Part shown: in pieces, positions 1-64,000 of the stretch
How the letters are laid out: each line of letters opens with the position of its first letter
How positions within the stretch are numbered: position 1 is the first letter of the stretch
Assembly: GCF_004367745.1 (NCBI RefSeq)
Contig: NZ_CP037993.1
Span: forward strand, 4,526,001 to 4,590,000
Origin: Herbaspirillum huttiense
GTDB lineage: Bacteria > Pseudomonadota > Gammaproteobacteria > Burkholderiales > Burkholderiaceae_D
DNA: 64,000 nucleotides
Direction: 5' to 3'
Program-made: the position numbers and the translations under genes
Notes under the pieces: model-generated
The model's database searches: none
Told to the model about the DNA's origin: nothing
What the model saw: the letters and a program-made list of their open reading frames with translations, nothing else

Positions 1-41
1 TCCGATTCCATCGATTTCCCTCGATGCCCACAGGAGCCGCA

Positions 42-323
42 ATGAAAAAGATGTCCTTCCTCATGCTGGCCGCTGCCAAACCGGTACTGCGCCGCTATGA
101 CGATCTCAACCGCCGCCGTGCCGGCACCGCGCCCGCCGACACCGCCTCAGGCCAACCGGCCATCATCGGTGAAGAAGACATGCAGCCCGTCGCCCAGGAA
201 AGCAGCATGGTGGCTGACGGCACGCAGCACCATGATCCGGCCGGCGCACCGCCTGTCCAGGCCGCTGCGGTCGATGCCCCGCCGCGCAAGGATGGCGACT
301 TCGCGCCGCCGGTCGGCGCCTGA
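42..323 (+). CDS. Hypothetical small protein
   Basis: A 93-residue protein I do not recognise. The ATG at 42 is preferred to the in-frame ATG at 24 because AGGAG lies about seven bases upstream of it. The N-terminus (MKKMSFLMLAAAKPVL) is mildly hydrophobic, then basic (RRYDDLNRRRAG). The rest is Pro/Ala/Asp-rich and probably disordered. It ends one base before the convergent cytochrome b561 gene. Codon use looks native. No function can be assigned. Confidence 0.5.
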   Translation: MKKMSFLMLAAAKPVLRRYDDLNRRRAGTAPADTASGQPAIIGEEDMQPVAQESSMVADGTQHHDPAGAPPVQAAAVDAPPRKDGDFAPPVGA

Positions 324-324
324 G

Positions 325-969
325 TCAGCGCCGCTCGCCCTCGTCCTTGCCGCCCCATGAGGCCGGCAGCATGCGCACCAGCGTGGCATCCTTGCGCACG
401 CGGTGATGGAAGAGAGCCGCCGCGATGTGGAGGAGCACCACCACCCACACCACCCAGTCCCCCAGGAATTTGTGGATGGCGAAGATGGGTGTCTCCACCT
501 GCTCGGCCGTGAGCTGCCAGGTCGTGGCGATCCAGTGGAACAAGGCCGTCTCGCGGAATGCCGGAATGATGAAGAGACCGAAATTGGTCGGATCATAGGT
601 GTTCAGGTAGCCCGTGAGCGGCATCACGATCATGAACAGGTACAGTGCCCAGTGCGCCAGTTTGGCCAGCAGATGTTCCAGCGCACTGCCCGGCACCGGT
701 GACGGCTCGACATTGATCCAGCGCCAGATCAGGCGCGGGATCACCAGCACCCCGATGCTCACGCCCAGCACCCAGTGGATGTTGAGAATGGGAATGACCA
801 GTTCGCCATTCGGTTCGATACCGAACAGCGCAGGCTTGATGCTGGTCTCGGGATCGATGAACCAGATCACGTAATACACCACGATATAGGCCAGGATGAA
901 GGCCACCGCCATGGTCCAGTGGAAGCACTTGGCGACTGCGCCGAAGCGCTCCGCAGTATTTTTCAGCAT
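325..969 (-). CDS. Cytochrome b561 family membrane protein
   Basis: A 214-residue di-haem cytochrome b561 of the bacterial type, with four main membrane helices passing electrons between quinol and a partner. Candidate haem ligands are His17 (in FHW), His65 (in NIHW), His166 and His181. Hydrophobic segments lie near residues 18-37, 60-80, 105-122 and 172-190. The length is slightly above the 180-190 residues usual for the family. An AGGGA motif precedes the ATG. The azoreductase gene lies just upstream on the same strand. A physiological partner is not apparent. Confidence 0.85.
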   Translation of the reverse strand: MLKNTAERFGAVAKCFHWTMAVAFILAYIVVYYVIWFIDPETSIKPALFGIEPNGELVIPILNIHWVLGVSIGVLVIPRLIWRWINVEPSPVPGSALEHLLAKLAHWALYLFMIVMPLTGYLNTYDPTNFGLFIIPAFRETALFHWIATTWQLTAEQVETPIFAIHKFLGDWVVWVVVLLHIAAALFHHRVRKDATLVRMLPASWGGKDEGERR

Positions 970-1007
970 GAATTTCCCTGCCAGAAGAAAAAAGGTGCGT
1001 CAGTGTA

Positions 1008-1622
1008 TTACACGCGCAAAAAGGCAATGCGTGCCGCAGCATCGGCCAGCGCCTGCGCTTTTTCGCTCTCGCCCATGGCCACGCCTTCGGCGCGGATCAC
1101 GGTGACGTCGACGATGCCAAGGAAGCCCAGCAGATCCTGCAGATAGCGTTCCTGGTGATCCAGCGCCGCTTCCGGCGTGCCCTCCGCATACTGGCCGCCG
1201 CGCACCGAGGCGATGTAGGCACGGCGTCCCTTGAGCAGCCCTTCCGGACCGGCCTCGCCGTAGGCGAAGGTAGTCCCTGCCACTGCCACCCTGTCGATCC
1301 AGGCTTTCAGTGACGACGGCAGCGAGAAGTTGTACATCGGCGCGCCGATCACCAGCAGGTCCGCCTGCAGCAGTTCATCCAGGCAGGCCTGTCCCAATGC
1401 CAGGTCCGCCTGCAGGGCAGAATCGCTGACCTCCGCGCCATTGAAGGCCGCCAGGTGCTGCGGCGACAGATGCGCAGGCGCGACGGCGGCGAGGTCGCGA
1501 TAGACCACTTCCAGTGCCGGATGCAGCACGCGCAGGCGCGCCACGATTTGCGCCGAGAGCTGGCGGCTTACGGAATGTTCACCCAGGATGCTGGCATCCA
1601 GATGCAGGAGTTTCATGGTCAT
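1008..1622 (-). CDS. azoR: FMN-dependent NADH-azoreductase
   Basis: A 204-residue flavodoxin-like-fold quinone/azo reductase. The FMN-contacting segment [20 protein letters not shown] sits near residues 95-115, followed by the family's GTTFAY stretch. These enzymes reduce quinones and azo dyes by two-electron steps using NADH, mainly to limit quinone stress. The first of two close ATGs (ATGACCATG) is chosen because GAGGA lies 5-6 bases upstream. An A/T-rich gap of about 60 bp separates it from the YCF48-like gene and probably holds its own promoter. Confidence 0.9.
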
Positions 1623-1684
1623 GGATTCCTCATATTCTATAAATCATTTAGTCAATTTACGCAAAAAAAGCGGGGCAGTGATGC

Positions 1685-2701
1685 TCAGGGCTTGGCCGCA
1701 CCGGGCTCCACCGGTTTGAGCACACCTTCCTTGGAGAACGGCAGCACCTGCCCCAGCCGGTTCACCAGCAGCGTCGTGATGGCCTGCGGAGCAGTCGCGA
1801 CGACCTGCCAGCTGAGGCCGTCATCGCGGCTCTGCAGCAGCTTGCCCTCCAGCGAAGAGGCCGTCAGCACCCCCGGCGTTGCCTGCAGCGCCGTGATGGA
1901 TCCGCTGGTGGGCAAAGCCACGGCCTGCCACGTCGCCCCCTCATCCATACTGCGCAAGAGCTTGCCGCCCAGTCCTGCCACGATCAGCGTGCCCGAGGGC
2001 CGGGCCACCGCCCCGCTCCACAGCGAGGCCTTGCTGCCGGCACTCTGCAATTCCCAGTGCTGGCCACCATCGCGTGACCGGAACAGCGTGCCCTGCTCCG
2101 CCGCCAGGTAAAGCGTATCGCCCTGCCCTGCGAAGAGATGCAGCAAATTCAGGTCGCTGCGCTTGCTGCCCGCAGCCACCGGCAAATGCAGCGGTGTCCA
2201 GGTCTTGCCGCCATCCTCGGTCTGCAGCAGCAGCGACCACAATCCGGCGGCCCAGCCATGGAGACGATCACGGAAGTAGACCGTGAACAGCGGCTGGTCG
2301 ACCTCGGTGGCGCTGCGCTGCACCTGCCAGGTCTCGCCACCGTCGGCGGTGTGGATCACCACGCCGCCATGGCCGGCCGCCCAGCCCTCCTTGTCATCCA
2401 CGAAGCTGACTGCCGTCAGCGTGAAATCCACCGGCACCTGGCGCGCCTGACGCCAGTGCTGCCCGCCATCATCGGACAGGATCACATTGCCGCGCGCACC
2501 CACCGCCACCACGCGCTCACCGGCCAGCGTCGCCGCCAGCATCATGGCGCGTTCGGCATGGGCATCGGCCACGGCGGCACGCAGCGGCACCGGCGCCATG
2601 CCTTGCGCGTGACCACTGCCGGCCGCCAGTGCAGACCACGCCAGCAGCGTCACGCACAGCCATCCCTTGACTGACTTGCTCACATCCATTCTCCCTTGCA
2701 T
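1685..2701 (-). CDS. YCF48-like beta-propeller protein, exported
   Basis: A 338-residue protein with a signal peptide (about residues 12-33, ending GSGHAQG). Repeated BNR-type motifs of the form S-x-D-x-G-x-x-W follow (SDDGGQHW, TADGGETW, TEDGGKTW, SRDGGQHW, SMDEGATW, SRDDGLSW). This is the photosystem II assembly factor YCF48-like propeller found in heterotrophs beside MMPL exporters, and probably a periplasmic scaffold. It starts 19 bp after the MMPL gene, so the two are co-transcribed. A second in-frame ATG at 2689 is possible, but the first has AGGAG well placed. Confidence 0.8.
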   Translation of the reverse strand: MQGRMDVSKSVKGWLCVTLLAWSALAAGSGHAQGMAPVPLRAAVADAHAERAMMLAATLAGERVVAVGARGNVILSDDGGQHWRQARQVPVDFTLTAVSFVDDKEGWAAGHGGVVIHTADGGETWQVQRSATEVDQPLFTVYFRDRLHGWAAGLWSLLLQTEDGGKTWTPLHLPVAAGSKRSDLNLLHLFAGQGDTLYLAAEQGTLFRSRDGGQHWELQSAGSKASLWSGAVARPSGTLIVAGLGGKLLRSMDEGATWQAVALPTSGSITALQATPGVLTASSLEGKLLQSRDDGLSWQVVATAPQAITTLLVNRLGQVLPFSKEGVLKPVEPGAAKP

Positions 2702-2720
2702 CGCATTCTCTCCTGCGCTC

Positions 2721-5090
2721 TCAATGGCTCATCATGCTGTTGACCTTGATCTTGCCCTTGCGCGGGAACAGCCGTTCCAGCACCACCGCAAAGGCCGGCA
2801 AGGCGGTCATGGCCATGATCAGGTTGACGATGAACATGAAGGCCAGCAGCTTGCCCATATCCGCCTGGAACTTGAGCTGCGAGAAGGACCAGGTGGCCAC
2901 GCCGATGGCCAGCGTGATAGCCGTGAAGATGGTCGCCACGCCGATTTCCTGTATCGATTTCTCCAGCGCCACATCAATCGCCTCGCCCGCCGCCAGATGC
3001 ATCTGCAGGCGGCTGTAGATGTAGAAGGCATAGTCCACCCCGATGCCCACGGCCAGCACCATCACTGGCAAGGTCGCCACCGTCAGGCCGATCTGCAGCT
3101 GCTTCATGAAGGCATAGCCGATGAAGGTGGCCACCGTCAGCGGCAGGCAGCATGCCACCACGGCACGGAGATCGCGATACACCGCAAACACCAGCACCAC
3201 GATGGCGGCATAGACGTAGAGCATCATCGGCAGCTCGGACTTTTCCACTTCCTCGTTGACGGCGGCGATCACCCCGGCATTGCCTGCGGCCAGGCGGATG
3301 CTCAGCCCCGGCAGCGGATGCGCGCTGCGGTACTGCTTGACGGCCGCGATCACGCCATTGATGGTGGAGGCCTTGTGATCGGTCAGGTAGAGATGCGTGG
3401 CCAGCATGCTGCAATCCTTGGAGAGGAAGCCGCGCACCCGCCCGATCTCCACCGCCAGCGCGGCGTAATTGGCCGGATCCAGCGGCACCGAATACATCGC
3501 CGGATTGCCCTCGTTGTAACCTTCGTTATAGATCTTCATCTGCTGCGCGAAGGAGCTCACCGACATCACCCCCGGCACCTGCGCCATGGCAGCATCGAAC
3601 TGGTCCTGGTAGCGTCCGAAGGCGACCTGGTCACAGGAATTTTCGGGGGTGGCCAGGATCACCGAGAGCCAGTCCAGTCCCGTGTCGTAGTTCTCCGCAA
3701 TCGCCTTGGCATCCAGGTTGTAGCGCGAGTCGGCCCGCAGCTCGGGGGCCCCGGCCTGCAGGGTACCGACCAGGCGGTCGCTGCTGTACCACACCGAGGC
3801 CGCAAAGAGCAGCAGCGTGACCAGCACGATTCCCCTGGCATTGCGCGGATGGGCCGCACGCGCAAACACCTGCAGCCAGCGCGCACGCTTCTGCTGTGCC
3901 CGCATGGCGGCATCGGCATAGGCCTTGTCGACCTTGAGCAGGGAGGCCGCCAGCGGCAGCATGACCAGGTTGGTGATGATCTTGTAGCCCACGCCGATGG
4001 AGGCGGTGATGGCCAGCTCCTTGACCATGGGAATCGGAATGAGCGTGAGCGTGATGAAGGAGACGAAGGCCGTCACCAGCGCCAGCACGCCCGGCACCAG
4101 GAGGCCACGGAAGCTGGCGCGCGCCGCCTCGTCGCACCCCATGCCGGCCGCGATGCCGCGCACGATGTAGTTGATCTGCTGCACCCCGTGCGAAACGCCG
4201 ATGGCAAACACCAGGAACGGCACCAGCACCGCCAGCGGGTCCAGTCCGTAGCCCAGCAGGTGCAAGGTCCCGAACTGCCACACCAGCGATACCAGCGAAC
4301 AGACGATCGGCAGCAGCGTGAACGGCAGCGAGCGGCAATACCAGTACACCGCCAGTGCAGTCAGCAGCAAAGCCATCACGCAGAACTTGAGCACGCCCTG
4401 CGCGCCATCGGCAACATCGCCGATCTGCTTGGCGAAGCCGATGATCTGCACTTCGAAGTCGGCATTCTCGTACTTGGCGCGCAAGTCGTTGAGCAGCTTG
4501 TTGTAGGCGAGATAATCGACCTTCTTGCCATTGGCATCGAACTCGTTGATCTCGGCGATGATCATCGCGCTGTCCTGGCTGCGCGAGACCAGCGTACCCA
4601 CGAAGCCGCCATTGTTGGCGCTGTCGCGGATGCCGGCGATCACCTCCGGCGTCAGGTTGTCAGGCGTGACGGTACCGGCGATGACCGGGTCGGCGCGGAA
4701 ACCTTCCTCGGTGATTTCATTGACGAAGGTGTTGGGCGTCCACAGCGACTGCACCCCCAGCCGGTTGATGTTGGGCAGGAACATGACGGCCTGGGTCATG
4801 GCGTTCAGGCGCGTGAGACCGTCCCTGGTCCAGATGCTGCCGTGCCGGGCGCGCAGCACGATGTTCAGGCGATTGGCACCAAACAGCTCATCGCGGTATT
4901 GGTGCAGCGTGGCCACGTATTCGTGGTCCGAAGGGATCTGCTTCTCGAAGCCGGCATCCATGCGCAGCTGCAGCGAGAACACGGCCATCAGCGCCGTGAA
5001 GCCCAGCAGTGCCAGCAGGATGGGCAGGCGCGCGCGAAAGGCCAGCGCCTCCAGGCGCGCCAGGCTGAGAAAGCCGTTGAGAAAACGCAT
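2721..5090 (-). CDS. MMPL/RND-superfamily exporter
   Basis: A 789-residue inner-membrane transporter. It has the duplicated MMPL layout: one helix near residues 20-40, a large periplasmic loop, five helices (about 225-390), then a repeat (one helix near 430, a loop, and five helices at about 640-775). The second half carries the usual GIGVDYAFYIYSR signature, where Asp and Tyr are part of the proton path. Family members export lipids, hopanoids or other hydrophobic molecules. DUF1302, DUF1329 and YCF48-like genes surround it, a quartet repeatedly linked to hydrophobic substrates in Pseudomonas and Burkholderiales. The true cargo is unknown. Confidence 0.85.
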   Translation of the reverse strand: MRFLNGFLSLARLEALAFRARLPILLALLGFTALMAVFSLQLRMDAGFEKQIPSDHEYVATLHQYRDELFGANRLNIVLRARHGSIWTRDGLTRLNAMTQAVMFLPNINRLGVQSLWTPNTFVNEITEEGFRADPVIAGTVTPDNLTPEVIAGIRDSANNGGFVGTLVSRSQDSAMIIAEINEFDANGKKVDYLAYNKLLNDLRAKYENADFEVQIIGFAKQIGDVADGAQGVLKFCVMALLLTALAVYWYCRSLPFTLLPIVCSLVSLVWQFGTLHLLGYGLDPLAVLVPFLVFAIGVSHGVQQINYIVRGIAAGMGCDEAARASFRGLLVPGVLALVTAFVSFITLTLIPIPMVKELAITASIGVGYKIITNLVMLPLAASLLKVDKAYADAAMRAQQKRARWLQVFARAAHPRNARGIVLVTLLLFAASVWYSSDRLVGTLQAGAPELRADSRYNLDAKAIAENYDTGLDWLSVILATPENSCDQVAFGRYQDQFDAAMAQVPGVMSVSSFAQQMKIYNEGYNEGNPAMYSVPLDPANYAALAVEIGRVRGFLSKDCSMLATHLYLTDHKASTINGVIAAVKQYRSAHPLPGLSIRLAAGNAGVIAAVNEEVEKSELPMMLYVYAAIVVLVFAVYRDLRAVVACCLPLTVATFIGYAFMKQLQIGLTVATLPVMVLAVGIGVDYAFYIYSRLQMHLAAGEAIDVALEKSIQEIGVATIFTAITLAIGVATWSFSQLKFQADMGKLLAFMFIVNLIMAMTALPAFAVVLERLFPRKGKIKVNSMMSH

Positions 5091-5131
5091 AGTGATCTGA
5101 ATCCAGCAGGCAAGACACGGTACGACCGGAA

Positions 5132-5159
5132 CGGACTACGCCCGCCAGGGCGCAGTCCG
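5132..5159 (-). repeat. Intercistronic hairpin between DUF1302 and MMPL genes
   Basis: CGGACT and AGTCCG flank CGCCC/GGGCG with one mismatch and a four-base loop, giving a strong GC stem in the 76-bp gap after the DUF1302 stop. There is no T-run, so it is more likely an mRNA-stabilising or attenuating structure than a full terminator. Confidence 0.55.
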
Positions 5160-5166
5160 ACCGGGA

Positions 5167-6906
5167 TCAGAAGTTGTAGGTCGCGGTGGCCCCGACGAAA
5201 TTGCGGCCGCGCAGCGGCTGGTCGAAGATGGTGTCGCCGCCCCAGAACATGGCGTAGTTGAGCGAGAACTGCCACTTGGCCGGATTCTGGATGAAGCTGA
5301 CGATGAAGTTGGCCGACTTCGCCCCCTGCATGAAGGTGCCCGCAAAGTTGGGCGTGCGTCCATGCAAGGCCTGGAAGTAGAAGATCTCCGGTACCACCTG
5401 CCAGCCCGGTATGAGCGAACCGTCATACACCCAGCTGAAGTCCAGGTTGTAGCCATACGAGAGCGCCGTGCCTACGCTGGGCGGCGACCCGGCGCCGGTG
5501 GCAATGGCATTGGCGGTGGTGTCGTAACCCCAGCCCCAGTTGCCGGCCGCGACGGGAATGCCCTGGTAGGACTTCTTCATGTTGGGATAGTAGATGCCCA
5601 CGGCCTCGGCCATCAGGGTGGCGGTATCGGCCCCGCCCAGCATCTTGAGGATGGTGGGATTGTCGCTCGGGGTCATGCTCAACAGGCCCGTGACCGCCAG
5701 CTGGTACTTGGCTGTCTCGACGTAGCAGTTGCCGTTGGCCAGGCAGCCGCTGCCATTGGTGGTCGGGCTGTTGCCGGCGGTGGAGGTATTGAGCGTGATC
5801 GGATCCTTGGGACGGTAAGACAATTCGGTGCCCACTGCCCAGTTGCCGACCGGGAAGTTCATGCTGGCACCGATCATCTTGCGGTCCTGCAGATAGGAGT
5901 AGCCGAAGCCCGAAACCGAACTGGTGGAGGTCGACATCACCGGCGACTTGTCGTGGTAGTTCATCAGGTACAGGCCGAAGTTCATCTCGGTGTCCTTGGG
6001 GCTGTAGCGCAGCGCCACGCCGTACTGGCCGCTGGAACGCGGCGTACTGGTGGTGGGCACGCCCAGCTCGGTGGCACCGTTGCCGATGGTGCCGATGGAC
6101 CAGTAGCTGCCCACCGGCGGGAAGTAGTTGCGCTGCCAGCCTTGCTGCACATAGGTCTCGACGCTCAGGCCATGGCCCAGTCCGGTGGCGAAGTTCACCA
6201 TCGGGGCCGGCAGCACCGCTTCCTTCATCTGCGTGCCCGGTTGCGACAGGCGCATCAGGTCCAGCGCGTTGGTCTGGTTGATGCCGCCGGGGATGAACAG
6301 GCTCTCGCCCCAGTTCACCACCTGGTTACCGACACGCAGGCGGGCGCGCTGCTCGCCGATGGAGAATTCCTTGCTCACCCACAGATCCAGCAGGCGCGTC
6401 TTGTTGCGCACCTGGCTGGCCGCATTGCCGGGGAAGGAACTGCCGCCGCCCCCGCTGACGTAGCCGGTGGCGCTGTCGGCTGCAAAGTCGCGCAGCCAGC
6501 TGACGCGGCCGAGGAATTTCACGTCCGAAGGCAACTTGAGCATCAGCTCATGGGTGCCTTTGATGTAGGTGGTGAATGCGCTGCCCCGCTCGTAGTTCAG
6601 GTTGCCCTGGTCGTTGTATTGCGAGAGCGAATCGGCACAGCCATCCGGTGCGCCCGCACCGGTCGGCCCCGAGGGCTGGCCGCCGTTGACCGAACCGATG
6701 ATGCCGGCACAGACCGGCTTGCTGGCGCGGATCCCGACGCCCACCGTGACGGTGGAGTCAAAGTTGCCCGAGACCGATTCCCCCTCGAAGGTAAAGGCCT
6801 GGGCATTGCCCGTGTAGAGACAGGCGCCCATCAGCGGTACGACGATGGGCAACATCCGTGGCAGCGCCGAACCTGCACGCCGCGTCTTGCGCATTGGCTT
6901 CTTCAT
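5167..6906 (-). CDS. DUF1302 family protein, outer-membrane beta-barrel type
   Basis: A 579-residue exported protein of the DUF1302 family. The signal peptide occupies about residues 10-37 (PIVVPLMGACLYTGNAQA). The mature part has alternating beta-strand patterns (GVGIRAS, RLRVGNQVVNWGES, VALRYSPKDTEMNFGLYLMNY) and ends in an aromatic outer-membrane signature, VGATATYNF. The VNWGES motif is typical of the family. Members are thought to be outer-membrane channels or receptors for hydrophobic compounds and are nearly always next to a DUF1329 gene, as here (44 bp gap). A substrate cannot be deduced. Confidence 0.85.
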   Translation of the reverse strand: MKKPMRKTRRAGSALPRMLPIVVPLMGACLYTGNAQAFTFEGESVSGNFDSTVTVGVGIRASKPVCAGIIGSVNGGQPSGPTGAGAPDGCADSLSQYNDQGNLNYERGSAFTTYIKGTHELMLKLPSDVKFLGRVSWLRDFAADSATGYVSGGGGSSFPGNAASQVRNKTRLLDLWVSKEFSIGEQRARLRVGNQVVNWGESLFIPGGINQTNALDLMRLSQPGTQMKEAVLPAPMVNFATGLGHGLSVETYVQQGWQRNYFPPVGSYWSIGTIGNGATELGVPTTSTPRSSGQYGVALRYSPKDTEMNFGLYLMNYHDKSPVMSTSTSSVSGFGYSYLQDRKMIGASMNFPVGNWAVGTELSYRPKDPITLNTSTAGNSPTTNGSGCLANGNCYVETAKYQLAVTGLLSMTPSDNPTILKMLGGADTATLMAEAVGIYYPNMKKSYQGIPVAAGNWGWGYDTTANAIATGAGSPPSVGTALSYGYNLDFSWVYDGSLIPGWQVVPEIFYFQALHGRTPNFAGTFMQGAKSANFIVSFIQNPAKWQFSLNYAMFWGGDTIFDQPLRGRNFVGATATYNF

Positions 6907-6950
6907 GGTTTTCCCTTCCCCGTCAAAGTCTTGTCAGAGTGGCGTAGCGC

Positions 6951-8315
6951 TCAGCGGTCGCTGATGGCACGCAGGTTGTCGGCGCTGTAGAAACTGTCGC
7001 GCAGACGCGGGTTGTCCTTGACCTCGGTTTCCCAGCGGATGTCCTTGCCGGTGCCGGCCGAGTGCGAATCCATCAGGTAGCGACCTTCGGCCAGGTTGTA
7101 CTGGGCGAAGCCGGCGAGATCGCAGGCACCGGTTTCATAGACCGGAATGATGTAACCCTCGCGATGCTTCCACAGCTTGTTCTGGGCGTCGTAGTCGTCG
7201 GAGAGCACCAGGTTCCAGCTGTCTTCATCGACATAGAAGGTCCGCTTGGGGGCCAGGTGGCGTACGCCCGGCTTGACCGTGGCTTCCACTACCCAGACCC
7301 GGTGCAGCTCGTAGCGGCGCGCATTCTCGGCCACGAAATCAGGCTTGGCGATGTCGTCGAAATTGGCCTTGAAGTTGTTGGCCCCGAAGCTGTTGTAGGC
7401 GACGTAGATTTCCTTCTTGCCGACCAGCTTCCAGTCGAAGCGGTCCATGGTGCCGTTGAAGACGGTCGGCTCATCCATGGTGTACTGGTTTTCCATGCCG
7501 ATCTGCGGCGCATCGTAGGCATAGGACGGCATGCGGCGCACGCGGCGCTGCCCGGGGAAGTAGTAGAAGGTCTCTGCACCCGGACGATTGAGATAGGTCG
7601 CCACCGTCAGCGCCTGTCCGGCCAGTGCGGTCGGCGAGGCATAGGCAACGTAGGTGTAGAACTCGACTCCGCCCAGCGTGGAAAGCTTGGTGCTGCCCTT
7701 GACGTTGGAGGGATAGAACAGCGTCAGTTGCTGGCTGGCCTTGATCCACTCATTGCTGCCCTTGCGCGGCGAGACGGCGGTGATGGTGTTGGGGAAGTCC
7801 ACGCCCACGCCGCGATAGCGCATCTTGCTGTTGTACATGACCTCCAGGCCGGTCTTGGGCAGCGGGAAGGGAATACCGGGCACGTTGGCTTCGGCCAGGC
7901 TCCAGCCGTCGGCACCGATCTTGCCGTCGGCCACATTCTTCCTGGTGTTCTCGACCACGAAGTCGGGCGCGGCACAGTAGCGGTGGGTGGGATAGATATC
8001 CATCTTGTAGCCCTTGACCTGCTTGATCAGGGCCACCTGTCCCGGCGTCAGGTGATCGGCGTACTTGTCCACGTTGGAGGCGTCGATGACCTCGGTGGGC
8101 TTTTCATCCTTGTACTTGAAATAGTCCTTGCGCAGCTTGCCGTAGGACCAGCCGGGCAATTCCACGTTTTCCGCCTTCCATTCCGGGACGCCCTGGCCGG
8201 CGGCCTTGTCGCCGCCCAGCGGGGTCAGGGTGCTGCCCAGATCTTGCATCGAGGCCGCGTGCGCCAGTGCCGCGCCCATTGCCAGCAGGGACAAACCGAG
8301 GATCGTTCTCTTCAT
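6951..8315 (-). CDS. DUF1329 family periplasmic/outer-membrane lipid-binding-like protein
   Basis: A 454-residue exported protein. An in-frame upstream ATG exists at 8393, but the ATG at 8315 is chosen because it starts a proper signal peptide (MKRTILGLSLLAMGAALAHA) and GGAGAAAG lies just upstream. DUF1329 proteins have a LolB/LppX-like fold and occur with DUF1302 and MMPL exporters. The present gene precedes DUF1302 by 44 bp in an operon headed by the aminotransferase. Direct function is unknown; transfer of a hydrophobic molecule across the envelope is the usual proposal. Confidence 0.85.
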   Translation of the reverse strand: MKRTILGLSLLAMGAALAHAASMQDLGSTLTPLGGDKAAGQGVPEWKAENVELPGWSYGKLRKDYFKYKDEKPTEVIDASNVDKYADHLTPGQVALIKQVKGYKMDIYPTHRYCAAPDFVVENTRKNVADGKIGADGWSLAEANVPGIPFPLPKTGLEVMYNSKMRYRGVGVDFPNTITAVSPRKGSNEWIKASQQLTLFYPSNVKGSTKLSTLGGVEFYTYVAYASPTALAGQALTVATYLNRPGAETFYYFPGQRRVRRMPSYAYDAPQIGMENQYTMDEPTVFNGTMDRFDWKLVGKKEIYVAYNSFGANNFKANFDDIAKPDFVAENARRYELHRVWVVEATVKPGVRHLAPKRTFYVDEDSWNLVLSDDYDAQNKLWKHREGYIIPVYETGACDLAGFAQYNLAEGRYLMDSHSAGTGKDIRWETEVKDNPRLRDSFYSADNLRAISDR

Positions 8316-8371
8316 GACCACTTTCTCCAATTGACTCAAACCTGTTGCGATTGATGAGGAATCAGGCAGGC

Positions 8372-8391
8372 GGCCGGGATGCATCCCGGCC
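8372..8391 (-). repeat. Perfect 20-bp palindrome between aminotransferase and DUF1329 genes
   Basis: GGCCGGGATG and its exact reverse complement form a perfect GC-rich dyad in the 91-bp gap. No T-run follows on the minus strand. It could be an mRNA processing or partial attenuation element uncoupling DUF1329-DUF1302 from the upstream enzyme, or a regulator site. Confidence 0.5.
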
Positions 8392-8406
8392 ACCGGGTTG
8401 TCCCGT

Positions 8407-9777
8407 TCAGAGGGAGGCCAGGCCGGCGCCGAAGATGTCCAGTCCCTTGAACATCAGCGAACGCGGAATGGTCAGCGAAGGCATCACGCGCATGACGTTG
8501 GTGTAGCGGCCACACGGAATCATCAGCACGCCATGGCCGACCACGTAGTCCATGAGCTTGCCCAGCTTCTCGCGCGAGAGCGGTTCGCGGGTCTCGCGGT
8601 TCTCCACCAGCTCGATGCCGATCATCAGGCCGCGTCCGCGCACCTCGCCGATCCAGGGGCTGTTGAAGCTGCGAATGCGTTCCTGCGCTTCCAGGCCCAG
8701 GGCATGGGCGCGGTTGACCAGGTCCAGGCTCGGGTCTTGCAGGATGCTGATGTTGGTCAGCGCCACCGCTGCCGAGATCGAATTGGCGGCGAAGGTATTG
8801 GGCTGCGAACCATCAGGGATCTTGGCCGCGAGATCGGAACGCATCACCAGGCCGGCCATCGGCATGTCGCCGCCGATGCCCTTGCCGAAGGTCAGCATGT
8901 CGGGCTTCACGCCCGAATGTTCCACCGCCCACATCTTGCCGGTGCGGCCGGCACCGGCCTGGACTTCATCGACAATCAGCAGCGCGCCGCTGCGGTCGCA
9001 GGCCTTGCGCAGGATCTGCAGGAACTCCGGCGACGGCGGCACATAGCCGCCCTCGCCCTGCACCGGCTCGACGATCACGGCCGCCACATCATCGGCGGCG
9101 GTGTAGGGAGTGTTGAGCAGGTAATCGACGTATTCACCGGCGATCTGCTCGGCGCTCTTGTTGCTGGTGTCGAAGGGGAAACGGTAGGCGTAGGGATACG
9201 GTGCGTGGATCACGCCGCCCATGAAGGGACCGAAGCCCTTGCGGTAGGCGGTGCCGGTGGTGAGCGCATTGGAGGCATTCCAGATGCCGTGATAGCCGCC
9301 GTGGAAGGCGATGATCTGGTGACGGCCGGTGACGCGCTTGGCGAACTTCACGGCGGCTTCCAGCGCATCGCTGCCACCCTGGGTGAAGAAGGTGATGCAG
9401 TCGCCGCGCAGGCCCTCGGGCATGATCTCCGAGATCTTGGCGGCCAGCTCGGTACGCTTGGAGCTGTTGACTTCCATCGAGTGCATCAGCGATCCGGATT
9501 GCTCACGGATCGCTTCCACCACGCGCGGATTGCAGCGCCCGACGCTGCTCACGCCGACGCCGGCGGAGAGGTCGATGAAGGTATTGCCGTCCGGGTCCTT
9601 GAAGGTCACGCCGAAGGCCTGGTCCATGGCGATGGGCATGCGGCCGCCGCCACGTGCCATCGACTCGGTGCGTGCCGACAGTTCCAGCGCCGCTGCCGTC
9701 TTGGGGCCGGGATAGGTGGACGACACCATCTTGGGAGCGTCAGCAAAGTTGAGCGACTCCAGTTCTGCTTCAATCAT
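8407..9777 (-). CDS. Class III PLP-dependent aminotransferase (omega/GABA-type)
   Basis: A 456-residue fold-type I aminotransferase of subgroup II (acetylornithine/4-aminobutyrate/omega-amine group). The PLP lysine is Lys299 in TFGKGIGGD. Asp270 in IVDEVQAG contacts the pyridine nitrogen, and the TQGGSDALE loop (about 132-140) binds phosphate. The ATG at 9777 is used, not the in-frame ATG at 9885, because the family N-terminus begins here and AAGGTAAG precedes it. The amine donor cannot be named from sequence. It heads the DUF1329-DUF1302-MMPL-YCF48 run and has a shared regulatory element about 142 bp upstream. Confidence 0.85.
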   Translation of the reverse strand: MIEAELESLNFADAPKMVSSTYPGPKTAAALELSARTESMARGGGRMPIAMDQAFGVTFKDPDGNTFIDLSAGVGVSSVGRCNPRVVEAIREQSGSLMHSMEVNSSKRTELAAKISEIMPEGLRGDCITFFTQGGSDALEAAVKFAKRVTGRHQIIAFHGGYHGIWNASNALTTGTAYRKGFGPFMGGVIHAPYPYAYRFPFDTSNKSAEQIAGEYVDYLLNTPYTAADDVAAVIVEPVQGEGGYVPPSPEFLQILRKACDRSGALLIVDEVQAGAGRTGKMWAVEHSGVKPDMLTFGKGIGGDMPMAGLVMRSDLAAKIPDGSQPNTFAANSISAAVALTNISILQDPSLDLVNRAHALGLEAQERIRSFNSPWIGEVRGRGLMIGIELVENRETREPLSREKLGKLMDYVVGHGVLMIPCGRYTNVMRVMPSLTIPRSLMFKGLDIFGAGLASL

Positions 9778-9892
9778 AAACTTACCTTTCAAGACCGTTT
9801 TCAAGAGAGTGTTCGCCTGCGCAGCGGCAAGCGATTGACCGGGAACAGCGCCGCCCGCAACGCCTTGCTGGCGAGCTTGCGGCATGACACGA

Positions 9893-9935
9893 TTAAAACC
9901 CTTGCACCGGGCAAGCCATTAGCCCAAATGAGCAA
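9893..9935 (-). promoter_or_regulatory. Predicted activator-dependent promoter, copy A (aminotransferase operon)
   Basis: On the minus strand the 17-mer TTGCTCATTTGGGCTAA (9919-9935) is followed, 23 bp after TTGGGC, by a -10-like TTTTAA (9893-9898; TTTAAT one base over). The 17-mer is identical to copy C at 23240 and similar to copies B and D. The place where a -35 hexamer should lie is the end of the element itself, as in class II activator promoters. It would give a leader of about 110 nt. The rest of the 381-bp gap (9778-10158) shows only the terminator of the chemoreceptor gene. Confidence 0.6.
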
Positions 9936-10022
9936 GTCATCGCGCAGCGTGATGCGGGGACGGAAATAATTTGCACAGGCGCGCTCCCGCCTTGCGGGAG
10001 GCTGACGGACGGCTGACGAGCG

Positions 10023-10050
10023 AGAAAAAAATGGCGGCCGGAGCCGCCAT
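10023..10050 (-). terminator. Rho-independent terminator of the chemoreceptor/ten-gene run
   Basis: On the minus strand, ATGGCGGC, a four-base loop and GCCGCCAT are followed by a run of seven T. It lies about 110 bp after the chemoreceptor stop and separates the ten-gene run from the aminotransferase promoter. Confidence 0.8.
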
Positions 10051-10158
10051 CAAGGATGCTGCCAGGCACCAGAACACACAACGATGTACAGAAAGACGTA
10101 CCGGATTACGGGCAGAAGAACGTACGGAAACCACGCCCGAAAAAAGAAGGAGAAACCG

Positions 10159-11766
10159 TTACCCCAGCGGCAAGGCCAGCGACGGAGGCGACTGCGATGC
10201 ATGAAGCAACTGCGCGCCCTCCGCAATCCTGAACACCGACACCGTCCCCAGCAGGTTGCCTGCCTGCTGGCGCAGGCTCTCGCTGGCGGCCGCGCTTTGT
10301 TCGACCAGGGCGGCGTTCTGCTGCAGGGCATCGTCCAGTTGCCGGATGGCACCCTCGACTTCGGCGATGTCTGCGCTCTGGGTCACGCTGGCCTCGCTGA
10401 TCTGGGCCACGATGGCCGAGACGCTGCGCACCGCCGCCACGATGTCCTGCATGGTCTGCCCGGCACGGTCCACCAGGCGCGCGCCGGTCTGGATGCGCGC
10501 TACCGATTCATGGATCAGGGCCTTGGTCTCGCGTGCGGCCAATGAACTGCGCTGGGCCAGTGAGCGCACCTCGGTGGCCACCACCGCAAAGCCGCGCCCC
10601 TGCTCCCCGGCGCGCGCCGCTTCCACGGCTGCATTCAAGGCCAGGATATTGGTCTGGAAGGCGATGCCATCGATGGTGCCGACGATCTCCGAGATGCGCT
10701 GCGAACTGTCCTCGATGCCGCGCATGGTCTGCACCACTTCCTGCACCACCTCTCCTCCCTGCAGCGCCACCGTACTGGCCTGCCGCGCGGTGCCGCTGGC
10801 CTGGCGGGCATCCTCGGCATTCTTCTGCACCGTGGCACTGAGTTCATTCATGGTGGCTGCCGTCTCTTCCAGCGCGGCGGCCTGGGCTTCGGTGCGGGTG
10901 GAGAGATCGGCATTGCCGGCGGCGATCTGCACGCTGGCCGTGGCCACGTGTTCGGCTTCGCGCCGCACGCCTGCCACGATGCCGACCAGTGCCTGCTGCA
11001 TGCGCTGCATGGCAGTGAGCAACTGGCTGATCTCGTCGCGGCCGCTGACCGTGATCTCCTGATCCAGCGCGCCTTCGGCAATGCGATGCGCAGCCTGTAC
11101 CGCACGCCGCAGCGGTCCGGCAATTCCACCAATGAGCAAGCGCGCCAGTACCAGCGTGCCGAGCAGCGCGGCCACACTGACTGCGATGAGCGCGTGCCGG
11201 GCGGAGACGAAGGCTTGCTGGCCATCGGCTACCGAGGCCGCCGATTCCTGCGCCACCGAATCGCTGATGAACTTGAGGATGCCGGCCATCTGCTCGTAAG
11301 GCGCGGCACTGTCGGCCGCCAGCAGCAGCGCCTCGGCCGACTGCCCGGCAGCAGCCAGCGCCACCGCCTTCTCGGCCAGGGCGCGATAGGCCTGCCAGCT
11401 GGCGCTCAGTTGGCGGCTGGTGGCGCGTTCGTCATCATTGCTGGCGAAGTCGACCAGGATCTTGAGATACCTCTCTGCATAGGCCAGGCCCTCGCGCCGC
11501 GCCTGGGCGGCCGCCGTGCCGCCACTGCCATCATCGGCCAGCAGGGCCAGCGTCACGCCCATGCGGTATTGCGCCATGCCGATGCGTATGCCCGAGACCG
11601 ATTCCATGGCCGGCACGTTGATGCTGCCGAGCTGCTCGACCTGGCGGTTGATATGGCTCATGCGGCCATAGGAAAACAGCGCCATGCCGATCAGCATCAG
11701 CAACAGCAGCACGAAGGCCAGCCGCAGCCGGGCCGCAATGCTCAATGCAGCGAGCGCCTGCCTCAT
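10159..11766 (-). CDS. Methyl-accepting chemotaxis protein (4HB type)
   Basis: A 535-residue transmembrane chemoreceptor. TM1 is near residues 13-33, followed by a four-helix-bundle-like periplasmic domain of about 150 residues. TM2 is near 190-210, a HAMP domain near 212-265, and the long signalling hairpin has the conserved tip ([21 protein letters not shown], first residues) that binds CheA/CheW. The C-terminus has no NWETF-like CheR/CheB docking peptide. It is the last gene of the minus-strand catabolic run, 26 bp after the aldehyde dehydrogenase, so it may sense the pathway's substrate or product. Confidence 0.9.
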
Positions 11767-11792
11767 CGTTACTCCCCTGGGTGGTGGATGGC

Positions 11793-13235
11793 TCAGCCGG
11801 GTACGTGGCTGATCTGGCTGATCATCTTGGTGACCAGGAAGCTGTCGAAGCTCTCGGTGCCGCCTTCGCTGCCGAAGCCGCTTTCACCGATACCGCCGAA
11901 GGGCAGCTCGGGATGCGCCATGCCGGAATGGTTGATGTTGACCATGCCGGCCTGCAAGCCGCTGGCCACCTCGTGCGCCGTGGCCAGCGACTGCGTGAAG
12001 ACGTAGGAGGCCAGGCCCAGGGGCAGCGCATTGGCCATGGCCAGGGCCTGCGCGGTATGGGCGAAGGGCGTGACGGCGGCCACCGGGCCGAAGGGCTCTT
12101 CCTGCATCACGCGGGCCGTCGGCGGCACATCGGCCAGCAGCGTGGGCGCATGGAAGTGGCCGCGCTCACCGATGCGCCGGCCCCCCGTGACCAGTTGCGC
12201 GCCCTGGCTCACGGCGTCTTCGATCAGGCCATGTACCGCGTCGAAGCGGCGGCCATGGATCAGCGGCCCCATCTGCACACCGGCTTCAAGACCCGAACCG
12301 ACTTTCACCTGCTGCAGGGCATCGGCCAGGGCCACCACGAAGCGGTCGTAAATGCGCTGGTGAACAAAAAAGCGCGACGGCGATACGCAGACCTGGCCGG
12401 CGTTACGAATCTTCAGTCGCGCCAGCAGGCGCGCGGCCGCGTCCACCTCGGCATCGTCAAACACCAGTACTGGCGCGTGCCCGCCCAGCTCCATGCTCAT
12501 GCGCTTCATATGCAGCGCAGCCTGGGCGGCCAGCTGGCTGCCCACGGGAATGGAGCCAGTGAAGGAAATGGACCGCACCACGGGCGAGGCGATCAGCTGC
12601 CGCGAGATCTCCGACGACACCCCCCAGACGATATTGAAGACGCCCGCCGGCACGCCCGCATCATGAAACAGCTGTGCCATCAGCACGATGGCGGCGGGCG
12701 ATTCCGAGGGTCCCTTCAACACCACCGTACAGCCTGCCGCCATGGCCGCTGCCACCTTCTTCATGGCCTGCCCGAACGGGAAATTCCATGGACTGATGGC
12801 CGCGCACACCCCGACCGGTTCGCGCACCACCAGCTGTCGCACCTCGGGATGGCGCGCGCCGACCACGCGGCCATACAGGCGGCGGCCTTCCTCGGCGTGC
12901 CAGTCGAGGTGCTCGGCGGCATTGAGGATCTCGGCGACGGCGTCGGCCAGCGGCTTGCCGTTGTCCATGGTGATGGCCGGGGCCATCGCCTGCGCGCGTT
13001 CACGCGTGAGCGCGGCGGCGCGGCGCAGGATGTCGGACCGCTCCAGCGGCGAGACCTTGCGCCACTGCTGGAAAGCGGCATGGGCGGCCTGGATGGCCTC
13101 CTCGATATCGCCGGCCTCGGCCCAGGGCAGGCGCCCCAGTACCTCACCCGTGGCAGGATCGCGCACTTCCTGGTAGCGGCGGCCGTCGAGGCCATGGAAA
13201 CGTCCGTTGATGTAGAGCTGCAGGTCGGGATACAT
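11793..13235 (-). CDS. NAD(P)-dependent aldehyde dehydrogenase
   Basis: A 480-residue ALDH-superfamily enzyme oxidising an aldehyde to its acid. Catalytic Cys283 is in [11 protein letters not shown], the general base Glu249 in MELGGHAP, the oxyanion Asn151 in SPWNF and cofactor Lys174 in VVLKGPSE. Overall it is closest in style to succinate-semialdehyde and related aromatic/aliphatic aldehyde dehydrogenases. It follows the FAD monooxygenase by 75 bp and precedes the chemoreceptor by 26 bp. The likely job is to oxidise an aldehyde made by the ThDP decarboxylase or a ring-cleavage step; this is inference. Confidence 0.88.
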
Positions 13236-13310
13236 GGGTCACCTTGAAGAGGAAAAGACCGGTACGCGCACGGCATACCGTCTGCAATGCAGAAACAGGA
13301 GCCGCTTGCG

Positions 13311-14921
13311 TCAGCAGGCCACGCGGTCGAGGAAGAGCTGCATCACCGCAGGCGCATCGTCGGCGCGGCCGGCGGCGGCGATGAAACGGTCGGGACGCAG
13401 GAGCACCCAGTCCACGCCCTTTTCCTTGAACCAGGCATTGAGCTTGTTCTCATGGTCCTGGATCACCGTGCCGGAGCCGGTCAGCGGCACGCCGCGCGCG
13501 CCGCTGCGCGAGCGCACGCCCTGCAGGTAATCACAGCCGAAGGCCTGCATGCGGCGGCGCAGATCAGGATCGACGGTCGCTGCAGGCAGCACGTCACAGC
13601 GCCAGCTCAGCAGCGTGAAGCGGCTGCCGCACAGGTCATCGAGCCGCATCACCTCGCCCTCGCCGGTTTCCACCAGCGATTGCAGGAACATGCGTCCGAC
13701 CAGGTCATCGCGATTGCGCGGGTCGCCCTGCATCACGGCCTGGCTGTGGAAGCTGGGCATGGGCTTGAATTTCATCTGCAGCACGTAGTCGCGCACGCGC
13801 GGGATATCCTTGATGGCCAGGAAGAACTTGTCGCGGCACCAGGCCAGCAGGCGGTTCTTCTGCGACAGCACCGCACCGAACAGGTCGGCCAGGTCGATCA
13901 TGGCCTTGACGTGGGCATGACGCTCGTCGTGATAGCTGGCCAGCAGTGCGGGCTTCATCCGGCCCTGCAGCACCCAGGCCAGTTTCCAGGCCAGGTTGAA
14001 GGCATCGCGCAAGCCGGCATTCAAGCCCTGCCCGATCCACGGCGGCGTGATGTGGGCGGCGTCGCCGGCCAGGCAGATGCGGCCGCACACCAGCGAGCCG
14101 GCCACGCGCGAATTGTGGGTGTAGACCCGGGCACGGATGATGTTGAGCGCATCGACATCGGCCACGTGTTCGCGCAACAACTCGCGCACCTTGGCCGGGG
14201 CCAGCATCTGTTCGCCATCCTCGCCGGGGAACAGCATGAACTCCCAGCGCCGCACGCCATAGGGCAGCGCCAGGCACACATAGGGGCGCTGCGGTTCGCA
14301 ATGCAGGGCGGTGTAGGGCGCATCCAGCGGATCGCCATCGCACTCGATCACCACCCACTTGGCAGGATGGGTCTTGCCCTCGTAGGGCAGCTTGAGGATT
14401 TTCTCGCGCACGGTGCTGCGGCCGCCATCGCAGCCCACGGCATACTGCGCGGCCAGGTAGCTCTGCATGCCATGCGCATCGCTGATGGTGGCCAGCACGC
14501 CCCGCTCGTCCTGCACCAGGTCCAGCAGCTCCACGCCCGAGCGCAGCTCCACATGCGGGAAGCGCTGCAGTCCCTGGCGCAGCGTGGCCTCGCCCAGCGG
14601 CTGCGAGAACAGGTTGCGGCGATACCAGCCGAATTCGCGCGTGGTCGGCTGGATCTCGGCGAAACAGCGGCGGTCGGCGGTGTACATGCGCATGGGCACG
14701 TTCTGGATCACGTCGCGCACGATGGCGTCGGCCATGCCGGCGGACTGGAAGGTGCGCAGCGCTTCGTCATCGATGCCCACTGCGCGCGGATAATCCAGCA
14801 CGTCCAGGTTGCGCTCGATGATGAGCGTGGAGATGCCATAGGTACCCAGCAGATTGGCCAGCGTCACCCCGACCGGGCCGGCACCGATGATGAGCACCTG
14901 GGCCTGGACCGCTGTACTCAT
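13311..14921 (-). CDS. FAD-dependent aromatic monooxygenase, MhpA-like
   Basis: A 536-residue group A flavoprotein hydroxylase resembling 3-(3-hydroxyphenyl)propionate hydroxylase (MhpA). The dinucleotide motif GAGPVG starts at residue 13. The DG motif (GCDGGRSTVRE, about 160) and the GD motif (CLAGDAAHITPP, about 285) contact NADPH and FAD ribose. These enzymes hydroxylate a phenolic ring next to an existing OH. Its start overlaps the stop of the NIPSNAP gene by four bases (ATGA), so translation is coupled. MhpA itself is about 554 residues and normally sits with ring-cleavage genes; here the VOC gene is the only such candidate. Confidence 0.85.
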   Translation of the reverse strand: MSTAVQAQVLIIGAGPVGVTLANLLGTYGISTLIIERNLDVLDYPRAVGIDDEALRTFQSAGMADAIVRDVIQNVPMRMYTADRRCFAEIQPTTREFGWYRRNLFSQPLGEATLRQGLQRFPHVELRSGVELLDLVQDERGVLATISDAHGMQSYLAAQYAVGCDGGRSTVREKILKLPYEGKTHPAKWVVIECDGDPLDAPYTALHCEPQRPYVCLALPYGVRRWEFMLFPGEDGEQMLAPAKVRELLREHVADVDALNIIRARVYTHNSRVAGSLVCGRICLAGDAAHITPPWIGQGLNAGLRDAFNLAWKLAWVLQGRMKPALLASYHDERHAHVKAMIDLADLFGAVLSQKNRLLAWCRDKFFLAIKDIPRVRDYVLQMKFKPMPSFHSQAVMQGDPRNRDDLVGRMFLQSLVETGEGEVMRLDDLCGSRFTLLSWRCDVLPAATVDPDLRRRMQAFGCDYLQGVRSRSGARGVPLTGSGTVIQDHENKLNAWFKEKGVDWVLLRPDRFIAAAGRADDAPAVMQLFLDRVAC

Positions 14922-15256
14922 GCGGCACTCCCGGCATGCGCCGCCGCTGCGGCCGGTTCGGGCGCGCTGGTGAGCAGGCGGCTTTCCTGTTGCACCAGCA
15001 GGCCGCGCACCTGCTTGCGGAATTCGGCGAAATCGGGATCGGCCAGCAGTGCCGTACGGCGGCGTGCGCGGTCTTCCAGGCTGTCAAAGGCCCAGTGGTA
15101 GACCAGCTGGTTGAGGTCGCCGCTCTCCGGAATCATCATCGCCACCAGATGGCCCAGCAGGCGGACCTGGTGCGCGCGGCCGCATTCGTTGTAGATGCGG
15201 ACGTACTCGCGCACGCCGCCGGGCACCATGGTGTAGGTGCGCAGTTCATGGATCAT
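14918..15256 (-). CDS. NIPSNAP family protein
   Basis: A 112-residue ferredoxin-like, alpha-beta barrel-type protein of the NIPSNAP family. It begins MIHELRTYTMVPGGVREY and carries the family's conserved aromatic HWAFDSLEDR region. The ATG at 15256 is used because GGGGAGAAGA precedes it; a longer frame to 15370 runs into the hydrolase gene. It overlaps both neighbours by four bases (ATGA at each junction), showing tight coupling between hydrolase and monooxygenase. The molecular role of bacterial NIPSNAP proteins is not established; small-molecule binding or an auxiliary monooxygenase-like role is possible. Confidence 0.8.
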   Translation of the reverse strand: MIHELRTYTMVPGGVREYVRIYNECGRAHQVRLLGHLVAMMIPESGDLNQLVYHWAFDSLEDRARRRTALLADPDFAEFRKQVRGLLVQQESRLLTSAPEPAAAAAHAGSAA

Positions 15257-16122
15257 GATGTCTTCTCCCCCTTGTCCTGTTGTTCTTGTTGCAGGAATTC
15301 CCGCACCGCCGTGGCGAAGGCTTCCGGCTGGTCGTCGTGGATGTAGTGGCCGGCATCGGCAATGGTGCAAGTGAGCACGCGCGCGTTGAGCTGGCGCATT
15401 TCCGCCGCGATGGCGGCCGACAGGTAGTCCGAACGTTCACCGCGCACCACCAGCGTCGGGCACGCCAGCGCCATGAGGTGCGGACGCAGGTCGACCACGC
15501 GCGTGATGTCGGGCATGAGGCGTGTGGCACTGATGCCGACGTGGTCATAGCGCCAGGTATAGCCGCCGTCCGCTGTGGGCTTGAGCATGTTGTCCAGGCG
15601 CTGCTGGCGCGCCTCTTCGGTCACGGTGGGACGCAGCGCGCGCATGAAGATGCTGGCTTCTTCCCAACTGCCGAAGTGACTCGGTGTAGTGGCCAGTTCG
15701 CGGCGGATGCGGCTGGCACCGGGGCTGTTCTCGAAAGCGCCGGGACCGGCATCCTCGATGACGAGGCGACGCACCTGCGACGGATGCCGCGCGGCATAGA
15801 CGATGGCATTGATGCCGCCCATGGAGTGGCCCAGCAGGTCGAACTGGCGCAGGCCCAGGCGTGCCACCAGTGCCTCCATGTCGGCCACGTAGGTATCGGT
15901 GTAGTAGTTGCAGCCCGGATCCCAATCGCTCTGGCCGCGCCCGCGCTGGTCCAGCGCGATGCAGCGGTAGCCGGACGGCAGGCGTTGCACCAGGTCGGCA
16001 AAGGTCTCGCCATAGCCACGGATGCCGTGCAGGAGCAGCAGGGGAAAGTCCTGCGGATCGCCCCATTCGGTGACGTGGAACTGCAAACCCGTGAGGGTCA
16101 GCGAATAATCTCGGCGCTGCAT
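15253..16122 (-). CDS. Alpha/beta hydrolase
   Basis: A 289-residue alpha/beta-hydrolase-fold enzyme. The nucleophile is Ser100 in the elbow GHSMGG, the acid is probably Asp232 (GERSDYLS), and the base is His259 (DAGHYIHDD). The oxyanion motif is LLLHGIRG. The family includes meta-cleavage product hydrolases (MhpC/BphD type), which fits a catabolic operon next to an MhpA-like hydroxylase, but esterase or lactonase activity is equally possible. Its stop overlaps the NIPSNAP start. The upstream DUF1185 gene ends 32 bp away. Confidence 0.85.
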   Translation of the reverse strand: MQRRDYSLTLTGLQFHVTEWGDPQDFPLLLLHGIRGYGETFADLVQRLPSGYRCIALDQRGRGQSDWDPGCNYYTDTYVADMEALVARLGLRQFDLLGHSMGGINAIVYAARHPSQVRRLVIEDAGPGAFENSPGASRIRRELATTPSHFGSWEEASIFMRALRPTVTEEARQQRLDNMLKPTADGGYTWRYDHVGISATRLMPDITRVVDLRPHLMALACPTLVVRGERSDYLSAAIAAEMRQLNARVLTCTIADAGHYIHDDQPEAFATAVREFLQQEQQDKGEKTS

Positions 16123-16154
16123 GATGGTCTCCCTGATCCTTGCGTGTGGCGACC

Positions 16155-16757
16155 TCAGACCAGGCCGTCCTGCCCCTTCACCTCGGAGGCCTTGAGGCCA
16201 CCCAGGCGGGCGTTCAGACGGCCACGGGTGGCGAAGGCCCAGATCACCACCACTTCATCGCGGTTGGGGCCGTCGTTGAACTGGGCGCTGACGGTGTCGT
16301 AGTGGGAGCGCACGTACAAGGCATCCTTGTGCGCCAGCGGGATGTCGATGATGGTGCCGGGACCGCCGCGCTTGCCGGTCGAGGGCACCCAGGACTTGGC
16401 ACCGCCCACGCCGTCGCGCACCGGATTGGCAGCCGGATTGGTGAGCAGCGCGTTGCCGTGTTCGTACTCGCCATCCACGCCCACCAGGCAAGCCTTGCCA
16501 TAACTCTCGATGGCCCGGCCCTGCGCGGCCTCGCGGATGCGGCGGGCGAATTCCTGGCCCAGCAGCGGCGAAGGATTGATCCACGAGGACAGGTCCTCGA
16601 CATACTTGCCGGCGAAGGGATTGTGCAGGCAGGCGGCGATGACGATCTTGCGCAGCGGCGCACCATCGGCGTCCTTGCCGCTCTCGCCGGCCAGGCTGTC
16701 TTCGATTTGCAGGTACCACTTGCGGATGTGGAAGTTCTCGAAATTGGGGGTCTTCAT
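16155..16757 (-). CDS. 'Amino acid synthesis' family protein (DUF1185)
   Basis: A 200-residue protein resembling the Pfam 'amino acid synthesis' (formerly DUF1185) family. It contains ACLHNPFAGKY, GKACLVGVDGEYEHGNALL and IIDIPLAHKDALYVRSHYDT, long polar stretches typical of the group. The ATG at 16757 has AAGGACA upstream and is preferred to the in-frame ATG at 16790. Despite the family name, no biochemical function is established. It lies between the VOC and hydrolase genes, and its presence in a degradative operon suggests a catabolic rather than biosynthetic role. Confidence 0.75.
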   Translation of the reverse strand: MKTPNFENFHIRKWYLQIEDSLAGESGKDADGAPLRKIVIAACLHNPFAGKYVEDLSSWINPSPLLGQEFARRIREAAQGRAIESYGKACLVGVDGEYEHGNALLTNPAANPVRDGVGGAKSWVPSTGKRGGPGTIIDIPLAHKDALYVRSHYDTVSAQFNDGPNRDEVVVIWAFATRGRLNARLGGLKASEVKGQDGLV

Positions 16758-16811
16758 CGGATGTCCTTGGAAAGAATCGATACGGTGCAATGGGGTGAAG
16801 CAGTGCCGGGC

Positions 16812-17297
16812 TTACAGCGGATCCAGATGGAAGCTGTCGCTGGGGGCGTTGTACTGGCCCAGCAGGCGCTTGCCTTCTTCGTCGTCGTGGGCGGTCTCGA
16901 AGAAGAATTCGAAACGGTGGCCATCCGGGTCGTGGAAGTAGATGCCATAGCCGACCTTGTGATCGGTGATCTTGAAGATCTCGATGCCCTTGGCCAGCAA
17001 CATGCCGTAGAGGCGGCGGAATTCCTCCATGTCGCCTTCCACCTCCAGGCCGTAGTGCTGCATGTTGACTTCGCCGCGCACGGCTTGAGCAGGTTCGTCC
17101 ACGCGGATGAGCGCAATGTCGTGGTGCTTCTTGCCGAAGGACAGGAACACCCAGCGCTCGGCGCGAGCCGTCACCGTCATGCCCAGCACGTCTTCGTACC
17201 AGGGAGCCGAACCATGCGGGTCCTTCACGAACAGGGCCAGGTGGGTGCGGCGGATGCGTGGCTTGATGGCCATGGCCGGGGTGGCAGTGGCGGACAT
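16812..17297 (-). CDS. VOC-superfamily (glyoxalase/extradiol dioxygenase-like) protein
   Basis: A 161-residue single-domain VOC protein. The candidate metal-binding triad is His19 (RRTHLALF), His81 (NMQHYGLEV) and Glu130 (GHRFEFFFE), the 2-His-1-carboxylate arrangement of extradiol dioxygenases and glyoxalases. It is short compared with two-domain BphC/MhpB enzymes (about 290-310), so ring cleavage would require a homodimeric one-domain type. As the only dioxygenase-like gene next to the MhpA-type hydroxylase, it is the best candidate for ring cleavage in this operon. That is inference. Confidence 0.78.
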   Translation of the reverse strand: MSATATPAMAIKPRIRRTHLALFVKDPHGSAPWYEDVLGMTVTARAERWVFLSFGKKHHDIALIRVDEPAQAVRGEVNMQHYGLEVEGDMEEFRRLYGMLLAKGIEIFKITDHKVGYGIYFHDPDGHRFEFFFETAHDDEEGKRLLGQYNAPSDSFHLDPL

Positions 17298-17321
17298 GAG
17301 GCCCTCCTTTGTCTGGTTGGT

Positions 17322-18359
17322 CTAGTCGATCGATTGCGGATGGGCATGCACCGGAGCCACGAAAGGCGTCCAGGCTACCGAGGTGATTTCGCTGAAGTCG
17401 CGCCATTCCTTGTACCAGCTGCGTCCGCCATCGGTGGAGCGCAGCAGGTAGCCGTACTTGGTGCCGGCAAACAGCAGTTGCGGATCGGAGGGATGGCCGC
17501 CGAAGGCCCATACCGTGGAATTGGGCGCGGTGTGCAGCACGCTGGGCTGCCAGCTCTGGCCGCGATCTTCGGAACGATAGATGCGGGTGCGCGTGCCGGG
17601 CGTGCCGTCGCCGATGGCCAGCAGCAGCTGATTGCCCTGCGGGTCCAGCGCCTGGATGGTGCGGGTGTAGTACATGCCGTCGAAGCGTTCCTTGGAGGCC
17701 TTGGCCGTGAAGCTGGCGGCATCGTCGGTGCTCTCGCAGACGGAGTTGACCGTCACCACCACATGCTTGACCGGCGCATCGGCGGTCGCGGGCAGCACGG
17801 TGATGGCGTGGATGTCGGAATTGTTGATGCCACGGCCCGGGGTATCGATGCGGGTCCAGGTATCGCCTTCATCATTGCTGCGCCAGGCACCGCCTTCTTC
17901 GACGCCGAACCAGACTTCCTGCGGCGCATCGGCGCGCACGAAGATGGTCAGGATGCGCGGCTTGTGCACGCCCGAGCAGAATTCCGGCAGCTCCACATCC
18001 AGCTGTTGCCACGACAGGCCGCCATCGCGCGAGCGATACATGCGGGCGCGTGAGGGTGCGCCGGTGCCGGCGAAGACCAGCTTGGGATTGCTCGGACTGA
18101 AGGCAATCGACCAGACGGTCTGCTCATCGGCCGGCGAAGCGATGCGCTTGAAATGGGCACCGCCGTCGGTGCTCAGGCAAATGCCGGCGTCGGCCCCCGC
18201 CAGTACGCGTGACGGATCCGAGGGATCGACGGCCAGGCTGCGTACCACGCCGTCGAATTCGATGGCTTCCTTCAGGCCCAGGCGGTGCCAGGTCGCACCA
18301 TTGTCGACGCTGCGCACGATGCCTTGGCCGGCCGTACCGACCAGGATGGTTCCTTGCAT
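17322..18359 (-). CDS. BNR/VPS10-like beta-propeller protein, probably cytoplasmic
   Basis: A 345-residue protein built of BNR/sortilin-like repeats (SVDNGATWHR, STDGGAHFKR, SRDGGLSWQQ, SNDEGDTWTR, SEDRGQSWQP, STDGGRSWYK). It has no signal peptide; the sequence starts MQGTILVGTAGQG and goes straight into the first blade. Similar genes are annotated as glycosidase- or neuraminidase-like, but the enzyme active-site residues of sialidases are not visible. It sits between the SDR-like and VOC genes in the operon. Unlike the exported YCF48 protein at 1685-2701 it appears to remain in the cytoplasm, perhaps as a scaffold or a sugar-lactone-type hydrolase. Confidence 0.7.
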   Translation of the reverse strand: MQGTILVGTAGQGIVRSVDNGATWHRLGLKEAIEFDGVVRSLAVDPSDPSRVLAGADAGICLSTDGGAHFKRIASPADEQTVWSIAFSPSNPKLVFAGTGAPSRARMYRSRDGGLSWQQLDVELPEFCSGVHKPRILTIFVRADAPQEVWFGVEEGGAWRSNDEGDTWTRIDTPGRGINNSDIHAITVLPATADAPVKHVVVTVNSVCESTDDAASFTAKASKERFDGMYYTRTIQALDPQGNQLLLAIGDGTPGTRTRIYRSEDRGQSWQPSVLHTAPNSTVWAFGGHPSDPQLLFAGTKYGYLLRSTDGGRSWYKEWRDFSEITSVAWTPFVAPVHAHPQSID

Positions 18360-18389
18360 GATGGTGTCCTTTTCAGTAGTTCAGTCTGC

Positions 18390-19184
18390 TCAGAGATAGA
18401 TGCCGCGGGTGATGCCGCCATCCACCGCAATCGATTCGCCGGTGATGGCCGCCGCGCGGGGCGAAGCCAGGAACAGCACGACGTCGGCGATCTCTTCCAC
18501 CTGCAGCACGCGGCGGATTGGCGTGGCCTTGGCATAGTTCTGCTCGACCTGCTCGGGGGTCAGCCCTTGCAGCTTGGCTTCCTTCTCGTAGAGTTCGTGG
18601 ATGTGCGGGGTCTCGACCACGCCGGGGTGGATCACGTTGACGGTGATGCCATCCGGACCGAGCTGGTCCGACAGGGTCTTGGTGAGATGGCAGATGGCCA
18701 CGTTGCGCATGCCGGACAACTGCTTGCTGCCGCGGCCGGTGAGCCCGCCGATATTGATGATGCGGCCATAGCCACCGGTGCGCATGTGCGCAGCGGCCGC
18801 CTTGGCAAAGCGCATGTAGCCGACCACCTTGATGTTGATGTCTTCGAGCAGGCCTTCGGGGCTGGCGTGCTGGATTTCCGAGCGCACCAGCCCGCCCGGA
18901 TGGGCTGCGCCATTGACCAGGATGTCGATGCCGCCGAAGTGCTGCGCGGCCTGTGCCACGGCCGCTTCCACCTGTTCGGTATTGCTGACGTCGGCAGCCA
19001 CGGCGATGACTTCAGTGCCGGTGGTGTGGGTCAGCTCCTTGGCCACTTCTTCCAGCTTGCCCTTGCTGCGCGCGACGATGGCCACGCGAACGCCTTCGCG
19101 CGCGAGTGCCTCGGCCACTGCCCGCCCGATGCCCAGGCTGCCGCCGGTGACGATGGCGGTCTTGCCTTGCAGATTCAGTTCCAT
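18390..19184 (-). CDS. SDR-fold protein lacking the Ser-Tyr-Lys catalytic residues
   Basis: A 264-residue classical short-chain dehydrogenase/reductase fold. The nucleotide-binding TGGSLGIG is at 13-20, and a DILVNGAA segment replaces the usual NNAG. The C-terminal ATPIRRVLQVEEIADVVLFL and GESIAVDGG segments are normal. At the active site, IINIGG stands where the serine motif is expected. SGMRN (157-161) aligns with YSASK, so both the Tyr and Lys of YxxxK are absent. It is therefore probably not a standard oxidoreductase. It follows the ThDP enzyme by 57 bp. Confidence 0.8.
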   Translation of the reverse strand: MELNLQGKTAIVTGGSLGIGRAVAEALAREGVRVAIVARSKGKLEEVAKELTHTTGTEVIAVAADVSNTEQVEAAVAQAAQHFGGIDILVNGAAHPGGLVRSEIQHASPEGLLEDINIKVVGYMRFAKAAAAHMRTGGYGRIINIGGLTGRGSKQLSGMRNVAICHLTKTLSDQLGPDGITVNVIHPGVVETPHIHELYEKEAKLQGLTPEQVEQNYAKATPIRRVLQVEEIADVVLFLASPRAAAITGESIAVDGGITRGIYL

Positions 19185-19241
19185 GCTTGCTCCTTGTTTT
19201 ATGCCGTGGTGTGCGTCGGATGTGATTGATGCGGAAATGAT

Positions 19242-20798
19242 TTACAGCGCCATCTCGATCAGGGCCGGGCCGCTGCCGGCAAAGGCCGCCTGCAACTGCT
19301 GCTGCAATTGCTGCGCAGTCTCGGCACGCGAGGCGGGGACGCCATAGGACTGCGCCAGCGCAACCCAGTCGATGCGCGGATGATCGAGTGCCGTCATCTG
19401 CGCGGCACGTTCGCCCAGCGGCGCGCCGTCGCGGCGCAGTTCATTGCGCAGGATGGCGTATTGGTGATTGGCGGCGATCAGCACCACGACCCGGGCGTTT
19501 TCATGGGCCAGCGACCACAGCGTCTGGATGGTGTATTGCGTGCTGCCATCGGAGAGCAGGCCGACCACCGTGCGCTCCGGGCAGGCCACCGCCGCGCCCA
19601 GCGCGACCGGCAGACCCTGGCCGATGGCACCACCGGTATTGGTGAGCACCGTATGCGGGCGCGCCGCATCCGATACCGCATAGAAGGGATAGCCGCAGGT
19701 ACCGCCCTCGACCGAGACGATGGCGTGCTCGGGCAACTCGCGCGCCAGCACGGCGGCGATCTTCTGCGGGTTCAGTTCGCCCTCGGGCAGCGCTGGCAAG
19801 GCGTGCTGCGGCACTGCGTAGGGCGGCGCACCGAGCGCATCGGCCAGCTGTTCCACGCGGGCAGCGGCAGGACGGCTCGGCAGGCTGATGGTGAGCAGGC
19901 GCTCGGGAGCCACCAGCGCACTGGGATGGCCGACATAGCCGAAGTAGGTAATCGGCGGGAGCGCGCCCACCAGCACCACCAGGTCCGCCTCATCGAGGAC
20001 CTTGCGCGCCGGCTCGGGGAAATACGGCAGGCGGTCGAAGGAAGGCAAGCCCTGGCCGCGCTCGGCGCGGGCCGGGAACGTTTCTGCATAGACGCTGCAG
20101 CCGGTATGGGCGGCGATCCGCGCCACAGCACGCTGGGCGCGGGCACCAAGACCGCTCTCCTCGCCACCGCCGCCCAGCAGGAAGACCACGCGCTTGGCAT
20201 CGCGGAGGCGCGCCAATGCCTGGGCCGGCTGGTAATCGTCTGCGGGTCCCGTGGATTCTTCCACGGCGGCCACGGCATGGGACTCAGCGATGTCAGCGAA
20301 CTGGAAATCGGCCGGGAAGATCAGGGTACTGCCCTGCCCGCCTGCGGCCATGCTCTGGCGCACGGAGTCAGCGGCCGCAGAGGTGATGTCGTCGGTGCCG
20401 GTGATGCGGTGGACCCAGCCCGAGACGGGACGGGCCAGCGATTCGATATCGGAGGTCAGCGGTGCGTCGTAAGGCAGGTGCCAGCTGGTGTGGTCGCCGA
20501 TGATGTTGACGATGGGGGTGCGGGCGCGGCGTGCGTTGTGCAGGTTGGCGATGCCATTGGCAAATCCCGGTCCCAGGTGCAGCAAGGTGCTGGCCGGACG
20601 GCCCAGCATGCGGCCATAGCCATCGGCCGCGCCGGTGCAGACATTTTCTTGCAGGGCGACGACGCAGCGCAGCCCGGGAAAACTTTCCAGGCCACGGACC
20701 AGGTCCAGTTCGGTAGTGCCGGGATTGGCGAAACAGGTATCCACACCTTGGTCCAGCAGACCGGCCCATAAGGCGTGTGCTCCGGTGTATCGGGTCAT
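19242..20798 (-). CDS. Thiamine diphosphate-dependent enzyme (acetolactate synthase/benzoylformate decarboxylase-like)
   Basis: A 518-residue three-domain ThDP enzyme. The cofactor-activating Glu51 is in VALQENVCTGAADGYGR; the C-terminal Mg/ThDP motif is LLSDGS about residue 410 with ANHQY about 26 residues later, so Ser replaces the usual Gly of GDG and His the second Asn. Relatives decarboxylate 2-oxo acids (benzoylformate, phenylpyruvate) or make acetolactate. It is the promoter-proximal gene of the ten-gene run. An aldehyde product would fit the aldehyde dehydrogenase at the other end. Confidence 0.82.
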   Translation of the reverse strand: MTRYTGAHALWAGLLDQGVDTCFANPGTTELDLVRGLESFPGLRCVVALQENVCTGAADGYGRMLGRPASTLLHLGPGFANGIANLHNARRARTPIVNIIGDHTSWHLPYDAPLTSDIESLARPVSGWVHRITGTDDITSAAADSVRQSMAAGGQGSTLIFPADFQFADIAESHAVAAVEESTGPADDYQPAQALARLRDAKRVVFLLGGGGEESGLGARAQRAVARIAAHTGCSVYAETFPARAERGQGLPSFDRLPYFPEPARKVLDEADLVVLVGALPPITYFGYVGHPSALVAPERLLTISLPSRPAAARVEQLADALGAPPYAVPQHALPALPEGELNPQKIAAVLARELPEHAIVSVEGGTCGYPFYAVSDAARPHTVLTNTGGAIGQGLPVALGAAVACPERTVVGLLSDGSTQYTIQTLWSLAHENARVVVLIAANHQYAILRNELRRDGAPLGERAAQMTALDHPRIDWVALAQSYGVPASRAETAQQLQQQLQAAFAGSGPALIEMAL

Positions 20799-20924
20799 TT
20801 CTCTTCCTTTGCCGCCGGCGGCCAGCGCCGCGCACAGGCGCTTCTACAGGATCGGGCAGACCAGCCGGCCGCAGCAGCAGGCTGGTTTGCGGTATCGCAA
20901 TCAACCCGGAGTAAAATCATATAT

Positions 20925-20940
20925 TTTCGTATAGACGAAA
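20925..20940. promoter_or_regulatory. Inverted repeat in the IclR/ThDP divergent region, candidate operator
   Basis: TTTCGT-ATAG-ACGAAA is a 6-4-6 dyad in an A/T-rich stretch of the 317-bp gap between the ThDP operon and the IclR-family gene. It falls downstream of predicted promoter copy B (20990-21032) with respect to the ThDP operon, a position suited to repression. IclR regulators bind short palindromes next to their own gene. Confidence 0.4.
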
Positions 20941-20989
20941 TCTGTACATAATTCTGTTCACAGGCTCAATAATTTATTGCTTGATTTTG

Positions 20990-21032
20990 AATATAAGAGA
21001 TTTGTGCAATAGCCTTGAGCCCAAATCGGCAA
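20990..21032 (-). promoter_or_regulatory. Predicted activator-dependent promoter, copy B (ThDP ten-gene operon)
   Basis: On the minus strand TTGCCGATTTGGGCTCA (21016-21032; 14 of 17 identical to copies A and C) is followed by TATATT (20990-20995) exactly 23 bp after TTGGGC. It reads towards the ThDP gene, whose start is about 218 bp from the element. The same gap holds the IclR gene's upstream region on the other strand, so the element might also affect that gene. Confidence 0.5.
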
Positions 21033-21115
21033 TTGGTGACGACCCGGCGTACCTGGCGCTTGGGTGGTCGTACAATGCCTGCCACCGGGCCCTGTGGCCC
21101 TTACTGCCCTAGACC

Positions 21116-21850
21116 ATGAATAGCCTGAGCCGCATGCTGGAAGTGTTGACCTTGTTCAAGCCCAGCCAACCCGTCATCGACATCGACATCATCTGTGCCC
21201 AGCTGGGCTACACCCCGGCTAGCGCCTATCGCTACGTGCGCGAACTCGGCCATGCCGGTTTGCTGGTGAAGATGCCGCGCGGCTATGCCGTGGGTCCGAA
21301 GGTGATCGAGCTGGATCGCCACATGACGCAGTTCGATCCCTTGCTGGCGGCCAGCCGCGACATCGTCGGCGACCTGGTGGCGCAGACCGGGCTGGAACTG
21401 CTCATCAGCGAGCTGTATGGTTCGACGGTGATCAACATCCTGCAGGAGTCCGGCAACAATGACGCGCGCCTGAACTATGGGCGCGGTACGCCCATGGACC
21501 TGTTCCACAGCGCCACGGCGCGGGTGATCCTGGCCTATCTGCTGCCGCGCCAGTTGCGCAAGCATTTCGATGGGGCCACGGCGGAGGAACTGCGGCTGGT
21601 GGGGAGCAACTGGAAGGACTTCTCGAAGGTGATGCTGAAGATCCGCAAGGATGGCTATTGCGTCAGCGAGGGTGAGCTGGACCCGGGCAAGACCGGTATC
21701 GCCGCGCCTATCTTCGATGAGAAGCAACGCATTCTTGGCAGCATCACGCTGGCCGGCAACACGGAACGGGTCAACGCATTCAACCGCGATTTCCTGTCGG
21801 GGCTGATTACGGATGCGGCGCGCAAGATTACGGCGCGCATTGCGGGCTGA
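21116..21850 (+). CDS. IclR family transcriptional regulator
   Basis: A 244-residue regulator with an N-terminal winged helix-turn-helix (about residues 1-62: SLSRMLEVLTLF, YTPASAYRYVRELGHAGLL) and a C-terminal effector-binding GAF-like domain (about 75-240; GKTGIAAPIFDEKQRILGSI is characteristic). Such proteins sense small aromatic or organic acids and act as repressors or activators of divergent catabolic operons. Here the divergent target is the ThDP-monooxygenase run. A clear bidirectional terminator follows 20 bp after the stop. Confidence 0.88.
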   Translation: MNSLSRMLEVLTLFKPSQPVIDIDIICAQLGYTPASAYRYVRELGHAGLLVKMPRGYAVGPKVIELDRHMTQFDPLLAASRDIVGDLVAQTGLELLISELYGSTVINILQESGNNDARLNYGRGTPMDLFHSATARVILAYLLPRQLRKHFDGATAEELRLVGSNWKDFSKVMLKIRKDGYCVSEGELDPGKTGIAAPIFDEKQRILGSITLAGNTERVNAFNRDFLSGLITDAARKITARIAG

Positions 21851-21866
21851 CGCCAGCAAGAAAACA

Positions 21867-21894
21867 AAAACGCCGGTCACCTGACCGGCGTTTT
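21867..21894 (+). terminator. Bidirectional rho-independent terminator
   Basis: CGCCGGTCA-CC-TGACCGGCG is flanked by AAAACAAAAA on one side and TTTT on the other. It lies between the convergent IclR (plus) and AraC (minus) genes and can serve both. Confidence 0.85.
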
Positions 21895-21911
21895 CATGGG
21901 TGCGCGCTGGC

Positions 21912-22889
21912 TTATTGGAAGAGCTTCTGCGGCACGCGCCGCGCCGTCTGCGACGGCAACTCCCCGAACAGCTCCTGATAATCCTCGGCAAAGTGGCTCA
22001 GATGGAAGAAGCCCCAGCGTGAAGCCACGTCGCCAATGGAGGCTTCCTGGTGCGTGGTGGAGAGCAATTCGCGCCGCACGCCATTGAGCCGCACGCAGCG
22101 CAGATAATTCAGGGGCGTGGTCTCGGCCACCGTCTGGAAACTGTTCTGCACCGTGCGCCGGCTCACCTGCAGCCGCTGGCATACCTCGAAAATGCTGGGC
22201 ACGTTGGCCGCATCCACGATGGCCTGGCGATGCAGCTTCTCGACGATGTAGCTGCGCGTAGTGCTCATCTGGCGCACGGGATCGGAGTCCGGCGCTGACA
22301 ACAAGCCCAGCAGCTCGCCCAACAACGAAGACTCCAGCGCCTGCTCACGCTGCTCCGCCTGCGCATCGGCCTGCCACTGCCCGCCATCGATCTGCAGCAT
22401 CGATTGCGAGAAGAGGTTGAGCAAGCGTTCGCGACAAGCACGCAAGCCTTTGGGCGGCACCTTGATGACCGGCTGCCGCAGCAAGGCACTGATACGGTCG
22501 GGGTCGGGCATCTGGTGCAGATGCTCCTCGAACAGGTCGCGGTCAAACGTCAGCGACAGCAGGTCGGTATCCATCGGCATGTGGAACATGAATTCCTCGC
22601 CGCCCTGCAGGAACAAGATGCTCTTCTCATCGGCCTCGCGTCCCTGCACGTGCGCCGCACCCGGTGCGGCAATCGGGAAGGCGAAGCAGATCTGGTCCTT
22701 CGGTGCCTCGCCATGCTGGACCACGCGCTTGTTGATGCGCTCGCGAAAGGCGTGGCAGCGCCGGGTCGACAACTGCATCAGCGAGCTCTCCAGCTTGCCG
22801 GCGGAAATCTGTGCATAGGTCTGCTTCCACGCGCCAATGGCGGCGGCGTGCACATGCACATCCTGAAAACGGTGAATGCTTTGCAACAT
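21912..22889 (-). CDS. AraC family transcriptional regulator, EutR-like
   Basis: A 325-residue activator. The N-terminal part (HRFQDVHVHAAAIGAWKQTY) and overall layout resemble EutR, the ethanolamine-responsive activator; the C-terminal ~100 residues are the double helix-turn-helix (SIFEVCQRLQVSRRTVQNSF and SIGDVASRWGFFHLSHFAED). The ATG at 22889 has GGAGAGAG upstream and is preferred to the in-frame ATG at 22943. No eutBC genes are visible, so the effector may be another amine or amino alcohol. It is transcribed away from the second ALDH and is the natural candidate to bind the four shared promoter elements. Confidence 0.82.
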   Translation of the reverse strand: MLQSIHRFQDVHVHAAAIGAWKQTYAQISAGKLESSLMQLSTRRCHAFRERINKRVVQHGEAPKDQICFAFPIAAPGAAHVQGREADEKSILFLQGGEEFMFHMPMDTDLLSLTFDRDLFEEHLHQMPDPDRISALLRQPVIKVPPKGLRACRERLLNLFSQSMLQIDGGQWQADAQAEQREQALESSLLGELLGLLSAPDSDPVRQMSTTRSYIVEKLHRQAIVDAANVPSIFEVCQRLQVSRRTVQNSFQTVAETTPLNYLRCVRLNGVRRELLSTTHQEASIGDVASRWGFFHLSHFAEDYQELFGELPSQTARRVPQKLFQ

Positions 22890-23239
22890 GGTCTCTCTCC
22901 AAGTGAGCCGCGATTGCCCCCGCGAGCGTGGCTCTGTCTCCATGCATTTAACGTGCCTGCATTTTCATTGTTTTGATGGGATGTCTGCGTCCGTGCAAGG
23001 GACCTGGATGAGATCCGGTCCGGGGGCCGCGCAGCGTCTGCCTTTCCGGCTAGTTTTATGCAAATTTATCTCAATGCCAAAAATTAGCAAATACTTTTAC
23101 AATTTTCCAAGCTGTCAGGCTCGATATTTCAAAATAGTGCAACTTTAGTTTTTTATGCACAACATCAATGCAACCCGGACGAGAACAGGGCAGCCCTTCT
23201 TTCCGTGCATCAACAGCTTCGCCGCCGTCGCCAGCCGAA

Positions 23240-23282
23240 TTGCTCATTTGGGCTAACTGCGCGGCCCTGCCCTCTATACATT
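23240..23282 (+). promoter_or_regulatory. Predicted activator-dependent promoter, copy C (second ALDH)
   Basis: TTGCTCATTTGGGCTAA (23240-23256) is identical to copy A. TACATT (23277-23282) lies 23 bp after TTGGGC, with TATACA two bases earlier as an alternative. The element is 110 bp before the ALDH start. The rest of the 477-bp gap 22890-23366 is A/T-rich near 23060-23160 (presumably the AraC gene's own promoter region) and shows no gene. Confidence 0.6.
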
Positions 23283-23366
23283 CTGGCTCCATGCAGGCCC
23301 AGGTGCGCCCGTCCGCAGGACGCTGCGCATGACCCGCATGCAGTCTCCCGACAACCCACCACGAGA

Positions 23367-24827
23367 ATGAGCATGTCTCTCCATCTTCAGCACTTTATTG
23401 CAGGCCAGGCCAGCGAGGCCTCCGGTGGCCAGCGCATGAACCTGGTCAATCCCATCAACGAGGAAGTCTACGCCAGCGCCGCGCAAGGCACGGCCGAGGA
23501 CGTGGCGCGGGCCGTGGCGGCGGCTCGCGCACAGCTGGACGGCGGCGCATGGAGCCGGCTCTCGGGCCTGCAGCGCGGCACCTTGCTGCATGCGCTGGCC
23601 GCACTGGTCGAGCGCGATGCCGACCTGCTGGCCGACATGGATGCCAATGCCATCGGCCGCTCGCCCATGGAGCCGCGCATGATGGACGTGCCCAACGCCG
23701 TGAGCCACCTGCGCGCCGCCGCCGGCTGGGCCAACCAGATGGAAGGCCGCACCATTCCCACGGCCGGCTACATGGGCAAGCCCACGCTGTCCTACACGAT
23801 CCGCGAACCGATCGGCGTGGTCGGTGCCATCCTGCCCTGGAATGCGCCGCTCATGATCACCAGCTGGAAGGTCGCCGCACTGCTGGCCGCCGGCTGCACG
23901 GTAGTCATCAAGCCGGCCGAAGAAACCCCGCAATCGGCCCTGCACCTGGCGCGCCTGGCGCAGGAAGCGGGCTTCCCGGATGGCGTGATCAATGTGGTGA
24001 CCGGCTACGGCAACGAGGTCGGCCGTGCCCTCTGCGAACATCCGGACGTGGCCAAGATCAGCTTCACCGGCAGCCCCGAAGCGGGCCGCGCGATCCAGCG
24101 TATCGCCGGCGAACAGTTCAAGCGCGTGACGCTGGAACTGGGCGGCAAGAGCCCGCAGATCGTGTTCGACGATGCGCCTTTCGAAGACGCCCTGTTCGGC
24201 TGCACGCTGGGCCTGTTCGTCAACCAGGGACAAGTATGCGCGGCCGGTTCGCGCATTCTGGTACAGCGCAGCCTGGCGCAACGCTTTGCCAAGGCACTGG
24301 CCGAGGCCGCCGCCGGCATCACCGTGGGCGATCCGCGCCAGCCGGGCGTGCGCATGGGGCCGGTAGCCAAGAAGGCGCAGTTCGAGCGCGTCAACCGCTA
24401 CATCCAGCAGGGCCTGGACGAGGGGGCCACCCTGCTGGCCGGCGGTGTCTCGCGGCCGGACAAGGGCTGGTTCGTGCAGCCGACGATCTTTGCCGATGCC
24501 AACAACGGCATGAGCATCGCCCGTGAGGAAATCTTCGGGCCGGTCGGTACCATCATCAGCTTCGATACCGAAGAAGAAGCCATCGCCCTGGCCAACGATT
24601 CCCGCTACGGCCTGGCCGCCACCGTCTGGACCGGCAACCTGGCCCGCGCGCATCGGGTGGCGGCTGGCGTGAAGGTCGGTGCCATCGGTGTCAATTGCTG
24701 GAGCCCGCTGGATGCCAACCTGCCCTGGGGTGGCATCAAGGACAGCGGCATGGGCCGCGAAGGCGGACTGGCCGGCGCATTGGCCTATACCGAAGAGAAG
24801 ACCATCACGGTGCTGCTGGCATCCTGA
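23367..24827 (+). CDS. NAD-dependent aldehyde dehydrogenase
   Basis: A 486-residue ALDH. Catalytic Cys291 is in NQGQVCAAGSR, Glu257 in TLELGGKSP, Asn159 in LPWNA and Lys182 in IKPAEETP. The longer frame from 23205 is rejected because the family N-terminus (SLHLQHFIAGQ) begins here; ATG at 23373 is an equally good start (weak GAGA/AATGAG sites for both). Sequence style is that of betaine/amino-aldehyde and phenylacetaldehyde-type ALDHs. With an EutR-like regulator on one side and a permease on the other it probably oxidises the aldehyde left after deamination of an imported amine (inference). Confidence 0.88.
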   Translation: MSMSLHLQHFIAGQASEASGGQRMNLVNPINEEVYASAAQGTAEDVARAVAAARAQLDGGAWSRLSGLQRGTLLHALAALVERDADLLADMDANAIGRSPMEPRMMDVPNAVSHLRAAAGWANQMEGRTIPTAGYMGKPTLSYTIREPIGVVGAILPWNAPLMITSWKVAALLAAGCTVVIKPAEETPQSALHLARLAQEAGFPDGVINVVTGYGNEVGRALCEHPDVAKISFTGSPEAGRAIQRIAGEQFKRVTLELGGKSPQIVFDDAPFEDALFGCTLGLFVNQGQVCAAGSRILVQRSLAQRFAKALAEAAAGITVGDPRQPGVRMGPVAKKAQFERVNRYIQQGLDEGATLLAGGVSRPDKGWFVQPTIFADANNGMSIAREEIFGPVGTIISFDTEEEAIALANDSRYGLAATVWTGNLARAHRVAAGVKVGAIGVNCWSPLDANLPWGGIKDSGMGREGGLAGALAYTEEKTITVLLAS

Positions 24828-24870
24828 AGTCGACGCGCCGGATCATCGGCGCACGGAGCAACAACGCGGT

Positions 24871-24897
24871 GCGGCGCAAGCTGTGCCGCGTTTTTTT
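24871..24897 (+). terminator. Rho-independent terminator after the second ALDH
   Basis: GCGGCGCA-AGC-TGTGCCGC (one G-T pair) is followed by a run of seven T, 44 bp after the ALDH stop. Confidence 0.75.
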
Positions 24898-24903
24898 GCG
24901 CCC

Positions 24904-25035
24904 GAATACAGGCGTGAATTGACGCGCGAATCCACGCCCGAATCCACGCCCGAATTGACGCCCGAATTGACGCCCGAATTGACGCATGAATTGACGCATG
25001 AATTGACGCATGAATTCGCGCATCAAATCACGCCT
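24904..25035. repeat. 12-bp tandem repeat array (about 9-11 units)
   Basis: The unit GAATTGACGCCC recurs in register from 24916 to 25023 (nine clear units; variants GAATCCACGCCC, GAATTGACGCAT, GAATTCGCGCAT), with one degenerate unit at each end. Unit types are grouped (CC variants first, then CCC, then CAT), which indicates stepwise local duplication. Because 12 is a multiple of three, open frames run through it on both strands, but it lies between the ALDH terminator and the permease terminator and no real gene covers it. Confidence 0.9.
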
Positions 25036-25059
25036 CTTTGCTGTATCGGAAAACGTGGC

Positions 25060-25094
25060 CCAAAGAAAACGGGACTCGCAATGCGAGACCCGTT
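25060..25094 (-). terminator. Rho-independent terminator of the APC permease gene
   Basis: On the minus strand AACGGG-T-CTCGC, a short loop and GCGAG-T-CCCGTT are followed by TTCTTT. The stem spans 25068-25094 with one internal mismatch, about 33 bp after the permease stop. Confidence 0.75.
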
Positions 25095-25126
25095 GAGCAA
25101 CGGTTCCTGCCCGGGCCGGAGGGTGG

Positions 25127-26584
25127 CTACAGCTTGTGACTCCCCAGCGCAGCGAAACGCATCGGCGCACAGCGGCGCAGACGGCTGGCCAGCATCACGC
25201 CGATGAGGATGGCCAGCGGGATCATCGAGCACAACGCCCAGGACATGGATTTGCTGGCCCCGGTCAAGACATCGAAATGCAGGATGGCCGTGCAGAGAAT
25301 GTAGAGCAAGGCGACCAGCGACACCGCCGGCAGGATGCGCACCCGCCAGGCGCTGTCACAGGCCTGCGGATGCCGCCGGAAATAGCAGATCACGGCCGCC
25401 GATGTCATGATCATCAGCAGCATCAGGCACAGTGCGGCCAGGCTGGAGAACCAGGCGAACAGATGCAGGATGGGATGCGCCCCCGAGACCGCAAAGAGCG
25501 TCACCACCACGGCCGCAATGGCGCTCTGCAGAGCAGAACCCATGTGCGGGCTTTGATAGGTCTTGTGGGTGGTGCCCAGCAGGCGGTGCAGCAGACCATC
25601 CCGCCCGACCGCATAGAAATAGCGCGCGGCCGAACTGTGGAAGGCCAGCAGGCCTGCGTAGATGCTGATGACGAAGAGGATACGAATCACAGCCGTCAGT
25701 CCGCCCCCGGCATAGTGGTCCGACATGACGTAAATGAAGGCGGTCGGGTCCTGCATGTGTTCCAGCAGCTTGACCACCTTGTCGCTGCCGGCCCCGATGA
25801 TGAGCGCCCACAGCGAGATGCCATAGAAGGCGCCGATCAGCAGCACCGAGGTATAGGTGGCAATCGGTATCGCACGCTTGGGATTCTTGGCCTCTTCGCC
25901 ATAGATGGTGGTGGCTTCGAAACCGATGAAGGCGGCAAAGGCGAACAGCAGGCCGATGGAGGGCGTGCCGCTCATGACATTGGCCGGTGCAAAGGAATCG
26001 AGGTTGACGCCATGATCGCCGCCGGCGCGCAGGATACAGAAGTCCAGCACCAGCACCGCCAGGTACTCGGCCACCACCACCACCGACAGCAGGCGCGCCG
26101 ACAGGTCGATGTTGCGGTAACCGAGCACGGCCACGCTCAGCATCGCCAGGGCCGCATAGACCCACCACGCCAGTTGCACTCCGAAGATGTCGAAGATGGT
26201 GGCCGACATCACCCCGCCGAACATGCCATAAAGTCCGATCTGCAGGATGTTGTAGGCGAACATGGCCAGCACCCCGGCCACGCCGCCGGCCATGCCGCCC
26301 AGGCCGGCGCTGGAGAAGGCATAGAAGCCGCCGGCATTGGTGACGTGGCGCGCCATGGTGGTATAGCCGACCGAGAAGGCCAGCAGCAGCAACAGGATCA
26401 GCACCAGCAAGGCCGGTGTGCCGGGACCGTTGCCGAGCATGATGCCGATCGGAAATCCGCCGGCGATCACGCTCAAGGGACTGGCGGCGGAGACCACGAA
26501 GAAGATGATGAAACCTACGCCGAGGGCGTTTTTCCTCAGCGCATTTTCTTCCTTGTCATGCTTGCTGCAATCGAGCTGGCTCAT
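25127..26584 (-). CDS. APC superfamily amino acid/amine permease
   Basis: A 485-residue inner-membrane transporter with about 12 hydrophobic helices. The TM1 segment (IIFFVVSAASPLSVIAGG) carries the unwound-helix motif region of APC carriers, and TM6 has FAFAAFIGFEATTIYGEEAKNPKR, the classic APC signature. It imports amino acids, polyamines or ethanolamine-like amines with protons. A shared activator element lies about 145 bp upstream, linking it to the aminotransferase, ThDP and ALDH promoters. It is therefore likely the uptake step for the pathway's amine substrate (inference). Confidence 0.88.
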   Translation of the reverse strand: MSQLDCSKHDKEENALRKNALGVGFIIFFVVSAASPLSVIAGGFPIGIMLGNGPGTPALLVLILLLLLAFSVGYTTMARHVTNAGGFYAFSSAGLGGMAGGVAGVLAMFAYNILQIGLYGMFGGVMSATIFDIFGVQLAWWVYAALAMLSVAVLGYRNIDLSARLLSVVVVAEYLAVLVLDFCILRAGGDHGVNLDSFAPANVMSGTPSIGLLFAFAAFIGFEATTIYGEEAKNPKRAIPIATYTSVLLIGAFYGISLWALIIGAGSDKVVKLLEHMQDPTAFIYVMSDHYAGGGLTAVIRILFVISIYAGLLAFHSSAARYFYAVGRDGLLHRLLGTTHKTYQSPHMGSALQSAIAAVVVTLFAVSGAHPILHLFAWFSSLAALCLMLLMIMTSAAVICYFRRHPQACDSAWRVRILPAVSLVALLYILCTAILHFDVLTGASKSMSWALCSMIPLAILIGVMLASRLRRCAPMRFAALGSHKL

Positions 26585-26702
26585 CGGACCCTTACCTTTT
26601 CTGAAAACACCTGCGTCTCGTCATCGCCGTGGCAGCGGACAGGCTCATGTCCTTGCACACCGGCATCTTCCGCGCCCTGCGGGCAGCGTGAGGGGTGATG
26701 GC

Positions 26703-26745
26703 ATTCTAGAGAGCTGCGGCTTTTTTCTTTAACCCAAATTGGCAG
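26703..26745 (-). promoter_or_regulatory. Predicted activator-dependent promoter, copy D (APC permease)
   Basis: On the minus strand CTGCCAATTTGGGTTAA (26729-26745; 12-13 of 17 matching copies A/C) is followed by TAGAAT (26703-26708) exactly 23 bp after TTGGGT. Direction and distance (about 145 bp to the start) match copy A. The remainder of the gap to 26919 shows no gene. Confidence 0.5.
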
Positions 26746-26919
26746 TCCGGCAGACGCCGGACATGGCAGTGCCGCCACGTACTCCTGATGGATTGTAGGT
26801 GGCAGCCGTACGAAAAAGAGAGGAAGGCAAGCCAGAAAGACGGCGACACGGCCTGCACTGTGGCAAGCCGGCCGCACTGGCTGACGAAGCGCTGACGGCG
26901 CGCTCCCGAGGGAAGAGAA

Positions 26920-27192
26920 TCAGGCCGCCAGGCGGCGTTCGATGATCTCGTACGCACGCAGCATGCCGGCGATGCGCGCGTGCTCGAAATCGAGATACAG
27001 GGGGCTGTCCTGCCGGTAACGCAGGATGCGCTTGCCGGCGTGGAAGATGCGCAGGCTCATCTCCCAGCCATGCGGCCCCTGAATCGCGATGACGCGGATA
27101 TCGTAGTCGCGATACCGGGCGTGGTGGATCTGCTCGCGGTCGTTGAGGAGCCGGCGGCCATACAGCCGCAAATCACTGCGCGGACACATCAT
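26920..27192 (-). CDS. Hypothetical protein, translationally coupled to the RND pump
   Basis: A 90-residue basic protein of unknown function (MMCPRSDLRLYGRRLLNDRE...). It is rich in Arg and Tyr, with a predicted short beta sheet (YDIRVIAIQGPHGWEMSLRIF) followed by a helix (EHARIAGMLRAYEIIERRL). Its ATG overlaps the RND pump stop (ATGA, 27189-27192), so it is the downstream partner of that gene. No membrane segment or metal motif is visible. Confidence 0.6.
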   Translation of the reverse strand: MMCPRSDLRLYGRRLLNDREQIHHARYRDYDIRVIAIQGPHGWEMSLRIFHAGKRILRYRQDSPLYLDFEHARIAGMLRAYEIIERRLAA

Positions 27193-30100
27193 GCCTCCTG
27201 CACGCCTTGCGCGCTGCGGCGACGTCCCGCCCCCAGCACCAGCACGAAGAACAAGGGCACGAACAGTACCGCCAGCACCGTGGCACTGACCATGCCGCCG
27301 AACACGCCCGTGCCGATGGCGCGCTGGGTCTCGGCACTCGCGCCCGAGGCCAGCATCAGCGGCACCACGCCCAGCGCAAAGGCCAGCGAAGTCATGAGGA
27401 TGGGCCGCAGGCGCAGCACCGCCGCCTTGATCGCCGCCTCCACCAGGCCTGCACCCTCGGCGCGCAACTGGCGCGCGAACTCGACGATGAGGATGGCATT
27501 CTTGGCCGAGAGCCCGATGACGGTAATCATGCCGACCTTGAAGAACACGTCATTGGGCATGTCGCGCAGGATCACCGCGGCGACCGCACCGATCAAGCCC
27601 AGCGGCACCACCAGCATGACCGACAGCGGAATGCGCCAGCTCTCGTACAAGGCCGCCAGCACCAGGAACACCACCAGCATCGACAAGGCCATCAGCATCG
27701 GTGCCTGGGCCGCCGACAGGCGTTCCTGCAGCGACTGGCCGGTCCATGCCACGGCAAACCCGGGCGGCAGTTGCTGCGCCAGCTTTTCCATCTCCGCCAT
27801 GGCATCGCCACTGGCCACGCCCGGCGCAGCACTGCCGGAGATGCGCACCGCCGGGAAGCCCTGGTAGCGCTGCAATTGGGTCGGCACCACCTGCCATTGG
27901 GCTTGTACCATTTCCGAGAGCGGCACCATGCCGCCGTTCTGGTTGCGCACATACGGCTTCATCAGGTCCTCGATCTGCATGCGCGATTGCGCCTGGGCCT
28001 GAATGATGACCTGCTGCATGCGGCCCGCATTGGGGAAATCATTTACATAGAAGGAACCCATGGCCGCCGAGAGCGTATCGCTGATGCTGGCAAAGGAAAC
28101 GCCCAGCGCGGCGGCCTTGTGGCGATCCACATTGAGCTGCAGGCTCGCACCCGGTGGCAGGCCATCCGCATACACGCCGGCCAGCTTGGGGCTCTGTGCT
28201 GCCAGTGCCAGCAGTTGCGCTTCGGCCGCCTTGAGCGCGGCGTGGCCCTGGTTGGCACGGTCCTGCAGGCGCATGGCAAAGCCGGAGGAATTGCCCAGCT
28301 CCTCGATGGCCGGCGGCAGCAGGCTCATGACCATGCCATCCACTCCGTTCTCCATGGCCGCCTGCGCATGCAGGGCCTCGATGGCGGCGGTGGAACCCTT
28401 GCGCTCCTTCCAGTCCTTCAGTTCGGTGAAAGCCATCGCCGCATTGGGGCCGGAACCGGAGAAACCGAATCCCAGCACCGACAGATTGGCACCGATATCC
28501 TCACGCGTTTTCAGATAGCGCTCGAACTGATCCACGGCGCGCGCAGTGCGCTCGGTGGTAGCGTCGGCGGGCAGCTGGAAGCTGGTCATGAAATAGCCCT
28601 GGTCTTCTTCCGGCAGGAAGGCCGACGGCAGCGCCCGCAAACCCAGCACCAGCAACAGCGACAGCGCGCCATAGAGCAGCATCATGCGCAGCCCGCGCGC
28701 GATCAAGCGGCCCAGCAGCGATTCATAGCGGCGCGTGAGGCGTGCGAAGGCACGGTTGAAGGCTCCGAAGAAACCACGCTTCTCGTGATGGCCGGGGGCC
28801 ACCGGTTTGAGCAAGGTGGCGCACAGGGCCGGCGTCAGGCTCAGCGCCAGGAAGGCCGAGAACAGGATCGATACCGCCATGGCCAGCGAGAACTGGCGAT
28901 AGATCACGCCCACCGATCCCCCGGCCAGCGCCATGGGAATGAAGACGGCGGTCAGCACCAGGGTGATGCCGATGATGGCACCGGTGATCTCCCCCATCGC
29001 CTTGATGGTGGCCTCGCGCGGACCCAGGCCTTCCTCGGCCATGATGCGCTCGACGTTTTCCACCACCACGATGGCGTCATCGACGATGATGCCGATGGCC
29101 AGCACCATGCCGAACATGGTCAGCACGTTGACCGAGTAGCCGGCCACCAGCATCACCGCCAGCGTGCCCAGCAGCGCGATGGGCGCGACGATGGCCGGGA
29201 TGACGGTATAGCGCACGTTCTGCAGGAACAAATACATCACCAGGAACACCAGCACCATGGCCTCGATCAGGGTCTGCACCACTTTCTGGATGGAGATCTT
29301 GACGAAGGGCGCGGTGTTGTAGGGCAGCGAGAACTGCATGCCCTGCGGCAGGCTGGGGCGCAGTTCTTCCATGCGCGCCTGGATCGCTGCAGCCGTGCGG
29401 ACCGCGTTGGCACCGGGCGAGAGCTGTACGGCCGCCACGCCCGCAGGCTTGCCGTCTTCACGGTTGGCGAAGGCATAGGATTGCGCGCCCAGTTCGACCC
29501 GGGCCACGTCGCCCAGCAGCACCCGCGAACCATCGGCCTTGGCCTTGAGCACGATGGAAGCGAACTGGTCCGGTGACTGCAACTGTCCTTGTACTGTCAG
29601 GGGAACGGCGATCTGCTGGCCCGGTACAGTTGGCGTATCGCCCAGGCGTCCGGGAGCAATCTGTGCGTTCTGCTGGCTGATCGCTGTACTGACATCTGTT
29701 ACGGACAGTCCGAAGGCATTGAGCTTGAAGGGATCGATCCAGATCCGCATCGCCTGCTCGGCACCGAACAGCTGCACGCGGCCTACACCGTCGACGCGGC
29801 GCAGTTCTTCGACGATGTTGCGGGCCAGGTAATCGTTGAGGCGGATTTCATCATGGCGGCCGTCCACCGAGGTCAGGCTGACCATGAGCAGGAAGCCCGA
29901 GGCCGCCGACTCCACGGTCACGCCGTTCTGGCGCACGGTTTGTGGCAGGCGCGCTTCGATGGCCTTGAGCTTGTTCTGCACGTCGACCTGGGCCAGTTCC
30001 GGATCGGTGCCGGGCTTGAAGGTCACGGTGATCTGGGCGCTGCCGGAGGTATCGGCCGAGGATTCGAAATAGAGCAGGTTCTTCACGCCCGACAGCTCAC

Positions 30101-30299
30101 GCTCGATCAGGCTGATGACGCCATCGTTCATGGTCTGCGGCGTGGCCCCCGGATAGGTGGCGTTGATCGTCACGCTGGGCGGGGCCACCGAGGGATAGCG
30201 GGCAATGGGCAACTGGCTCATGGCGATCACGCCGAAGAGCACGATGAACAGCGCGACCACCCAGGCAAAAATGGGGCGGTCGATAAAGAAGCGAGGCAT
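27189..30299 (-). CDS. Multidrug efflux RND permease, AdeB/AcrB-like (HAE-1)
   Basis: A 1036-residue HAE-1 RND pump with 12 helices and two large periplasmic loops. The N-terminus (FFIDRPIFAWVVALFIVLFG) and motifs such as GIIVDDAIVVVENVERIM (paired Asp of the proton relay in TM4), LARYPSVAPP-type segment and C-terminal GLSAKNAILIVEFA are typical; the closest remembered match is AdeB of Acinetobacter. The ATG at 30299 is used, not the frame to 30506, because RND pumps begin with this helix. No membrane fusion protein or outer-membrane gene is adjacent, unlike adeABC or mexAB-oprM. The divergent AdeRS-like system probably controls it. Confidence 0.88.
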   Translation of the reverse strand: MPRFFIDRPIFAWVVALFIVLFGVIAMSQLPIARYPSVAPPSVTINATYPGATPQTMNDGVISLIERELSGVKNLLYFESSADTSGSAQITVTFKPGTDPELAQVDVQNKLKAIEARLPQTVRQNGVTVESAASGFLLMVSLTSVDGRHDEIRLNDYLARNIVEELRRVDGVGRVQLFGAEQAMRIWIDPFKLNAFGLSVTDVSTAISQQNAQIAPGRLGDTPTVPGQQIAVPLTVQGQLQSPDQFASIVLKAKADGSRVLLGDVARVELGAQSYAFANREDGKPAGVAAVQLSPGANAVRTAAAIQARMEELRPSLPQGMQFSLPYNTAPFVKISIQKVVQTLIEAMVLVFLVMYLFLQNVRYTVIPAIVAPIALLGTLAVMLVAGYSVNVLTMFGMVLAIGIIVDDAIVVVENVERIMAEEGLGPREATIKAMGEITGAIIGITLVLTAVFIPMALAGGSVGVIYRQFSLAMAVSILFSAFLALSLTPALCATLLKPVAPGHHEKRGFFGAFNRAFARLTRRYESLLGRLIARGLRMMLLYGALSLLLVLGLRALPSAFLPEEDQGYFMTSFQLPADATTERTARAVDQFERYLKTREDIGANLSVLGFGFSGSGPNAAMAFTELKDWKERKGSTAAIEALHAQAAMENGVDGMVMSLLPPAIEELGNSSGFAMRLQDRANQGHAALKAAEAQLLALAAQSPKLAGVYADGLPPGASLQLNVDRHKAAALGVSFASISDTLSAAMGSFYVNDFPNAGRMQQVIIQAQAQSRMQIEDLMKPYVRNQNGGMVPLSEMVQAQWQVVPTQLQRYQGFPAVRISGSAAPGVASGDAMAEMEKLAQQLPPGFAVAWTGQSLQERLSAAQAPMLMALSMLVVFLVLAALYESWRIPLSVMLVVPLGLIGAVAAVILRDMPNDVFFKVGMITVIGLSAKNAILIVEFARQLRAEGAGLVEAAIKAAVLRLRPILMTSLAFALGVVPLMLASGASAETQRAIGTGVFGGMVSATVLAVLFVPLFFVLVLGAGRRRSAQGVQEA

Positions 30300-30454
30300 G
30301 CAGGAACTCCATCGGGGGAAACACGCGAAGGACTGCGCCTGCCGGTCAACCCACGGCTTTTTTGCCGCACGGGCTGCCCGACAGTACAATCGCGAGCGAA
30401 GGCGGAGTCTGGGGCATGCGCGTGAGGTTTGCGCGATACAACGATGGAGTTTTG

Positions 30455-31210
30455 ATGGAGAACGCAAGAATGGCGGCAACCCAAGTGAAAGCCGGCGAGG
30501 CCGCACCGGCCACGGGTGCGCTGATCCTCATCGCCGAGGATGCCCCCGAGATCGCCGAGATCCTGGCCGCCTACCTGGCCCGCAGCGGCATGCGCAGCGT
30601 GCATGCGGCCGATGGCGCGCGGGCACTGGAGCTGCATCTCTCGCTCAAGCCGGACCTGGTGCTGCTCGATATTCAGATGCCGCAGGTCAATGGCTGGCAG
30701 GTGCTGGCGCAGATCCGCCAGCGCGACAACACGCCGGTCATCCTGCTCACCGCGCTGGACCAGGACGTGGACAAGCTCACGGGCCTGCGCATCGGTGCCG
30801 ATGATTACGTGGTCAAGCCGTTCAATCCGGCCGAAGTGGTCGCGCGCGTGGAAGCGGTATTGCGCCGCAGCCTGCCGCGCGAGGAGCGCGAAGACCGCCG
30901 CATCCTGCGCGCCCCGCCCTTCGTGATCGATTTCGAACAGCATGAGGTGGTGGCCGAAATCGAGGGCGTGAGCCACACGCTGATGCTGACGCTGACCGAA
31001 TTCAAGCTGCTGGCACAACTGGCACGCGCCCCGCGCCGCGTGTTCAGCCGCGCCGAACTGCTGGCCACCTGCCTGCCCGAGGGCGACACCCTGGAACGCA
31101 CCGTGGACAGCCACGTCAGCAAGCTGCGCAAGAAGCTGGAAGACCTCGGACTGGCCGGTATCCCGGTGAGCATCCGCGGGGTCGGCTACCGCTTCCAGCA
31201 GGGCGGCTGA
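30455..31210 (+). CDS. OmpR-family response regulator, AdeR/BaeR-like
   Basis: A 251-residue regulator. The receiver domain (about 22-140) has the acceptor Asp72 (LVLLDIQMP), acidic pair Glu28/Asp29 and Lys121 (DDYVVKPF); the segment TALDQDVDKLTGLRIGADD is very close to AdeR. A winged-helix OmpR output domain occupies about 150-248. The ATG at 30455 is chosen because GGAG sits five bases upstream; longer starts at 30362 or 30416 lack this. It is divergent from the AdeB-like pump, with a 155-bp gap, and followed by the sensor kinase. Confidence 0.88.
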   Translation: MENARMAATQVKAGEAAPATGALILIAEDAPEIAEILAAYLARSGMRSVHAADGARALELHLSLKPDLVLLDIQMPQVNGWQVLAQIRQRDNTPVILLTALDQDVDKLTGLRIGADDYVVKPFNPAEVVARVEAVLRRSLPREEREDRRILRAPPFVIDFEQHEVVAEIEGVSHTLMLTLTEFKLLAQLARAPRRVFSRAELLATCLPEGDTLERTVDSHVSKLRKKLEDLGLAGIPVSIRGVGYRFQQGG

Positions 31211-31233
31211 TTGCACGCACCCGATACGCCTCC

Positions 31234-32322
31234 ATGAAACCCGGCATCGATCTCCTGACCCTCTGGCGCGGCAAGGGACTGGCGCGCCAGATCATCAGTT
31301 CCGTCGCCATCCTGGCACTGACCATCATGCTGATGGTGCTGCTGGGGTCTTACGCGTTCTATTCAACGCTGTTCATCTTCCTGCCCACGGCGCTATCTGC
31401 ACCAGACAGCTGGCTGCCCTCGCCCGCTGAATGGGGCTGGATCTTCGTGACCACCCTCATCGGCGTGGCCATTGCGGTGTGGGTGGCCATCCGCTTATCG
31501 CGCCGCATCCTCACGCCCTTGAATTCGGTGGCCACCAGTTTGCGCCGCGTGGCACAGGGTGACCTGGCCGCGCGCGCCGCGGCAGACCGGCAGCCGCTGG
31601 ACGAAGCCTCGCAACTGATCAGCGATTTCAATGCCATGGCCGAACGGCTGGAGCGGGTGCAGCAGGAACGCATCTTCTGGAACGCCGCGATTGCGCACGA
31701 GCTGCGCACGCCGGTGACGATCCTGCGCGGGCGTCTGCAGGGCCTGGCCGATGGCGTGTTTCAGCCCGATCCGGCGCTCTTTTCCAGCCTGCTGGTGCAG
31801 GTGGAAGGACTGGGCCGGCTGATCGAGGACTTGCGCATCGTGGGGCTGGCCGAGAGCGGCCACTTGCGCATCCAGCTGCAGCAGGCCGATCTGCGGCAGG
31901 AGATCATGACGGTGCTGAAAGCGTGTGAATCGGCACTGCACGACAAGGGCTTCACGCTCACCCTGGCGCTGGGCGCGGAGCGCCCGGCATGCGACCCGGT
32001 GCGCATCCGCCAGGCACTGCTGGCGCTGCTGGAGAATGCCCTGCAACACGCCACGCCGGGGCCCTTGCGCATCAGTACCCTGGTCGTCGATGGCCAGCAT
32101 TGCCTGCGCGTGGAGGACAGCGGTCCTGGCCTGTCCGCCAGCGACGCGCAGCGCATCTTCGATGCCTTCCAGCGTGGGCCCCGCAGTGGCGACGCAGCCG
32201 CCAAGGGTAGCGGGCTGGGACTGGCCGTGGTGCGGGCCATCGCCAGCGCGCATGGCGGCACGGTGGATTGCCAGCCCTCGACCCTGGGCGGTGCCTGCTT
32301 CGAGTTGCGCTGGCCGAAATGA
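31234..32322 (+). CDS. Sensor histidine kinase, AdeS-like
   Basis: A 362-residue membrane kinase. TM1 is near residues 20-50, TM2 near 68-88, with HAMP about 88-140. The phospho-accepting His155 is in AAIAHELRTPVTILRGRLQG, strikingly like AdeS. The catalytic ATPase domain follows (N-box LLENALQHA, G1 DSGPGL, G2 GSGLGLAVV). The periplasmic loop is very short (about 20 residues), so it probably senses membrane state. It lies 23 bp after its regulator. Confidence 0.88.
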   Translation: MKPGIDLLTLWRGKGLARQIISSVAILALTIMLMVLLGSYAFYSTLFIFLPTALSAPDSWLPSPAEWGWIFVTTLIGVAIAVWVAIRLSRRILTPLNSVATSLRRVAQGDLAARAAADRQPLDEASQLISDFNAMAERLERVQQERIFWNAAIAHELRTPVTILRGRLQGLADGVFQPDPALFSSLLVQVEGLGRLIEDLRIVGLAESGHLRIQLQQADLRQEIMTVLKACESALHDKGFTLTLALGAERPACDPVRIRQALLALLENALQHATPGPLRISTLVVDGQHCLRVEDSGPGLSASDAQRIFDAFQRGPRSGDAAAKGSGLGLAVVRAIASAHGGTVDCQPSTLGGACFELRWPK

Positions 32323-32474
32323 AACAGGCGCTCGCCACGCCTGCCGAAAAATCGCCCTCCTCTTCACTCCGCTAGCGGCCTGGCCCCCGCCTGGGCCGCG
32401 TGGACGGCAACCTGCTGAAGTTCTCTTCATATCGCCCTCCAGCCCCCGCCAGTGGGCGTTCGTGTTCGCCTGCG

Positions 32475-34151
32475 CTAGGTCTTGAAGGCCCCGACCAATC
32501 CGCTGAGCTTGCTGGCCTGCTCCTGCATCGACTCGGCAGCGGCCGAGGCCTGCTCCACCAGGGCGGCGTTCTGCTGGGTCACGTTATCCATCTGGCTGAT
32601 CGCCTGCTGGATCTGCTCCACGCCGGCGGACTGTTCCTGGCTGGCCGAGCTGATGCCGGCAATGATTTCGGTAACGCGTTGTACGCTGGCGACCACTTCA
32701 TCCATGGTGGAACCAGCCTGGTTGACCAGCGTGCTGCCGGCATCGACCTTGGAGACCGAGTTGTCGATGAGCTCCTTGATCTCCTTGGCGGCGGCCGCCG
32801 AGCGTTGCGCCAGGCTGCGCACCTCACTGGCCACCACCGCAAAACCGCGCCCCTGCTCGCCAGCCCGGGCCGCTTCCACGGCGGCGTTGAGTGCCAGGAT
32901 ATTGGTCTGGAAGGCGATGCCGTCAATCACGCCGATGATGTCGACGATCTTCTTCGACGAGGCATTGATGGCCCCCATCGTCTCCACCACCTGCGAGACC
33001 ACGGCTCCTCCGCGCTGCGCCACCGCCGACGCAGTACTGGCCAGTTCGCTGGCCAGCAGGGCGTTGCTGGCATTCTGCTTGACGGTGGAGGTGATCTCTT
33101 CCATCGAGGACGCGGTTTCTTCCAGCGAACTGGCTTGCTGCTCGGTGCGGGTGGACAAATCCAGCGTACCGGCCGCGATCTCGGTGGCGGAATTGTCGAT
33201 GCGATGGGCACCGTCGCGTACATCGGTGACGATGATTTGCAGGCCGGTCTGCATCGTCCGCAGCGCTTCCAGCAATTCACCGGTTTCGCCCCTGACGTGG
33301 TGGCTGATCTCGGCCGTCAGGTCGCCCTGCGCCACCCGGCGTGCCACCCTGGCGGCATGCGCCAGGGGATCGCGGATAGCCTTGTAGACCAGCATGAGCG
33401 TACCGGCCAGCACCACCACCGCCACGCCCATGAGGGCGTAGAAGATCAGCGCCATCTTGGCCGAATGCGCACTGGCGGCTTCCACCTGGGCCAGGGTGCG
33501 GGCGTCCAGCATGGCGAAGAACTGGTCCACCGGGCGCATGATCCGGGCCTTGTTCACGTGGTAGGCATGGTCGTGCATGAGTTCGCGTGCACGGACCAGG
33601 TCGGGTTCGCCACGCCGGGTGAAGTTGCCTTGCGCGTCTTCGTAGAGGCCCTTGACCATGTTCATGGCCAGCGCTTCGGTCTTGACCAGGGCATCCGAAT
33701 TGGCCTTGGCTTCGCTGAGCTTGGCCAGTTCGGCGTCGGTGAAGCCGGCCTCGCGCATCAGCGCGATCAGGGCGACGCTGCGCGAGCTGTCCGGGCGCGG
33801 CGGCTTGCCGTCGGCGGCGACGAAATCCCAGTAGATGCGGCCATAGTTTTCCGGGCGGGGCTTCTTGCCATCGCGGATGTCGAGGATCGCCTGGTACTGT
33901 TTTTCATAGGCGGGGTCAGCCGTGATGACGTAGGTGCGTGCCAGGCGGGTCAGGTCGTCCGAACTCTGGCGCAGTTCCGTGGCCAGCTGGAACGAGGCGT
34001 AGCGGCTCTCGTTGGCGGCATTGAGCGTGGCGTCGCTGCGTTCCAGCGCCAGCGCGGCCAGCGCGATGGCCAGCATGAGCGCACTGATGACGCCGGTAAG
34101 CAGGACGAAGATCTGGCGGATGGTAAAACGGCCTATGAATGAGACGTTCAT
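32475..34151 (-). CDS. Methyl-accepting chemotaxis protein
   Basis: A 558-residue chemoreceptor. TM1 is about residues 10-33, a periplasmic helical domain of about 180 residues follows (Pro-Asp-rich segment [19 protein letters not shown]), TM2 is about 213-235, then HAMP ([20 protein letters not shown]) and the signalling hairpin ([18 protein letters not shown] tip). The longer frame to 34415 is rejected since it lacks a matching start and the family N-terminus begins at MNVSFIGRF. No C-terminal docking pentapeptide. The adjacent divergent gene encodes a periplasmic binding protein, a possible ligand presenter. Confidence 0.9.
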
Positions 34152-34290
34152 GAAAACCCCGTTGGAAAGAGTGGATGCAATCGGAACGGTCCAGCCGCCT
34201 GCGCTCCAAAATGAGGTGGCTCGAATTACTTGATCTATGGCAAAAATCATTAAATCTAATACTTTAAGGAAACAAAACACCAAATTTATT

Positions 34291-34310
34291 TTATTGAGTG
34301 AATTCAATAA
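34291..34310. promoter_or_regulatory. Inverted repeat in A/T-rich divergent promoter region
   Basis: TTATTGA-N6-TCAATAA, arms of seven bases, lies in the 380-bp gap (34152-34531) between the chemoreceptor and the binding-protein gene. The gap is markedly A/T-rich (34210-34330) and should hold both promoters. The factor binding the dyad is unknown. Confidence 0.35.
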
Positions 34311-34531
34311 ATCAATGTAATTTAATGAAGAGCTTGGTTTTTTTGATCGGGATGAATTTGGCGGTGAGATGCACGCTTGCGGGGTCAGAGATCGGAGCGG
34401 AGGCAATCCTTGCACTGGCGCATGGTCCGATCACGCCAGGGTGTGTATATTGGACCGCGTACCTGTGCAGAAATAACAACCATCACAAGATCAAGGTCCC
34501 GGGCAGGTTCCGCCGGGAATGGGGGAGTGAG

Positions 34532-35695
34532 ATGCGCAAAGTCACCATCATGAGGGCGGCCTGGTTCGCCCTGCTTGCCTGTTTGCAGCCGTGGACGATG
34601 CAGCCGGCCCAGGCCGAGGAAGTCCGCCAGGTGACGCTGGGCCTGAGCGCCTGGCTCACGCAGCCGATCGTGCAGAGTGCCTGGCACGGTGCGGAGCTGG
34701 CGGTGGAGGATGCCAATACCCTGGCCGCCAGGAAGAAATCTTCATGGCGTTTTCGCCTGCTGGCCCAGGATGACCAGGGGTCGGCCAATTTCGGCGTGAA
34801 TGTCGCCCGTTATTTCATCAAGGAAAAAGTCGCGGGGGTCATCGGGCCCTGGAGCAGCGATGCGGCCATGGCCACGGCCGAACTGTACGAGGCCGCCCGC
34901 ATCCCGCAGATCGGCTTTACGGCCGGCACCAGCCAGTGGACCAGCCAGGGCAATCGCATGCCGTTCCGGGTCGTGGGTGGAACCGCTGAGGTCGGCCTGT
35001 CGATGGCCGAGGTGATCACCACCGACCTGAAGGGCAAGCGGGTCTTCGTCGTCCACAATGATTCGGCCTACAGCAATGCCCTCACCGATGAACTGACCGC
35101 GCGCCTGGTCAACCGGCCGGGACTGACCGCCACCCGCTATCTGGTCGGCCGGCGCACGACTGACTTCAATGCCACCATCAAGGCGGCCAATCAGTATCAG
35201 GCGGATGTGATCGTGTTCCTCGCGCTGTTTCCGCAGGCAGCGGCGTTCGTTGAGGAAGTGCGGCGCTCCGGATCGGAGGCCAAGGTGTTGCTGGTGGGCG
35301 GGGCCAGCAGCCTGTCCTTCGGCGAGGCGGCGATGCCGCAGGCCTACGTGCTGGAATATGAACTGGCACGTGAGCAGTGTCCGCGCTGGAAGGCGTTCAC
35401 CCAAGCCTATGTGCGGCGCTACAACGCCGCCCCCAGTCCTTATTCCTACTATGCCTATGACGCGGCCAGCGTGTTGATCGCCGCCATCCAGCAGAGCGAC
35501 TCGACCGATGGCGAAAAGATCGCGGCCAGCTTGCGCCAGCTACGCCATGCGGGACTGAGCGGACCGATCAGTTTTGCGGCCGGCGGTGCCAATGCGGCAC
35601 CGCGCTTCCGGCTGTACCAGTATCGCAGCAGGGGGCAATGGCAGCAGGTGGGCGTGTTTCCGCGCGGCGCGGGGATCAACGAGAAATGCCAGTAA
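34532..35695 (+). CDS. Periplasmic substrate-binding protein, Leu/Ile/Val-binding type
   Basis: A 387-residue type I periplasmic binding protein (Peripla_BP_6, LivK-like). Its signal peptide occupies about residues 8-27 (AAWFALLACLQPWTMQPAQAEE). The fold signatures are GAELAVEDAN, VAGVIGPWSSDAAMATAELYEAARIPQI and GKRVFVVHNDSAYSNAL. GGGGGAG lies just before the ATG at 34532; an upstream open frame to 34298 is not needed. No permease or ATPase genes are adjacent, so it may serve the neighbouring chemoreceptor or a distant transporter. C-terminal Cys386 near the end is unusual. Confidence 0.82.
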   Translation: MRKVTIMRAAWFALLACLQPWTMQPAQAEEVRQVTLGLSAWLTQPIVQSAWHGAELAVEDANTLAARKKSSWRFRLLAQDDQGSANFGVNVARYFIKEKVAGVIGPWSSDAAMATAELYEAARIPQIGFTAGTSQWTSQGNRMPFRVVGGTAEVGLSMAEVITTDLKGKRVFVVHNDSAYSNALTDELTARLVNRPGLTATRYLVGRRTTDFNATIKAANQYQADVIVFLALFPQAAAFVEEVRRSGSEAKVLLVGGASSLSFGEAAMPQAYVLEYELAREQCPRWKAFTQAYVRRYNAAPSPYSYYAYDAASVLIAAIQQSDSTDGEKIAASLRQLRHAGLSGPISFAAGGANAAPRFRLYQYRSRGQWQQVGVFPRGAGINEKCQ

Positions 35696-35712
35696 GCGGA
35701 ACCTGCAAAGCA

Positions 35713-35743
35713 AAAGGCCCGTTCCCGGGGGGAACGAGCCTTT
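35713..35743 (+). terminator. Terminator after the binding-protein gene
   Basis: AAAGGC-CCGTTCC and GGAACG-AGCCTTT pair around a CGGG loop, 18 bp after the stop. The stem is strong and the trailing T-run is short (TTT), so termination is likely but not certain. Confidence 0.65.
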
Positions 35744-36230
35744 GGACTGCCTGGCGTAATGAAACGAGGTCCGATCAGAAGGGGAGTTCACAATAAGCTG
35801 CCTCATCGAGGCTAGCTGTAGGGCTAAAACCCTTTTAGACACTGGCCACGAATCATTTCAACTAGTCAAATCGGCATCTTTTGTAATGCACCAACCAAGC
35901 AAACTGCAGCTTTAGTAAAAATTCCCAGTAGTCGATTGACGCTGTGTAAAGATATGAAGCGGCGGTCTTCTTTACACTTTTCCACCTGCCACATTGGTGA
36001 CCCATTCACTGTACTGACCGAAGTACGTTTTGGCGACGGAGTCTGTCTCTTTTTTTCTTAGTATTCGATTGAACGTCCGTCCTACCCGCGGTTTTAATTA
36101 AGCTGGTTCTTCGTTCATTGTAAGTTTTTCTCGTAAGAAACGAATACTCAACTTTTCCCACTAGGTTTCTACATGGAGGTCCGCCACATCACCCTCACCA
36201 TTGCAGATCCGAAATAATAGAGGATCAAAA
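35744..36230. other. Gene-free, A/T-richer stretch at the start of the mosaic region
   Basis: About 490 bp without a credible gene. Base composition drops from the GC-rich codon style to the left, and no tRNA, integrase or attachment core is recognisable by eye. I take it as the approximate boundary between native chromosome and acquired DNA. Confidence 0.4.
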
Positions 36231-36569
36231 ATGGCTCCGAACAACACCGTTTTCCCAGTAGAAGCAGGAAAAGTCAGACTTTTAGCGGCCCGGCATGTTC
36301 TGCCCGCGTTCTTTCTCTTGGCTCAGAATCATTATCAGCGTAGAGACATATCGGCTGTCGACCTAGCTCTCTTTATTCAAGAGTACTCGCATGACGCGAT
36401 GACAGATTTACTGATGTCTCCTTGCTTTAACTCCCAAGATGTCATTGACGAAGCACTTTTCATTGCAAAATGCGTTGGTCCAGAAAATCTACCGATTTTA
36501 TCGACTCATCTGGAGACAGTGGATATTGAGGTGATTAAACAAGACGCATTAAAACTGTTCGTCTGGTGA
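36231..36569 (+). CDS. Hypothetical protein
   Basis: A 112-residue protein I do not recognise, mostly helical (VRLLAARHVLPAFFLLAQNHY, DALKLFVW at the end). The ATG at 36231 has GAGGATCAAAA upstream. Codon use is much less GC-biased than in the left half, consistent with acquired DNA. No neighbour partners are evident; an IS21 relic follows 90 bp downstream. Confidence 0.5.
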   Translation: MAPNNTVFPVEAGKVRLLAARHVLPAFFLLAQNHYQRRDISAVDLALFIQEYSHDAMTDLLMSPCFNSQDVIDEALFIAKCVGPENLPILSTHLETVDIEVIKQDALKLFVW

Positions 36570-36658
36570 TGCCAGTTTCCGCGAAGATTCCTGAGTCGCC
36601 AAGGCCTCCCAATAGCAGGCCGACAGCTCCTCCGCGAAAGAATTCTGAAGTGCCGAGA

Positions 36659-37150
36659 TGTTGAATTGCACTGAACACTGACGTACTTTCCCTGGAGATT
36701 TTCATCGTAAGTTGCCCCGTGTTTAGTCCACAATCCTGCTTACGACAGCGAGCAGGAGAACGGAGTAATGGAGTGATAGACGAGGCCTACTCGGAATCAT
36801 TCGCCGCTGGTACATCAGAGACCAAATCTCCATTAGAGAAATCGCCCGCAGATTGGACATTTCCCGAAACATGGTTCGATGCAGCATTCAATCAGAAGAA
36901 TCGAGCCCTCCTACTTCAACAGGCAATCAGCGAGTTCGCTAGACGAATTCGCGCCTCGACTATCAGCTTGGCTCGGCGCTGAGGCAGTTAAATCGCACAA
37001 GCAAAGACGAACTCTGAAACAAATGTTCCTAGATCTATGGGAGCTGGCTATGAAGGGCCGTATAACCGCGTGGCAGCCTTCCGCAGGCAGTGGAGGGGGA
37101 CAAGATGGAGAGGGGCAATTCTGCGAACCAATCAACAGAGAAGCAACACA
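36659..37150 (+). pseudogene. Relic of an IS21-family element with degenerate istA
   Basis: A TGTTGAATTGCACTGAACAC stretch at 36659 resembles an IS21-family terminus. It is followed by istA coding broken over frames: GTG-IDEAYS, then IIRRWYIRDQISIREIARR and LDISRNMVR (the N-terminal helix-turn-helix), then LDEFAPRLSAWLGAEAV, KQMFLDLWEL and, after another shift, YNRVAAFRRQWR. Several small deletions and frameshifts have destroyed it, and istB is absent. The relic marks past transposition near the island edge. Confidence 0.7.
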
Positions 37151-37151
37151 A

Positions 37152-37388
37152 TTAGGAGAAATAGTGCCGAAGATCGCTTGATTGTGTGTCCTTGATCGCT
37201 TTTGCCCACTCCGCAAATTGTTCCAGAGCTTCGGCATCTGCAATCGGCTCAGTGCTTTTTTTCGGGCGCACTGCCCGCCAGTAGACAATCAGGCGTCCAT
37301 CGAGATCCATATTGATGGACTGAACTGTCCGGGTGATGCCGCCATTACCGATGTAAGTCGAACGGGGCCTGATATCGCTTTGATCCAT
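37152..37388 (-). CDS. Hypothetical protein
   Basis: A 78-residue protein of unknown function. The ATG at 37388 is chosen because AAGGAT lies 5-6 bases upstream; a GTG at 37445 would extend it. It contains YIGNGGITRTVQSINMDLDGRL (first part) suggesting a beta hairpin, and an acidic helical end (ADAEALEQFAEWAKAIKD). It is in the same strand and neighbourhood as the EexN-like lipoprotein, separated by 78 bp. Confidence 0.5.
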   Translation of the reverse strand: MDQSDIRPRSTYIGNGGITRTVQSINMDLDGRLIVYWRAVRPKKSTEPIADAEALEQFAEWAKAIKDTQSSDLRHYFS

Positions 37389-37466
37389 ACTATCCTTACT
37401 GTCGCCAGATCTTGATGTACCGTGTCCGTACAGAATGTTCGTCACTGACGACTTACGTCTTCCCGC

Positions 37467-37781
37467 TTACTGATACTTCTTCGCCTCTTCGCGCATGCGT
37501 CGCTGATAATCAGAGTATTTGCTGTCCGAGCGAGCCTGCGCCGCATTCCGACAGTTGATTCCCTGGGCTGTCTCTTCCCAGGCCAACCGTTCAGACGGCG
37601 ACATTCTGCTCAGCTCCCCTTGCTCGATGGTCTTGCATTTGCCGGCTACTAGTTCGGCCTCTTCAACATGCTGACTGAAAAAGCTCAATGATTTGGGTTC
37701 GTCTGAAGGCGGTTTTTCACATCCACCCAAGACGAGGCCACATAGTGCGACCATGATCGACAGCGTGTTTCCCTGAAACAT
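37467..37781 (-). CDS. EexN-like entry-exclusion lipoprotein
   Basis: A 104-residue lipoprotein. The signal segment ends in a lipobox LVLGGC, so Cys21 would be lipidated. The mature part has the pattern of EexN proteins of conjugative elements: SFFSQHVEEAELVAGKC, SERLAWEETAQGINCRNA with two spaced cysteines. EexN prevents entry of a second copy of the same element. The start at 37781 is preferred over the longer frame to 37877. It implies that a conjugation system is or was nearby, although no VirB/Trb genes occur in this window. Confidence 0.65.
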   Translation of the reverse strand: MFQGNTLSIMVALCGLVLGGCEKPPSDEPKSLSFFSQHVEEAELVAGKCKTIEQGELSRMSPSERLAWEETAQGINCRNAAQARSDSKYSDYQRRMREEAKKYQ

Positions 37782-37928
37782 ACGAGTAAAACCCCTTGGT
37801 AACGCCCTCCTCTGGCCTCGTGGCGTCGGCCGCCAGCCAGAGCGACGACAGCAATGCGCTCTATAGTACGAATACAAAACAAATTATAAACGCGAAATTC
37901 TGTCTTTTGACAGAATTAAAGGCGGACG

Positions 37929-38210
37929 GTGGAGCTGAAGTATCGAAAAGCCCTAGGCAGAGCCGTGCGTCGCCTGAGAAATCAGGCGTCATTGACGCAA
38001 GAGGAACTGGCTTTTGAAGCTGGGTTAGAAAGGAGCTATGTGAGCCTGGTCGAGCTGGCGCAAAAAGATCCCTCCTTCACAACGCTGCAGAAAATTGCTG
38101 GCGCCTTGAATTTTTCCATGCTGGAGCTTTTTCAAATCTACGAGGAAGAACTTAAATCGACTGACAAGGAATTGCCCCCTCGGCGCGGGCGTCCTGTGCC
38201 TAGAAAATAG
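37929..38210 (+). CDS. Small XRE-family HTH regulator
   Basis: A 93-residue repressor-type protein made almost entirely of one helix-turn-helix (about residues 8-62: LGRAVRRLRNQASLTQEELA and ERSYVSLVELAQKDPSFTTL), with a basic Pro-rich tail (PPRRGRPVPRK). It starts at a GTG with AAAGGCGG upstream and is divergent from the EexN gene. Such regulators often control transfer or defence genes in mobile elements. The spacing to EexN (147 bp) allows mutual regulation. Confidence 0.8.
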   Translation: MELKYRKALGRAVRRLRNQASLTQEELAFEAGLERSYVSLVELAQKDPSFTTLQKIAGALNFSMLELFQIYEEELKSTDKELPPRRGRPVPRK

Positions 38211-38343
38211 AGCAAAACGTCTGCACCAAGCAGCTGACGTTGACCCGCTACCACTGAGGTCTTTTCTATTCTCAAGGTGGCCTCTACTTTCCGACATGAA
38301 CAAGCAAAGATGAAGGAGAGAGTGGATGCTGAAAGAGATCGCA

Positions 38344-39093
38344 TCAGAACGCGGTAGGTTCTTCTGGAGCAAACCAGTGAGCAGGTTTAAAGATAGGTTT
38401 TTTCTTCGTGGCGATCATATCTGGGAGCTGCGCCTCTTGCAGTTGCTGATCACTCAAAGAACCAATAACCCAATCGGCAATATTGGAGAGCGACCCACTT
38501 GCCCGCCTAGGACCTCCCCCGGCGCTCGACCGGATGGGCATAACAACGCCTCTTACAATTTTCGGGAAATGGTTCTTGATAGCTTGTAGCGCAGGCTCGG
38601 CATCGCTATCGTTTGAAACTAGGATGAGACGGTCGTAATGTCCGGTCATCGCATCAGCAAACATGTTGATCGCCAAATTGACGTCCGTCTGCTTTTCCTC
38701 GAGCTTCCACACTCTGACACGGCGGTGGCGGTCATAGGGCTGCCCCTCAACAAACTCAGGCAGCAATGTTCCACTTCTGTCGAACGAATGCTTTCCGTAG
38801 ATAGGTTTATAACGTTCCCCGTAAAGCACCTGCAACGCACGATGGTAACTAGACTGGGCGATGACAGAAGCCTCGCGATTTGTCGCAAAGTTGGCCAACG
38901 CATGAGCGGTAAAAACCTTAACCTGGGTGAGCTCTTCATTCTGGTCTCTGTCAGCCAGAATTTTCTCGAATAGCTTAACGACATCAAGCCACTTGTAGGA
39001 AGTGCCCCTTAATCTGCCGTAATAGAGGTTGTAGCCGTCAACATAGACGACCGTGCGTATACGCTTTGTTTTTGTGGGTAGGGCGTGTTCCAC
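38344..39093 (-). CDS. NYN domain protein (LabA/DUF88 family)
   Basis: A 249-residue protein with a PIN-like NYN nuclease fold. The conserved acidic positions are visible: Asp near 19 (VVYVDGYNLYYGRL), Asp near 137 (EEKQTDVNLAINMFADA) and the pair in LILVSNDSDAEP (about 160). NYN proteins are thought to be RNases or regulators of RNA. The C-terminal tail (after about 215) is not conserved. It is isolated between the XRE gene and a terminator-like hairpin, and codon use is of the acquired type. A defence role is possible but unproven. Confidence 0.8.
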   Translation of the reverse strand: MEHALPTKTKRIRTVVYVDGYNLYYGRLRGTSYKWLDVVKLFEKILADRDQNEELTQVKVFTAHALANFATNREASVIAQSSYHRALQVLYGERYKPIYGKHSFDRSGTLLPEFVEGQPYDRHRRVRVWKLEEKQTDVNLAINMFADAMTGHYDRLILVSNDSDAEPALQAIKNHFPKIVRGVVMPIRSSAGGGPRRASGSLSNIADWVIGSLSDQQLQEAQLPDMIATKKKPIFKPAHWFAPEEPTAF

Positions 39094-39110
39094 AATTGTC
39101 CCCAGATGTG

Positions 39111-39134
39111 AAAAAGCCGCCCATAAGAGCGGCT
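39111..39134 (-). terminator. Terminator-like hairpin upstream of the NYN gene
   Basis: On the minus strand AGCCGC, an eight-base loop and GCGGCT are followed by TTTTTC. It lies upstream of the NYN gene, so it may stop transcription arriving from the right or attenuate a long leader. The gap 39094-39451 contains nothing else recognisable. Confidence 0.5.
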
Positions 39135-39451
39135 CTTTCGTTCCAAGTGGGGGGCCAATTTAATGACGCCACAAGGAATGAGTGGTAAAGCAATTCTCGC
39201 ACAAATGTAACGGGTTCGTCAATTGCGCCTCTTTCACGGTGTCCTGCCAAGTGCTTGCTAGGCGATTGTTAGCTTGTAAAACGACATCTGTGCTGGAGCA
39301 ACGCTTCACTCGAATAAAAATAATTTCCCCTAGGGAATTTCTGCATTTGGGCTCGCCACCAATTCAAAACGAAAGAAAATTGATATAAAATCCGGTTAGC
39401 GGAAAGTCGTGGTGTTTTGTTGTTGTTCTTCTAATTTGAGGAGTTGGCATC

Positions 39452-40096
39452 GTGCGAGACGTTCTTCTGTCGTATCTAGCAGGTCGTATCCCCCATGAAT
39501 TCGTGAAGCAGTTGCCTGAGTCCTTGGAGGCAGCATACTTTGATGCACATCGGAACGCAGAGCAAAGATGCGCGGTACCTGAGCGCGTCCGAGTACGAGG
39601 GCAATTGCGCCATTATTACCAAAACGGCGCGCTCCGTGAATTGGCTGAGCGGTTCGGGATTGATGCGACAGCGCCTCATACTAAGCCTAAGGGGGAGCGA
39701 TATACACGCCTTGTATTTGAGGACATCGTTTTGGGACGTACGGGTGTGCGCTTCGCAAATAAGATGCCGGCACCGGCGAAGCACCGTAAGGCTATAGCCG
39801 CACTGAATGAGCGTTTCGAGCCATATACGCCGGATTTATTTGAGGCACCACAACGGCATGTCAATGATGGGCTTGGTGTACTGCTGGTGACAGTCCATCC
39901 GGGCAAGGAACAAGATCAGTCCGTCCCTAGTCATTTTGTTGTGGGAGTCCCGTATACTAATCTCAAAGGGTGGCATATGTTTGAGCCACTGGCAGCGCTG
40001 CTCGCGGCTTATGAGCCTGCACAGCAGCTGGAAACAAAGGACATTGCGTACCCGACATTGAAGAAGATGTTGCGGGACGCCGAAGGCGGAAATTAA
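39452..40096 (+). CDS. Hypothetical protein paired with the HTH-ImmA/IrrE gene
   Basis: A 214-residue protein without a family I can name. It starts at a GTG with GAGGAG seven bases upstream. It has a basic N-terminal half (ERVRVRGQLRHYYQNGALRE, then an HTH-like segment LAERFGIDATAPHTKPKGE) and a central beta-rich part (LGVLLVTVHPGKEQDQSVPS and VVGVPYTNLKGWHMFEPL). The last residues form a helix. The next gene starts only six bases after its stop, so the two form a transcription unit in which this protein may be the peptidase's partner or substrate. Confidence 0.6.
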   Translation: MRDVLLSYLAGRIPHEFVKQLPESLEAAYFDAHRNAEQRCAVPERVRVRGQLRHYYQNGALRELAERFGIDATAPHTKPKGERYTRLVFEDIVLGRTGVRFANKMPAPAKHRKAIAALNERFEPYTPDLFEAPQRHVNDGLGVLLVTVHPGKEQDQSVPSHFVVGVPYTNLKGWHMFEPLAALLAAYEPAQQLETKDIAYPTLKKMLRDAEGGN

Positions 40097-40101
40097 GGAA
40101 A

Positions 40102-41295
40102 ATGAGAAGCGGAGTATCAAGCTTTCAACCAGAGCGAATGCTACAGGCAAGGGAAGCCCGAGGGCTGACTCAAGCTGCAATCGCTGTGATGACAGGCAAA
40201 TCACCATCAACGGTCTCGAAATGGGAGAACGGTAGCCAGACGCCAGAATTACCGGCACTCGCTGCTTTGGCTCAATCGTTGGGGGTACCTGAACAGTTTC
40301 TGCTCAGACCAATGCCTGAGATGGGCGCATCTCCCTATTTCTTCAGAAGTAATCAAGCCATCACGAAAGAAGCCCAATCTATCGCGCGACGTCGCCTGGA
40401 GTGGCTCAACGAGATGTCTATTGCACTGCAAGATTGGGTTGATTGGCCGGTGATTACTGTGCCACGTTTAGGCACTGGAGATTACCGAAAGCTGAACGAC
40501 AGCGATATCGAGGACTTTGCTGCAGAATGCCGACGCCAGTGGCAATTGGGTAACGGTCCCATTGAAAATGTCGCCTTGGTTCTTGAAAATGCCGGCGTGA
40601 TCTGTGTTCGGGAGTCACTTGGCTATGACCGGATGGATGGTGTTTCTAAATGGTTTGCAACTGACTCCCGCCCTTATGTTTTTTTGGCGGCAGACAAAGC
40701 AAATGGTATCCGTAGCCGGTTCGATGCAGCCCATGAGCTAGGGCATTTGGTTATGCATTGGGATGTCGCCACTATCGACTATGTGCGGCAACCAGAATTG
40801 GAGCGCCAAGCACACTTATTCGCGGCCGCCTTTTTACTTCCTAGTGAAACCTTTGCAGCTGAAGTATCTTCCCCCTCGCTTGATACGTTCTTGGCCTTGA
40901 AGTCCCGCTGGAAGGTATCAATCGCCGCAATGATTATGCGCTGCAAGCAATTGGGCATCATTGATGACGCCTATGCAGTACGGCTCTGGAAGAATTATTC
41001 GGCTAGAGGGTGGCGCCGTGGCGAACCCATGGACGATGTGTTCCCAGTTGAACATATGCGATTGATTCCTAGGGCTATTAGCTTGATCGTTGAGTCCACT
41101 CAGATGAGCCGATTGGCTTTGCTTGATCGACTCGGGTTGTTTGGCGGGGACACCGCAAGTTTATGCTCGCTTCCCGAGGGGTATTTTGATGCGCCGGCTC
41201 AGCTAACGAGATTGGAACCGCGTGTGCGTGGTCTTGAGGGGGCAGCCATGGTTAATGGAACTGCCACGGTCTTGAGTTTTCCGCCTCGGCGATAG
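40102..41295 (+). CDS. XRE HTH plus ImmA/IrrE-family metallopeptidase
   Basis: A 397-residue fusion. The N-terminal XRE helix-turn-helix is at about residues 12-66 (LTQAAIAVMTGKSPSTVSKW). The zinc peptidase domain follows with HELGH at 211-215 and a probable third ligand Glu in PELERQAHLFAAAFLLP (about 230). ImmA/IrrE peptidases cleave phage-type repressors or stress regulators, relieving repression. The upstream gene is tightly linked (5-bp gap). A long hairpin follows the stop. Similar two-gene units occur on plasmids and ICEs, some as toxin-antitoxin-like modules. Confidence 0.85.
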   Translation: MRSGVSSFQPERMLQAREARGLTQAAIAVMTGKSPSTVSKWENGSQTPELPALAALAQSLGVPEQFLLRPMPEMGASPYFFRSNQAITKEAQSIARRRLEWLNEMSIALQDWVDWPVITVPRLGTGDYRKLNDSDIEDFAAECRRQWQLGNGPIENVALVLENAGVICVRESLGYDRMDGVSKWFATDSRPYVFLAADKANGIRSRFDAAHELGHLVMHWDVATIDYVRQPELERQAHLFAAAFLLPSETFAAEVSSPSLDTFLALKSRWKVSIAAMIMRCKQLGIIDDAYAVRLWKNYSARGWRRGEPMDDVFPVEHMRLIPRAISLIVESTQMSRLALLDRLGLFGGDTASLCSLPEGYFDAPAQLTRLEPRVRGLEGAAMVNGTATVLSFPPRR

Positions 41296-41323
41296 TTGAG
41301 GCTTATCAGTGGCCAAATGCATT

Positions 41324-41379
41324 AAGGTCACAATCTTTTCGTCGCAGAGTCGAATTTCTCGTGGAAAGACTGTGACCTT
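41324..41379 (+). repeat. Long inverted repeat after the ImmA/IrrE gene
   Basis: AAGGTCACAATCTTT (41324-41338) and AAAGACTGTGACCTT (41365-41379) pair with one G-T mismatch, giving a 15-bp stem with a 26-nt loop. It might be a terminator of this unit or the core of a small RNA. The remainder of the gap to 41754 has a second short hairpin (GCCCAC/GTGGGC at 41524-41539) and no convincing gene. Confidence 0.45.
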
Positions 41380-41754
41380 TGTTATTTCTCGCGGCTGTGG
41401 GCGCTCGACCCTCTATAGAGCCACTCAATTCCCTTTTAATTGATCCGCAATGCACTTAGGTTGCCCGGCATCGGTTTCGCAGCCGGCTTGGTGCTGCATC
41501 GAATGCATGTCCTAAAGAAAACAGCCCACCGAAGTGGGCCGTTTCAAATATCGTTTGTCTTGTGGGGGAGGCAACCACCGTACGGCTTTGCCCGCTTGTC
41601 CTCAAGCGCACGAAGCAAGTATATCACCGCTTTTTTGTTTGAGAGCTATGCTGAAGGAAGGTCAAATACCCGAGCAATTTCCCGAAGTGGCAAGGGGCAT
41701 GATCGGCGGCATCAATGTTCCGTTCTAAGCAGATCAGCATTAAAGGAGTTTGCA

Positions 41755-42009
41755 ATGGCAATTACTTCCTTATCCAAAGAAGAGTTTTCCCAGGATGTGC
41801 ATAAGGCGATGAGTGCGACCGCGAACGGTTCTGTCGTCATTGCTGATCGTGGCACACCAACACATGTATTGCTCAGTTACGCCGATTATCAACGCTTACT
41901 CGCGCAGAAGCGCAGCATTGCCAGCAGCCTGGCCATGCCCGGCGATTCTGATGTCGAATTCGAGGCTCCGCGCATCAATCTTGGTGTTCGCCCGGCAGAC
42001 TTCACGTGA
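41755..42009 (+). CDS. Phd/YefM-family antitoxin, toxin partner lost
   Basis: An 84-residue type II antitoxin (prevent-host-death family). The Phd fold occupies residues 1-55 (MAITSLSKEEFSQDVHKAM, HVLLSYADYQRLL), and the C-terminal tail (PRINLGVRPADF) is the toxin-binding type. AAAGGAG lies just upstream. A GTG overlaps its stop (GTGA), as in coupled toxin genes, but that frame ends after 13 codons. An intact toxin is not present. It may be a relic or a free antitoxin acting on related toxins elsewhere. Confidence 0.8.
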   Translation: MAITSLSKEEFSQDVHKAMSATANGSVVIADRGTPTHVLLSYADYQRLLAQKRSIASSLAMPGDSDVEFEAPRINLGVRPADFT

Positions 42010-42047
42010 CCCTAGTTGGGCAAGGATCGAATCTACTATTCACCTAG
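42006..42047 (+). pseudogene. Stub of the partner toxin gene
   Basis: GTG overlapping the antitoxin stop opens a 13-codon frame starting M-T-L-V before TAG at 42045. VapC (PIN) toxins coupled to Phd antitoxins commonly begin with a similar short hydrophobic strand. The DNA after it does not continue as a PIN domain in any frame I read, so the toxin was probably removed by deletion or insertion. The call rests on position and start only. Confidence 0.35.
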
Positions 42048-42058
42048 CAGGACTTTAG

Positions 42059-42106
42059 GCCGGCAGCTGAATGGTTCCAGAATTTCACGCCGGCAGGTGG
42101 ATGGTT
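42059..42106. repeat. Pair of 18-bp direct repeats
   Basis: GCCGGCAGCTGAATGGTT (42059-42076) and GCCGGCAGGTGGATGGTT (42089-42106) match at 16 of 18 positions with a 30-bp period. Spaced terminal repeats like these are typical of the ends of IS21- or Tn-type elements, and they sit just where the toxin gene was lost. The rest of the gap up to 42296 shows no gene. Confidence 0.45.
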
Positions 42107-42296
42107 GCATTGCATGAAATTGCAGAGCCAAATTGGGCAGAAACAGACTTCCGAAATTAGTGAAATAAGCCATACGAATGTGGGCTTATTGATTTTTCAA
42201 GCATCCCTCTAAACCAGTCGGTGCAAGTCAACCGCTATCGCGGATAACAACGTCTCGCTTCATTTGCGCAGAAACAACTACGCCAAAATTAATATT

Positions 42297-42329
42297 GTAT
42301 CTAACTCTACATAATGTAGAGTTAGATAC
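42297..42329. promoter_or_regulatory. 33-bp near-perfect palindrome at the chrB start, candidate ChrB operator
   Basis: Arms of 16 bases (GTATCTAACTCTACAT and its reverse complement) surround one central base. The last base is immediately followed by the ATG of chrB. There is no Shine-Dalgarno sequence between them. If the start is right, the mRNA is leaderless or nearly so, and an operator here would block both polymerase and translation start. ChrB itself is the known chromate-responsive regulator. Confidence 0.65.
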
Positions 42330-43286
42330 ATGAACACTTCACCAACTAGTTGGCACCTCCTGATTGCCAGCCTTCCTAGCACTGGCGCTACTGCCCGCAT
42401 GCGGCTTTGGCGTGCCATCAAGGCCCTAGGTTGCTCGTCTCTTCGTGATGGTGCCTATCTCCTCCCTGAGCGCCCCGGACACGCCAAAACACTGGCGGAA
42501 TTGGCCAAACAAACCAACATCGAGGGAGGCGAAGCCTGGCTTGTGACAGTGTTGCCATGTAGTGAGGAGGATGAGCAAGCCTTCTTGGCGCGGTTTGACC
42601 GCACCAAAGAGCACAGCGATTTTTTGACGCTGCTCGTGGAGGCAAAGAAAGAACTGTCATCGCGAACGCCAGCAGATATAGCCAAAACCCTCAAAAAACT
42701 GGCCAAAGAAAGAGAAGCCATTCAGAAAATCGACTTCTTCCCCAACGAAGCCACCTTGGACGCAAATGCTGCCTGGGGCGACTTCGTGGAAAAAGCCAAT
42801 GCAATCTTGTCTCCAGCCGAACCCCAACCGCAAGCACGGGATCTTCAGGTGCTGAACACGCAGGAATATCAAGGGCGTACCTGGGCGACCCGACGCCACC
42901 TATGGGTAGACCGTGTGGCCAGCGCTTGGCTTATCCGGCGCTTCATCGACCCCGCGGCTCAATTCCTCTGGCTGGACAGCCCGGCAGACTGCCCGGCCGA
43001 TGCACTGGGCTTCGACTTCAACGACGCTACGTTCACGCATGTCGGCGACAAGGTGACCTTTGAGGTGCTGGTCGCCAGCTTCCAGTTGCCCTCTACTCCG
43101 GGAATAGAGCGGCTGTCCGCTCTTGTTCACGCGCTCGATGCCGGCGGCGAGGCGCCACCGGAAGCGGCGGGCTTCGAGGCAATTCTCACTGGTGCGCGCG
43201 CTCGTCTGGCTGACGATGACGCCTTTCTGGCGGAAGTCGGAGCCATTCTGGATTCGCTTCTTGCTCACTACAACAAGGACACATGA
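42330..43286 (+). CDS. chrB: Chromate resistance regulator/accessory protein ChrB
   Basis: A 318-residue ChrB. The N-terminal half (about 1-150; SWHLLIASLPSTGATARMRL, ALGCSSLRDGAYLLP) and the C-terminal ChrB domain (about 180-310; RRHLWVDRVASAWLIRRFID, ALGFDFNDATFTHVGDKVTF) are complete. ChrB senses chromate and represses chrA in Ochrobactrum and Cupriavidus systems. The gene overlaps chrA by four bases (ATGA). A long palindrome abuts the start codon. Confidence 0.9.
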   Translation: MNTSPTSWHLLIASLPSTGATARMRLWRAIKALGCSSLRDGAYLLPERPGHAKTLAELAKQTNIEGGEAWLVTVLPCSEEDEQAFLARFDRTKEHSDFLTLLVEAKKELSSRTPADIAKTLKKLAKEREAIQKIDFFPNEATLDANAAWGDFVEKANAILSPAEPQPQARDLQVLNTQEYQGRTWATRRHLWVDRVASAWLIRRFIDPAAQFLWLDSPADCPADALGFDFNDATFTHVGDKVTFEVLVASFQLPSTPGIERLSALVHALDAGGEAPPEAAGFEAILTGARARLADDDAFLAEVGAILDSLLAHYNKDT

Positions 43287-44686
43287 TGAATCATCCTCAG
43301 AAAACTAGCGAGGCGGCTACCTACGAACGCCATGGCGTTTCGTTTCGCGAAGCATTCTGGGTATGGGTTCGCGTAGCCGCGTTAAGCTTCGGTGGCCCTG
43401 CGGGCCAAATCGCCGTCATGCACCGAATACTCGTTGAGGAGAAGCGTTGGATCAGCGAAACGCGCTTTCTTCATGCGCTGAACTACTGCACCCTCGTGCC
43501 GGGGCCTGAGGCGCACAAGTTAGCGGTGTACATTGGTTGGTTACTGCACCGAACCCGCGGCGGGCTTGTCGCCGGCCTGTTATTCATCTTCCCTGGTCTG
43601 ATTGCACTGGGCGTGCTCAGCTGGATCTACGCGACGTACGGGAATGTCGGTTACGTACAAGCCTTTTTCTTCGGGCTCAAAGCAGCGGTTCTCGCCGTCG
43701 TGTTGGAAGCCGTTCTCAGAGTGGGCCGCCGTGCGTTGAAATCGCAACTCATGGTGGCAGTAGCTGCGCTCTCGTTCGTCGCGATATTCATTTTTTCCGT
43801 GCCGTTTCCTCTGCTGATCATCGCCGCAACGCTCATTGGCTTAACCGGCAATTGGATGGGGAAAATTGTGCCGCGTAGTGCCGCAAGCAACGGAGCAGCA
43901 GACCAAGATGACGCGCCACCCGCAGCAATTGATGCGGCGTTCGCCATTGAAATTCCAGAACATGTCCGGCCATCGCACTCTCGAACGATTAAAGTCAGCG
44001 TAATTGGTCTGCTGCTCTGGTTAGGACCATTGTTTGTATTTCTATGGACGATAGGCCCCGATAGCGTCTTCACGCATATCACGACCTTTTTCAGTAAGAT
44101 GGCCGTCCTGACCTTCGGTGGTGCCTACGCCATTCTGTCATATGTCGCCCAACAAGCCGTTGATCACTATCACTGGCTCGCGCCAGGAGAAATGATGGCG
44201 GGACTCGGCATGGCTGAGACGACACCTGGCCCATTGATCAGCGTGGTTCAATTCGTGGGCTTCATGGCGGCCTTCCGTCAGCCGGGAACGCTTGATCCTG
44301 TGCTTGCGGGAACGCTGGGAGGAGTCCTGGCGAAATGGGCGACCTTTGCTCCGTCGTTCCTGTTTATCTTTATCGGGGCTCCCTACGTTGAGGCCGTACG
44401 CAACAACAAGGCGCTGAGTGCTGTGCTCTCCACGATCATGGCCGCCGTCGTAGGTGTCATCTTAAATCTGGCGGTCTGGTTTGCCCTCCATACCTTGTTT
44501 GGCGAGATAAACGTTGTGCACGTATGGGGAATGGTCCTTCAAGTTCCTGTGCTATCCAGTCTTGATCTCTGGTCGCTAGTGCTATCGGGCGCGGCTATTC
44601 TGGCGTTATTCCGATTTCATCTCGGTATGATGACTACGTTGGCCGGGTGCTGCTTGGCCGGTATTGCAATACATATTCTTACATGA
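43283..44686 (+). CDS. chrA: Chromate efflux transporter ChrA
   Basis: A 467-residue two-domain (LCHR) chromate transporter. Each half carries the CHR signature: FGGPAGQIAVMHRILVEEKR in the first (about 36-56) and FGGAYAILSYVAQQAVDHYH in the second (about 275-300). About 12 membrane helices are visible, with a hydrophilic central linker (about 195-240). It exports chromate from the cytoplasm. It is translationally coupled to chrB. An IS3-family relic begins 97 bp downstream. Confidence 0.92.
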   Translation: MMNHPQKTSEAATYERHGVSFREAFWVWVRVAALSFGGPAGQIAVMHRILVEEKRWISETRFLHALNYCTLVPGPEAHKLAVYIGWLLHRTRGGLVAGLLFIFPGLIALGVLSWIYATYGNVGYVQAFFFGLKAAVLAVVLEAVLRVGRRALKSQLMVAVAALSFVAIFIFSVPFPLLIIAATLIGLTGNWMGKIVPRSAASNGAADQDDAPPAAIDAAFAIEIPEHVRPSHSRTIKVSVIGLLLWLGPLFVFLWTIGPDSVFTHITTFFSKMAVLTFGGAYAILSYVAQQAVDHYHWLAPGEMMAGLGMAETTPGPLISVVQFVGFMAAFRQPGTLDPVLAGTLGGVLAKWATFAPSFLFIFIGAPYVEAVRNNKALSAVLSTIMAAVVGVILNLAVWFALHTLFGEINVVHVWGMVLQVPVLSSLDLWSLVLSGAAILALFRFHLGMMTTLAGCCLAGIAIHILT

Positions 44687-44865
44687 CCCTAAGGATGTGC
44701 GGCCATTTCAGCCTTTCTCCGTGAAGTGAAACCGAGGATGGCTGCTTTCGACTCTTCGGTTCCAAAGAAAAAGCCCGCTTAATGAACTGCACCCCGAAAG
44801 TTGGACACCGATCCAACTTTTGGGGTGTTTTTCTGACCTGCCCTCGGAAGTTGGACAGTTTAGAA

Positions 44866-45678
44866 CTAGAGATGAGCCGCCTCTTTGGGTTTCACTGACC
44901 ACTTTTGGACGAACTCACTTGGGGTCAGATGGCCAAGCGAGCCATGGGGACGATGATAGTTGTAGTCGTACTGCCAAGCCTGCATTTTTTCTCGAAGGTC
45001 ATAGAGTGTGATGAATTCGTGCACGTTAAGGAATTCATCACGCAGCCGGCCATTGAATGACTCGATGAGGCCATTATCGGTCGGCTTGCCAGGTCGCGTG
45101 TAGTCGAGTTTCACACCGTGCCGATACGCCCAGTCGTCCAAGGCGCGGGAGGTGAACTCGGTCCCATTATCCACGGTGATGGATTTGGGCCATCCGCGAA
45201 GGGCCGCAGACCGATCCAACGCCTGGCCAACTGCACGGCCGGTCTGCTGGAAGTTGGCCTCCAGGCATACACTCTCGCGACTCCATTGATCGATGACGGT
45301 CAGGATTCGAAAGCGGCGGCCGTCAAGCATTTGATCATGAACGAAATCCATGCTCCAGTGCTGATTCGGTCCGGTGGGTACCGGCGGCTTTCCGCGCAGC
45401 AGGGCGATGCGCTTGCGGCGTTTGACCTTCATCCGCAGCTGCAGTCCCTCCAGGCTATAGAGTCGATAGACGCGTTTCTTACCCACTTCCCAGCCTTCGC
45501 GACGCAGCATGACCAGCACTCGTCGGTAGCCAAATCGAGGACGGCTCATGGCAATATCTCGGATGCGCTGGCGTAGCGCGCTTTGATCTCGTGCGTGGCT
45601 CTTCTCGTACCATGTTGAACGCTGCAGCAACGCCAGCGCGCAGGAACGCCGTACACTTATCTGGAAACGCTCTTGCAT
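44866..45678 (-). CDS. IS3-family transposase OrfB (DDE catalytic domain)
   Basis: A 270-residue integrase-core protein. The DDE triad is readable: Asp in HWSMDFVHDQ, Asp in SITVDNGTEF, and Glu in NGLIESFNGRLRDE, with the IS3-type Arg seven residues later. An HTH_21-like region precedes it (QSALRQRIRDIAMSRPRFGYRR, first part). It is normally expressed as an OrfAB fusion by -1 slippage at the A7 run in orfA. Confidence 0.92.
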   Translation of the reverse strand: MQERFQISVRRSCALALLQRSTWYEKSHARDQSALRQRIRDIAMSRPRFGYRRVLVMLRREGWEVGKKRVYRLYSLEGLQLRMKVKRRKRIALLRGKPPVPTGPNQHWSMDFVHDQMLDGRRFRILTVIDQWSRESVCLEANFQQTGRAVGQALDRSAALRGWPKSITVDNGTEFTSRALDDWAYRHGVKLDYTRPGKPTDNGLIESFNGRLRDEFLNVHEFITLYDLREKMQAWQYDYNYHRPHGSLGHLTPSEFVQKWSVKPKEAAHL

Positions 45679-45710
45679 CCAGGCCGCCAGCTCGCGCCGT
45701 TTGGCAGCCT

Positions 45711-45977
45711 TCAGACTTTTTTTCGCACCACCTCTTGCAGGATCTGCTTGTCCAGCGTCAGGTCGGCGACGATACGTCGCAGGCGCGCATTCTCGTCTTC
45801 GAGTTGCTTGAGCTTGCGCAGCTCGCTTACGCCAAAATCAGCGTACTTCTTCTTCCATGTGTAGAAGGTTGCTTCCGACACCCCAAGCTGCCGACAGACG
45901 TCGACCACCGGCGTGCCACCCTCAGCCAATCGCAATGCATAGGCGATTTGCTCTTCGGTAAATCTCGAACGTTTCAT
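45711..45977 (-). CDS. IS3-family transposase OrfA (HTH)
   Basis: An 88-residue DNA-binding subunit: helix-turn-helix (FTEEQIAYALRLAEGGTPVV, GVSEATFYTWKKKYADFG) followed by a leucine-zipper-like helix (LRKLKQLEDENARLRRIVAD). A run of seven A on the coding strand (45717-45723), six bases before the stop, is a classic slippery site for the -1 frameshift that yields OrfAB. Confidence 0.92.
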   Translation of the reverse strand: MKRSRFTEEQIAYALRLAEGGTPVVDVCRQLGVSEATFYTWKKKYADFGVSELRKLKQLEDENARLRRIVADLTLDKQILQEVVRKKV

Positions 45978-46064
45978 GGCTACTCCTTGCCCGTTTCGGG
46001 GCGTTGAGAAGCAACCTTACCTCTAGTTTTGACCTGTACGGATATTCCGGGGGCAGGTCATTTC

Positions 46065-46202
46065 ATGGCGAAGTACGACACGAAGTTTAAATATGAAGTG
46101 GTCAAGCGCTGCTTGAAGGGCGGCAGAAGCGCCAGGGCGGCGGGTAAAGAATTCGGAATTGATCACGCAACTGTGCACCGCTGGGTGCAGAGGTATCCAT
46201 AG
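46065..46202 (+). pseudogene. 5' fragment of IS150-type orfA
   Basis: The 45 codons left of an IS3-family OrfA: MAKYDTKFKYEVVKRCLKGG, then the HTH end GKEFGIDHATVHRWVQRY, ended by a TAG created at the junction with the eptA-like gene. It regains its own start next to the 4-bp duplication left by the IS407-type insertion. Confidence 0.75.
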
Positions 46203-46963
46203 AGCGAGAAATTTTGCGCACGTGCAGACTCACCTATCACCAGGACGACCAGCTTCGGCTTACCTCCGCTCCCACTCGCTTCTGCCGACGGCAACAAGCG
46301 GCGTTCAGGCGGTGCCATGCCAGCCGCGAGATAGCGGCCGCCGTTGATCAGATAGGACCAGGGCATCACCAAGGCTCCCAACTGTTTGGCGTGCCTGTCG
46401 ATCCATAACCAAGTCGGCGAAACAGCGTAGAGCCAGCCGACCGCACACAGGCAGACGAACAACGGAACCGCCACACGTCCGAACGCACAGACCGGGCGGA
46501 TCCTGGTTCGGTGCAGTAGCCAGCATGGAAAGATGCCCAAAATCGCCACGTAGATCAGTACCATTGGGTGAAACAGTGCCAGTGCTTCGGCGGCATCGGT
46601 GTTGAAGACGTTGCCCATCATGGTCTTGTCCAGCACGATGCCGTAGGTCACCGAAAAATACAGGGCGATCGCGTTGGAAATGGCCATGACCATGAACAAT
46701 GGCTTGATCGTGCGCACAGAAATAGCGGCTAACGCACCGGCAATGGCGGCGGTCAAGCAGAACACAAACACAAACAGCGTTAATAAGGTCCACAGTGCAT
46801 TGGCCGACGGCATGTCTAAGTTGTCGATGCCAAACAGGTAGAGCGGTACGTGGTAGACAAGTGCATTGACCAATGAACACGTCATGATCATGGCCGTGCT
46901 GCCAAGGCGCCAAGGCTTACGCCTCGACAGCGGCATCAGCGCGCGACTTTTTTTACGAAACAT
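46199..46963 (-). pseudogene. Phosphoethanolamine transferase (EptA/MCR-like), 3'-truncated
   Basis: About 255 codons of a lipid A phosphoethanolamine transferase remain: five membrane helices (about residues 25-190; DUF1705-type domain with WTLLTLFVFVFCLTAAIAGA and VTYGIVLDKTMMGNVFNTD) and the very start of the sulfatase-like catalytic domain (LVVLVIGESARAQNFSLYGY). The rest is replaced by IS DNA, so it cannot be active. The nucleophile Thr normally seen in GETARA is Ser here. Start ATG at 46963; the intact relative would be about 540 residues. Confidence 0.8.
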
Positions 46964-47078
46964 GGTGACCACGAAGTTCCCAGGAAAAGAAGCATGGCGC
47001 ACCGGCAATTTGCTACGGGCTGGGCCATACAGATAATTACTCTGCTGGGACAGAACAAAGCCTGTCCCAGCAAGTCGC

Positions 47079-47747
47079 TTACAACACCTTCTTGAGCGAT
47101 TGATACTCGCCGTTGGTCTTGATGGTCACGGTCACGTCGCTGGTCCCACGATTGCGCCAGAACCAACCATGGTTGCCGTCGAACGCTGCGACCAGTTCAC
47201 CCGCGTCGCTGCCTACCTGACGCCCCTTGCCGTAGCCGTGGTAGCCGCCAGGTGCTCCGGCAACCGGGTCGCCGTGCGTATCGTGATTGACCAGGCCGCC
47301 GTTGACTTTCCAGCTATAGGTGACCTTGGCCCCCTTGTTCATTGCCATCTTCACCTCGCTGCCTTGACCGGGCTTCAGGGTTACGGTCATCTCGTCGGAG
47401 CGCATGCCTGCTGCAGACTTGGCAGTGGAAGCTACGGGGGTTTCTACGGGCGCGGGTGCCTGGACGACAGCTGGTACAGGCACAACCGGCGCCGGGACCG
47501 GCGCAGTCTGCTTTTGTGCGTCGGCAAGCTTGTCTGCCGCTGCCTCCGCTGCGAGGGAGGTCTTGATCTTGCCCATTTCCGTCAAACCGAGGCGTGCTCC
47601 TACGCCAGTGGGGTCAATGCCATATTCGGCAGGAAGGACAACGGCGACCAGCAGGGCCGCAGCCACGGCAACGGCGATGGTGGTCGAACGCAAGAGTTGC
47701 TGGGAGCTGGGGAGCTCGGCACGTTTTGGAAGATCAGAGTTGTACAT
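47079..47747 (-). CDS. Membrane-anchored periplasmic protein, metal cluster
   Basis: A 222-residue protein of the type annotated as transmembrane anchor protein. One N-terminal helix (about residues 20-41: LLRSTTIAVAVAAALLVAVV), then a Pro/Ala-rich stalk (about 80-110), then a C-terminal beta domain (DEMTVTLKPGQGSEVKMAMN, HDTHGDPVAG, FDGNHGWFWRNRGTSDVTVT). The ATG at 47747 has AAAGGATA upstream; the longer frame is out of register with HupE. It starts 11 bp after the HupE/UreJ stop. Histidines and Trp in the C-terminal domain could bind metal, but this is inference. Confidence 0.72.
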   Translation of the reverse strand: MYNSDLPKRAELPSSQQLLRSTTIAVAVAAALLVAVVLPAEYGIDPTGVGARLGLTEMGKIKTSLAAEAAADKLADAQKQTAPVPAPVVPVPAVVQAPAPVETPVASTAKSAAGMRSDEMTVTLKPGQGSEVKMAMNKGAKVTYSWKVNGGLVNHDTHGDPVAGAPGGYHGYGKGRQVGSDAGELVAAFDGNHGWFWRNRGTSDVTVTIKTNGEYQSLKKVL

Positions 47748-47758
47748 TTTGGTATCCT

Positions 47759-48517
47759 TTAGTTGGCGAAATAACCAGTCAGTTGATAGCCGATCAACAT
47801 GAAGCCGGCGGTCATCATGGCGACATTGGCGGTGTAAGCGTGGCGGAAGAAACTGGACGTACGACGCCAGTAGGTCATAACGATCAGGATGGACGCGAGT
47901 GCCAACAGTTGGCCGACTTCCACACCGATGTTGAAAGCAAGAAGATTGGGAATGAGTCCATCTCGCGAGATCTCGTATTCCTGGACCTTGGTGGCCAGAC
48001 CGAATCCGTGGAACAGACCAAATATCAGGGTCGCCACTTTGGTGTTTGGCTGGAAGCCAAACCAACGCTGGAAGGCACCTACGTTGTCCAGCGCCTTATA
48101 GACCACCGACAAGCCGATGATGGCGTCAATCAGATAGCCGTCAATGCTGGTTCCGAAATACACACCCGCCAGCATCGTGGTCGAGTGGCCGACGGCAAAC
48201 AGGCTGACGTACAGACCGATATCCTTGGCTTTGTAAAGGAAGAAGATGACGCCAAACAAGAATAGGATGTGGTCATAACCGGTAAACATGTGCTTCGCTC
48301 CCAAGTAGAGGAAGGACATGAAATGCACGCCGGTAATTTCCTGGATATAGCCCTTGTCGCCTTCGGCGATGCCGTGCGCGAGCGCCACACCGGTAGCCAA
48401 CGCATATAGCGCACATAAGAGGAAAGCAGCAAGGACAATCCGGACGAAACGATGGCTTCTTCCGGATATTGATCGACGAGGCGAGACTACGCCTGCCGAG
48501 TGAGGCGATAAGAACAC
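47759..48517 (-). CDS. HupE/UreJ family membrane protein
   Basis: A 252-residue polytopic protein with about seven helices after an N-terminal leader. The family motif HxxxGxDHILFLF-type is seen in GAKHMFTGYDHILFLFGVI, plus VGHSTTMLAGVYF and GLFHGFGLATKV with conserved His residues. HupE proteins move nickel (or cobalt) across the inner membrane. It begins at a GTG with AGGAG six bases upstream. The nearby NreB, RcnA-like and Czc genes also suggest nickel/cobalt handling, though members here may be efflux accessories. Confidence 0.82.
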   Translation of the reverse strand: MFLSPHSAGVVSPRRSISGRSHRFVRIVLAAFLLCALYALATGVALAHGIAEGDKGYIQEITGVHFMSFLYLGAKHMFTGYDHILFLFGVIFFLYKAKDIGLYVSLFAVGHSTTMLAGVYFGTSIDGYLIDAIIGLSVVYKALDNVGAFQRWFGFQPNTKVATLIFGLFHGFGLATKVQEYEISRDGLIPNLLAFNIGVEVGQLLALASILIVMTYWRRTSSFFRHAYTANVAMMTAGFMLIGYQLTGYFAN

Positions 48518-48543
48518 GAATTTCTCCTTTTCAGACAGTGAGC

Positions 48544-48561
48544 GGCCACCGTCCGGTGGCC
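48544..48561. repeat. Intercistronic hairpin before hupE
   Basis: GGCCACCG-TC-CGGTGGCC, an 8-bp GC stem in the gap between the His-rich protein gene and hupE. No T-run follows, so mRNA stabilisation or partial attenuation is more likely than termination. Confidence 0.5.
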
Positions 48562-48568
48562 GGACAAA

Positions 48569-48949
48569 TCAAACTACCAAAGGAGCTTTGGGAGGGCGTT
48601 CTAGTGGGAGTGGAGCCCGTGATCCCTGCGGAACCAAGGGCGCCATCTCCCAGAAAGGAGAGAAGGAAAAAGCTGCTACCCTCGCGGACGGCGGCAACGG
48701 GACATCGTGGCTGTGATCGGCTGGATCGTGCTGATGCGAATGTTCAGCGCCAACCTCATGCCCGGTCTCCAGCATTCCATAGTCATCGCCTGCCTCAACG
48801 TGCATGGCCGCGTCGACGACACTCGAGCCTCCTGGCAGCGTGAGCTCATGGGAGCTCGACGCAGCACCGACCAGCTGCAATCCCAGCATGCAGCACAGCA
48901 CCAGTACAGCTACCAGGCGGTCAACAAAGGAGAAAAGCGCTTTGATCAA
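48569..48949 (-). CDS. Small exported His-rich protein, CzcI-like
   Basis: A 126-residue protein with an N-terminal hydrophobic segment (about 11-29: LVAVLVLCCMLGLQLVGAA), a His/Asp-rich middle (GHEVGAEHSHQHDPADHSHD) and a Pro-rich C-terminus ending ERPPKAPLVV. The layout matches CzcI-type periplasmic metal-resistance accessories and resembles the protein at 56492-56851 in outline. It probably buffers or senses metal in the periplasm. Confidence 0.68.
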   Translation of the reverse strand: MIKALFSFVDRLVAVLVLCCMLGLQLVGAASSSHELTLPGGSSVVDAAMHVEAGDDYGMLETGHEVGAEHSHQHDPADHSHDVPLPPSARVAAFSFSPFWEMAPLVPQGSRAPLPLERPPKAPLVV

Positions 48950-49028
48950 TGGTTTGTATAGCTCGGTTGAACGGGAATTTCAGGTCTGCGCAAGTCTGGG
49001 CCTGCTCCGCAGCAGATCGGTCTGTATT

Positions 49029-49562
49029 TCAGAGCGGCGCGACCATCTCCAGACGGTGAATCTTCATTTTCATCTCGCTGCGTTCCAGGAACTTTGTTTC
49101 CGGGGATACGGAAAAAAAGCTTTCCGTCAGCTGGTATTGAATATGAGTGTCCTGACTGCCACGTACGCTGATCTGACGATCCTGAACATTCTCGGTCGCT
49201 ATTGTGACCACGTGCTCCCCTCCGCCGATCTTCACTCGGGCAAAGGTCATCGGGCCCAATTCGGCGACCTGCTTGCCATCCACAAACACGCGTGATGCCA
49301 CGCTGCGTTGTTGGGCATACGGCCGCGCAACATAGAGATAGGAATACCCCGCCTCAGCAGGGCTCATCATCTTGGCATCACTGCTAACGACAGCATCCGC
49401 ACGGGAAACGGCAACACATTGTGCCGACTGCTGCAATATGACGCAGGGCTGTCGATTGCTTGCAGTCGAAGAACAGGCTACGCTCGCGAGACAAGCTCCC
49501 GTAATCAACAGATAATTCCTCAATCGGATCAAGACCCGACAATCAACATTCATTGTGAGCAT
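49029..49562 (-). CDS. Lipoprotein, DUF2846-like
   Basis: A 177-residue lipoprotein. Its lipobox is ASVAC (about residues 26-30). The mature part has a beta sandwich pattern YLYVARPYAQ...SRVFVDGKQVAELGPM and ARVKIGGGEHVVTIATE, as in DUF2846/PEGA-like domains. The ATG at 49562 is chosen because GGAG lies eight bases upstream; a GTG at 49568 is too close to it. It begins two bases after the stop of the methyltransferase-like gene, so the pair is co-transcribed. Function unknown. Confidence 0.65.
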   Translation of the reverse strand: MLTMNVDCRVLIRLRNYLLITGACLASVACSSTASNRQPCVILQQSAQCVAVSRADAVVSSDAKMMSPAEAGYSYLYVARPYAQQRSVASRVFVDGKQVAELGPMTFARVKIGGGEHVVTIATENVQDRQISVRGSQDTHIQYQLTESFFSVSPETKFLERSEMKMKIHRLEMVAPL

Positions 49563-49564
49563 TT

Positions 49565-50500
49565 TCACATCTCCTTCCTGCTAAATAGATAAACCGCAGA
49601 ACCCAATTCAGGCGGAATCAGCATACCGGCCAACTCCGGAGCTTCCGTCATCTCGAAGTTCTCTTGCTCAGCATAGGCAGCCCAGTTGCCGCTGGCCACT
49701 TGATATTTGCTTCCGATCATGACGTAGAGTTGCACGCTGGAGGCCCGAAATATTTGGCGCTCGAAAGGATTTCCCGCCGGCGGCCACGAACACACCACCA
49801 CCTCCGGCGCATACCTCGCAACGGCAGATGCGGCATCACACTTCAGTACGTCGGCCGGATACCTTATCCGGTGACTCCAGCTGTAGTCATCTGTGGCCGT
49901 CACCATCACTCCACATTGCGTGAGGAAACGAGCCAGAGTGCCATCTCCTGCTCCTACTTCGAGCGCCTTTCTCTGGCCGATTAGCGTTGCAAGAGCGCCA
50001 ACGAATTCGCGACTGTAAAAACAGTAAATTCCTCGGGACGATACCAGCGGCATCAGGAGCTCTCTCTGGCCCAGCAAGGGCCAAACCAACCTGAACAGCC
50101 GCAGACTTACCATCTTGCGTTGCAGCCCACCGGAGAACAGTAGCCGCTGGGCAAGCCAGCCATTCCACCATCTGAAGCGCGCCTTTCCTCCTGTACTTCC
50201 ACTGGCCAGCGACAAACTGTAGCCTTTCACGGCCAAGCAAATCATCTGGTATCGAACTTGCCCATATGCCGCTTGCTGCATGGCTTTTTCCATCGTCTCT
50301 TGCCGAAAGCCCTTGCGCTGCCGCGGCCACTCCGGCGGCTTTTCCGTCAACCGCTTCAAATCTTCGGGACTACCTGTCTTGATCACATCATCCAACTGGC
50401 GCTGGGCAATTTCCCATTGCTCCGGAAACTCCTCGCAGAGCTCCGTCAGTTTGGGCCTGGTCGCCAACCAACGGGCGATATCCTGTGGCGTCCTCATCAT
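49565..50500 (-). CDS. SAM-dependent methyltransferase-like protein
   Basis: A 311-residue protein. The second half has the Rossmann-type motif I LEVGAGDGTLARFL (about 180-193) and a matching acidic motif II region (MVTATDDYSW), as in class I methyltransferases; motif IV could be VVVCSWPPAGNPFER. The N-terminal 150 residues are basic and unlike known domains. Czc-type loci often carry a methyltransferase, but CzcN belongs to another, membrane-bound family. The target is unknown. Confidence 0.6.
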   Translation of the reverse strand: MMRTPQDIARWLATRPKLTELCEEFPEQWEIAQRQLDDVIKTGSPEDLKRLTEKPPEWPRQRKGFRQETMEKAMQQAAYGQVRYQMICLAVKGYSLSLASGSTGGKARFRWWNGWLAQRLLFSGGLQRKMVSLRLFRLVWPLLGQRELLMPLVSSRGIYCFYSREFVGALATLIGQRKALEVGAGDGTLARFLTQCGVMVTATDDYSWSHRIRYPADVLKCDAASAVARYAPEVVVCSWPPAGNPFERQIFRASSVQLYVMIGSKYQVASGNWAAYAEQENFEMTEAPELAGMLIPPELGSAVYLFSRKEM

Positions 50501-50568
50501 CTATAGACGTGAACATCCCTGCCTGGCCGCCTGCCAAGCATTCCGCCGATCAACAGGCGGCGTTCAGG

Positions 50569-51810
50569 TCAGTTCTGTTCTAGCCCCCAGATAAGATGGG
50601 AGTCGATCAATAGCTGGTAGTAGCTTTTGATCGCCGACGTCTTAGCTGCCAAAGCGCCTTGCTGGGCTGCAGCGGCTTGGCGCTGGGTAAGCAGCAAGCC
50701 TTGCAGATCACCTTCACCCAACGAATAGGCCCGTTGCATCAAGCGCGCGTTTTCACGCATGGAGTTCGCGCTCTCCTCGGCCAGTTGCATGCCGTCATAG
50801 CTGCTTTGCACGGTGACGATCGATGAATCGATTTCGGCGCCGATCTGCCTCCGGATCGCCTCCAGCTCCTGGCGCTTGGCTTCGGCCATGTGTGTCGCCT
50901 GAATGGCGCGCTCGCTTCGCGATCCGCTCGGGATGGGGATGCTGATCGATACGCCAATGAGTCGCTCCCTGCCACGCGCCTCGGATCCGCTAAAGACTCC
51001 AAAGGTCGGATCTGGCGTTCGTTCGGCCCTGCTGCGCTGGGCCTGCGCATCGGCACTGCGCCATGCGGCCTCGGCTGCCTTGAGCCGATCGCTTTGTTCA
51101 CGGATGCGAACTTGCAGGTAGCCGGAATCCTGAGTCAGCGCGGAGATATTGGGGAAGCTGGCAAGCTGGCCATCAAAACCCGGGAAGCGGCTATGCAGCT
51201 GCGTCCATGCCAATGAAGCACCGAGCTTGGCCTCGTTGGCCTGCCGACGCTGCTCAGCCAGATCGGATTGCGCCAGGCTCACATCGAGCTTGGCGGCGTC
51301 GCCTGCCTTTGCACGCTTTTGCACGGCAGCCAGATTGTCGACTGCAAATTGCTGCATGCTCTTGCTGAGCTCATAGTTGGCATTTGCCTGCAACCATGCC
51401 AGCCATAGGCCGAGCAGGTCGCGCGCAGCCTCGTGCATGGCTTCGCCGTACCGCGCCTCCGCTTCGTCTACTGTCGCCTGGCCGAGCTTGCGGTCTGCCG
51501 CTGCCTTGGCGGGCAGCCGGATGGTGCGCTCCAGTGCGACGTTCCACTCGTTTGAGTTGGCCTCGTTCTCAATACGACGACGCTGACCGGTGGCACGCGC
51601 CGTCCATTCGTACGGTGAGGCATCGAGAATGTTGGATTCCCGACGCGCTGCATCCAGCGTGGCTCGGGCCCCGGCCACTGAAGGATCCTGCTCCAGCAAG
51701 GGACGAGCGATCGGCGCCGGGATAGGACCGTCCAGCATGCCTGGGGCACTCTGGGCTTGCGCCCACAACGGTAGCAGGAGCGCCGCCAATAAGGTGAGAT
51801 GAAGTTTCAT
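50569..51810 (-). CDS. czcC: Outer-membrane efflux channel, CzcC-like (TolC family)
   Basis: A 413-residue TolC-family protein. Signal peptide about residues 1-19 (LLAALLLPLWAQAQS), then two repeats of long helices with coiled-coil character (EAEARYGEAMHEAARDLLGL; REQSDRLKAAEAAWRSADAQ). It forms the outer-membrane duct of a metal efflux RND system. Unusually it comes after the RND gene, overlapping DUF3240 by four bases. Specific metal cannot be read from this subunit. Confidence 0.85.
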   Translation of the reverse strand: MKLHLTLLAALLLPLWAQAQSAPGMLDGPIPAPIARPLLEQDPSVAGARATLDAARRESNILDASPYEWTARATGQRRRIENEANSNEWNVALERTIRLPAKAAADRKLGQATVDEAEARYGEAMHEAARDLLGLWLAWLQANANYELSKSMQQFAVDNLAAVQKRAKAGDAAKLDVSLAQSDLAEQRRQANEAKLGASLAWTQLHSRFPGFDGQLASFPNISALTQDSGYLQVRIREQSDRLKAAEAAWRSADAQAQRSRAERTPDPTFGVFSGSEARGRERLIGVSISIPIPSGSRSERAIQATHMAEAKRQELEAIRRQIGAEIDSSIVTVQSSYDGMQLAEESANSMRENARLMQRAYSLGEGDLQGLLLTQRQAAAAQQGALAAKTSAIKSYYQLLIDSHLIWGLEQN

Positions 51811-52109
51811 GCAAATTCCCCTTGCTCAGACACGGCAGTCACCCAATAGCGCAACCCCGAGCGAGAAAATGTATTTTTTAAATTGGAGAGCAAATTGTCT
51901 TTGGCTTGCTCGCTACACAAGATCTGAACTTGGGTCATGACTGCACGACCCAGTACCTGTTCGGATGCAGATAAGCGTTCCCGCGCGACACCGTGGGCTG
52001 CCACGGTCGCGCTGGTGAATACTGCGACGTCAGGTGTGACGAGCAGAGAATCCAGCAATTGCTCTTCGATATTGCGCGGGCACAGAATGGTGATAATGGA
52101 ATCAGACAT
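51807..52109 (-). CDS. DUF3240 family protein
   Basis: A 100-residue protein of the DUF3240 type, a PII-like ferredoxin fold found in czc/cus-type loci (IITILCPRNIEEQLLDSLLV, VTQVQILCSEQAKDNLL-type segments). It overlaps the end of czcA by eight bases and the start of czcC by four, so it is tightly coupled to both. Such proteins are proposed to sense or bind metal or nucleotides at the inner face of the pump; evidence is limited. Confidence 0.75.
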   Translation of the reverse strand: MSDSIITILCPRNIEEQLLDSLLVTPDVAVFTSATVAAHGVARERLSASEQVLGRAVMTQVQILCSEQAKDNLLSNLKNTFSRSGLRYWVTAVSEQGEFA

Positions 52110-55100
52110 GCTTGATCTCCTGGCCGGATTCCTTGTCGGCGCCGGCGAACTTCAGATAGAGAATGGGTAACAGCATCAGGGTCAATGCAGTTGCGGTGAT
52201 TAAGCCGCCAATGACCACGATGGCGAGTGGGCGCTGGATCTCGGATCCGGGGCCGGTTGCGAACAGCAGTGGAATCAGACCGAATGCCGTGATGGACGCG
52301 GTCATCATCACCGGCCGCAGACGCCGCTTGGCGCCTGTGACCACAACTTCGCGCAGCGGCATTCCCTCATGTCGCAACTGATTGAAATAGCCCACCAGGA
52401 CGACGCCGTTGAGCACCGTAATGCCGAGCAAAGCGATGAAGCCCACCGACGCAGGGACGGACAGATACTCACCGGTCAGCCACAAGGCCACGATACCGCC
52501 CACCAGTGCGAACGGAATGATGCTGAGAATCAGCAGTGCCTGTCTGATCGATCCAAAGGTGGCAAACAGCAGCACGAAGATCAATCCCAGCGCAATCGGC
52601 ACCACTACGCCCAGACGGGCTGCAGCACGCTGCTGGTTTTCGAACTGGCCACCCCAGCTCATGCGATATCCGGTCGGCAATTTCAGCTGCTCCGCCACTT
52701 TGGTTTGCGCTTCCTGCACGAAGCCCACCAGGTCACGACCACTAACGTTGGCGATCACGACGCTGTACCGGCTACCCATTTCGCGGTCGATTTTGACCGG
52801 CCCTGCCGCGCGTTCCAAATTCGCGATACTGGAGAGGGGCACTGTCGTACCGTCTTTTCCTGTAATACGAACTGCGGAGAACTCTGCAGGGGACAAGCGC
52901 ACCGATTCGGCAGCGCGAACCAAGATGGGAGTGCGACGATTGCCTTCGATCACGGTTCCTGCCTGCTGGCCCTCTATCTGTACCCGCAGCGCATCTTGAA
53001 CATCTTCCACCGAGAGACCCAGACGACCAGCCTGCATGCGGTCGACCACTACCCGCATGTATTGCACGCCATCGTTCTGGACGGTATAGACGTCTTGATT
53101 GCCTGCGACGGTCTTGAGCACCTGCTCAACCTGGGTCGCGTATGAATTGAGCTGATCGAGGTCAGGCCCGAAGATCTTGACTGCGATGTCGCCACGTACG
53201 CCGATAATCATCTCGGACACGCGCATTTCGATAGGCTGAGTGAAACTGTAAGAGATGCCCGGCAAGGTATCTAATACCTTACGAACTTCTGCCAGCAACT
53301 CGTCCTTTGTCTTCATACGCCACTCGCTCTGCGGCTTGAGCAACAGATAAGTGTCCGTCTGATTTAAACCCATTGGATCCAGACCAATCTCGTCGGAGCC
53401 GGCGCGTGCAACCACGCCCTTTACCTCAGGGATCTCCTTCATCAGTGCCTGATGAATCTTCAGGTCAATCGCAGCGCTCTCTTCCAGGCTGACGGAAGGA
53501 AGCTTTTCGATACCTACGATCAGGCTACCTTCGTCCATGGTCGGCATGAATGTCTTGCCAACCTGCGTATAAAGCACACCTGCCAGAGCCAGCATCAGCA
53601 CGGCACCGATCGACACCACACGTTGTCGCCTGAGCACCCAATCAAGCAAAGGGGAATATGCCTGCAGTAACTTGCGCGGCAGCCATGGTTCTTCATGGCT
53701 GACATTCTTGATGAGATATGAAGCGATGACGGGAATGACAGTGAAAGAAAGTAGGAGGGATCCAGCCAGCGCGAAAACGATCGCCATTGCCACCGGCGCG
53801 AAGAACTTGCCTTCCAGATCCTGCAAAGTCAGCAAGGGCAGGAACACAGTGATGATGATCAGAATCCCCGATGTCACCGGCACCGCAACTTCCTTTACCG
53901 CGCGATAAACGATGTGCAGTCTTGGAAGCTTTCCGTCACTCTTATCGTCCGCCAGCCGTTGAACGATATTTTCAGTCACGACCACGGCAGCATCCACCAA
54001 CATACCGATCGCAATCGTCAAGCCTCCCAGGCTCATGAGGTTGGCCGACATGTCGAAGCTGCGCATGAGAATGAAGGTACTCAGGGCGGCGAGCGGCAAT
54101 ACCAATGCAACGGTCACTGCTGCCCGAATATTGCCGAGGAACAGCCCAAGCAGCACCAGAACCAGAATGGTCGCTTCCAGCAGTGCGCGCGATACCGCAC
54201 CCACAGCCTTCTCAACCAACGAGGCTCGGTCATAGAAGACGTCTAGCGTCACGCCTTTTGGCAATGTCGGTTGAATCTCTTCGAGCTTCTTTTTGACCCC
54301 TTCGACCACCTTTTGCGCATTGGCGCCGGCCAGCCCCAGCACCAGGCCCTGTACGGCTTCGCCTTGCCCGCTCTTGGTCACCACACCATTACGTGTCAGC
54401 GTACCGATGCGAACTTCGGCCAACGAGCCGACGCGCACCGGAGAACGATCCTTGACAGTGACGACAACCGAGCGCAGATCGTCCAGATTCTGAATACTGC
54501 CTTCAGTTCTCACCAGCAAAACCTCGCCGCCTTCGGACAGGCGCCCGGCACCGTCATTCATGTTATTGCTGCGCAGTGCGTCTTTCAATTGCGCCATGGT
54601 GACGCCCGCGCTTGCGAGTTTGAGTGGATCGGGAATGATCTCGAACGAACGAACCATGCCTCCCAGCGAATTCACATCCGCCACACCTGGGACCGTACGC
54701 AATGCAGGACGGATTACCCAATCGAGCAGGCTGCGCTTATCTGCCAAGCTCATCCCATCTGCCTCAATGGTGAACATGAACATTTCACCCAATGGCGTCG
54801 TCACCGGTGCCATACCGCCGCTGATCCCCTGCGGGAGCAGCTCAGTGATCCCTGCGAGACGTTCATTGACTTGTTGGCGTGCCCAGTAGCGGTCGGTTCC
54901 ATCTTCGAAATCGATAGTGACGTCGACCAAGCCGTACTTTGTCACCGAACGCAAGATTTTGGTCTTGGGAATGCCGAGCATTTCCACTTCAATCGGCACG
55001 GCAATACGGCTCTCGACCTCTTCGGGGGTCATGCCAGGTGCTTTCATGATCACCTTCACCTGGGTACTCGACACATCCGGGAATGCATCGATTGGCAGCT

Positions 55101-55197
55101 GGGTGAACGCAAACCATCCGGCTCCGGCAAGCATCAGGGCTCCGAGCAGCACAAACAGCCGCTGGGACAAGGAGAACTGGATAAGTCGGGCGAGCAT
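52102..55197 (-). CDS. czcA: Heavy-metal efflux RND permease, CzcA/CusA family (HME)
   Basis: A 1031-residue HME-type RND pump with 12 helices and two large periplasmic loops. The TM4 motif is AIGMLVDAAVVVTEN, where the Asp is the proton-relay residue; it departs from the DFGIIVDGAVV form of classical CzcA, so zinc/cobalt/cadmium specificity is not assured. The N-terminus (LIQFSLSQRLFVLLGALMLA) and the C-terminal GITVLNGVVLVGYFNQLR region are standard. It shares one base with the czcB stop. It works with CzcB and CzcC to expel divalent cations. Confidence 0.88.
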   Translation of the reverse strand: MLARLIQFSLSQRLFVLLGALMLAGAGWFAFTQLPIDAFPDVSSTQVKVIMKAPGMTPEEVESRIAVPIEVEMLGIPKTKILRSVTKYGLVDVTIDFEDGTDRYWARQQVNERLAGITELLPQGISGGMAPVTTPLGEMFMFTIEADGMSLADKRSLLDWVIRPALRTVPGVADVNSLGGMVRSFEIIPDPLKLASAGVTMAQLKDALRSNNMNDGAGRLSEGGEVLLVRTEGSIQNLDDLRSVVVTVKDRSPVRVGSLAEVRIGTLTRNGVVTKSGQGEAVQGLVLGLAGANAQKVVEGVKKKLEEIQPTLPKGVTLDVFYDRASLVEKAVGAVSRALLEATILVLVLLGLFLGNIRAAVTVALVLPLAALSTFILMRSFDMSANLMSLGGLTIAIGMLVDAAVVVTENIVQRLADDKSDGKLPRLHIVYRAVKEVAVPVTSGILIIITVFLPLLTLQDLEGKFFAPVAMAIVFALAGSLLLSFTVIPVIASYLIKNVSHEEPWLPRKLLQAYSPLLDWVLRRQRVVSIGAVLMLALAGVLYTQVGKTFMPTMDEGSLIVGIEKLPSVSLEESAAIDLKIHQALMKEIPEVKGVVARAGSDEIGLDPMGLNQTDTYLLLKPQSEWRMKTKDELLAEVRKVLDTLPGISYSFTQPIEMRVSEMIIGVRGDIAVKIFGPDLDQLNSYATQVEQVLKTVAGNQDVYTVQNDGVQYMRVVVDRMQAGRLGLSVEDVQDALRVQIEGQQAGTVIEGNRRTPILVRAAESVRLSPAEFSAVRITGKDGTTVPLSSIANLERAAGPVKIDREMGSRYSVVIANVSGRDLVGFVQEAQTKVAEQLKLPTGYRMSWGGQFENQQRAAARLGVVVPIALGLIFVLLFATFGSIRQALLILSIIPFALVGGIVALWLTGEYLSVPASVGFIALLGITVLNGVVLVGYFNQLRHEGMPLREVVVTGAKRRLRPVMMTASITAFGLIPLLFATGPGSEIQRPLAIVVIGGLITATALTLMLLPILYLKFAGADKESGQEIKHV

Positions 55198-56312
55198 TAT
55201 TTCCCTCCCTTGTCATCCAGCCACGCACCCTTCAGGGCGACGATACCGCTGGTGGCAATCTGCTCATTGGCTTGCAGTTCACCCTGGATGCGCAGACGCT
55301 GTGCAGCGCTAGCCTGCACCTTGACCGGACGAGCGTCGAAGCCCTTTGCGGTACGCACGAAGACAACTGCATAGTCTCCGTCATGCGCAACGGCGGACAG
55401 CGGGACGTCCCAGCTGCCGGCGGCCTTCTCAGGCATCAGTTCCATGGTCACGAACTGGCCAGGCAACAATGCGCCTTTGCCGCCTTCGAGAGAGGCGCGC
55501 AAAGTTACGCTCTGGCTACCTGCGGCTACACCTGCGCCGACACTAAGGAGTTTGCCCTTGGCATCGATACCTTTGACCTTGACCGGTGTCCCTGCACGCC
55601 AATTGGCGGCATCCGAGACAGGAATCTGGATATCGGCGGTCAAGACATCAGCCTGCGTCAGACGCATCAGTGGGGTGCTGGCATCAACACGCTGTCCGAG
55701 TTTGGCTTCGATATCGGTCACAATGCCGCCCTTGGCAGCACGCAGGACGAAGCCATCCTCTACCTTGCCGGCTGTACCCAGCCCCTTTTGCCCCCCATCC
55801 GTAACACCGGCCATGCGCAGAGCAGCCTTGGCTTGGAACAGCGCTGCTTCACTCTCGCGCAATGCGGCTTGCGATTCTTGAACTCGACGCTGGGCAATGA
55901 TTCCTTCGTCAAAAAGCGCCTTCTCGCGCTGAGCGTTTTGCGCAGCCAGGCTGTACTTCGAATTCGCCGTCATCAGCTGCATCTGCAGCTGGCTGAAGTC
56001 CGGACTCATGACGCGTAACAACGGAGCGCCTTGCTTTACCGTTTCGTTGTGACGTACGAGGATCTGCGAGACCATGCCGGCCAATGGAGAACTGATGATT
56101 TGTTCGCGATCCGGTGGAACAGTGATCTGTGCGGGATACTGCACGGCGACCGCTTCGGATTGCTGATCGAGCGACACGAGCTGAATGCCAAGCGCCTTGA
56201 TCTGTTGATCAGAGACAGGGAAAGATTTTGGCCTGTCGGCAGCGTGGGCCGCCAATGCCTGGGAGATGAGAATAGCCAGAGCAAGTCGCCCGACGAAAGC
56301 ACGTGTTTTCAT
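55197..56312 (-). CDS. czcB: Membrane fusion protein, CzcB-like
   Basis: A 371-residue periplasmic adaptor. Signal peptide about residues 8-25 (LALAILISQALAAHA). A lipoyl/barrel-sandwich half (IISSPLAGMVSQILVRHNETVKQG), a helical hairpin (about 115-160; AAQNAQREKALFDEGIIAQR), the second lipoyl half (VLRAAKGGIVTDIEAKLGQR) and beta-barrel domains follow. It lacks the N-terminal His-rich metal-binding extension of CzcB proper. It precedes czcA with a one-base overlap. Confidence 0.85.
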   Translation of the reverse strand: MKTRAFVGRLALAILISQALAAHAADRPKSFPVSDQQIKALGIQLVSLDQQSEAVAVQYPAQITVPPDREQIISSPLAGMVSQILVRHNETVKQGAPLLRVMSPDFSQLQMQLMTANSKYSLAAQNAQREKALFDEGIIAQRRVQESQAALRESEAALFQAKAALRMAGVTDGGQKGLGTAGKVEDGFVLRAAKGGIVTDIEAKLGQRVDASTPLMRLTQADVLTADIQIPVSDAANWRAGTPVKVKGIDAKGKLLSVGAGVAAGSQSVTLRASLEGGKGALLPGQFVTMELMPEKAAGSWDVPLSAVAHDGDYAVVFVRTAKGFDARPVKVQASAAQRLRIQGELQANEQIATSGIVALKGAWLDDKGGK

Positions 56313-56491
56313 ATTGATGTCCTGAGCACCGCCCGTCCGGGCGGCACAAGGCAGCCCAGAGGCGGACGGATTAATTCACAGCGAGAAATGTTGAGACGCG
56401 ATGCGGCGATGGCCGGGTCAACAAAGAGCGATCTCGCCAGACGAGTCAGTCCATGTCGCCAGGATCACTGACGCAAAAAATAGCGAAGGAA

Positions 56492-56851
56492 TCAGATCGA
56501 CGAGCGTCGAGGAGGCTTAAATGGCGCGGGGAATACCGACTCCGGAACCCGGAAAGCCAGTAGTGAAAAAATCAGGATGGTGGCCAACGCCAATACCTGC
56601 GGCGCCGCCGTCACGGAGGCGGGCAGCGGTTGGACGTGATCCGAGGCATGCAGCAACTGATGTTCAGCGCCTGTAGGCATGTCGTGGTCATCGTCGTCGG
56701 CATGATGATCCGTCGCGGAAACCAGTTCTCCATGCAGGGCATGATCCAGCTCATGATGAATCCATTGCGTGCGCATCTGAGCAATACCGATGTTCGCGAT
56801 GAAAATCGCGAGCATCAGTAAGGCGACACGTTGGCAAATGGTTCTTGTCAT
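56492..56851 (-). CDS. CzcI-like small exported protein
   Basis: A 119-residue protein. Residues 1-25 form an uncleaved or cleaved signal helix (VALLMLAIFIANIGIAQM). A His/Asp-rich segment follows (HHELDHALHGE, DHHADDDDHDMPTGAEHQLL), then a second hydrophobic stretch (about 88-102) and a PFKPPRRSSI end, the typical pattern of CzcI/Czc-associated regulators. It heads the czcBA-DUF3240-czcC operon after a 179-bp gap that contains a GC hairpin near 56330. Confidence 0.72.
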   Translation of the reverse strand: MTRTICQRVALLMLAIFIANIGIAQMRTQWIHHELDHALHGELVSATDHHADDDDHDMPTGAEHQLLHASDHVQPLPASVTAAPQVLALATILIFSLLAFRVPESVFPAPFKPPRRSSI

Positions 56852-57042
56852 GAAATCAGGTAACGCACATATTAGGTACTAGGTTTTTCAAATTATCCGT
56901 TAGCGGCAAACAGCTTTCAATCACCATAACGGCCAGAAAATACCCTCAATTCAGTCCATCAGGACATATTGCAGCGAAAAATATATGCCGAAGCATAGCA
57001 CCAGCACAGTGGCAATATAAGCCAGGGTTTTCCTGAACCATT

Positions 57043-58347
57043 TCATGGACGTGGCCAGTGACGATGATAGTCATCAATAACGTAATGATGGCGATGACGC
57101 TTTCCGCCACCGGCCAGATGCTCATGCCCGTCATCCAAGTCGGCATGCACATGCTCCACCTGCTCTGGATCATCTTTGGGCCACAGTTTCGCGGCAGCAA
57201 TAACAGCCACCAAAGCAATCACACCGAGCACGGCGAACGTCGCCGGCAGGCCGATACGGGCGCCGATCCAACCCGCGACCGGATAGGTAATTAGCCAGCA
57301 AGCATGCGACAGTGCGAACTGCGCGGCGAACAAGGACGGACGGTCTTCAGCGGACGAGGAGCGACGTAATAGCCTCCCTGATGGAGTTTGAGTCAGAGAG
57401 TACCCAATCCCCAGCAGCACCCAAAGCACCAGCAACCAAGCATACGAACCCACTGCACTGCCCGCGAAGAGGCCGATGACCAACGCCGACGCGCCGGACA
57501 GCATTGCTGTGCGATCAGGAATGCTCTTGAGCAAGCCAGGCAAGATGAAGGCAGCAGCCATCGAACCACCGCCGAAAGCGGCAAGCGCCCAAGCAGTTTG
57601 CGTTTGTGTCAGCCCGAATTTGGCCTGAACGTACACCACAGTATTGACAATCACCATGGCGCTTGCCGCAGCGACGGCAAGATTGAGCGCCAGAAGGCCG
57701 CGCAGGCGGGGAGTGGCCAAATATGCTTGGATCCCCTTGGTCGTGCGGTAATAGATACCGCGCGGCGGTGACAGTTTTGCCTTTGGCAACACGACGGAGA
57801 CCACCAGCAAAGCCGATCCGATGAAGCCGATCGACGTCCCGGCGAACAACATGTGAAAACTGATTACGCTCACCAATGCAGCCGCCAGCATCGGGCTGAC
57901 CACGCTTTCCAGGTCATAGGCGAGGCGCGATAGCGACAATGCCTTGGTGTACTCCTCTTCCTCTGGCAGCACATCCGGAATGGTTGCCTGGAAGGTCGGC
58001 GTGAAAGCCGCCGACGCCGATTGCAGCACAAAGATCAGGATGTAGATCTGCCAGATTTGCGTGACGAACGGCAGTGAAATTGCCACTGCGGCGCGGACTA
58101 AATCAAGAGAGACCAGGGTGGCGCGTCGCGGTAGGCGCTCTGCAAAGGCGGAGGCAATTGGCGCCACACCGATGTAGGCGATCATCTTAATTGCCAATGC
58201 CGTGCCGAGCACCGTTCCGGCTTTGTCTCCCGCGAGGTCGAAGGCGAGCAGGCCCAATGCGACGGTGGCAAGCCCCGTGCCCACCAGCGCAATCACTTGC
58301 GCTAGGAACAGGTGTCGGTAGCTGCGGTTGCGAAATACCGAAAACAT
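57043..58347 (-). CDS. nreB: NreB-like MFS nickel exporter with His-rich tail
   Basis: A 434-residue major facilitator with 12 helices (MFSVFRNRSYRHLFLAQVIA at the start). The C-terminal 40 residues are very His/Asp-rich (HVHADLDDGHEHLAGGGKRH, then HHYVIDDYHRHW), the hallmark of NreB of Achromobacter and NrsD of Synechocystis. NreB exports nickel from the cytoplasm. It follows the RcnA-like gene by 13 bp and belongs to the repressor-exporter operon. This is the strongest sign that nickel is a real substrate here. Confidence 0.85.
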   Translation of the reverse strand: MFSVFRNRSYRHLFLAQVIALVGTGLATVALGLLAFDLAGDKAGTVLGTALAIKMIAYIGVAPIASAFAERLPRRATLVSLDLVRAAVAISLPFVTQIWQIYILIFVLQSASAAFTPTFQATIPDVLPEEEEYTKALSLSRLAYDLESVVSPMLAAALVSVISFHMLFAGTSIGFIGSALLVVSVVLPKAKLSPPRGIYYRTTKGIQAYLATPRLRGLLALNLAVAAASAMVIVNTVVYVQAKFGLTQTQTAWALAAFGGGSMAAAFILPGLLKSIPDRTAMLSGASALVIGLFAGSAVGSYAWLLVLWVLLGIGYSLTQTPSGRLLRRSSSAEDRPSLFAAQFALSHACWLITYPVAGWIGARIGLPATFAVLGVIALVAVIAAAKLWPKDDPEQVEHVHADLDDGHEHLAGGGKRHRHHYVIDDYHRHWPRP

Positions 58348-58360
58348 GATGCTCCCTTGT

Positions 58361-59494
58361 TTAAGCCGGCAGCGCGGCCCAGCCGCTGTACAACACGTAT
58401 ATACCGACCAGGATGATCAGCGCACTAGAGAAATACGGTGCCTTGCGCGTGAATTCGCCAAATCCTGACCAACGTTTGGAAACATGGCGGACACTGAACG
58501 CGGCTACCACACCGGACGCAACCATGGTCAAGGCCAATCCGACGCTAAAGCACAGCACCAGCCCGGCGCCCAAAGAGAATTTCTTCAGCTGCAAGCACAG
58601 CAACAGCACGGTGATCGCTGCAGGACAAGGAATCAGGCCGCCGGTCAAGCCAAACATCACGATTTGACCAGTGCTGATGTCCCGGTTCGCAAAGCGATTG
58701 CGGATGTCATTAGCATGTGCCCGCTCATGGGCGTCTTGATAGCCGCCATCGAAGACATCAAGCCCCCCATGGTCGTGACCATGTTCGTGGGCGTCACCAT
58801 GAGCATGCTCTTCGTAGGTCAGATCGTAAATGTGATAATGCGCGCCATGGGCCAAGAAGACCTGAGCTTTGAACTCATGAGGCTCAGGAATCTCATCAAT
58901 GGACTCCAGAAATTGGCCCTTGTCGGCAAACTTGAATGTCTGTTCGGTGCCGTCCGGACGAACAGTGCGGATTTCCACACCTGCTGCCGGCCAGGGGCGA
59001 TTGCTTTTGTCGGCGAAGATGCGGAAGCGCGGCGGCACATTCTCTTCGAAGATATCGATGCGGATCTGGCCATGGCCCGTATTGACCCACTTGGTTTCAT
59101 CGTGAGCGTGATGGTGATGCGCGGCATCAGCTTGTCGGCTCTGTTCCTGCGACTGTTGCCAAGTTCTGAATGCCATCCAAAGCGCGACGCCTAGAATCAG
59201 CACGCCCGATGCCATTTGAAAATAGGGCTCGGATGATTCAGCGCTCCATTGGCTGCCGAAGTACATACCAGCCAACGCCACCAACCAGACGACGGCCGTA
59301 TGCGATACCGTCGCCGACAGCCCGAGCAGCACGGCTTGCGAAACAGTACCGCGAATGGCGACGATAAACGCCGCCATCATGGTCTTGGAATGGCCCGGCT
59401 CCAGCCCATGCAAGGCGCCGAGCAGAATTGCACTGGGTATGAATATCCAGAAATTGCCCGCCCCTTGCTGGAGCAGACTTGCAATGTCTGTCAT
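58361..59494 (-). CDS. Nickel/cobalt exporter, RcnA/NicO type
   Basis: A 377-residue membrane protein. The family motif HGLEPGHSKTMMAAF is at about 29-43, and the second half has GLTGGLIPCPAAITVLLLCL. A long cytoplasmic/periplasmic insert (about 125-275) includes a small beta domain and His clusters (AAHHHHAHDE; HAHGDAHEHGHDHGG). E. coli RcnA is only about 270 residues, so this form is extended. It starts nine bp after the repressor stop. It exports Ni(II)/Co(II). Confidence 0.85.
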   Translation of the reverse strand: MTDIASLLQQGAGNFWIFIPSAILLGALHGLEPGHSKTMMAAFIVAIRGTVSQAVLLGLSATVSHTAVVWLVALAGMYFGSQWSAESSEPYFQMASGVLILGVALWMAFRTWQQSQEQSRQADAAHHHHAHDETKWVNTGHGQIRIDIFEENVPPRFRIFADKSNRPWPAAGVEIRTVRPDGTEQTFKFADKGQFLESIDEIPEPHEFKAQVFLAHGAHYHIYDLTYEEHAHGDAHEHGHDHGGLDVFDGGYQDAHERAHANDIRNRFANRDISTGQIVMFGLTGGLIPCPAAITVLLLCLQLKKFSLGAGLVLCFSVGLALTMVASGVVAAFSVRHVSKRWSGFGEFTRKAPYFSSALIILVGIYVLYSGWAALPA

Positions 59495-59503
59495 ATCTGC
59501 TCC

Positions 59504-59773
59504 TTAGAGATATTTGGTGATTTCCTTGAATTCCCGCATGGCATCGGCGGCTTCCTTACCGTCCGACTGCATCACGTGATCCAGGCAATGATCTATGTGA
59601 TCGTGTATCAGGGCGCGTTTCGCGTTGGCAACAGCACTTTCGACGGCCTGTAGCTGCTGGGAGACTTCCAGGCAGGCTCGTCCGGCCTCCATCATGGAAA
59701 TAATGGTCTTCAAATGCCCTTCGGCCCGTTTCAGGCGCTTGATGATGTCTGGGTGGGAGGTGTGAATGCTCAT
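59504..59773 (-). CDS. CsoR/RcnR-family metal-responsive repressor
   Basis: An 89-residue all-helical DUF156 repressor. The candidate ligands are Cys34, His59 and Cys63, with exactly the spacing of the Cys-His-Cys set of CsoR and the nickel sensor InrS. RcnR itself has His at the last position. N-terminal His4 and His7 could add a fourth ligand. Such tetramers release DNA on binding Cu(I), Ni(II) or Co(II). It is the first gene of the RcnA-NreB operon and has a G-tract palindrome eight bases upstream of its ATG. Confidence 0.88.
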   Translation of the reverse strand: MSIHTSHPDIIKRLKRAEGHLKTIISMMEAGRACLEVSQQLQAVESAVANAKRALIHDHIDHCLDHVMQSDGKEAADAMREFKEITKYL

Positions 59774-59781
59774 GATCTCAG

Positions 59782-59807
59782 TTATCCTATCCGGGGGGAT
59801 AGGATAA
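59782..59807 (-). promoter_or_regulatory. Operator-like G-tract palindrome for the CsoR/RcnR-family repressor
   Basis: Arms TTATCCTATCC and GGATAGGATAA (11 bp each) surround GGGG, so a central run of six G is present as in RcnR and CsoR operators. It lies directly upstream of the repressor gene on the minus strand and would mediate autoregulation of the repressor-RcnA-NreB operon. Confidence 0.75.
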
Positions 59808-59857
59808 CACGAAATAAAAAAGACGCTCCCACCACATCGCTAGCGCGCCTCAAGGGC

Positions 59858-60184
59858 TTAGGCGCCGTGGTAAAGCGATTGCCGGAAATCGTTGCTGGTA
59901 GCGCTTTCCAGCTCCTTCTTTACTTCCGCGCGGGACTTCGGCGTGCTGGCTTGGCGGATGATCGGGTAGTTGTTGCCGTTCGTGATGACACCATCGCTTT
60001 GAGCTTGTTTGAGCTCGGCGAGGACGTCAGCGCGGGTCATCTTGCTCTGGAACGGCACGATGGGATAGTTATTGAAGGCAGTCACGTTGGCGTTATCGCG
60101 TTGCTCAGGCGTCATCGACTGGGCGTTGACTATGGAAGCGGTGAGCAGCGTGGCGAGCAGGGCAAAAATAGCGGTAGATTTCAT
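59858..60184 (-). CDS. DUF4148 domain small exported protein
   Basis: A 108-residue secreted protein. The signal peptide is residues 1-21 (AIFALLATLLTASIVNAQS). The DUF4148 repeats follow: NNYPIVPFQSKMTRADVLAE and NNYPIIRQASTPKSRAEVKK. The ATG at 60184 has TGGAG upstream. Proteins of this family are common in Burkholderiales beside heavy-metal two-component systems and often strongly induced; function unknown. It is divergent from the response-regulator gene. Confidence 0.8.
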   Translation of the reverse strand: MKSTAIFALLATLLTASIVNAQSMTPEQRDNANVTAFNNYPIVPFQSKMTRADVLAELKQAQSDGVITNGNNYPIIRQASTPKSRAEVKKELESATSNDFRQSLYHGA

Positions 60185-60291
60185 TAGATTCTCCAGGTCA
60201 GGGTTAAGAAGTCCGCCACAATCCAGAAAGAGGAGTTGCGCCGACATGGAGAATTCTAGAAAGGCGCCCCACACAGATGTATTGCTGAGGT

Positions 60292-60307
60292 ATTACAAAT
60301 TTGTAAT
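60292..60307. promoter_or_regulatory. Perfect palindrome ATTACAAATTTGTAAT, heavy-metal response-regulator box
   Basis: A 16-bp perfect dyad in the 185-bp gap between the DUF4148 gene and the response regulator. ATTACA/TGTAAT half-sites with this spacing match the boxes of CopR/CusR/CzcR-type regulators. It is 62 bp before the regulator start and could control both divergent genes. Confidence 0.7.
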
Positions 60308-60369
60308 GAATGACGAAGATCGAATGATTGAAAATGTAGGCACCTTTGCATGAACCTTAGGAGATAGCG

Positions 60370-61041
60370 ATGCGCCTTCTGTTGATTGAAGATGAACCCA
60401 AGGCGGGGGACTACCTCCAACGCGGCCTGAGCGAGTCAGGCTTTGTCGTCGACTGGACGCGCAATGGCGTAGATGGCCTGCATCTGGCGACGGAAAGCCA
60501 CTATCACCTGATCGTTCTGGATATCATGTTGCCGGGCATGTCAGGATGGGACGTCCTACGCACGCTGCGTCGTACTCACGACACTCCTGTGCTATTCCTG
60601 ACCGCGCGTGACGAAGTCGAAGACCGCGTCAAAGGGCTGGAGCTCGGTGCCGATGATTACCTCGTCAAACCATTCGCCTATACCGAGCTTCTCGCGCGCG
60701 TGCGAACCCTGCTGCGCCGCGGTGTCTCGCGCGAGAGCGAAACGATTGTGATTGGAGATCTTCATATCGACGTCGTCCGACGCAAGGTGGTGCGCAACGG
60801 CAACCGGCTTGAACTGACGGCCAAGGAATTTGCTCTGCTCTATATGCTCGCCAAGCGCACTGGCGAAGTTCTTTCCCGGTCAGAAATCGCTTCGCAGGTA
60901 TGGGATATGAATTTCGACAGCGATACCAATGTCGTCGACGTTGCAGTCCGGAGGTTGCGCGCCAAGCTTGACGATCCCGCCGAGAGAAAACTTATCCACA
61001 CGGTGTGGGGCATGGGATATGTCCTGGAGGAGCGCAATTGA
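60370..61041 (+). CDS. Heavy-metal response regulator (CzcR/CopR/IrlR family)
   Basis: A 223-residue OmpR-family regulator. The receiver domain has acidic Glu7/Asp8, acceptor Asp51 ([10 protein letters not shown]) and Lys near 101 ([17 protein letters not shown]). The winged-helix output is about 125-220 ([39 protein letters not shown]), typical of the metal group. Its TGA overlaps the kinase TTG start. It likely activates the czc-type and DUF4148 genes. Confidence 0.9.
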
Positions 61042-62447
61042 AACTGAACGCTCCCTTGTCCATCGTCGCCCGGTTGGTGTTGTTGTTCGCCGCCGCCTCT
61101 GTGTTCACATTGACGGCAGTCGGTGCCTATCTGTATCACTCGTTGGCCCATCAACTGGAAACGCGCGACGACGAGGAGTTGCTTGGAAAAATCCGCTCGA
61201 TCGCCCACCTGGTACAGGAAGCGGGCTCGGTCGATGCCATGCGACGGGCCCCTCATATTTTTCTAGATGCCACCCTTGGGCATGACAAGTTGCTAGTGGA
61301 GATCAAGACCACGGATAACGGGCTGTCACTGACTAATCCCGGCACCAGCCCTCTGGTCTTCCCCAAAGTCCTGACTTTGCAGGAAGAGCTCGACAAGTCC
61401 GCTATTTTCACCCTGGACATGGGCGAAGGAGAATCAGCGCGGGCGGTCGCCTGCGAACTACAAGTCGCGAAAACGGGTGAAATCGTGCAAGTCATGGTGG
61501 CCCGGTTAAGCTCGGATCGCATGGCGTTACTCGGCCAATACCGGATGGAGATATGGATTTGCGTTTGCGCGGCCATCATCCTGGCCACGGTATTGAGCTA
61601 CTTCCTGGTCAAGCGCGGATTGTCACCCTTGCGGCAACTGGCGATGAGAACCCGGGAAATCACCGTACACAAGCTCGACACGCAAATCGAGCTGAGTTCC
61701 GCGCCCCCCGATTTGCAAATCATCGTCCGCGCGTTCAATGAGATGCTCAACAGATTACATTCGAGCTTTGAGAACCTCACGCAGTTTTCCGCCGATCTCG
61801 CTCATGACTTGCGTACTCCGCTCAACAATCTGATGATCCAGACTCAGGTGGCGTTAGGCCAGGTCCGCTCTGTCGATGAGTACCAGGCCTTGTTGGGGTC
61901 CAACCTGGAAGAATTCCAACGCCTGACGCGTATGACAGAGAGCATGCTTTTCATCGCGAGGGCAGAGAATGCCTCCATCGTTCTCCAGCGAGAACAACTG
62001 GATCTTCCCCGCGAATTGCAGAAGATTGCGGACTACTTTGAAGGATTGGCGGAAGAAAACAACGTCTCTATTGAAGTAACCGCCACCAGCACCTTGGCGG
62101 CAGACCCCATCTTATTGCGTCGAGCCGTCGGCAACCTCGTTGCCAATGCACTGCGCTATACCCCCAGTGGGGAGCGGATACGCATCACCGTGACACCTGA
62201 TGGCGATGCCCTATCAATCTCCGTAGCCAATCCCGGCGCGGGAATCGATCCGGAACAACTCTCTCGCATCTTTGACCGTTTCTATCGAGCCGATCCGTCT
62301 CGCGTCGATTCAGCCAATTCGGCTGGACTCGGGCTGGCCATTGTCAAATCGATCATGAGCCTGCATGGCGGCACCGTTTCTGCGACATGTACCTCGGCCG
62401 GAATCACTATCTTCACGCTTAGCTTCCCTCTCTCTTCGCCGGCGTGA
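61038..62447 (+). CDS. Heavy-metal sensor histidine kinase (CzcS/CusS family)
   Basis: A 469-residue membrane kinase. I place the start at TTG 61038, which overlaps the regulator stop (TTGA) and has GGAGGAG just upstream; an ATG at 61005 would overlap it by 37 bases. TM1 is about 11-33, periplasmic sensor about 35-172, TM2 about 173-192, then HAMP. His256 ([15 protein letters not shown]) is the phosphorylation site. The ATPase domain follows ([36 protein letters not shown]). Confidence 0.9.
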
Positions 62448-62736
62448 TACGCCGGCACCTTCTCGTCCAACCTTGCTCCCGCCTGACACGACCATTCTTG
62501 CCAATTGACATGGCAAATCCGCTTTTTTCCATCACAAGGGGTCTCTTTGATTCCTGTGCAATTTGCGACGGTAGGCTGACCCTGTAGCGGCGCGGCTTTT
62601 CGGCCGACGATCATCAAGTTTCCTTTTAAAATCAGTCACTTGCTGACTGGCCGCCTTCTCCCCTCATGCCCAGCCCACTCCTATGCGCAACCGGCCCCAG
62701 GCCATCATTTGACCTACGCCTCGGTCTGTTTTAAAA

Positions 62737-62800
62737 GGATAATATTGGTTATCCCTTATTTAGAAATTTAAAACTTACGTTTATAGCTTTTATAACGTTA
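62737..62800. promoter_or_regulatory. A/T-rich dyads upstream of the KfrA-like gene
   Basis: GGATAA-N6-TTATCC (62737-62754) and a second imperfect dyad (TTACGTTTATA / TATAACGTTA, 62775-62800) lie in an A/T-rich stretch before the gene at 62845. KfrA proteins are autoregulators that bind their own promoter. The remaining part of the gap 62448-62736 shows no gene. Confidence 0.4.
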
Positions 62801-62844
62801 GAAATGTATGTAATACTATTGAAATATCCTCGTTTGGAGCCCCT

Positions 62845-63795
62845 ATGCCGCGCGCCTCCATTGCCTCTCCCGCTCAGATCCGCTCTACCATCCTGGCGAT
62901 GCTCGCAGAAGCCCACGACGCTAGTCCCGCAACCCGTGAGCGCTTCCGACGAGTTGTGTCCGTCCGCAAGCTCAAGGATCGCCTCGGCGGCGGTGACCCA
63001 GCGACGTTGGGGCGTGCGATAAATGCAGTCGAATCCGAAATCGTCACAGCGGGCCTGGCGGATATCGCCATGCCCGACATTCCGAACGAGATCGCCGAGC
63101 TCATGCGGCAGCTCTGGCATGCGGCGGTGGCCACGCAATTGGATGAGGTGGTGAAGCTCAAAGCTGAAGCGCAGCAATCCGTCGCGACAGCCAACTCAGC
63201 TGCGGCCGAGGCCAATATGCGGGTGGATATGCTCCGAGAGGAATTAGAGGCGGCGCGCACCCTGCTGGCAGCCCGCGACACCGAGCTGGCGCAAGCACGG
63301 GCCGATCTGTCCGTCGCCCGTGTTCAGATGTCCTCCCTGGAAGAACAATCAAAGCAGGCACAAGCGATGTCGCAAGCGCTACGCGACCAAGTCGCTGCCC
63401 TTGAGCGGTCGCAGCAGGAAAGTCTCTCTGCAGCTCAGCACCGGTACGAGGGATTATCCAAGCAACTGCTGCAGGAGACCGCGCAACAGCGGCAAGCACT
63501 ACAGCAGGAACAGAGTCGTTTGGCCTCTCAACTTAAATTCGCAGAGCGTCGCATGGCATCGCTGGAAGAATCGCTCGCGCACGCAGAGGCTGACGCCGGG
63601 GCCGAACGAGACAAGCGACAGACCGCCATCGGCGAAGTCAACGCGTTAAGAGCGGTCAATGCCAGCCAGCGGGCTCAGCTTGACGAGTTGATGCGCGCCA
63701 CGCTGTCGAAGACCCCAGCGTCAAACCGTCGATCTGTCGCGCCCAGCGAAAAGCCGGGGAGCAAGCGTGCGGCACCACGTCGCAAAGGAGAGTAA
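62845..63795 (+). CDS. KfrA-like DNA-binding coiled-coil protein
   Basis: A 316-residue alpha-helical protein. The N-terminal KfrA_N DNA-binding domain covers about residues 8-115 (VVSVRKLKDRLGGGDPATLG, AVESEIVTAGLADIAMPDIP). A long coiled coil rich in Gln/Glu/Ala (about 105-285) follows, and a basic tail (KPGSKRAAPRRKGE). KfrA of IncP/IncU plasmids organises plasmid DNA and regulates itself. Its presence supports a plasmid or conjugative-element backbone at the right end of the window. Confidence 0.82.
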   Translation: MPRASIASPAQIRSTILAMLAEAHDASPATRERFRRVVSVRKLKDRLGGGDPATLGRAINAVESEIVTAGLADIAMPDIPNEIAELMRQLWHAAVATQLDEVVKLKAEAQQSVATANSAAAEANMRVDMLREELEAARTLLAARDTELAQARADLSVARVQMSSLEEQSKQAQAMSQALRDQVAALERSQQESLSAAQHRYEGLSKQLLQETAQQRQALQQEQSRLASQLKFAERRMASLEESLAHAEADAGAERDKRQTAIGEVNALRAVNASQRAQLDELMRATLSKTPASNRRSVAPSEKPGSKRAAPRRKGE

Positions 63796-63797
63796 GC

Positions 63798-64000
63798 ATG
63801 GCCCGATGGTTCGATCATGGCGTGATGCCGCCCGTCCTCGTGCCAGAGACGGTAGAAGCCGCGCTGACCTACCTTACGCATGCATTGGGTCATCCTTGCT
63901 ATGAGCGATGGACCCTACGCAAGGTAAAACAAGCCTTTCCCTCATTGCGTGAAGCTAAAACAGCCAAGCCGGTACTGTTTAATCTGCTTCTTGATCATTC
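63798..64000 (+). CDS. Hypothetical protein, 3'-truncated by the window end
   Basis: An open frame starting ATG at 63798, two bases after the kfrA stop, with AAAGGAGAG upstream. It begins MARWFDHGVMPPVLVPETVE and continues to the window end (67 codons). I do not recognise the family. The position just after kfrA and strong ribosome site suggest a co-transcribed gene of the mobile-element backbone. Confidence 0.6.
   Translation, partial: MARWFDHGVMPPVLVPETVEAALTYLTHALGHPCYERWTLRKVKQAFPSLREAKTAKPVLFNLLLDH

Follow-up and report, generated by a model that had tools for sequence, protein, structure and literature searches.

A conserved gene cluster with predicted roles in phenolic catabolism and a linked amine module in Herbaspirillum huttiense

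Gene content and layout of the locus

Ten genes lie on the minus strand at 10159-20798 of the window, the 64,000-nucleotide stretch of Herbaspirillum huttiense DNA analyzed here (Table 1). An ORF check of the window upheld these coordinates, and Pfam and NCBIfam profile searches assigned the products to the ThDP, SDR, BNR, VOC, AA_synth, alpha/beta hydrolase (ABH), NIPSNAP, FAD hydroxylase (FMO), ALDH, and 4HB-HAMP-MCP families. From ThDP to MCP, the intergenic gaps are 57, 30, 24, 54, 32, -4, -4, 75, and 26 bp, values that depend on the chosen starts of NIPSNAP (15256) and AA_synth (16757). Both -4 junctions, read directly from the sequence, are ATGA overlaps, one on each side of the NIPSNAP gene. 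The original prediction of ten one-strand genes of these families, with gaps mostly below 80 bp (24 to 75 bp here) and two ATGA overlaps, is borne out. It did not include the regulator gene of the IclR family, the amine module, whose parts lie at 21912-26584 and 8407-9777, or the DUF1302/DUF1329 pair.

Table 1. Features of the window discussed in the text
Feature	Position	Strand	Basis or remark
Cytochrome b561-like protein	325..969	-	Named by eye
DUF1302 protein	5167..6906	-	Profile search
DUF1329 protein	6951..8315	-	Profile search
Class III aminotransferase	8407..9777	-	Amine module; position suggests its own transcription unit
Terminator-like hairpin	10030..10051	-	9-bp stem then T run, past the MCP stop
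4HB chemoreceptor (MCP)	10159..11766	-	Pfam 4HB-HAMP-MCP; last gene of the operon
Aldehyde dehydrogenase (ALDH), succinate-semialdehyde-dehydrogenase-like	11793..13235	-	NCBIfam
FAD aromatic hydroxylase (FMO), MhpA type (NF004831)	13311..14921	-	NCBIfam
NIPSNAP-domain protein	14918..15256	-	Pfam; ATGA overlap on both sides
Alpha/beta hydrolase (ABH)	15253..16122	-	GHSMG nucleophile motif, Pfam
AA_synth (PF06684, former DUF1185)	16155..16757	-	Pfam, 225 bits, cut-off 27
Single-domain extradiol ring-cleavage dioxygenase candidate (VOC)	16812..17297	-	Residue alignment
BNR seven-bladed propeller protein	17322..18359	-	Pfam; predicted model
SDR, AerF/BacG-like ene-reductase candidate	18390..19184	-	Residue pattern, structure matches
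ThDP-dependent decarboxylase-like enzyme (PRK07586)	19242..20798	-	Pfam, NCBIfam
Candidate operator TTTCGTN4ACGAAA	20925..20940	.	Both 6-bp arms match perfectly; lies between the IclR and ThDP genes
IclR-family regulator	21116..21850	+	Transcribed away from the operon; resembles PcaR/PcaU/PobR at 83 bits, under the cut-off of 284.75
AraC-family regulator, EutR-like	21912..22943	-	143 bits, below cut-off 319
Aldehyde dehydrogenase 2 (ALDH2), phenylacetaldehyde-dehydrogenase-like	23205..24827	+	653 bits, below the StyD phenylacetaldehyde dehydrogenase cut-off of 800
APC amino-acid/amine permease	25127..26584	-	Profile search

A hairpin scan of the window found 5 terminator-like sites against a shuffle mean of 6.4, so that stem length alone favors the hairpin at 10051-10030. 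The next gene, encoding the aminotransferase, lies 381 bp beyond the MCP gene; with the hairpin and this distance intervening, placement of the aminotransferase, DUF1329, and DUF1302 genes on the operon transcript was rejected. The candidate operator is the single site with at most one mismatch within the window, and a one-mismatch copy is present in L015 and in G020 (L136).

Conservation of the core genes and their neighbors

The VOC protein was used to find 225 confirmed relatives, the best 80 of which define the loci compared; adding L011-L014 gives a set of 84, of which 80 include roughly 10 kb of flanking sequence. Locus counts use per-gene thresholds of minimum aligned length and identity. 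The ThDP, SDR, BNR, VOC, AA_synth, ABH, and FMO genes lie on one strand in 58 of these best 80 loci, with unchanged gene order in 53, and the complete set of seven occurs in every one of the 11 actinobacterial loci among them. Across the genomes compared, the seven core genes are kept together in Proteobacteria and Actinobacteria, from Pseudomonas to Streptomyces. Unrelated contexts elsewhere had been named as the finding that would speak against a joint function, and the outcome is the opposite, with the gene set staying together across phyla. An accidental neighborhood of genes without joint function is hardly credible given this order, conserved in both phyla, the close spacing, and the ATGA overlaps.

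The remaining parts vary more. The NIPSNAP gene occurs in 25 of the best 80 loci, core loci without FMO occur (L013, L014, L087, L089, L091, L094, and others), and relatives of the IclR gene lie near the core in many of the 84 loci. A DUF1329 gene is present in three of the 84 (L011, L015, and L055). In Curvibacter L055 and Ideonella L081, the locus has BNR, VOC, and FMO without ThDP, SDR, AA_synth, and ABH, so those four need not directly follow ring cleavage. An additional DmpE-like hydratase is found in Pseudomonas clusters and in 32 of the 84 loci overall. Of six loci with weaker VOC matches in genus mates, four (L129, L130, L132, and L134) were inspected and none of these represents the window cluster.

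The chemoreceptor is present in all four operon-bearing genomes of the genus, this one included, and sits at the same place in G008, G020, and G021 with 82 to 90% identity. With the signaling domain as the query, a receptor gene was found in 5 of the best 80 loci, and with the whole receptor (at least 70 bits) in 8 of the 84, one in each case being Herbaspirillum; we judge this frequency, by estimate rather than computation, to be about background. The receptor had been described as the operon's own, which holds for its position as last gene and its retention in Herbaspirillum, but the idea that it belongs to the system generally was rejected outside that genus.

The amine module has a distribution of its own. 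The aminotransferase is 84 to 86% identical in Pseudomonas loci L062, L074, and L085, ALDH2 is 77 to 83% identical in L011, L055, L062, and L085, and the permease is 65 to 71% identical in those Pseudomonas core loci that have it. In L062 and L085, the aminotransferase and ALDH2 are 77 to 84% identical to those of the window, compared with 45 to 68% for the core proteins, and because of this difference the module and the core look to have been brought together separately. An aminotransferase of any such kind occurs in 17 of the 84 core loci (best 80 relatives plus L011-L014), and one of the window's kind (>80%) in four, L015 included. Among 398 Pseudomonadota genomes, the aminotransferase (E up to 1e-150) and the BNR protein (E up to 1e-60) were found in the same four, including this one, and the other three belong to one genus. 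The aminotransferase is present in 30 of 298 genomes of the genus of G304, whose nearby stretches carry ALDH2 in 30, the AraC gene in 28, the permease in 25, and core genes in 16; in 14 of the 30, no core gene was seen in the flanking stretches examined, where some contigs end nearby. Burkholderia pyrrocinia has another, distant aminotransferase-ALDH-permease set (27 to 51% identity) a few kilobases from its core. In L055 and L170, genes resembling the cytochrome b561-like one, identified by eye, adjoin the module. Since the module recurs near the Pseudomonas core with identity far above that of the core, one input of the route is probably an aryl-alkyl amine, and the linkage narrows the search for a substrate.

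Predicted activities of the encoded proteins

The FMO passes the curated cut-off of NF004831 (793 bits versus 546), a model whose name is no evidence of substrate, and carries GAGPVG at 13 and GDAAHITPPWIGQG at 286; it reaches 89 bits against the 4-hydroxybenzoate hydroxylase model (cut-off, 351). In alignment, VOC residues H19, H59, H81, H113, Y120, and E130 match domain 2 of catechol 2,3-dioxygenase (1mpy), and all six are at least 97% conserved among 85 sequences (residue tables required 75% query coverage). H19, H81, and E130 would form the 2-His-1-Glu metal site and H59, H113, and Y120 the second shell, as in 1mpy, and a PS00082-like pattern matches at 111. The VOC protein has the residue set of a type I extradiol dioxygenase, and cleavage activity is predicted. 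RecA matches were discarded as artefacts of fused repeat chains, at about eight bits per copy. Solved relatives of the ABH include 3kxp, a ring-fragment (AAMS) hydrolase of vitamin B6 breakdown. The hydroxylase model, the VOC residues, and the hydrolase family support the earlier suggestion of hydroxylation, ring cleavage, and hydrolysis by a catabolic operon.

The Ser-Tyr-Lys triad of classical SDR dehydrogenases is absent from the window SDR, with G147, S157, and N161 instead in 80 of 80 sequences including its own; K119, Y123, S157, and N161 are likewise invariant in 80 of 80. Structure searches matched AerF (6jh7, 5e-44) and BacG (3u49, 7e-34), which have also lost the triad and place K, Y, and N equivalently. 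The K/Y/S/N pattern is found in AerF, which additionally shares S-G-x-x-N with the window SDR, and BacG retains K, Y, and N with the S shifted; in BacG these residues are the catalytic ones. The AerF/BacG-type pattern, K-x3-Y with S and N where the classical Tyr and Lys stood, is complete in the window SDR, a candidate C=C reductase of the type of AerF, which is an alkenal reductase. Unlike it, AerF and BacG are biosynthetic, and the similarity is 154 and 121 bits only. The label "catalytically altered SDR" was right about the missing triad, while its reading is corrected by residues that fit the AerF ene-reductase type.

The closest solved structure to the ThDP enzyme is a 2-oxo acid decarboxylase, benzoylformate decarboxylase (4mpp, 2.3e-41), and E51 and H74 belong to the alignment positions whose conservation across 72 sequences reaches 97% or more. 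The BNR protein shows no signal peptide by eye. Its predicted structure (pLDDT 94.2) is closest to 3b7f (Z 32.8, rmsd 2.7 over 315 residues) and also matches, among many propellers, 6-phosphogluconolactonase and the fungal carboxymuconate lactonising enzyme 1jof (Z 26.6, rmsd 3.3 over 307); because the fold is common to many propellers, function cannot be read from it. The operon ALDH carries E249 and C283 and scores 497 bits against TIGR01780, under the cut-off of 646. DUF1185, NIPSNAP, and BNR had been described as lacking an established catalytic role, which needs revision for AA_synth (DUF1185), as relatives belong to the trigonelline (TgnF) and 7-hydroxycoumarin (HcdD) catabolic sets (PMC7913881).

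Proposed route and alternative readings

Taking together the gene set, its conservation, the extradiol and AerF-type residues, and the linkage with the amine module, all read directly from the sequences, we consider it somewhat probable that the cluster serves, as a conserved unit, the catabolism of a phenolic compound, probably amine-fed in Herbaspirillum, with its reactions, their order, and the substrate all inferred. The permease would import an aryl-alkyl amine, which the aminotransferase would convert to an aldehyde and ALDH2 to an acid. The FAD hydroxylase would hydroxylate the ring, which the single-domain VOC protein would then open by extradiol cleavage, and the ABH would split a C-C bond. 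The AerF-type SDR may reduce a conjugated C=C of the ring fragment, the ThDP enzyme would decarboxylate the resulting 2-oxo acid, and the operon ALDH, perhaps aided by AA_synth, would oxidize the aldehyde, yielding a central metabolite. That BNR and NIPSNAP act in auxiliary roles as isomerases or lactonase-like proteins is a guess, and the chemoreceptor would add taxis in Herbaspirillum.

The mhp meta-cleavage pathway of the E. coli type comprises the MhpA hydroxylase, extradiol cleavage (MhpB), a C-C hydrolase, and MhpD, E, and F. The window likewise has an MhpA-type hydroxylase, extradiol cleavage, and a C-C hydrolase, but a single-domain VOC protein stands in place of MhpB, and the SDR, ThDP enzyme, and ALDH in place of MhpD, E, and F. 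We offer, tentatively and with considerable doubt, a wider proposal, that of a meta-cleavage route both widespread and undescribed, where C=C reduction by the AerF-type SDR, ThDP decarboxylation, and oxidation would replace hydration and aldolase, with BNR and AA_synth as dedicated parts, amine feeding in Herbaspirillum and part of Pseudomonas, and receptor-coupled taxis in Herbaspirillum. The DmpE-like hydratase added in some relatives would be the ordinary step after cleavage and counts against our main reading. Literature searches by gene set and by route found no described match for the operon's pathway or substrate, in keeping with the earlier expectation that no complete route would correspond. 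If the joint role is true, the orphan families AA_synth/DUF1185, BNR propeller, and NIPSNAP, along with the triad-less SDR, would gain a testable metabolic home in a cluster common to Proteobacteria and Streptomyces. The residue evidence makes two candidates directly assayable, the VOC protein as a minimal extradiol dioxygenase of 161 residues and the SDR as an AerF-type ene-reductase working in catabolism.

The kinship of the ThDP enzyme with benzoylformate decarboxylase, and the adjacency of the ThDP and ALDH genes in many Pseudomonas and actinobacterial loci, would also suit a route in which these two act first on the side chain, from arylglyoxylate through arylaldehyde to hydroxybenzoate, before FMO and VOC. 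The arylglyoxylate would come from a beta-hydroxylated arylamine or a mandelate-type compound. We regard this as unlikely, since an SDR without the classical triad is an improbable mandelate dehydrogenase and the best FMO family is MhpA-type, the 4-hydroxybenzoate hydroxylase match being far weaker. An N-heteroaromatic substrate, with the hydrolase, ALDH, and AA_synth acting like the trio TgnD, TgnE, and TgnF, seems quite improbable to us. The tgn genes for trigonelline in Acinetobacter baylyi bring together an alpha/beta hydrolase, an SSADH-type ALDH, and AA_synth, as in the window, where the hydrolase (presumably the TgnD counterpart) is related to 3kxp and the ALDH is SSADH-like. That set has a two-component monooxygenase and is not known to include an extradiol dioxygenase, unlike the window, whose FMO and dioxygenase with the full catechol-dioxygenase residue set fit a carbocyclic catechol better; the similarities are at family level. 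In PMC7913881, TgnE and TgnF appear within the tgn set, TgnF, an AA_synth homologue, is reported to stimulate succinic semialdehyde oxidation by TgnE, and an AA_synth protein also occurs in the carbocyclic hcd set. As far as the available parts of PMC6222606 and PMC7913881 describe them, the hcd genes for 7-hydroxycoumarin in Pseudomonas mandelii 7HK4 resemble the window in an FAD hydroxylase, an extradiol dioxygenase, a ring-fragment hydrolase, and, in the inducible set, the AA_synth-type HcdD; compared by description only, HcdC is an FAH-family hydrolase, whereas that of the window is an alpha/beta hydrolase, and these parts do not mention ThDP, AerF-type SDR, BNR, or NIPSNAP.

The first lead was that the cluster is a variant of the fde/ifc route for the flavonoid A ring, which has the same logic of FAD hydroxylase followed by VOC dioxygenase (PMC11069340), and the fde operon for naringenin in Herbaspirillum seropedicae shares the genus and ring cleavage by FMO and VOC. 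This identity was dropped, and is now highly improbable, once another part of this genome turned out to carry an fde-like operon (L138: LysR gene, 376-aa FMO, Rieske match), with a counterpart in G020 (L137: LysR, 308-aa VOC-like, 141-aa Rieske-like, and 376-aa FMO), both called fde-like from gene content alone. A naringenin-like cluster of P. thivervalensis SC5 may or may not equal the window cluster (PMC8515041). The fde-like locus differs in its separate site, Rieske partner, larger VOC, and LysR regulator; the window cluster has neither a LysR nor a Rieske gene, and the nine Rieske matches in this genome, sought for an FdeD beside the FMO, all lie outside the window. The FMOs of the fde-like loci are 24 to 26% identical to that of the window.

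Organization and conservation of the operon

All ten reading frames lie on the minus strand (20798 to 10159), and family searches agree with the original naming of a ThDP enzyme, an SDR, a BNR protein, a VOC protein, an AA_synth protein (PF06684, formerly DUF1185), an alpha/beta hydrolase, a NIPSNAP protein, an MhpA-type FAD hydroxylase (FMO), an aldehyde dehydrogenase (ALDH), and a chemoreceptor. The junctions, as read in the sequence, are as tight as had been described, with gaps of 57, 30, 24, 54, 32, −4, −4, 75, and 26 bp; the two ATGA overlaps join the hydrolase to the NIPSNAP gene and the latter to the hydroxylase gene. A hairpin scan, which overall found no excess of hairpins over shuffled sequence, placed a 9-bp stem and a T run (10051-10030) 3′ of the chemoreceptor gene, making it plausible that the operon ends there. 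An IclR gene is divergent from the operon, and the space between them holds a perfect TTTCGTN4ACGAAA, of which one-mismatch copies occur in locus L015 and genome G020. A weak hairpin with a T-rich tail between the hydroxylase and ALDH genes (13280-13260) could attenuate the last two genes.

A scan of genome contigs with a seven-member VOC alignment yielded at least 225 confirmed relatives, of which the best 80 loci were used. Under per-gene identity limits, and with 16 of the 80 loci shorter than 19 kb, these contain the SDR (75), BNR (77), AA_synth (75), ThDP (68), hydrolase (70), and hydroxylase (70) genes, while NIPSNAP is present in 25 and an ALDH of the window's kind (≥55%) in 18. The seven core genes (these six and VOC) lie on one strand in 58 of these 80 best loci and in identical order in 53. 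All 11 actinobacterial-titled loci among them carry the complete core, 9 in that order. A tree built from six concatenated core proteins (60 sequences, including the window) groups the nine actinobacteria together and, apart from a single "Paucimonas" MAG, also the gammaproteobacteria. In Burkholderia pyrrocinia, an annotated plasmid carries nine of the ten genes consecutively, without the receptor and with the hydroxylase preceding NIPSNAP.

The nearest named relative among the matches listed is Herbaspirillum sp. GW103 (VOC, 93%). Among 120 relatives, VOC and BNR proteins of at least 60% identity and hydroxylases of at least 57% are confined to the same five genomes (G000, our own, and G008, G020, G021, and G066); five further genomes have only 40 to 42% relatives of the hydroxylase, and a looser limit adds weak BNR matches (27 to 36%) in three more. 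The hydroxylase is missing from most alphaproteobacterial loci, L047 being one that has it, and the core is reduced to BNR, VOC, and FMO in Curvibacter (L055) and Ideonella (L081), which limits what can be concluded about reaction order. The Curvibacter lanceolatus locus (L055:8943-19829), where no other core genes were found, is a compact cluster of BNR, VOC, FMO, AraC, aminotransferase, phenylacetaldehyde-dehydrogenase-like ALDH (80%), cytochrome b561-like, DUF1329, and DUF1302 genes. Novosphingobium sp. KACC 22771 carries a second BNR-VOC pair (L013:27741-29256) ∼12 kb from the first, with 42% and 34% identity to the window genes, so BNR and VOC may work together as an independent unit.

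Enzymes and proposed route

A profile of seven VOC proteins matches the catechol 2,3-dioxygenase (1mpy) catalytic domain, placing H19, H59, H81, H113, Y120, and E130 on its metal ligands and acid-base residues. Each is at least 97% conserved among 85 sequences; by sequence, the protein is a candidate single-domain extradiol dioxygenase. The SDR is catalytically altered, as originally noted: in 80 of 80 sequences, G147, S157, and N161 stand where Ser, Tyr, and Lys would be expected. The glycine-rich nucleotide motif is retained, and K119, Y123, S157, and N161 are invariant in the same 80. BacG/YwfH (3u49), among the best solved relatives, uses K, Y, S, and N as its catalytic set and shares the K, Y, and N, and AerF has counterparts of all four; a C=C reductase is thus more likely than a dead dehydrogenase.

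The hydroxylase scores above the NF004831 cutoff and keeps its GxGxxG and GD motifs. Solved relatives of the hydrolase include AAMS hydrolase (3kxp), which ranks behind two unassigned hydrolases, and the operon ALDH is SSADH-like yet falls under the SSADH model cutoff. According to PMC7913881, the AA_synth relatives TgnF and HcdD belong to trigonelline and 7-hydroxycoumarin catabolism, respectively; TgnF is reported to stimulate TgnE, an effect the authors were unable to show for HcdD. The BNR protein is a confidently predicted propeller (pLDDT, 94.2), its model being nearest to a putative glycosyl hydrolase of Ralstonia eutropha (3b7f; Z, 32.8). Elsewhere in the window, a Ycf48-like BNR protein (1685-2701, named by eye) lies beside DUF1302/DUF1329, accompanied by an RND/MMPL-type gene (2721-5090, by eye); its G020 counterpart (L135:4952-5962) has weak similarity (23%) to the operon BNR protein.

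On the ordinary reading, hydroxylation would be followed by extradiol cleavage and hydrolysis. The SDR would then reduce a C=C bond, the ThDP enzyme would decarboxylate, and the ALDH would oxidize, presumably in that order; this would be the unusual part of the route. These steps would replace a DmpE-like hydratase, which is encoded in 32 of 84 loci (the best 80 of at least 225 plus L011-L014), and in Pseudomonas would run beside it. Alternatively, the ThDP enzyme, whose nearest solved protein is benzoylformate decarboxylase, and the ALDH may act on a side chain, or the substrate may be N-heteroaromatic. Identity with the naringenin (fde) operon of Herbaspirillum seropedicae is very unlikely. 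Rieske matches revealed a separate fde-like operon in our own genome at 1.03 Mb (L138) and in G020 at 1.11 Mb (L137); their FMOs are 24 to 26% identical to the window FMO, and L137 encodes a VOC-like protein of 308 residues. The window cluster is most probably a second, different route. The operon is a real and tightly conserved catabolic unit, probably of the aerobic meta-cleavage kind, and, as predicted, no description of it was found in the literature searched.

Chemoreceptor and amine module

The idea that the operon has its own chemoreceptor holds within Herbaspirillum, where G008, G020, and G021 carry the gene at the equivalent position (82 to 90% identity), as does L015. It does not hold generally: a receptor gene is present in 5 of the best 80 of at least 225 loci, or under a looser limit in 8 of 84 (with L011-L014 added), and it looks like a Herbaspirillum addition.

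Genes of an amine module flanking the operon, assigned by family search
Feature	Position
Class III aminotransferase	8407-9777
EutR-like AraC regulator	21912-22943
Phenylacetaldehyde-dehydrogenase-like ALDH (ALDH2)	23205-24827
APC permease	25127-26584

Near the core, AraC occurs in 29, APC in 23, and any such aminotransferase in 17 of 84 loci (best 80 of at least 225 plus L011-L014). In Pseudomonas loci L062, L074, and L085, the aminotransferase is 84 to 86% identical to that of the window, and ALDH2 (L062 and L085) 77 to 79%, whereas BNR, VOC, and FMO reach 45 to 60%. Of 398 genomes sampled from the phylum, 4 carry the aminotransferase, and these four, our own included, are also the ones with BNR; the remaining three come from a single genus, and in G304, one of the three, ∼40 kb separate the two genes. 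Among the 120 relatives, the aminotransferase (E up to 1e-120) is restricted to G000, G008, G020, and G021, and G066 has core genes without it. Within the G304 genus, 30 of 298 genomes encode it. In the stretches fetched from these 30 (∼20 kb per flank unless the contig ended sooner; 60 kb overall for G304), ALDH2 was present in 30, AraC in 28, APC in 25, and core genes in 16, with none found in the other 14. Since the module also occurs without a nearby core, the link between them is strong but not exclusive.

A sulfatase-like gene, recognized by eye, lies directly 3′ of the hydroxylase in Achromobacter (L020:13729-15324) and Pigmentiphaga (L024:13920-15515), hinting at a sulfated input there, so what enters the pathway may vary between lineages. 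Small periplasmic-looking proteins with HHSFAxFDxTK- or GTWERTPDDW-like starts are encoded near the amine module in Pseudomonas (L170:4529-8566) and near the core in Novosphingobium (L013:2451-3718).
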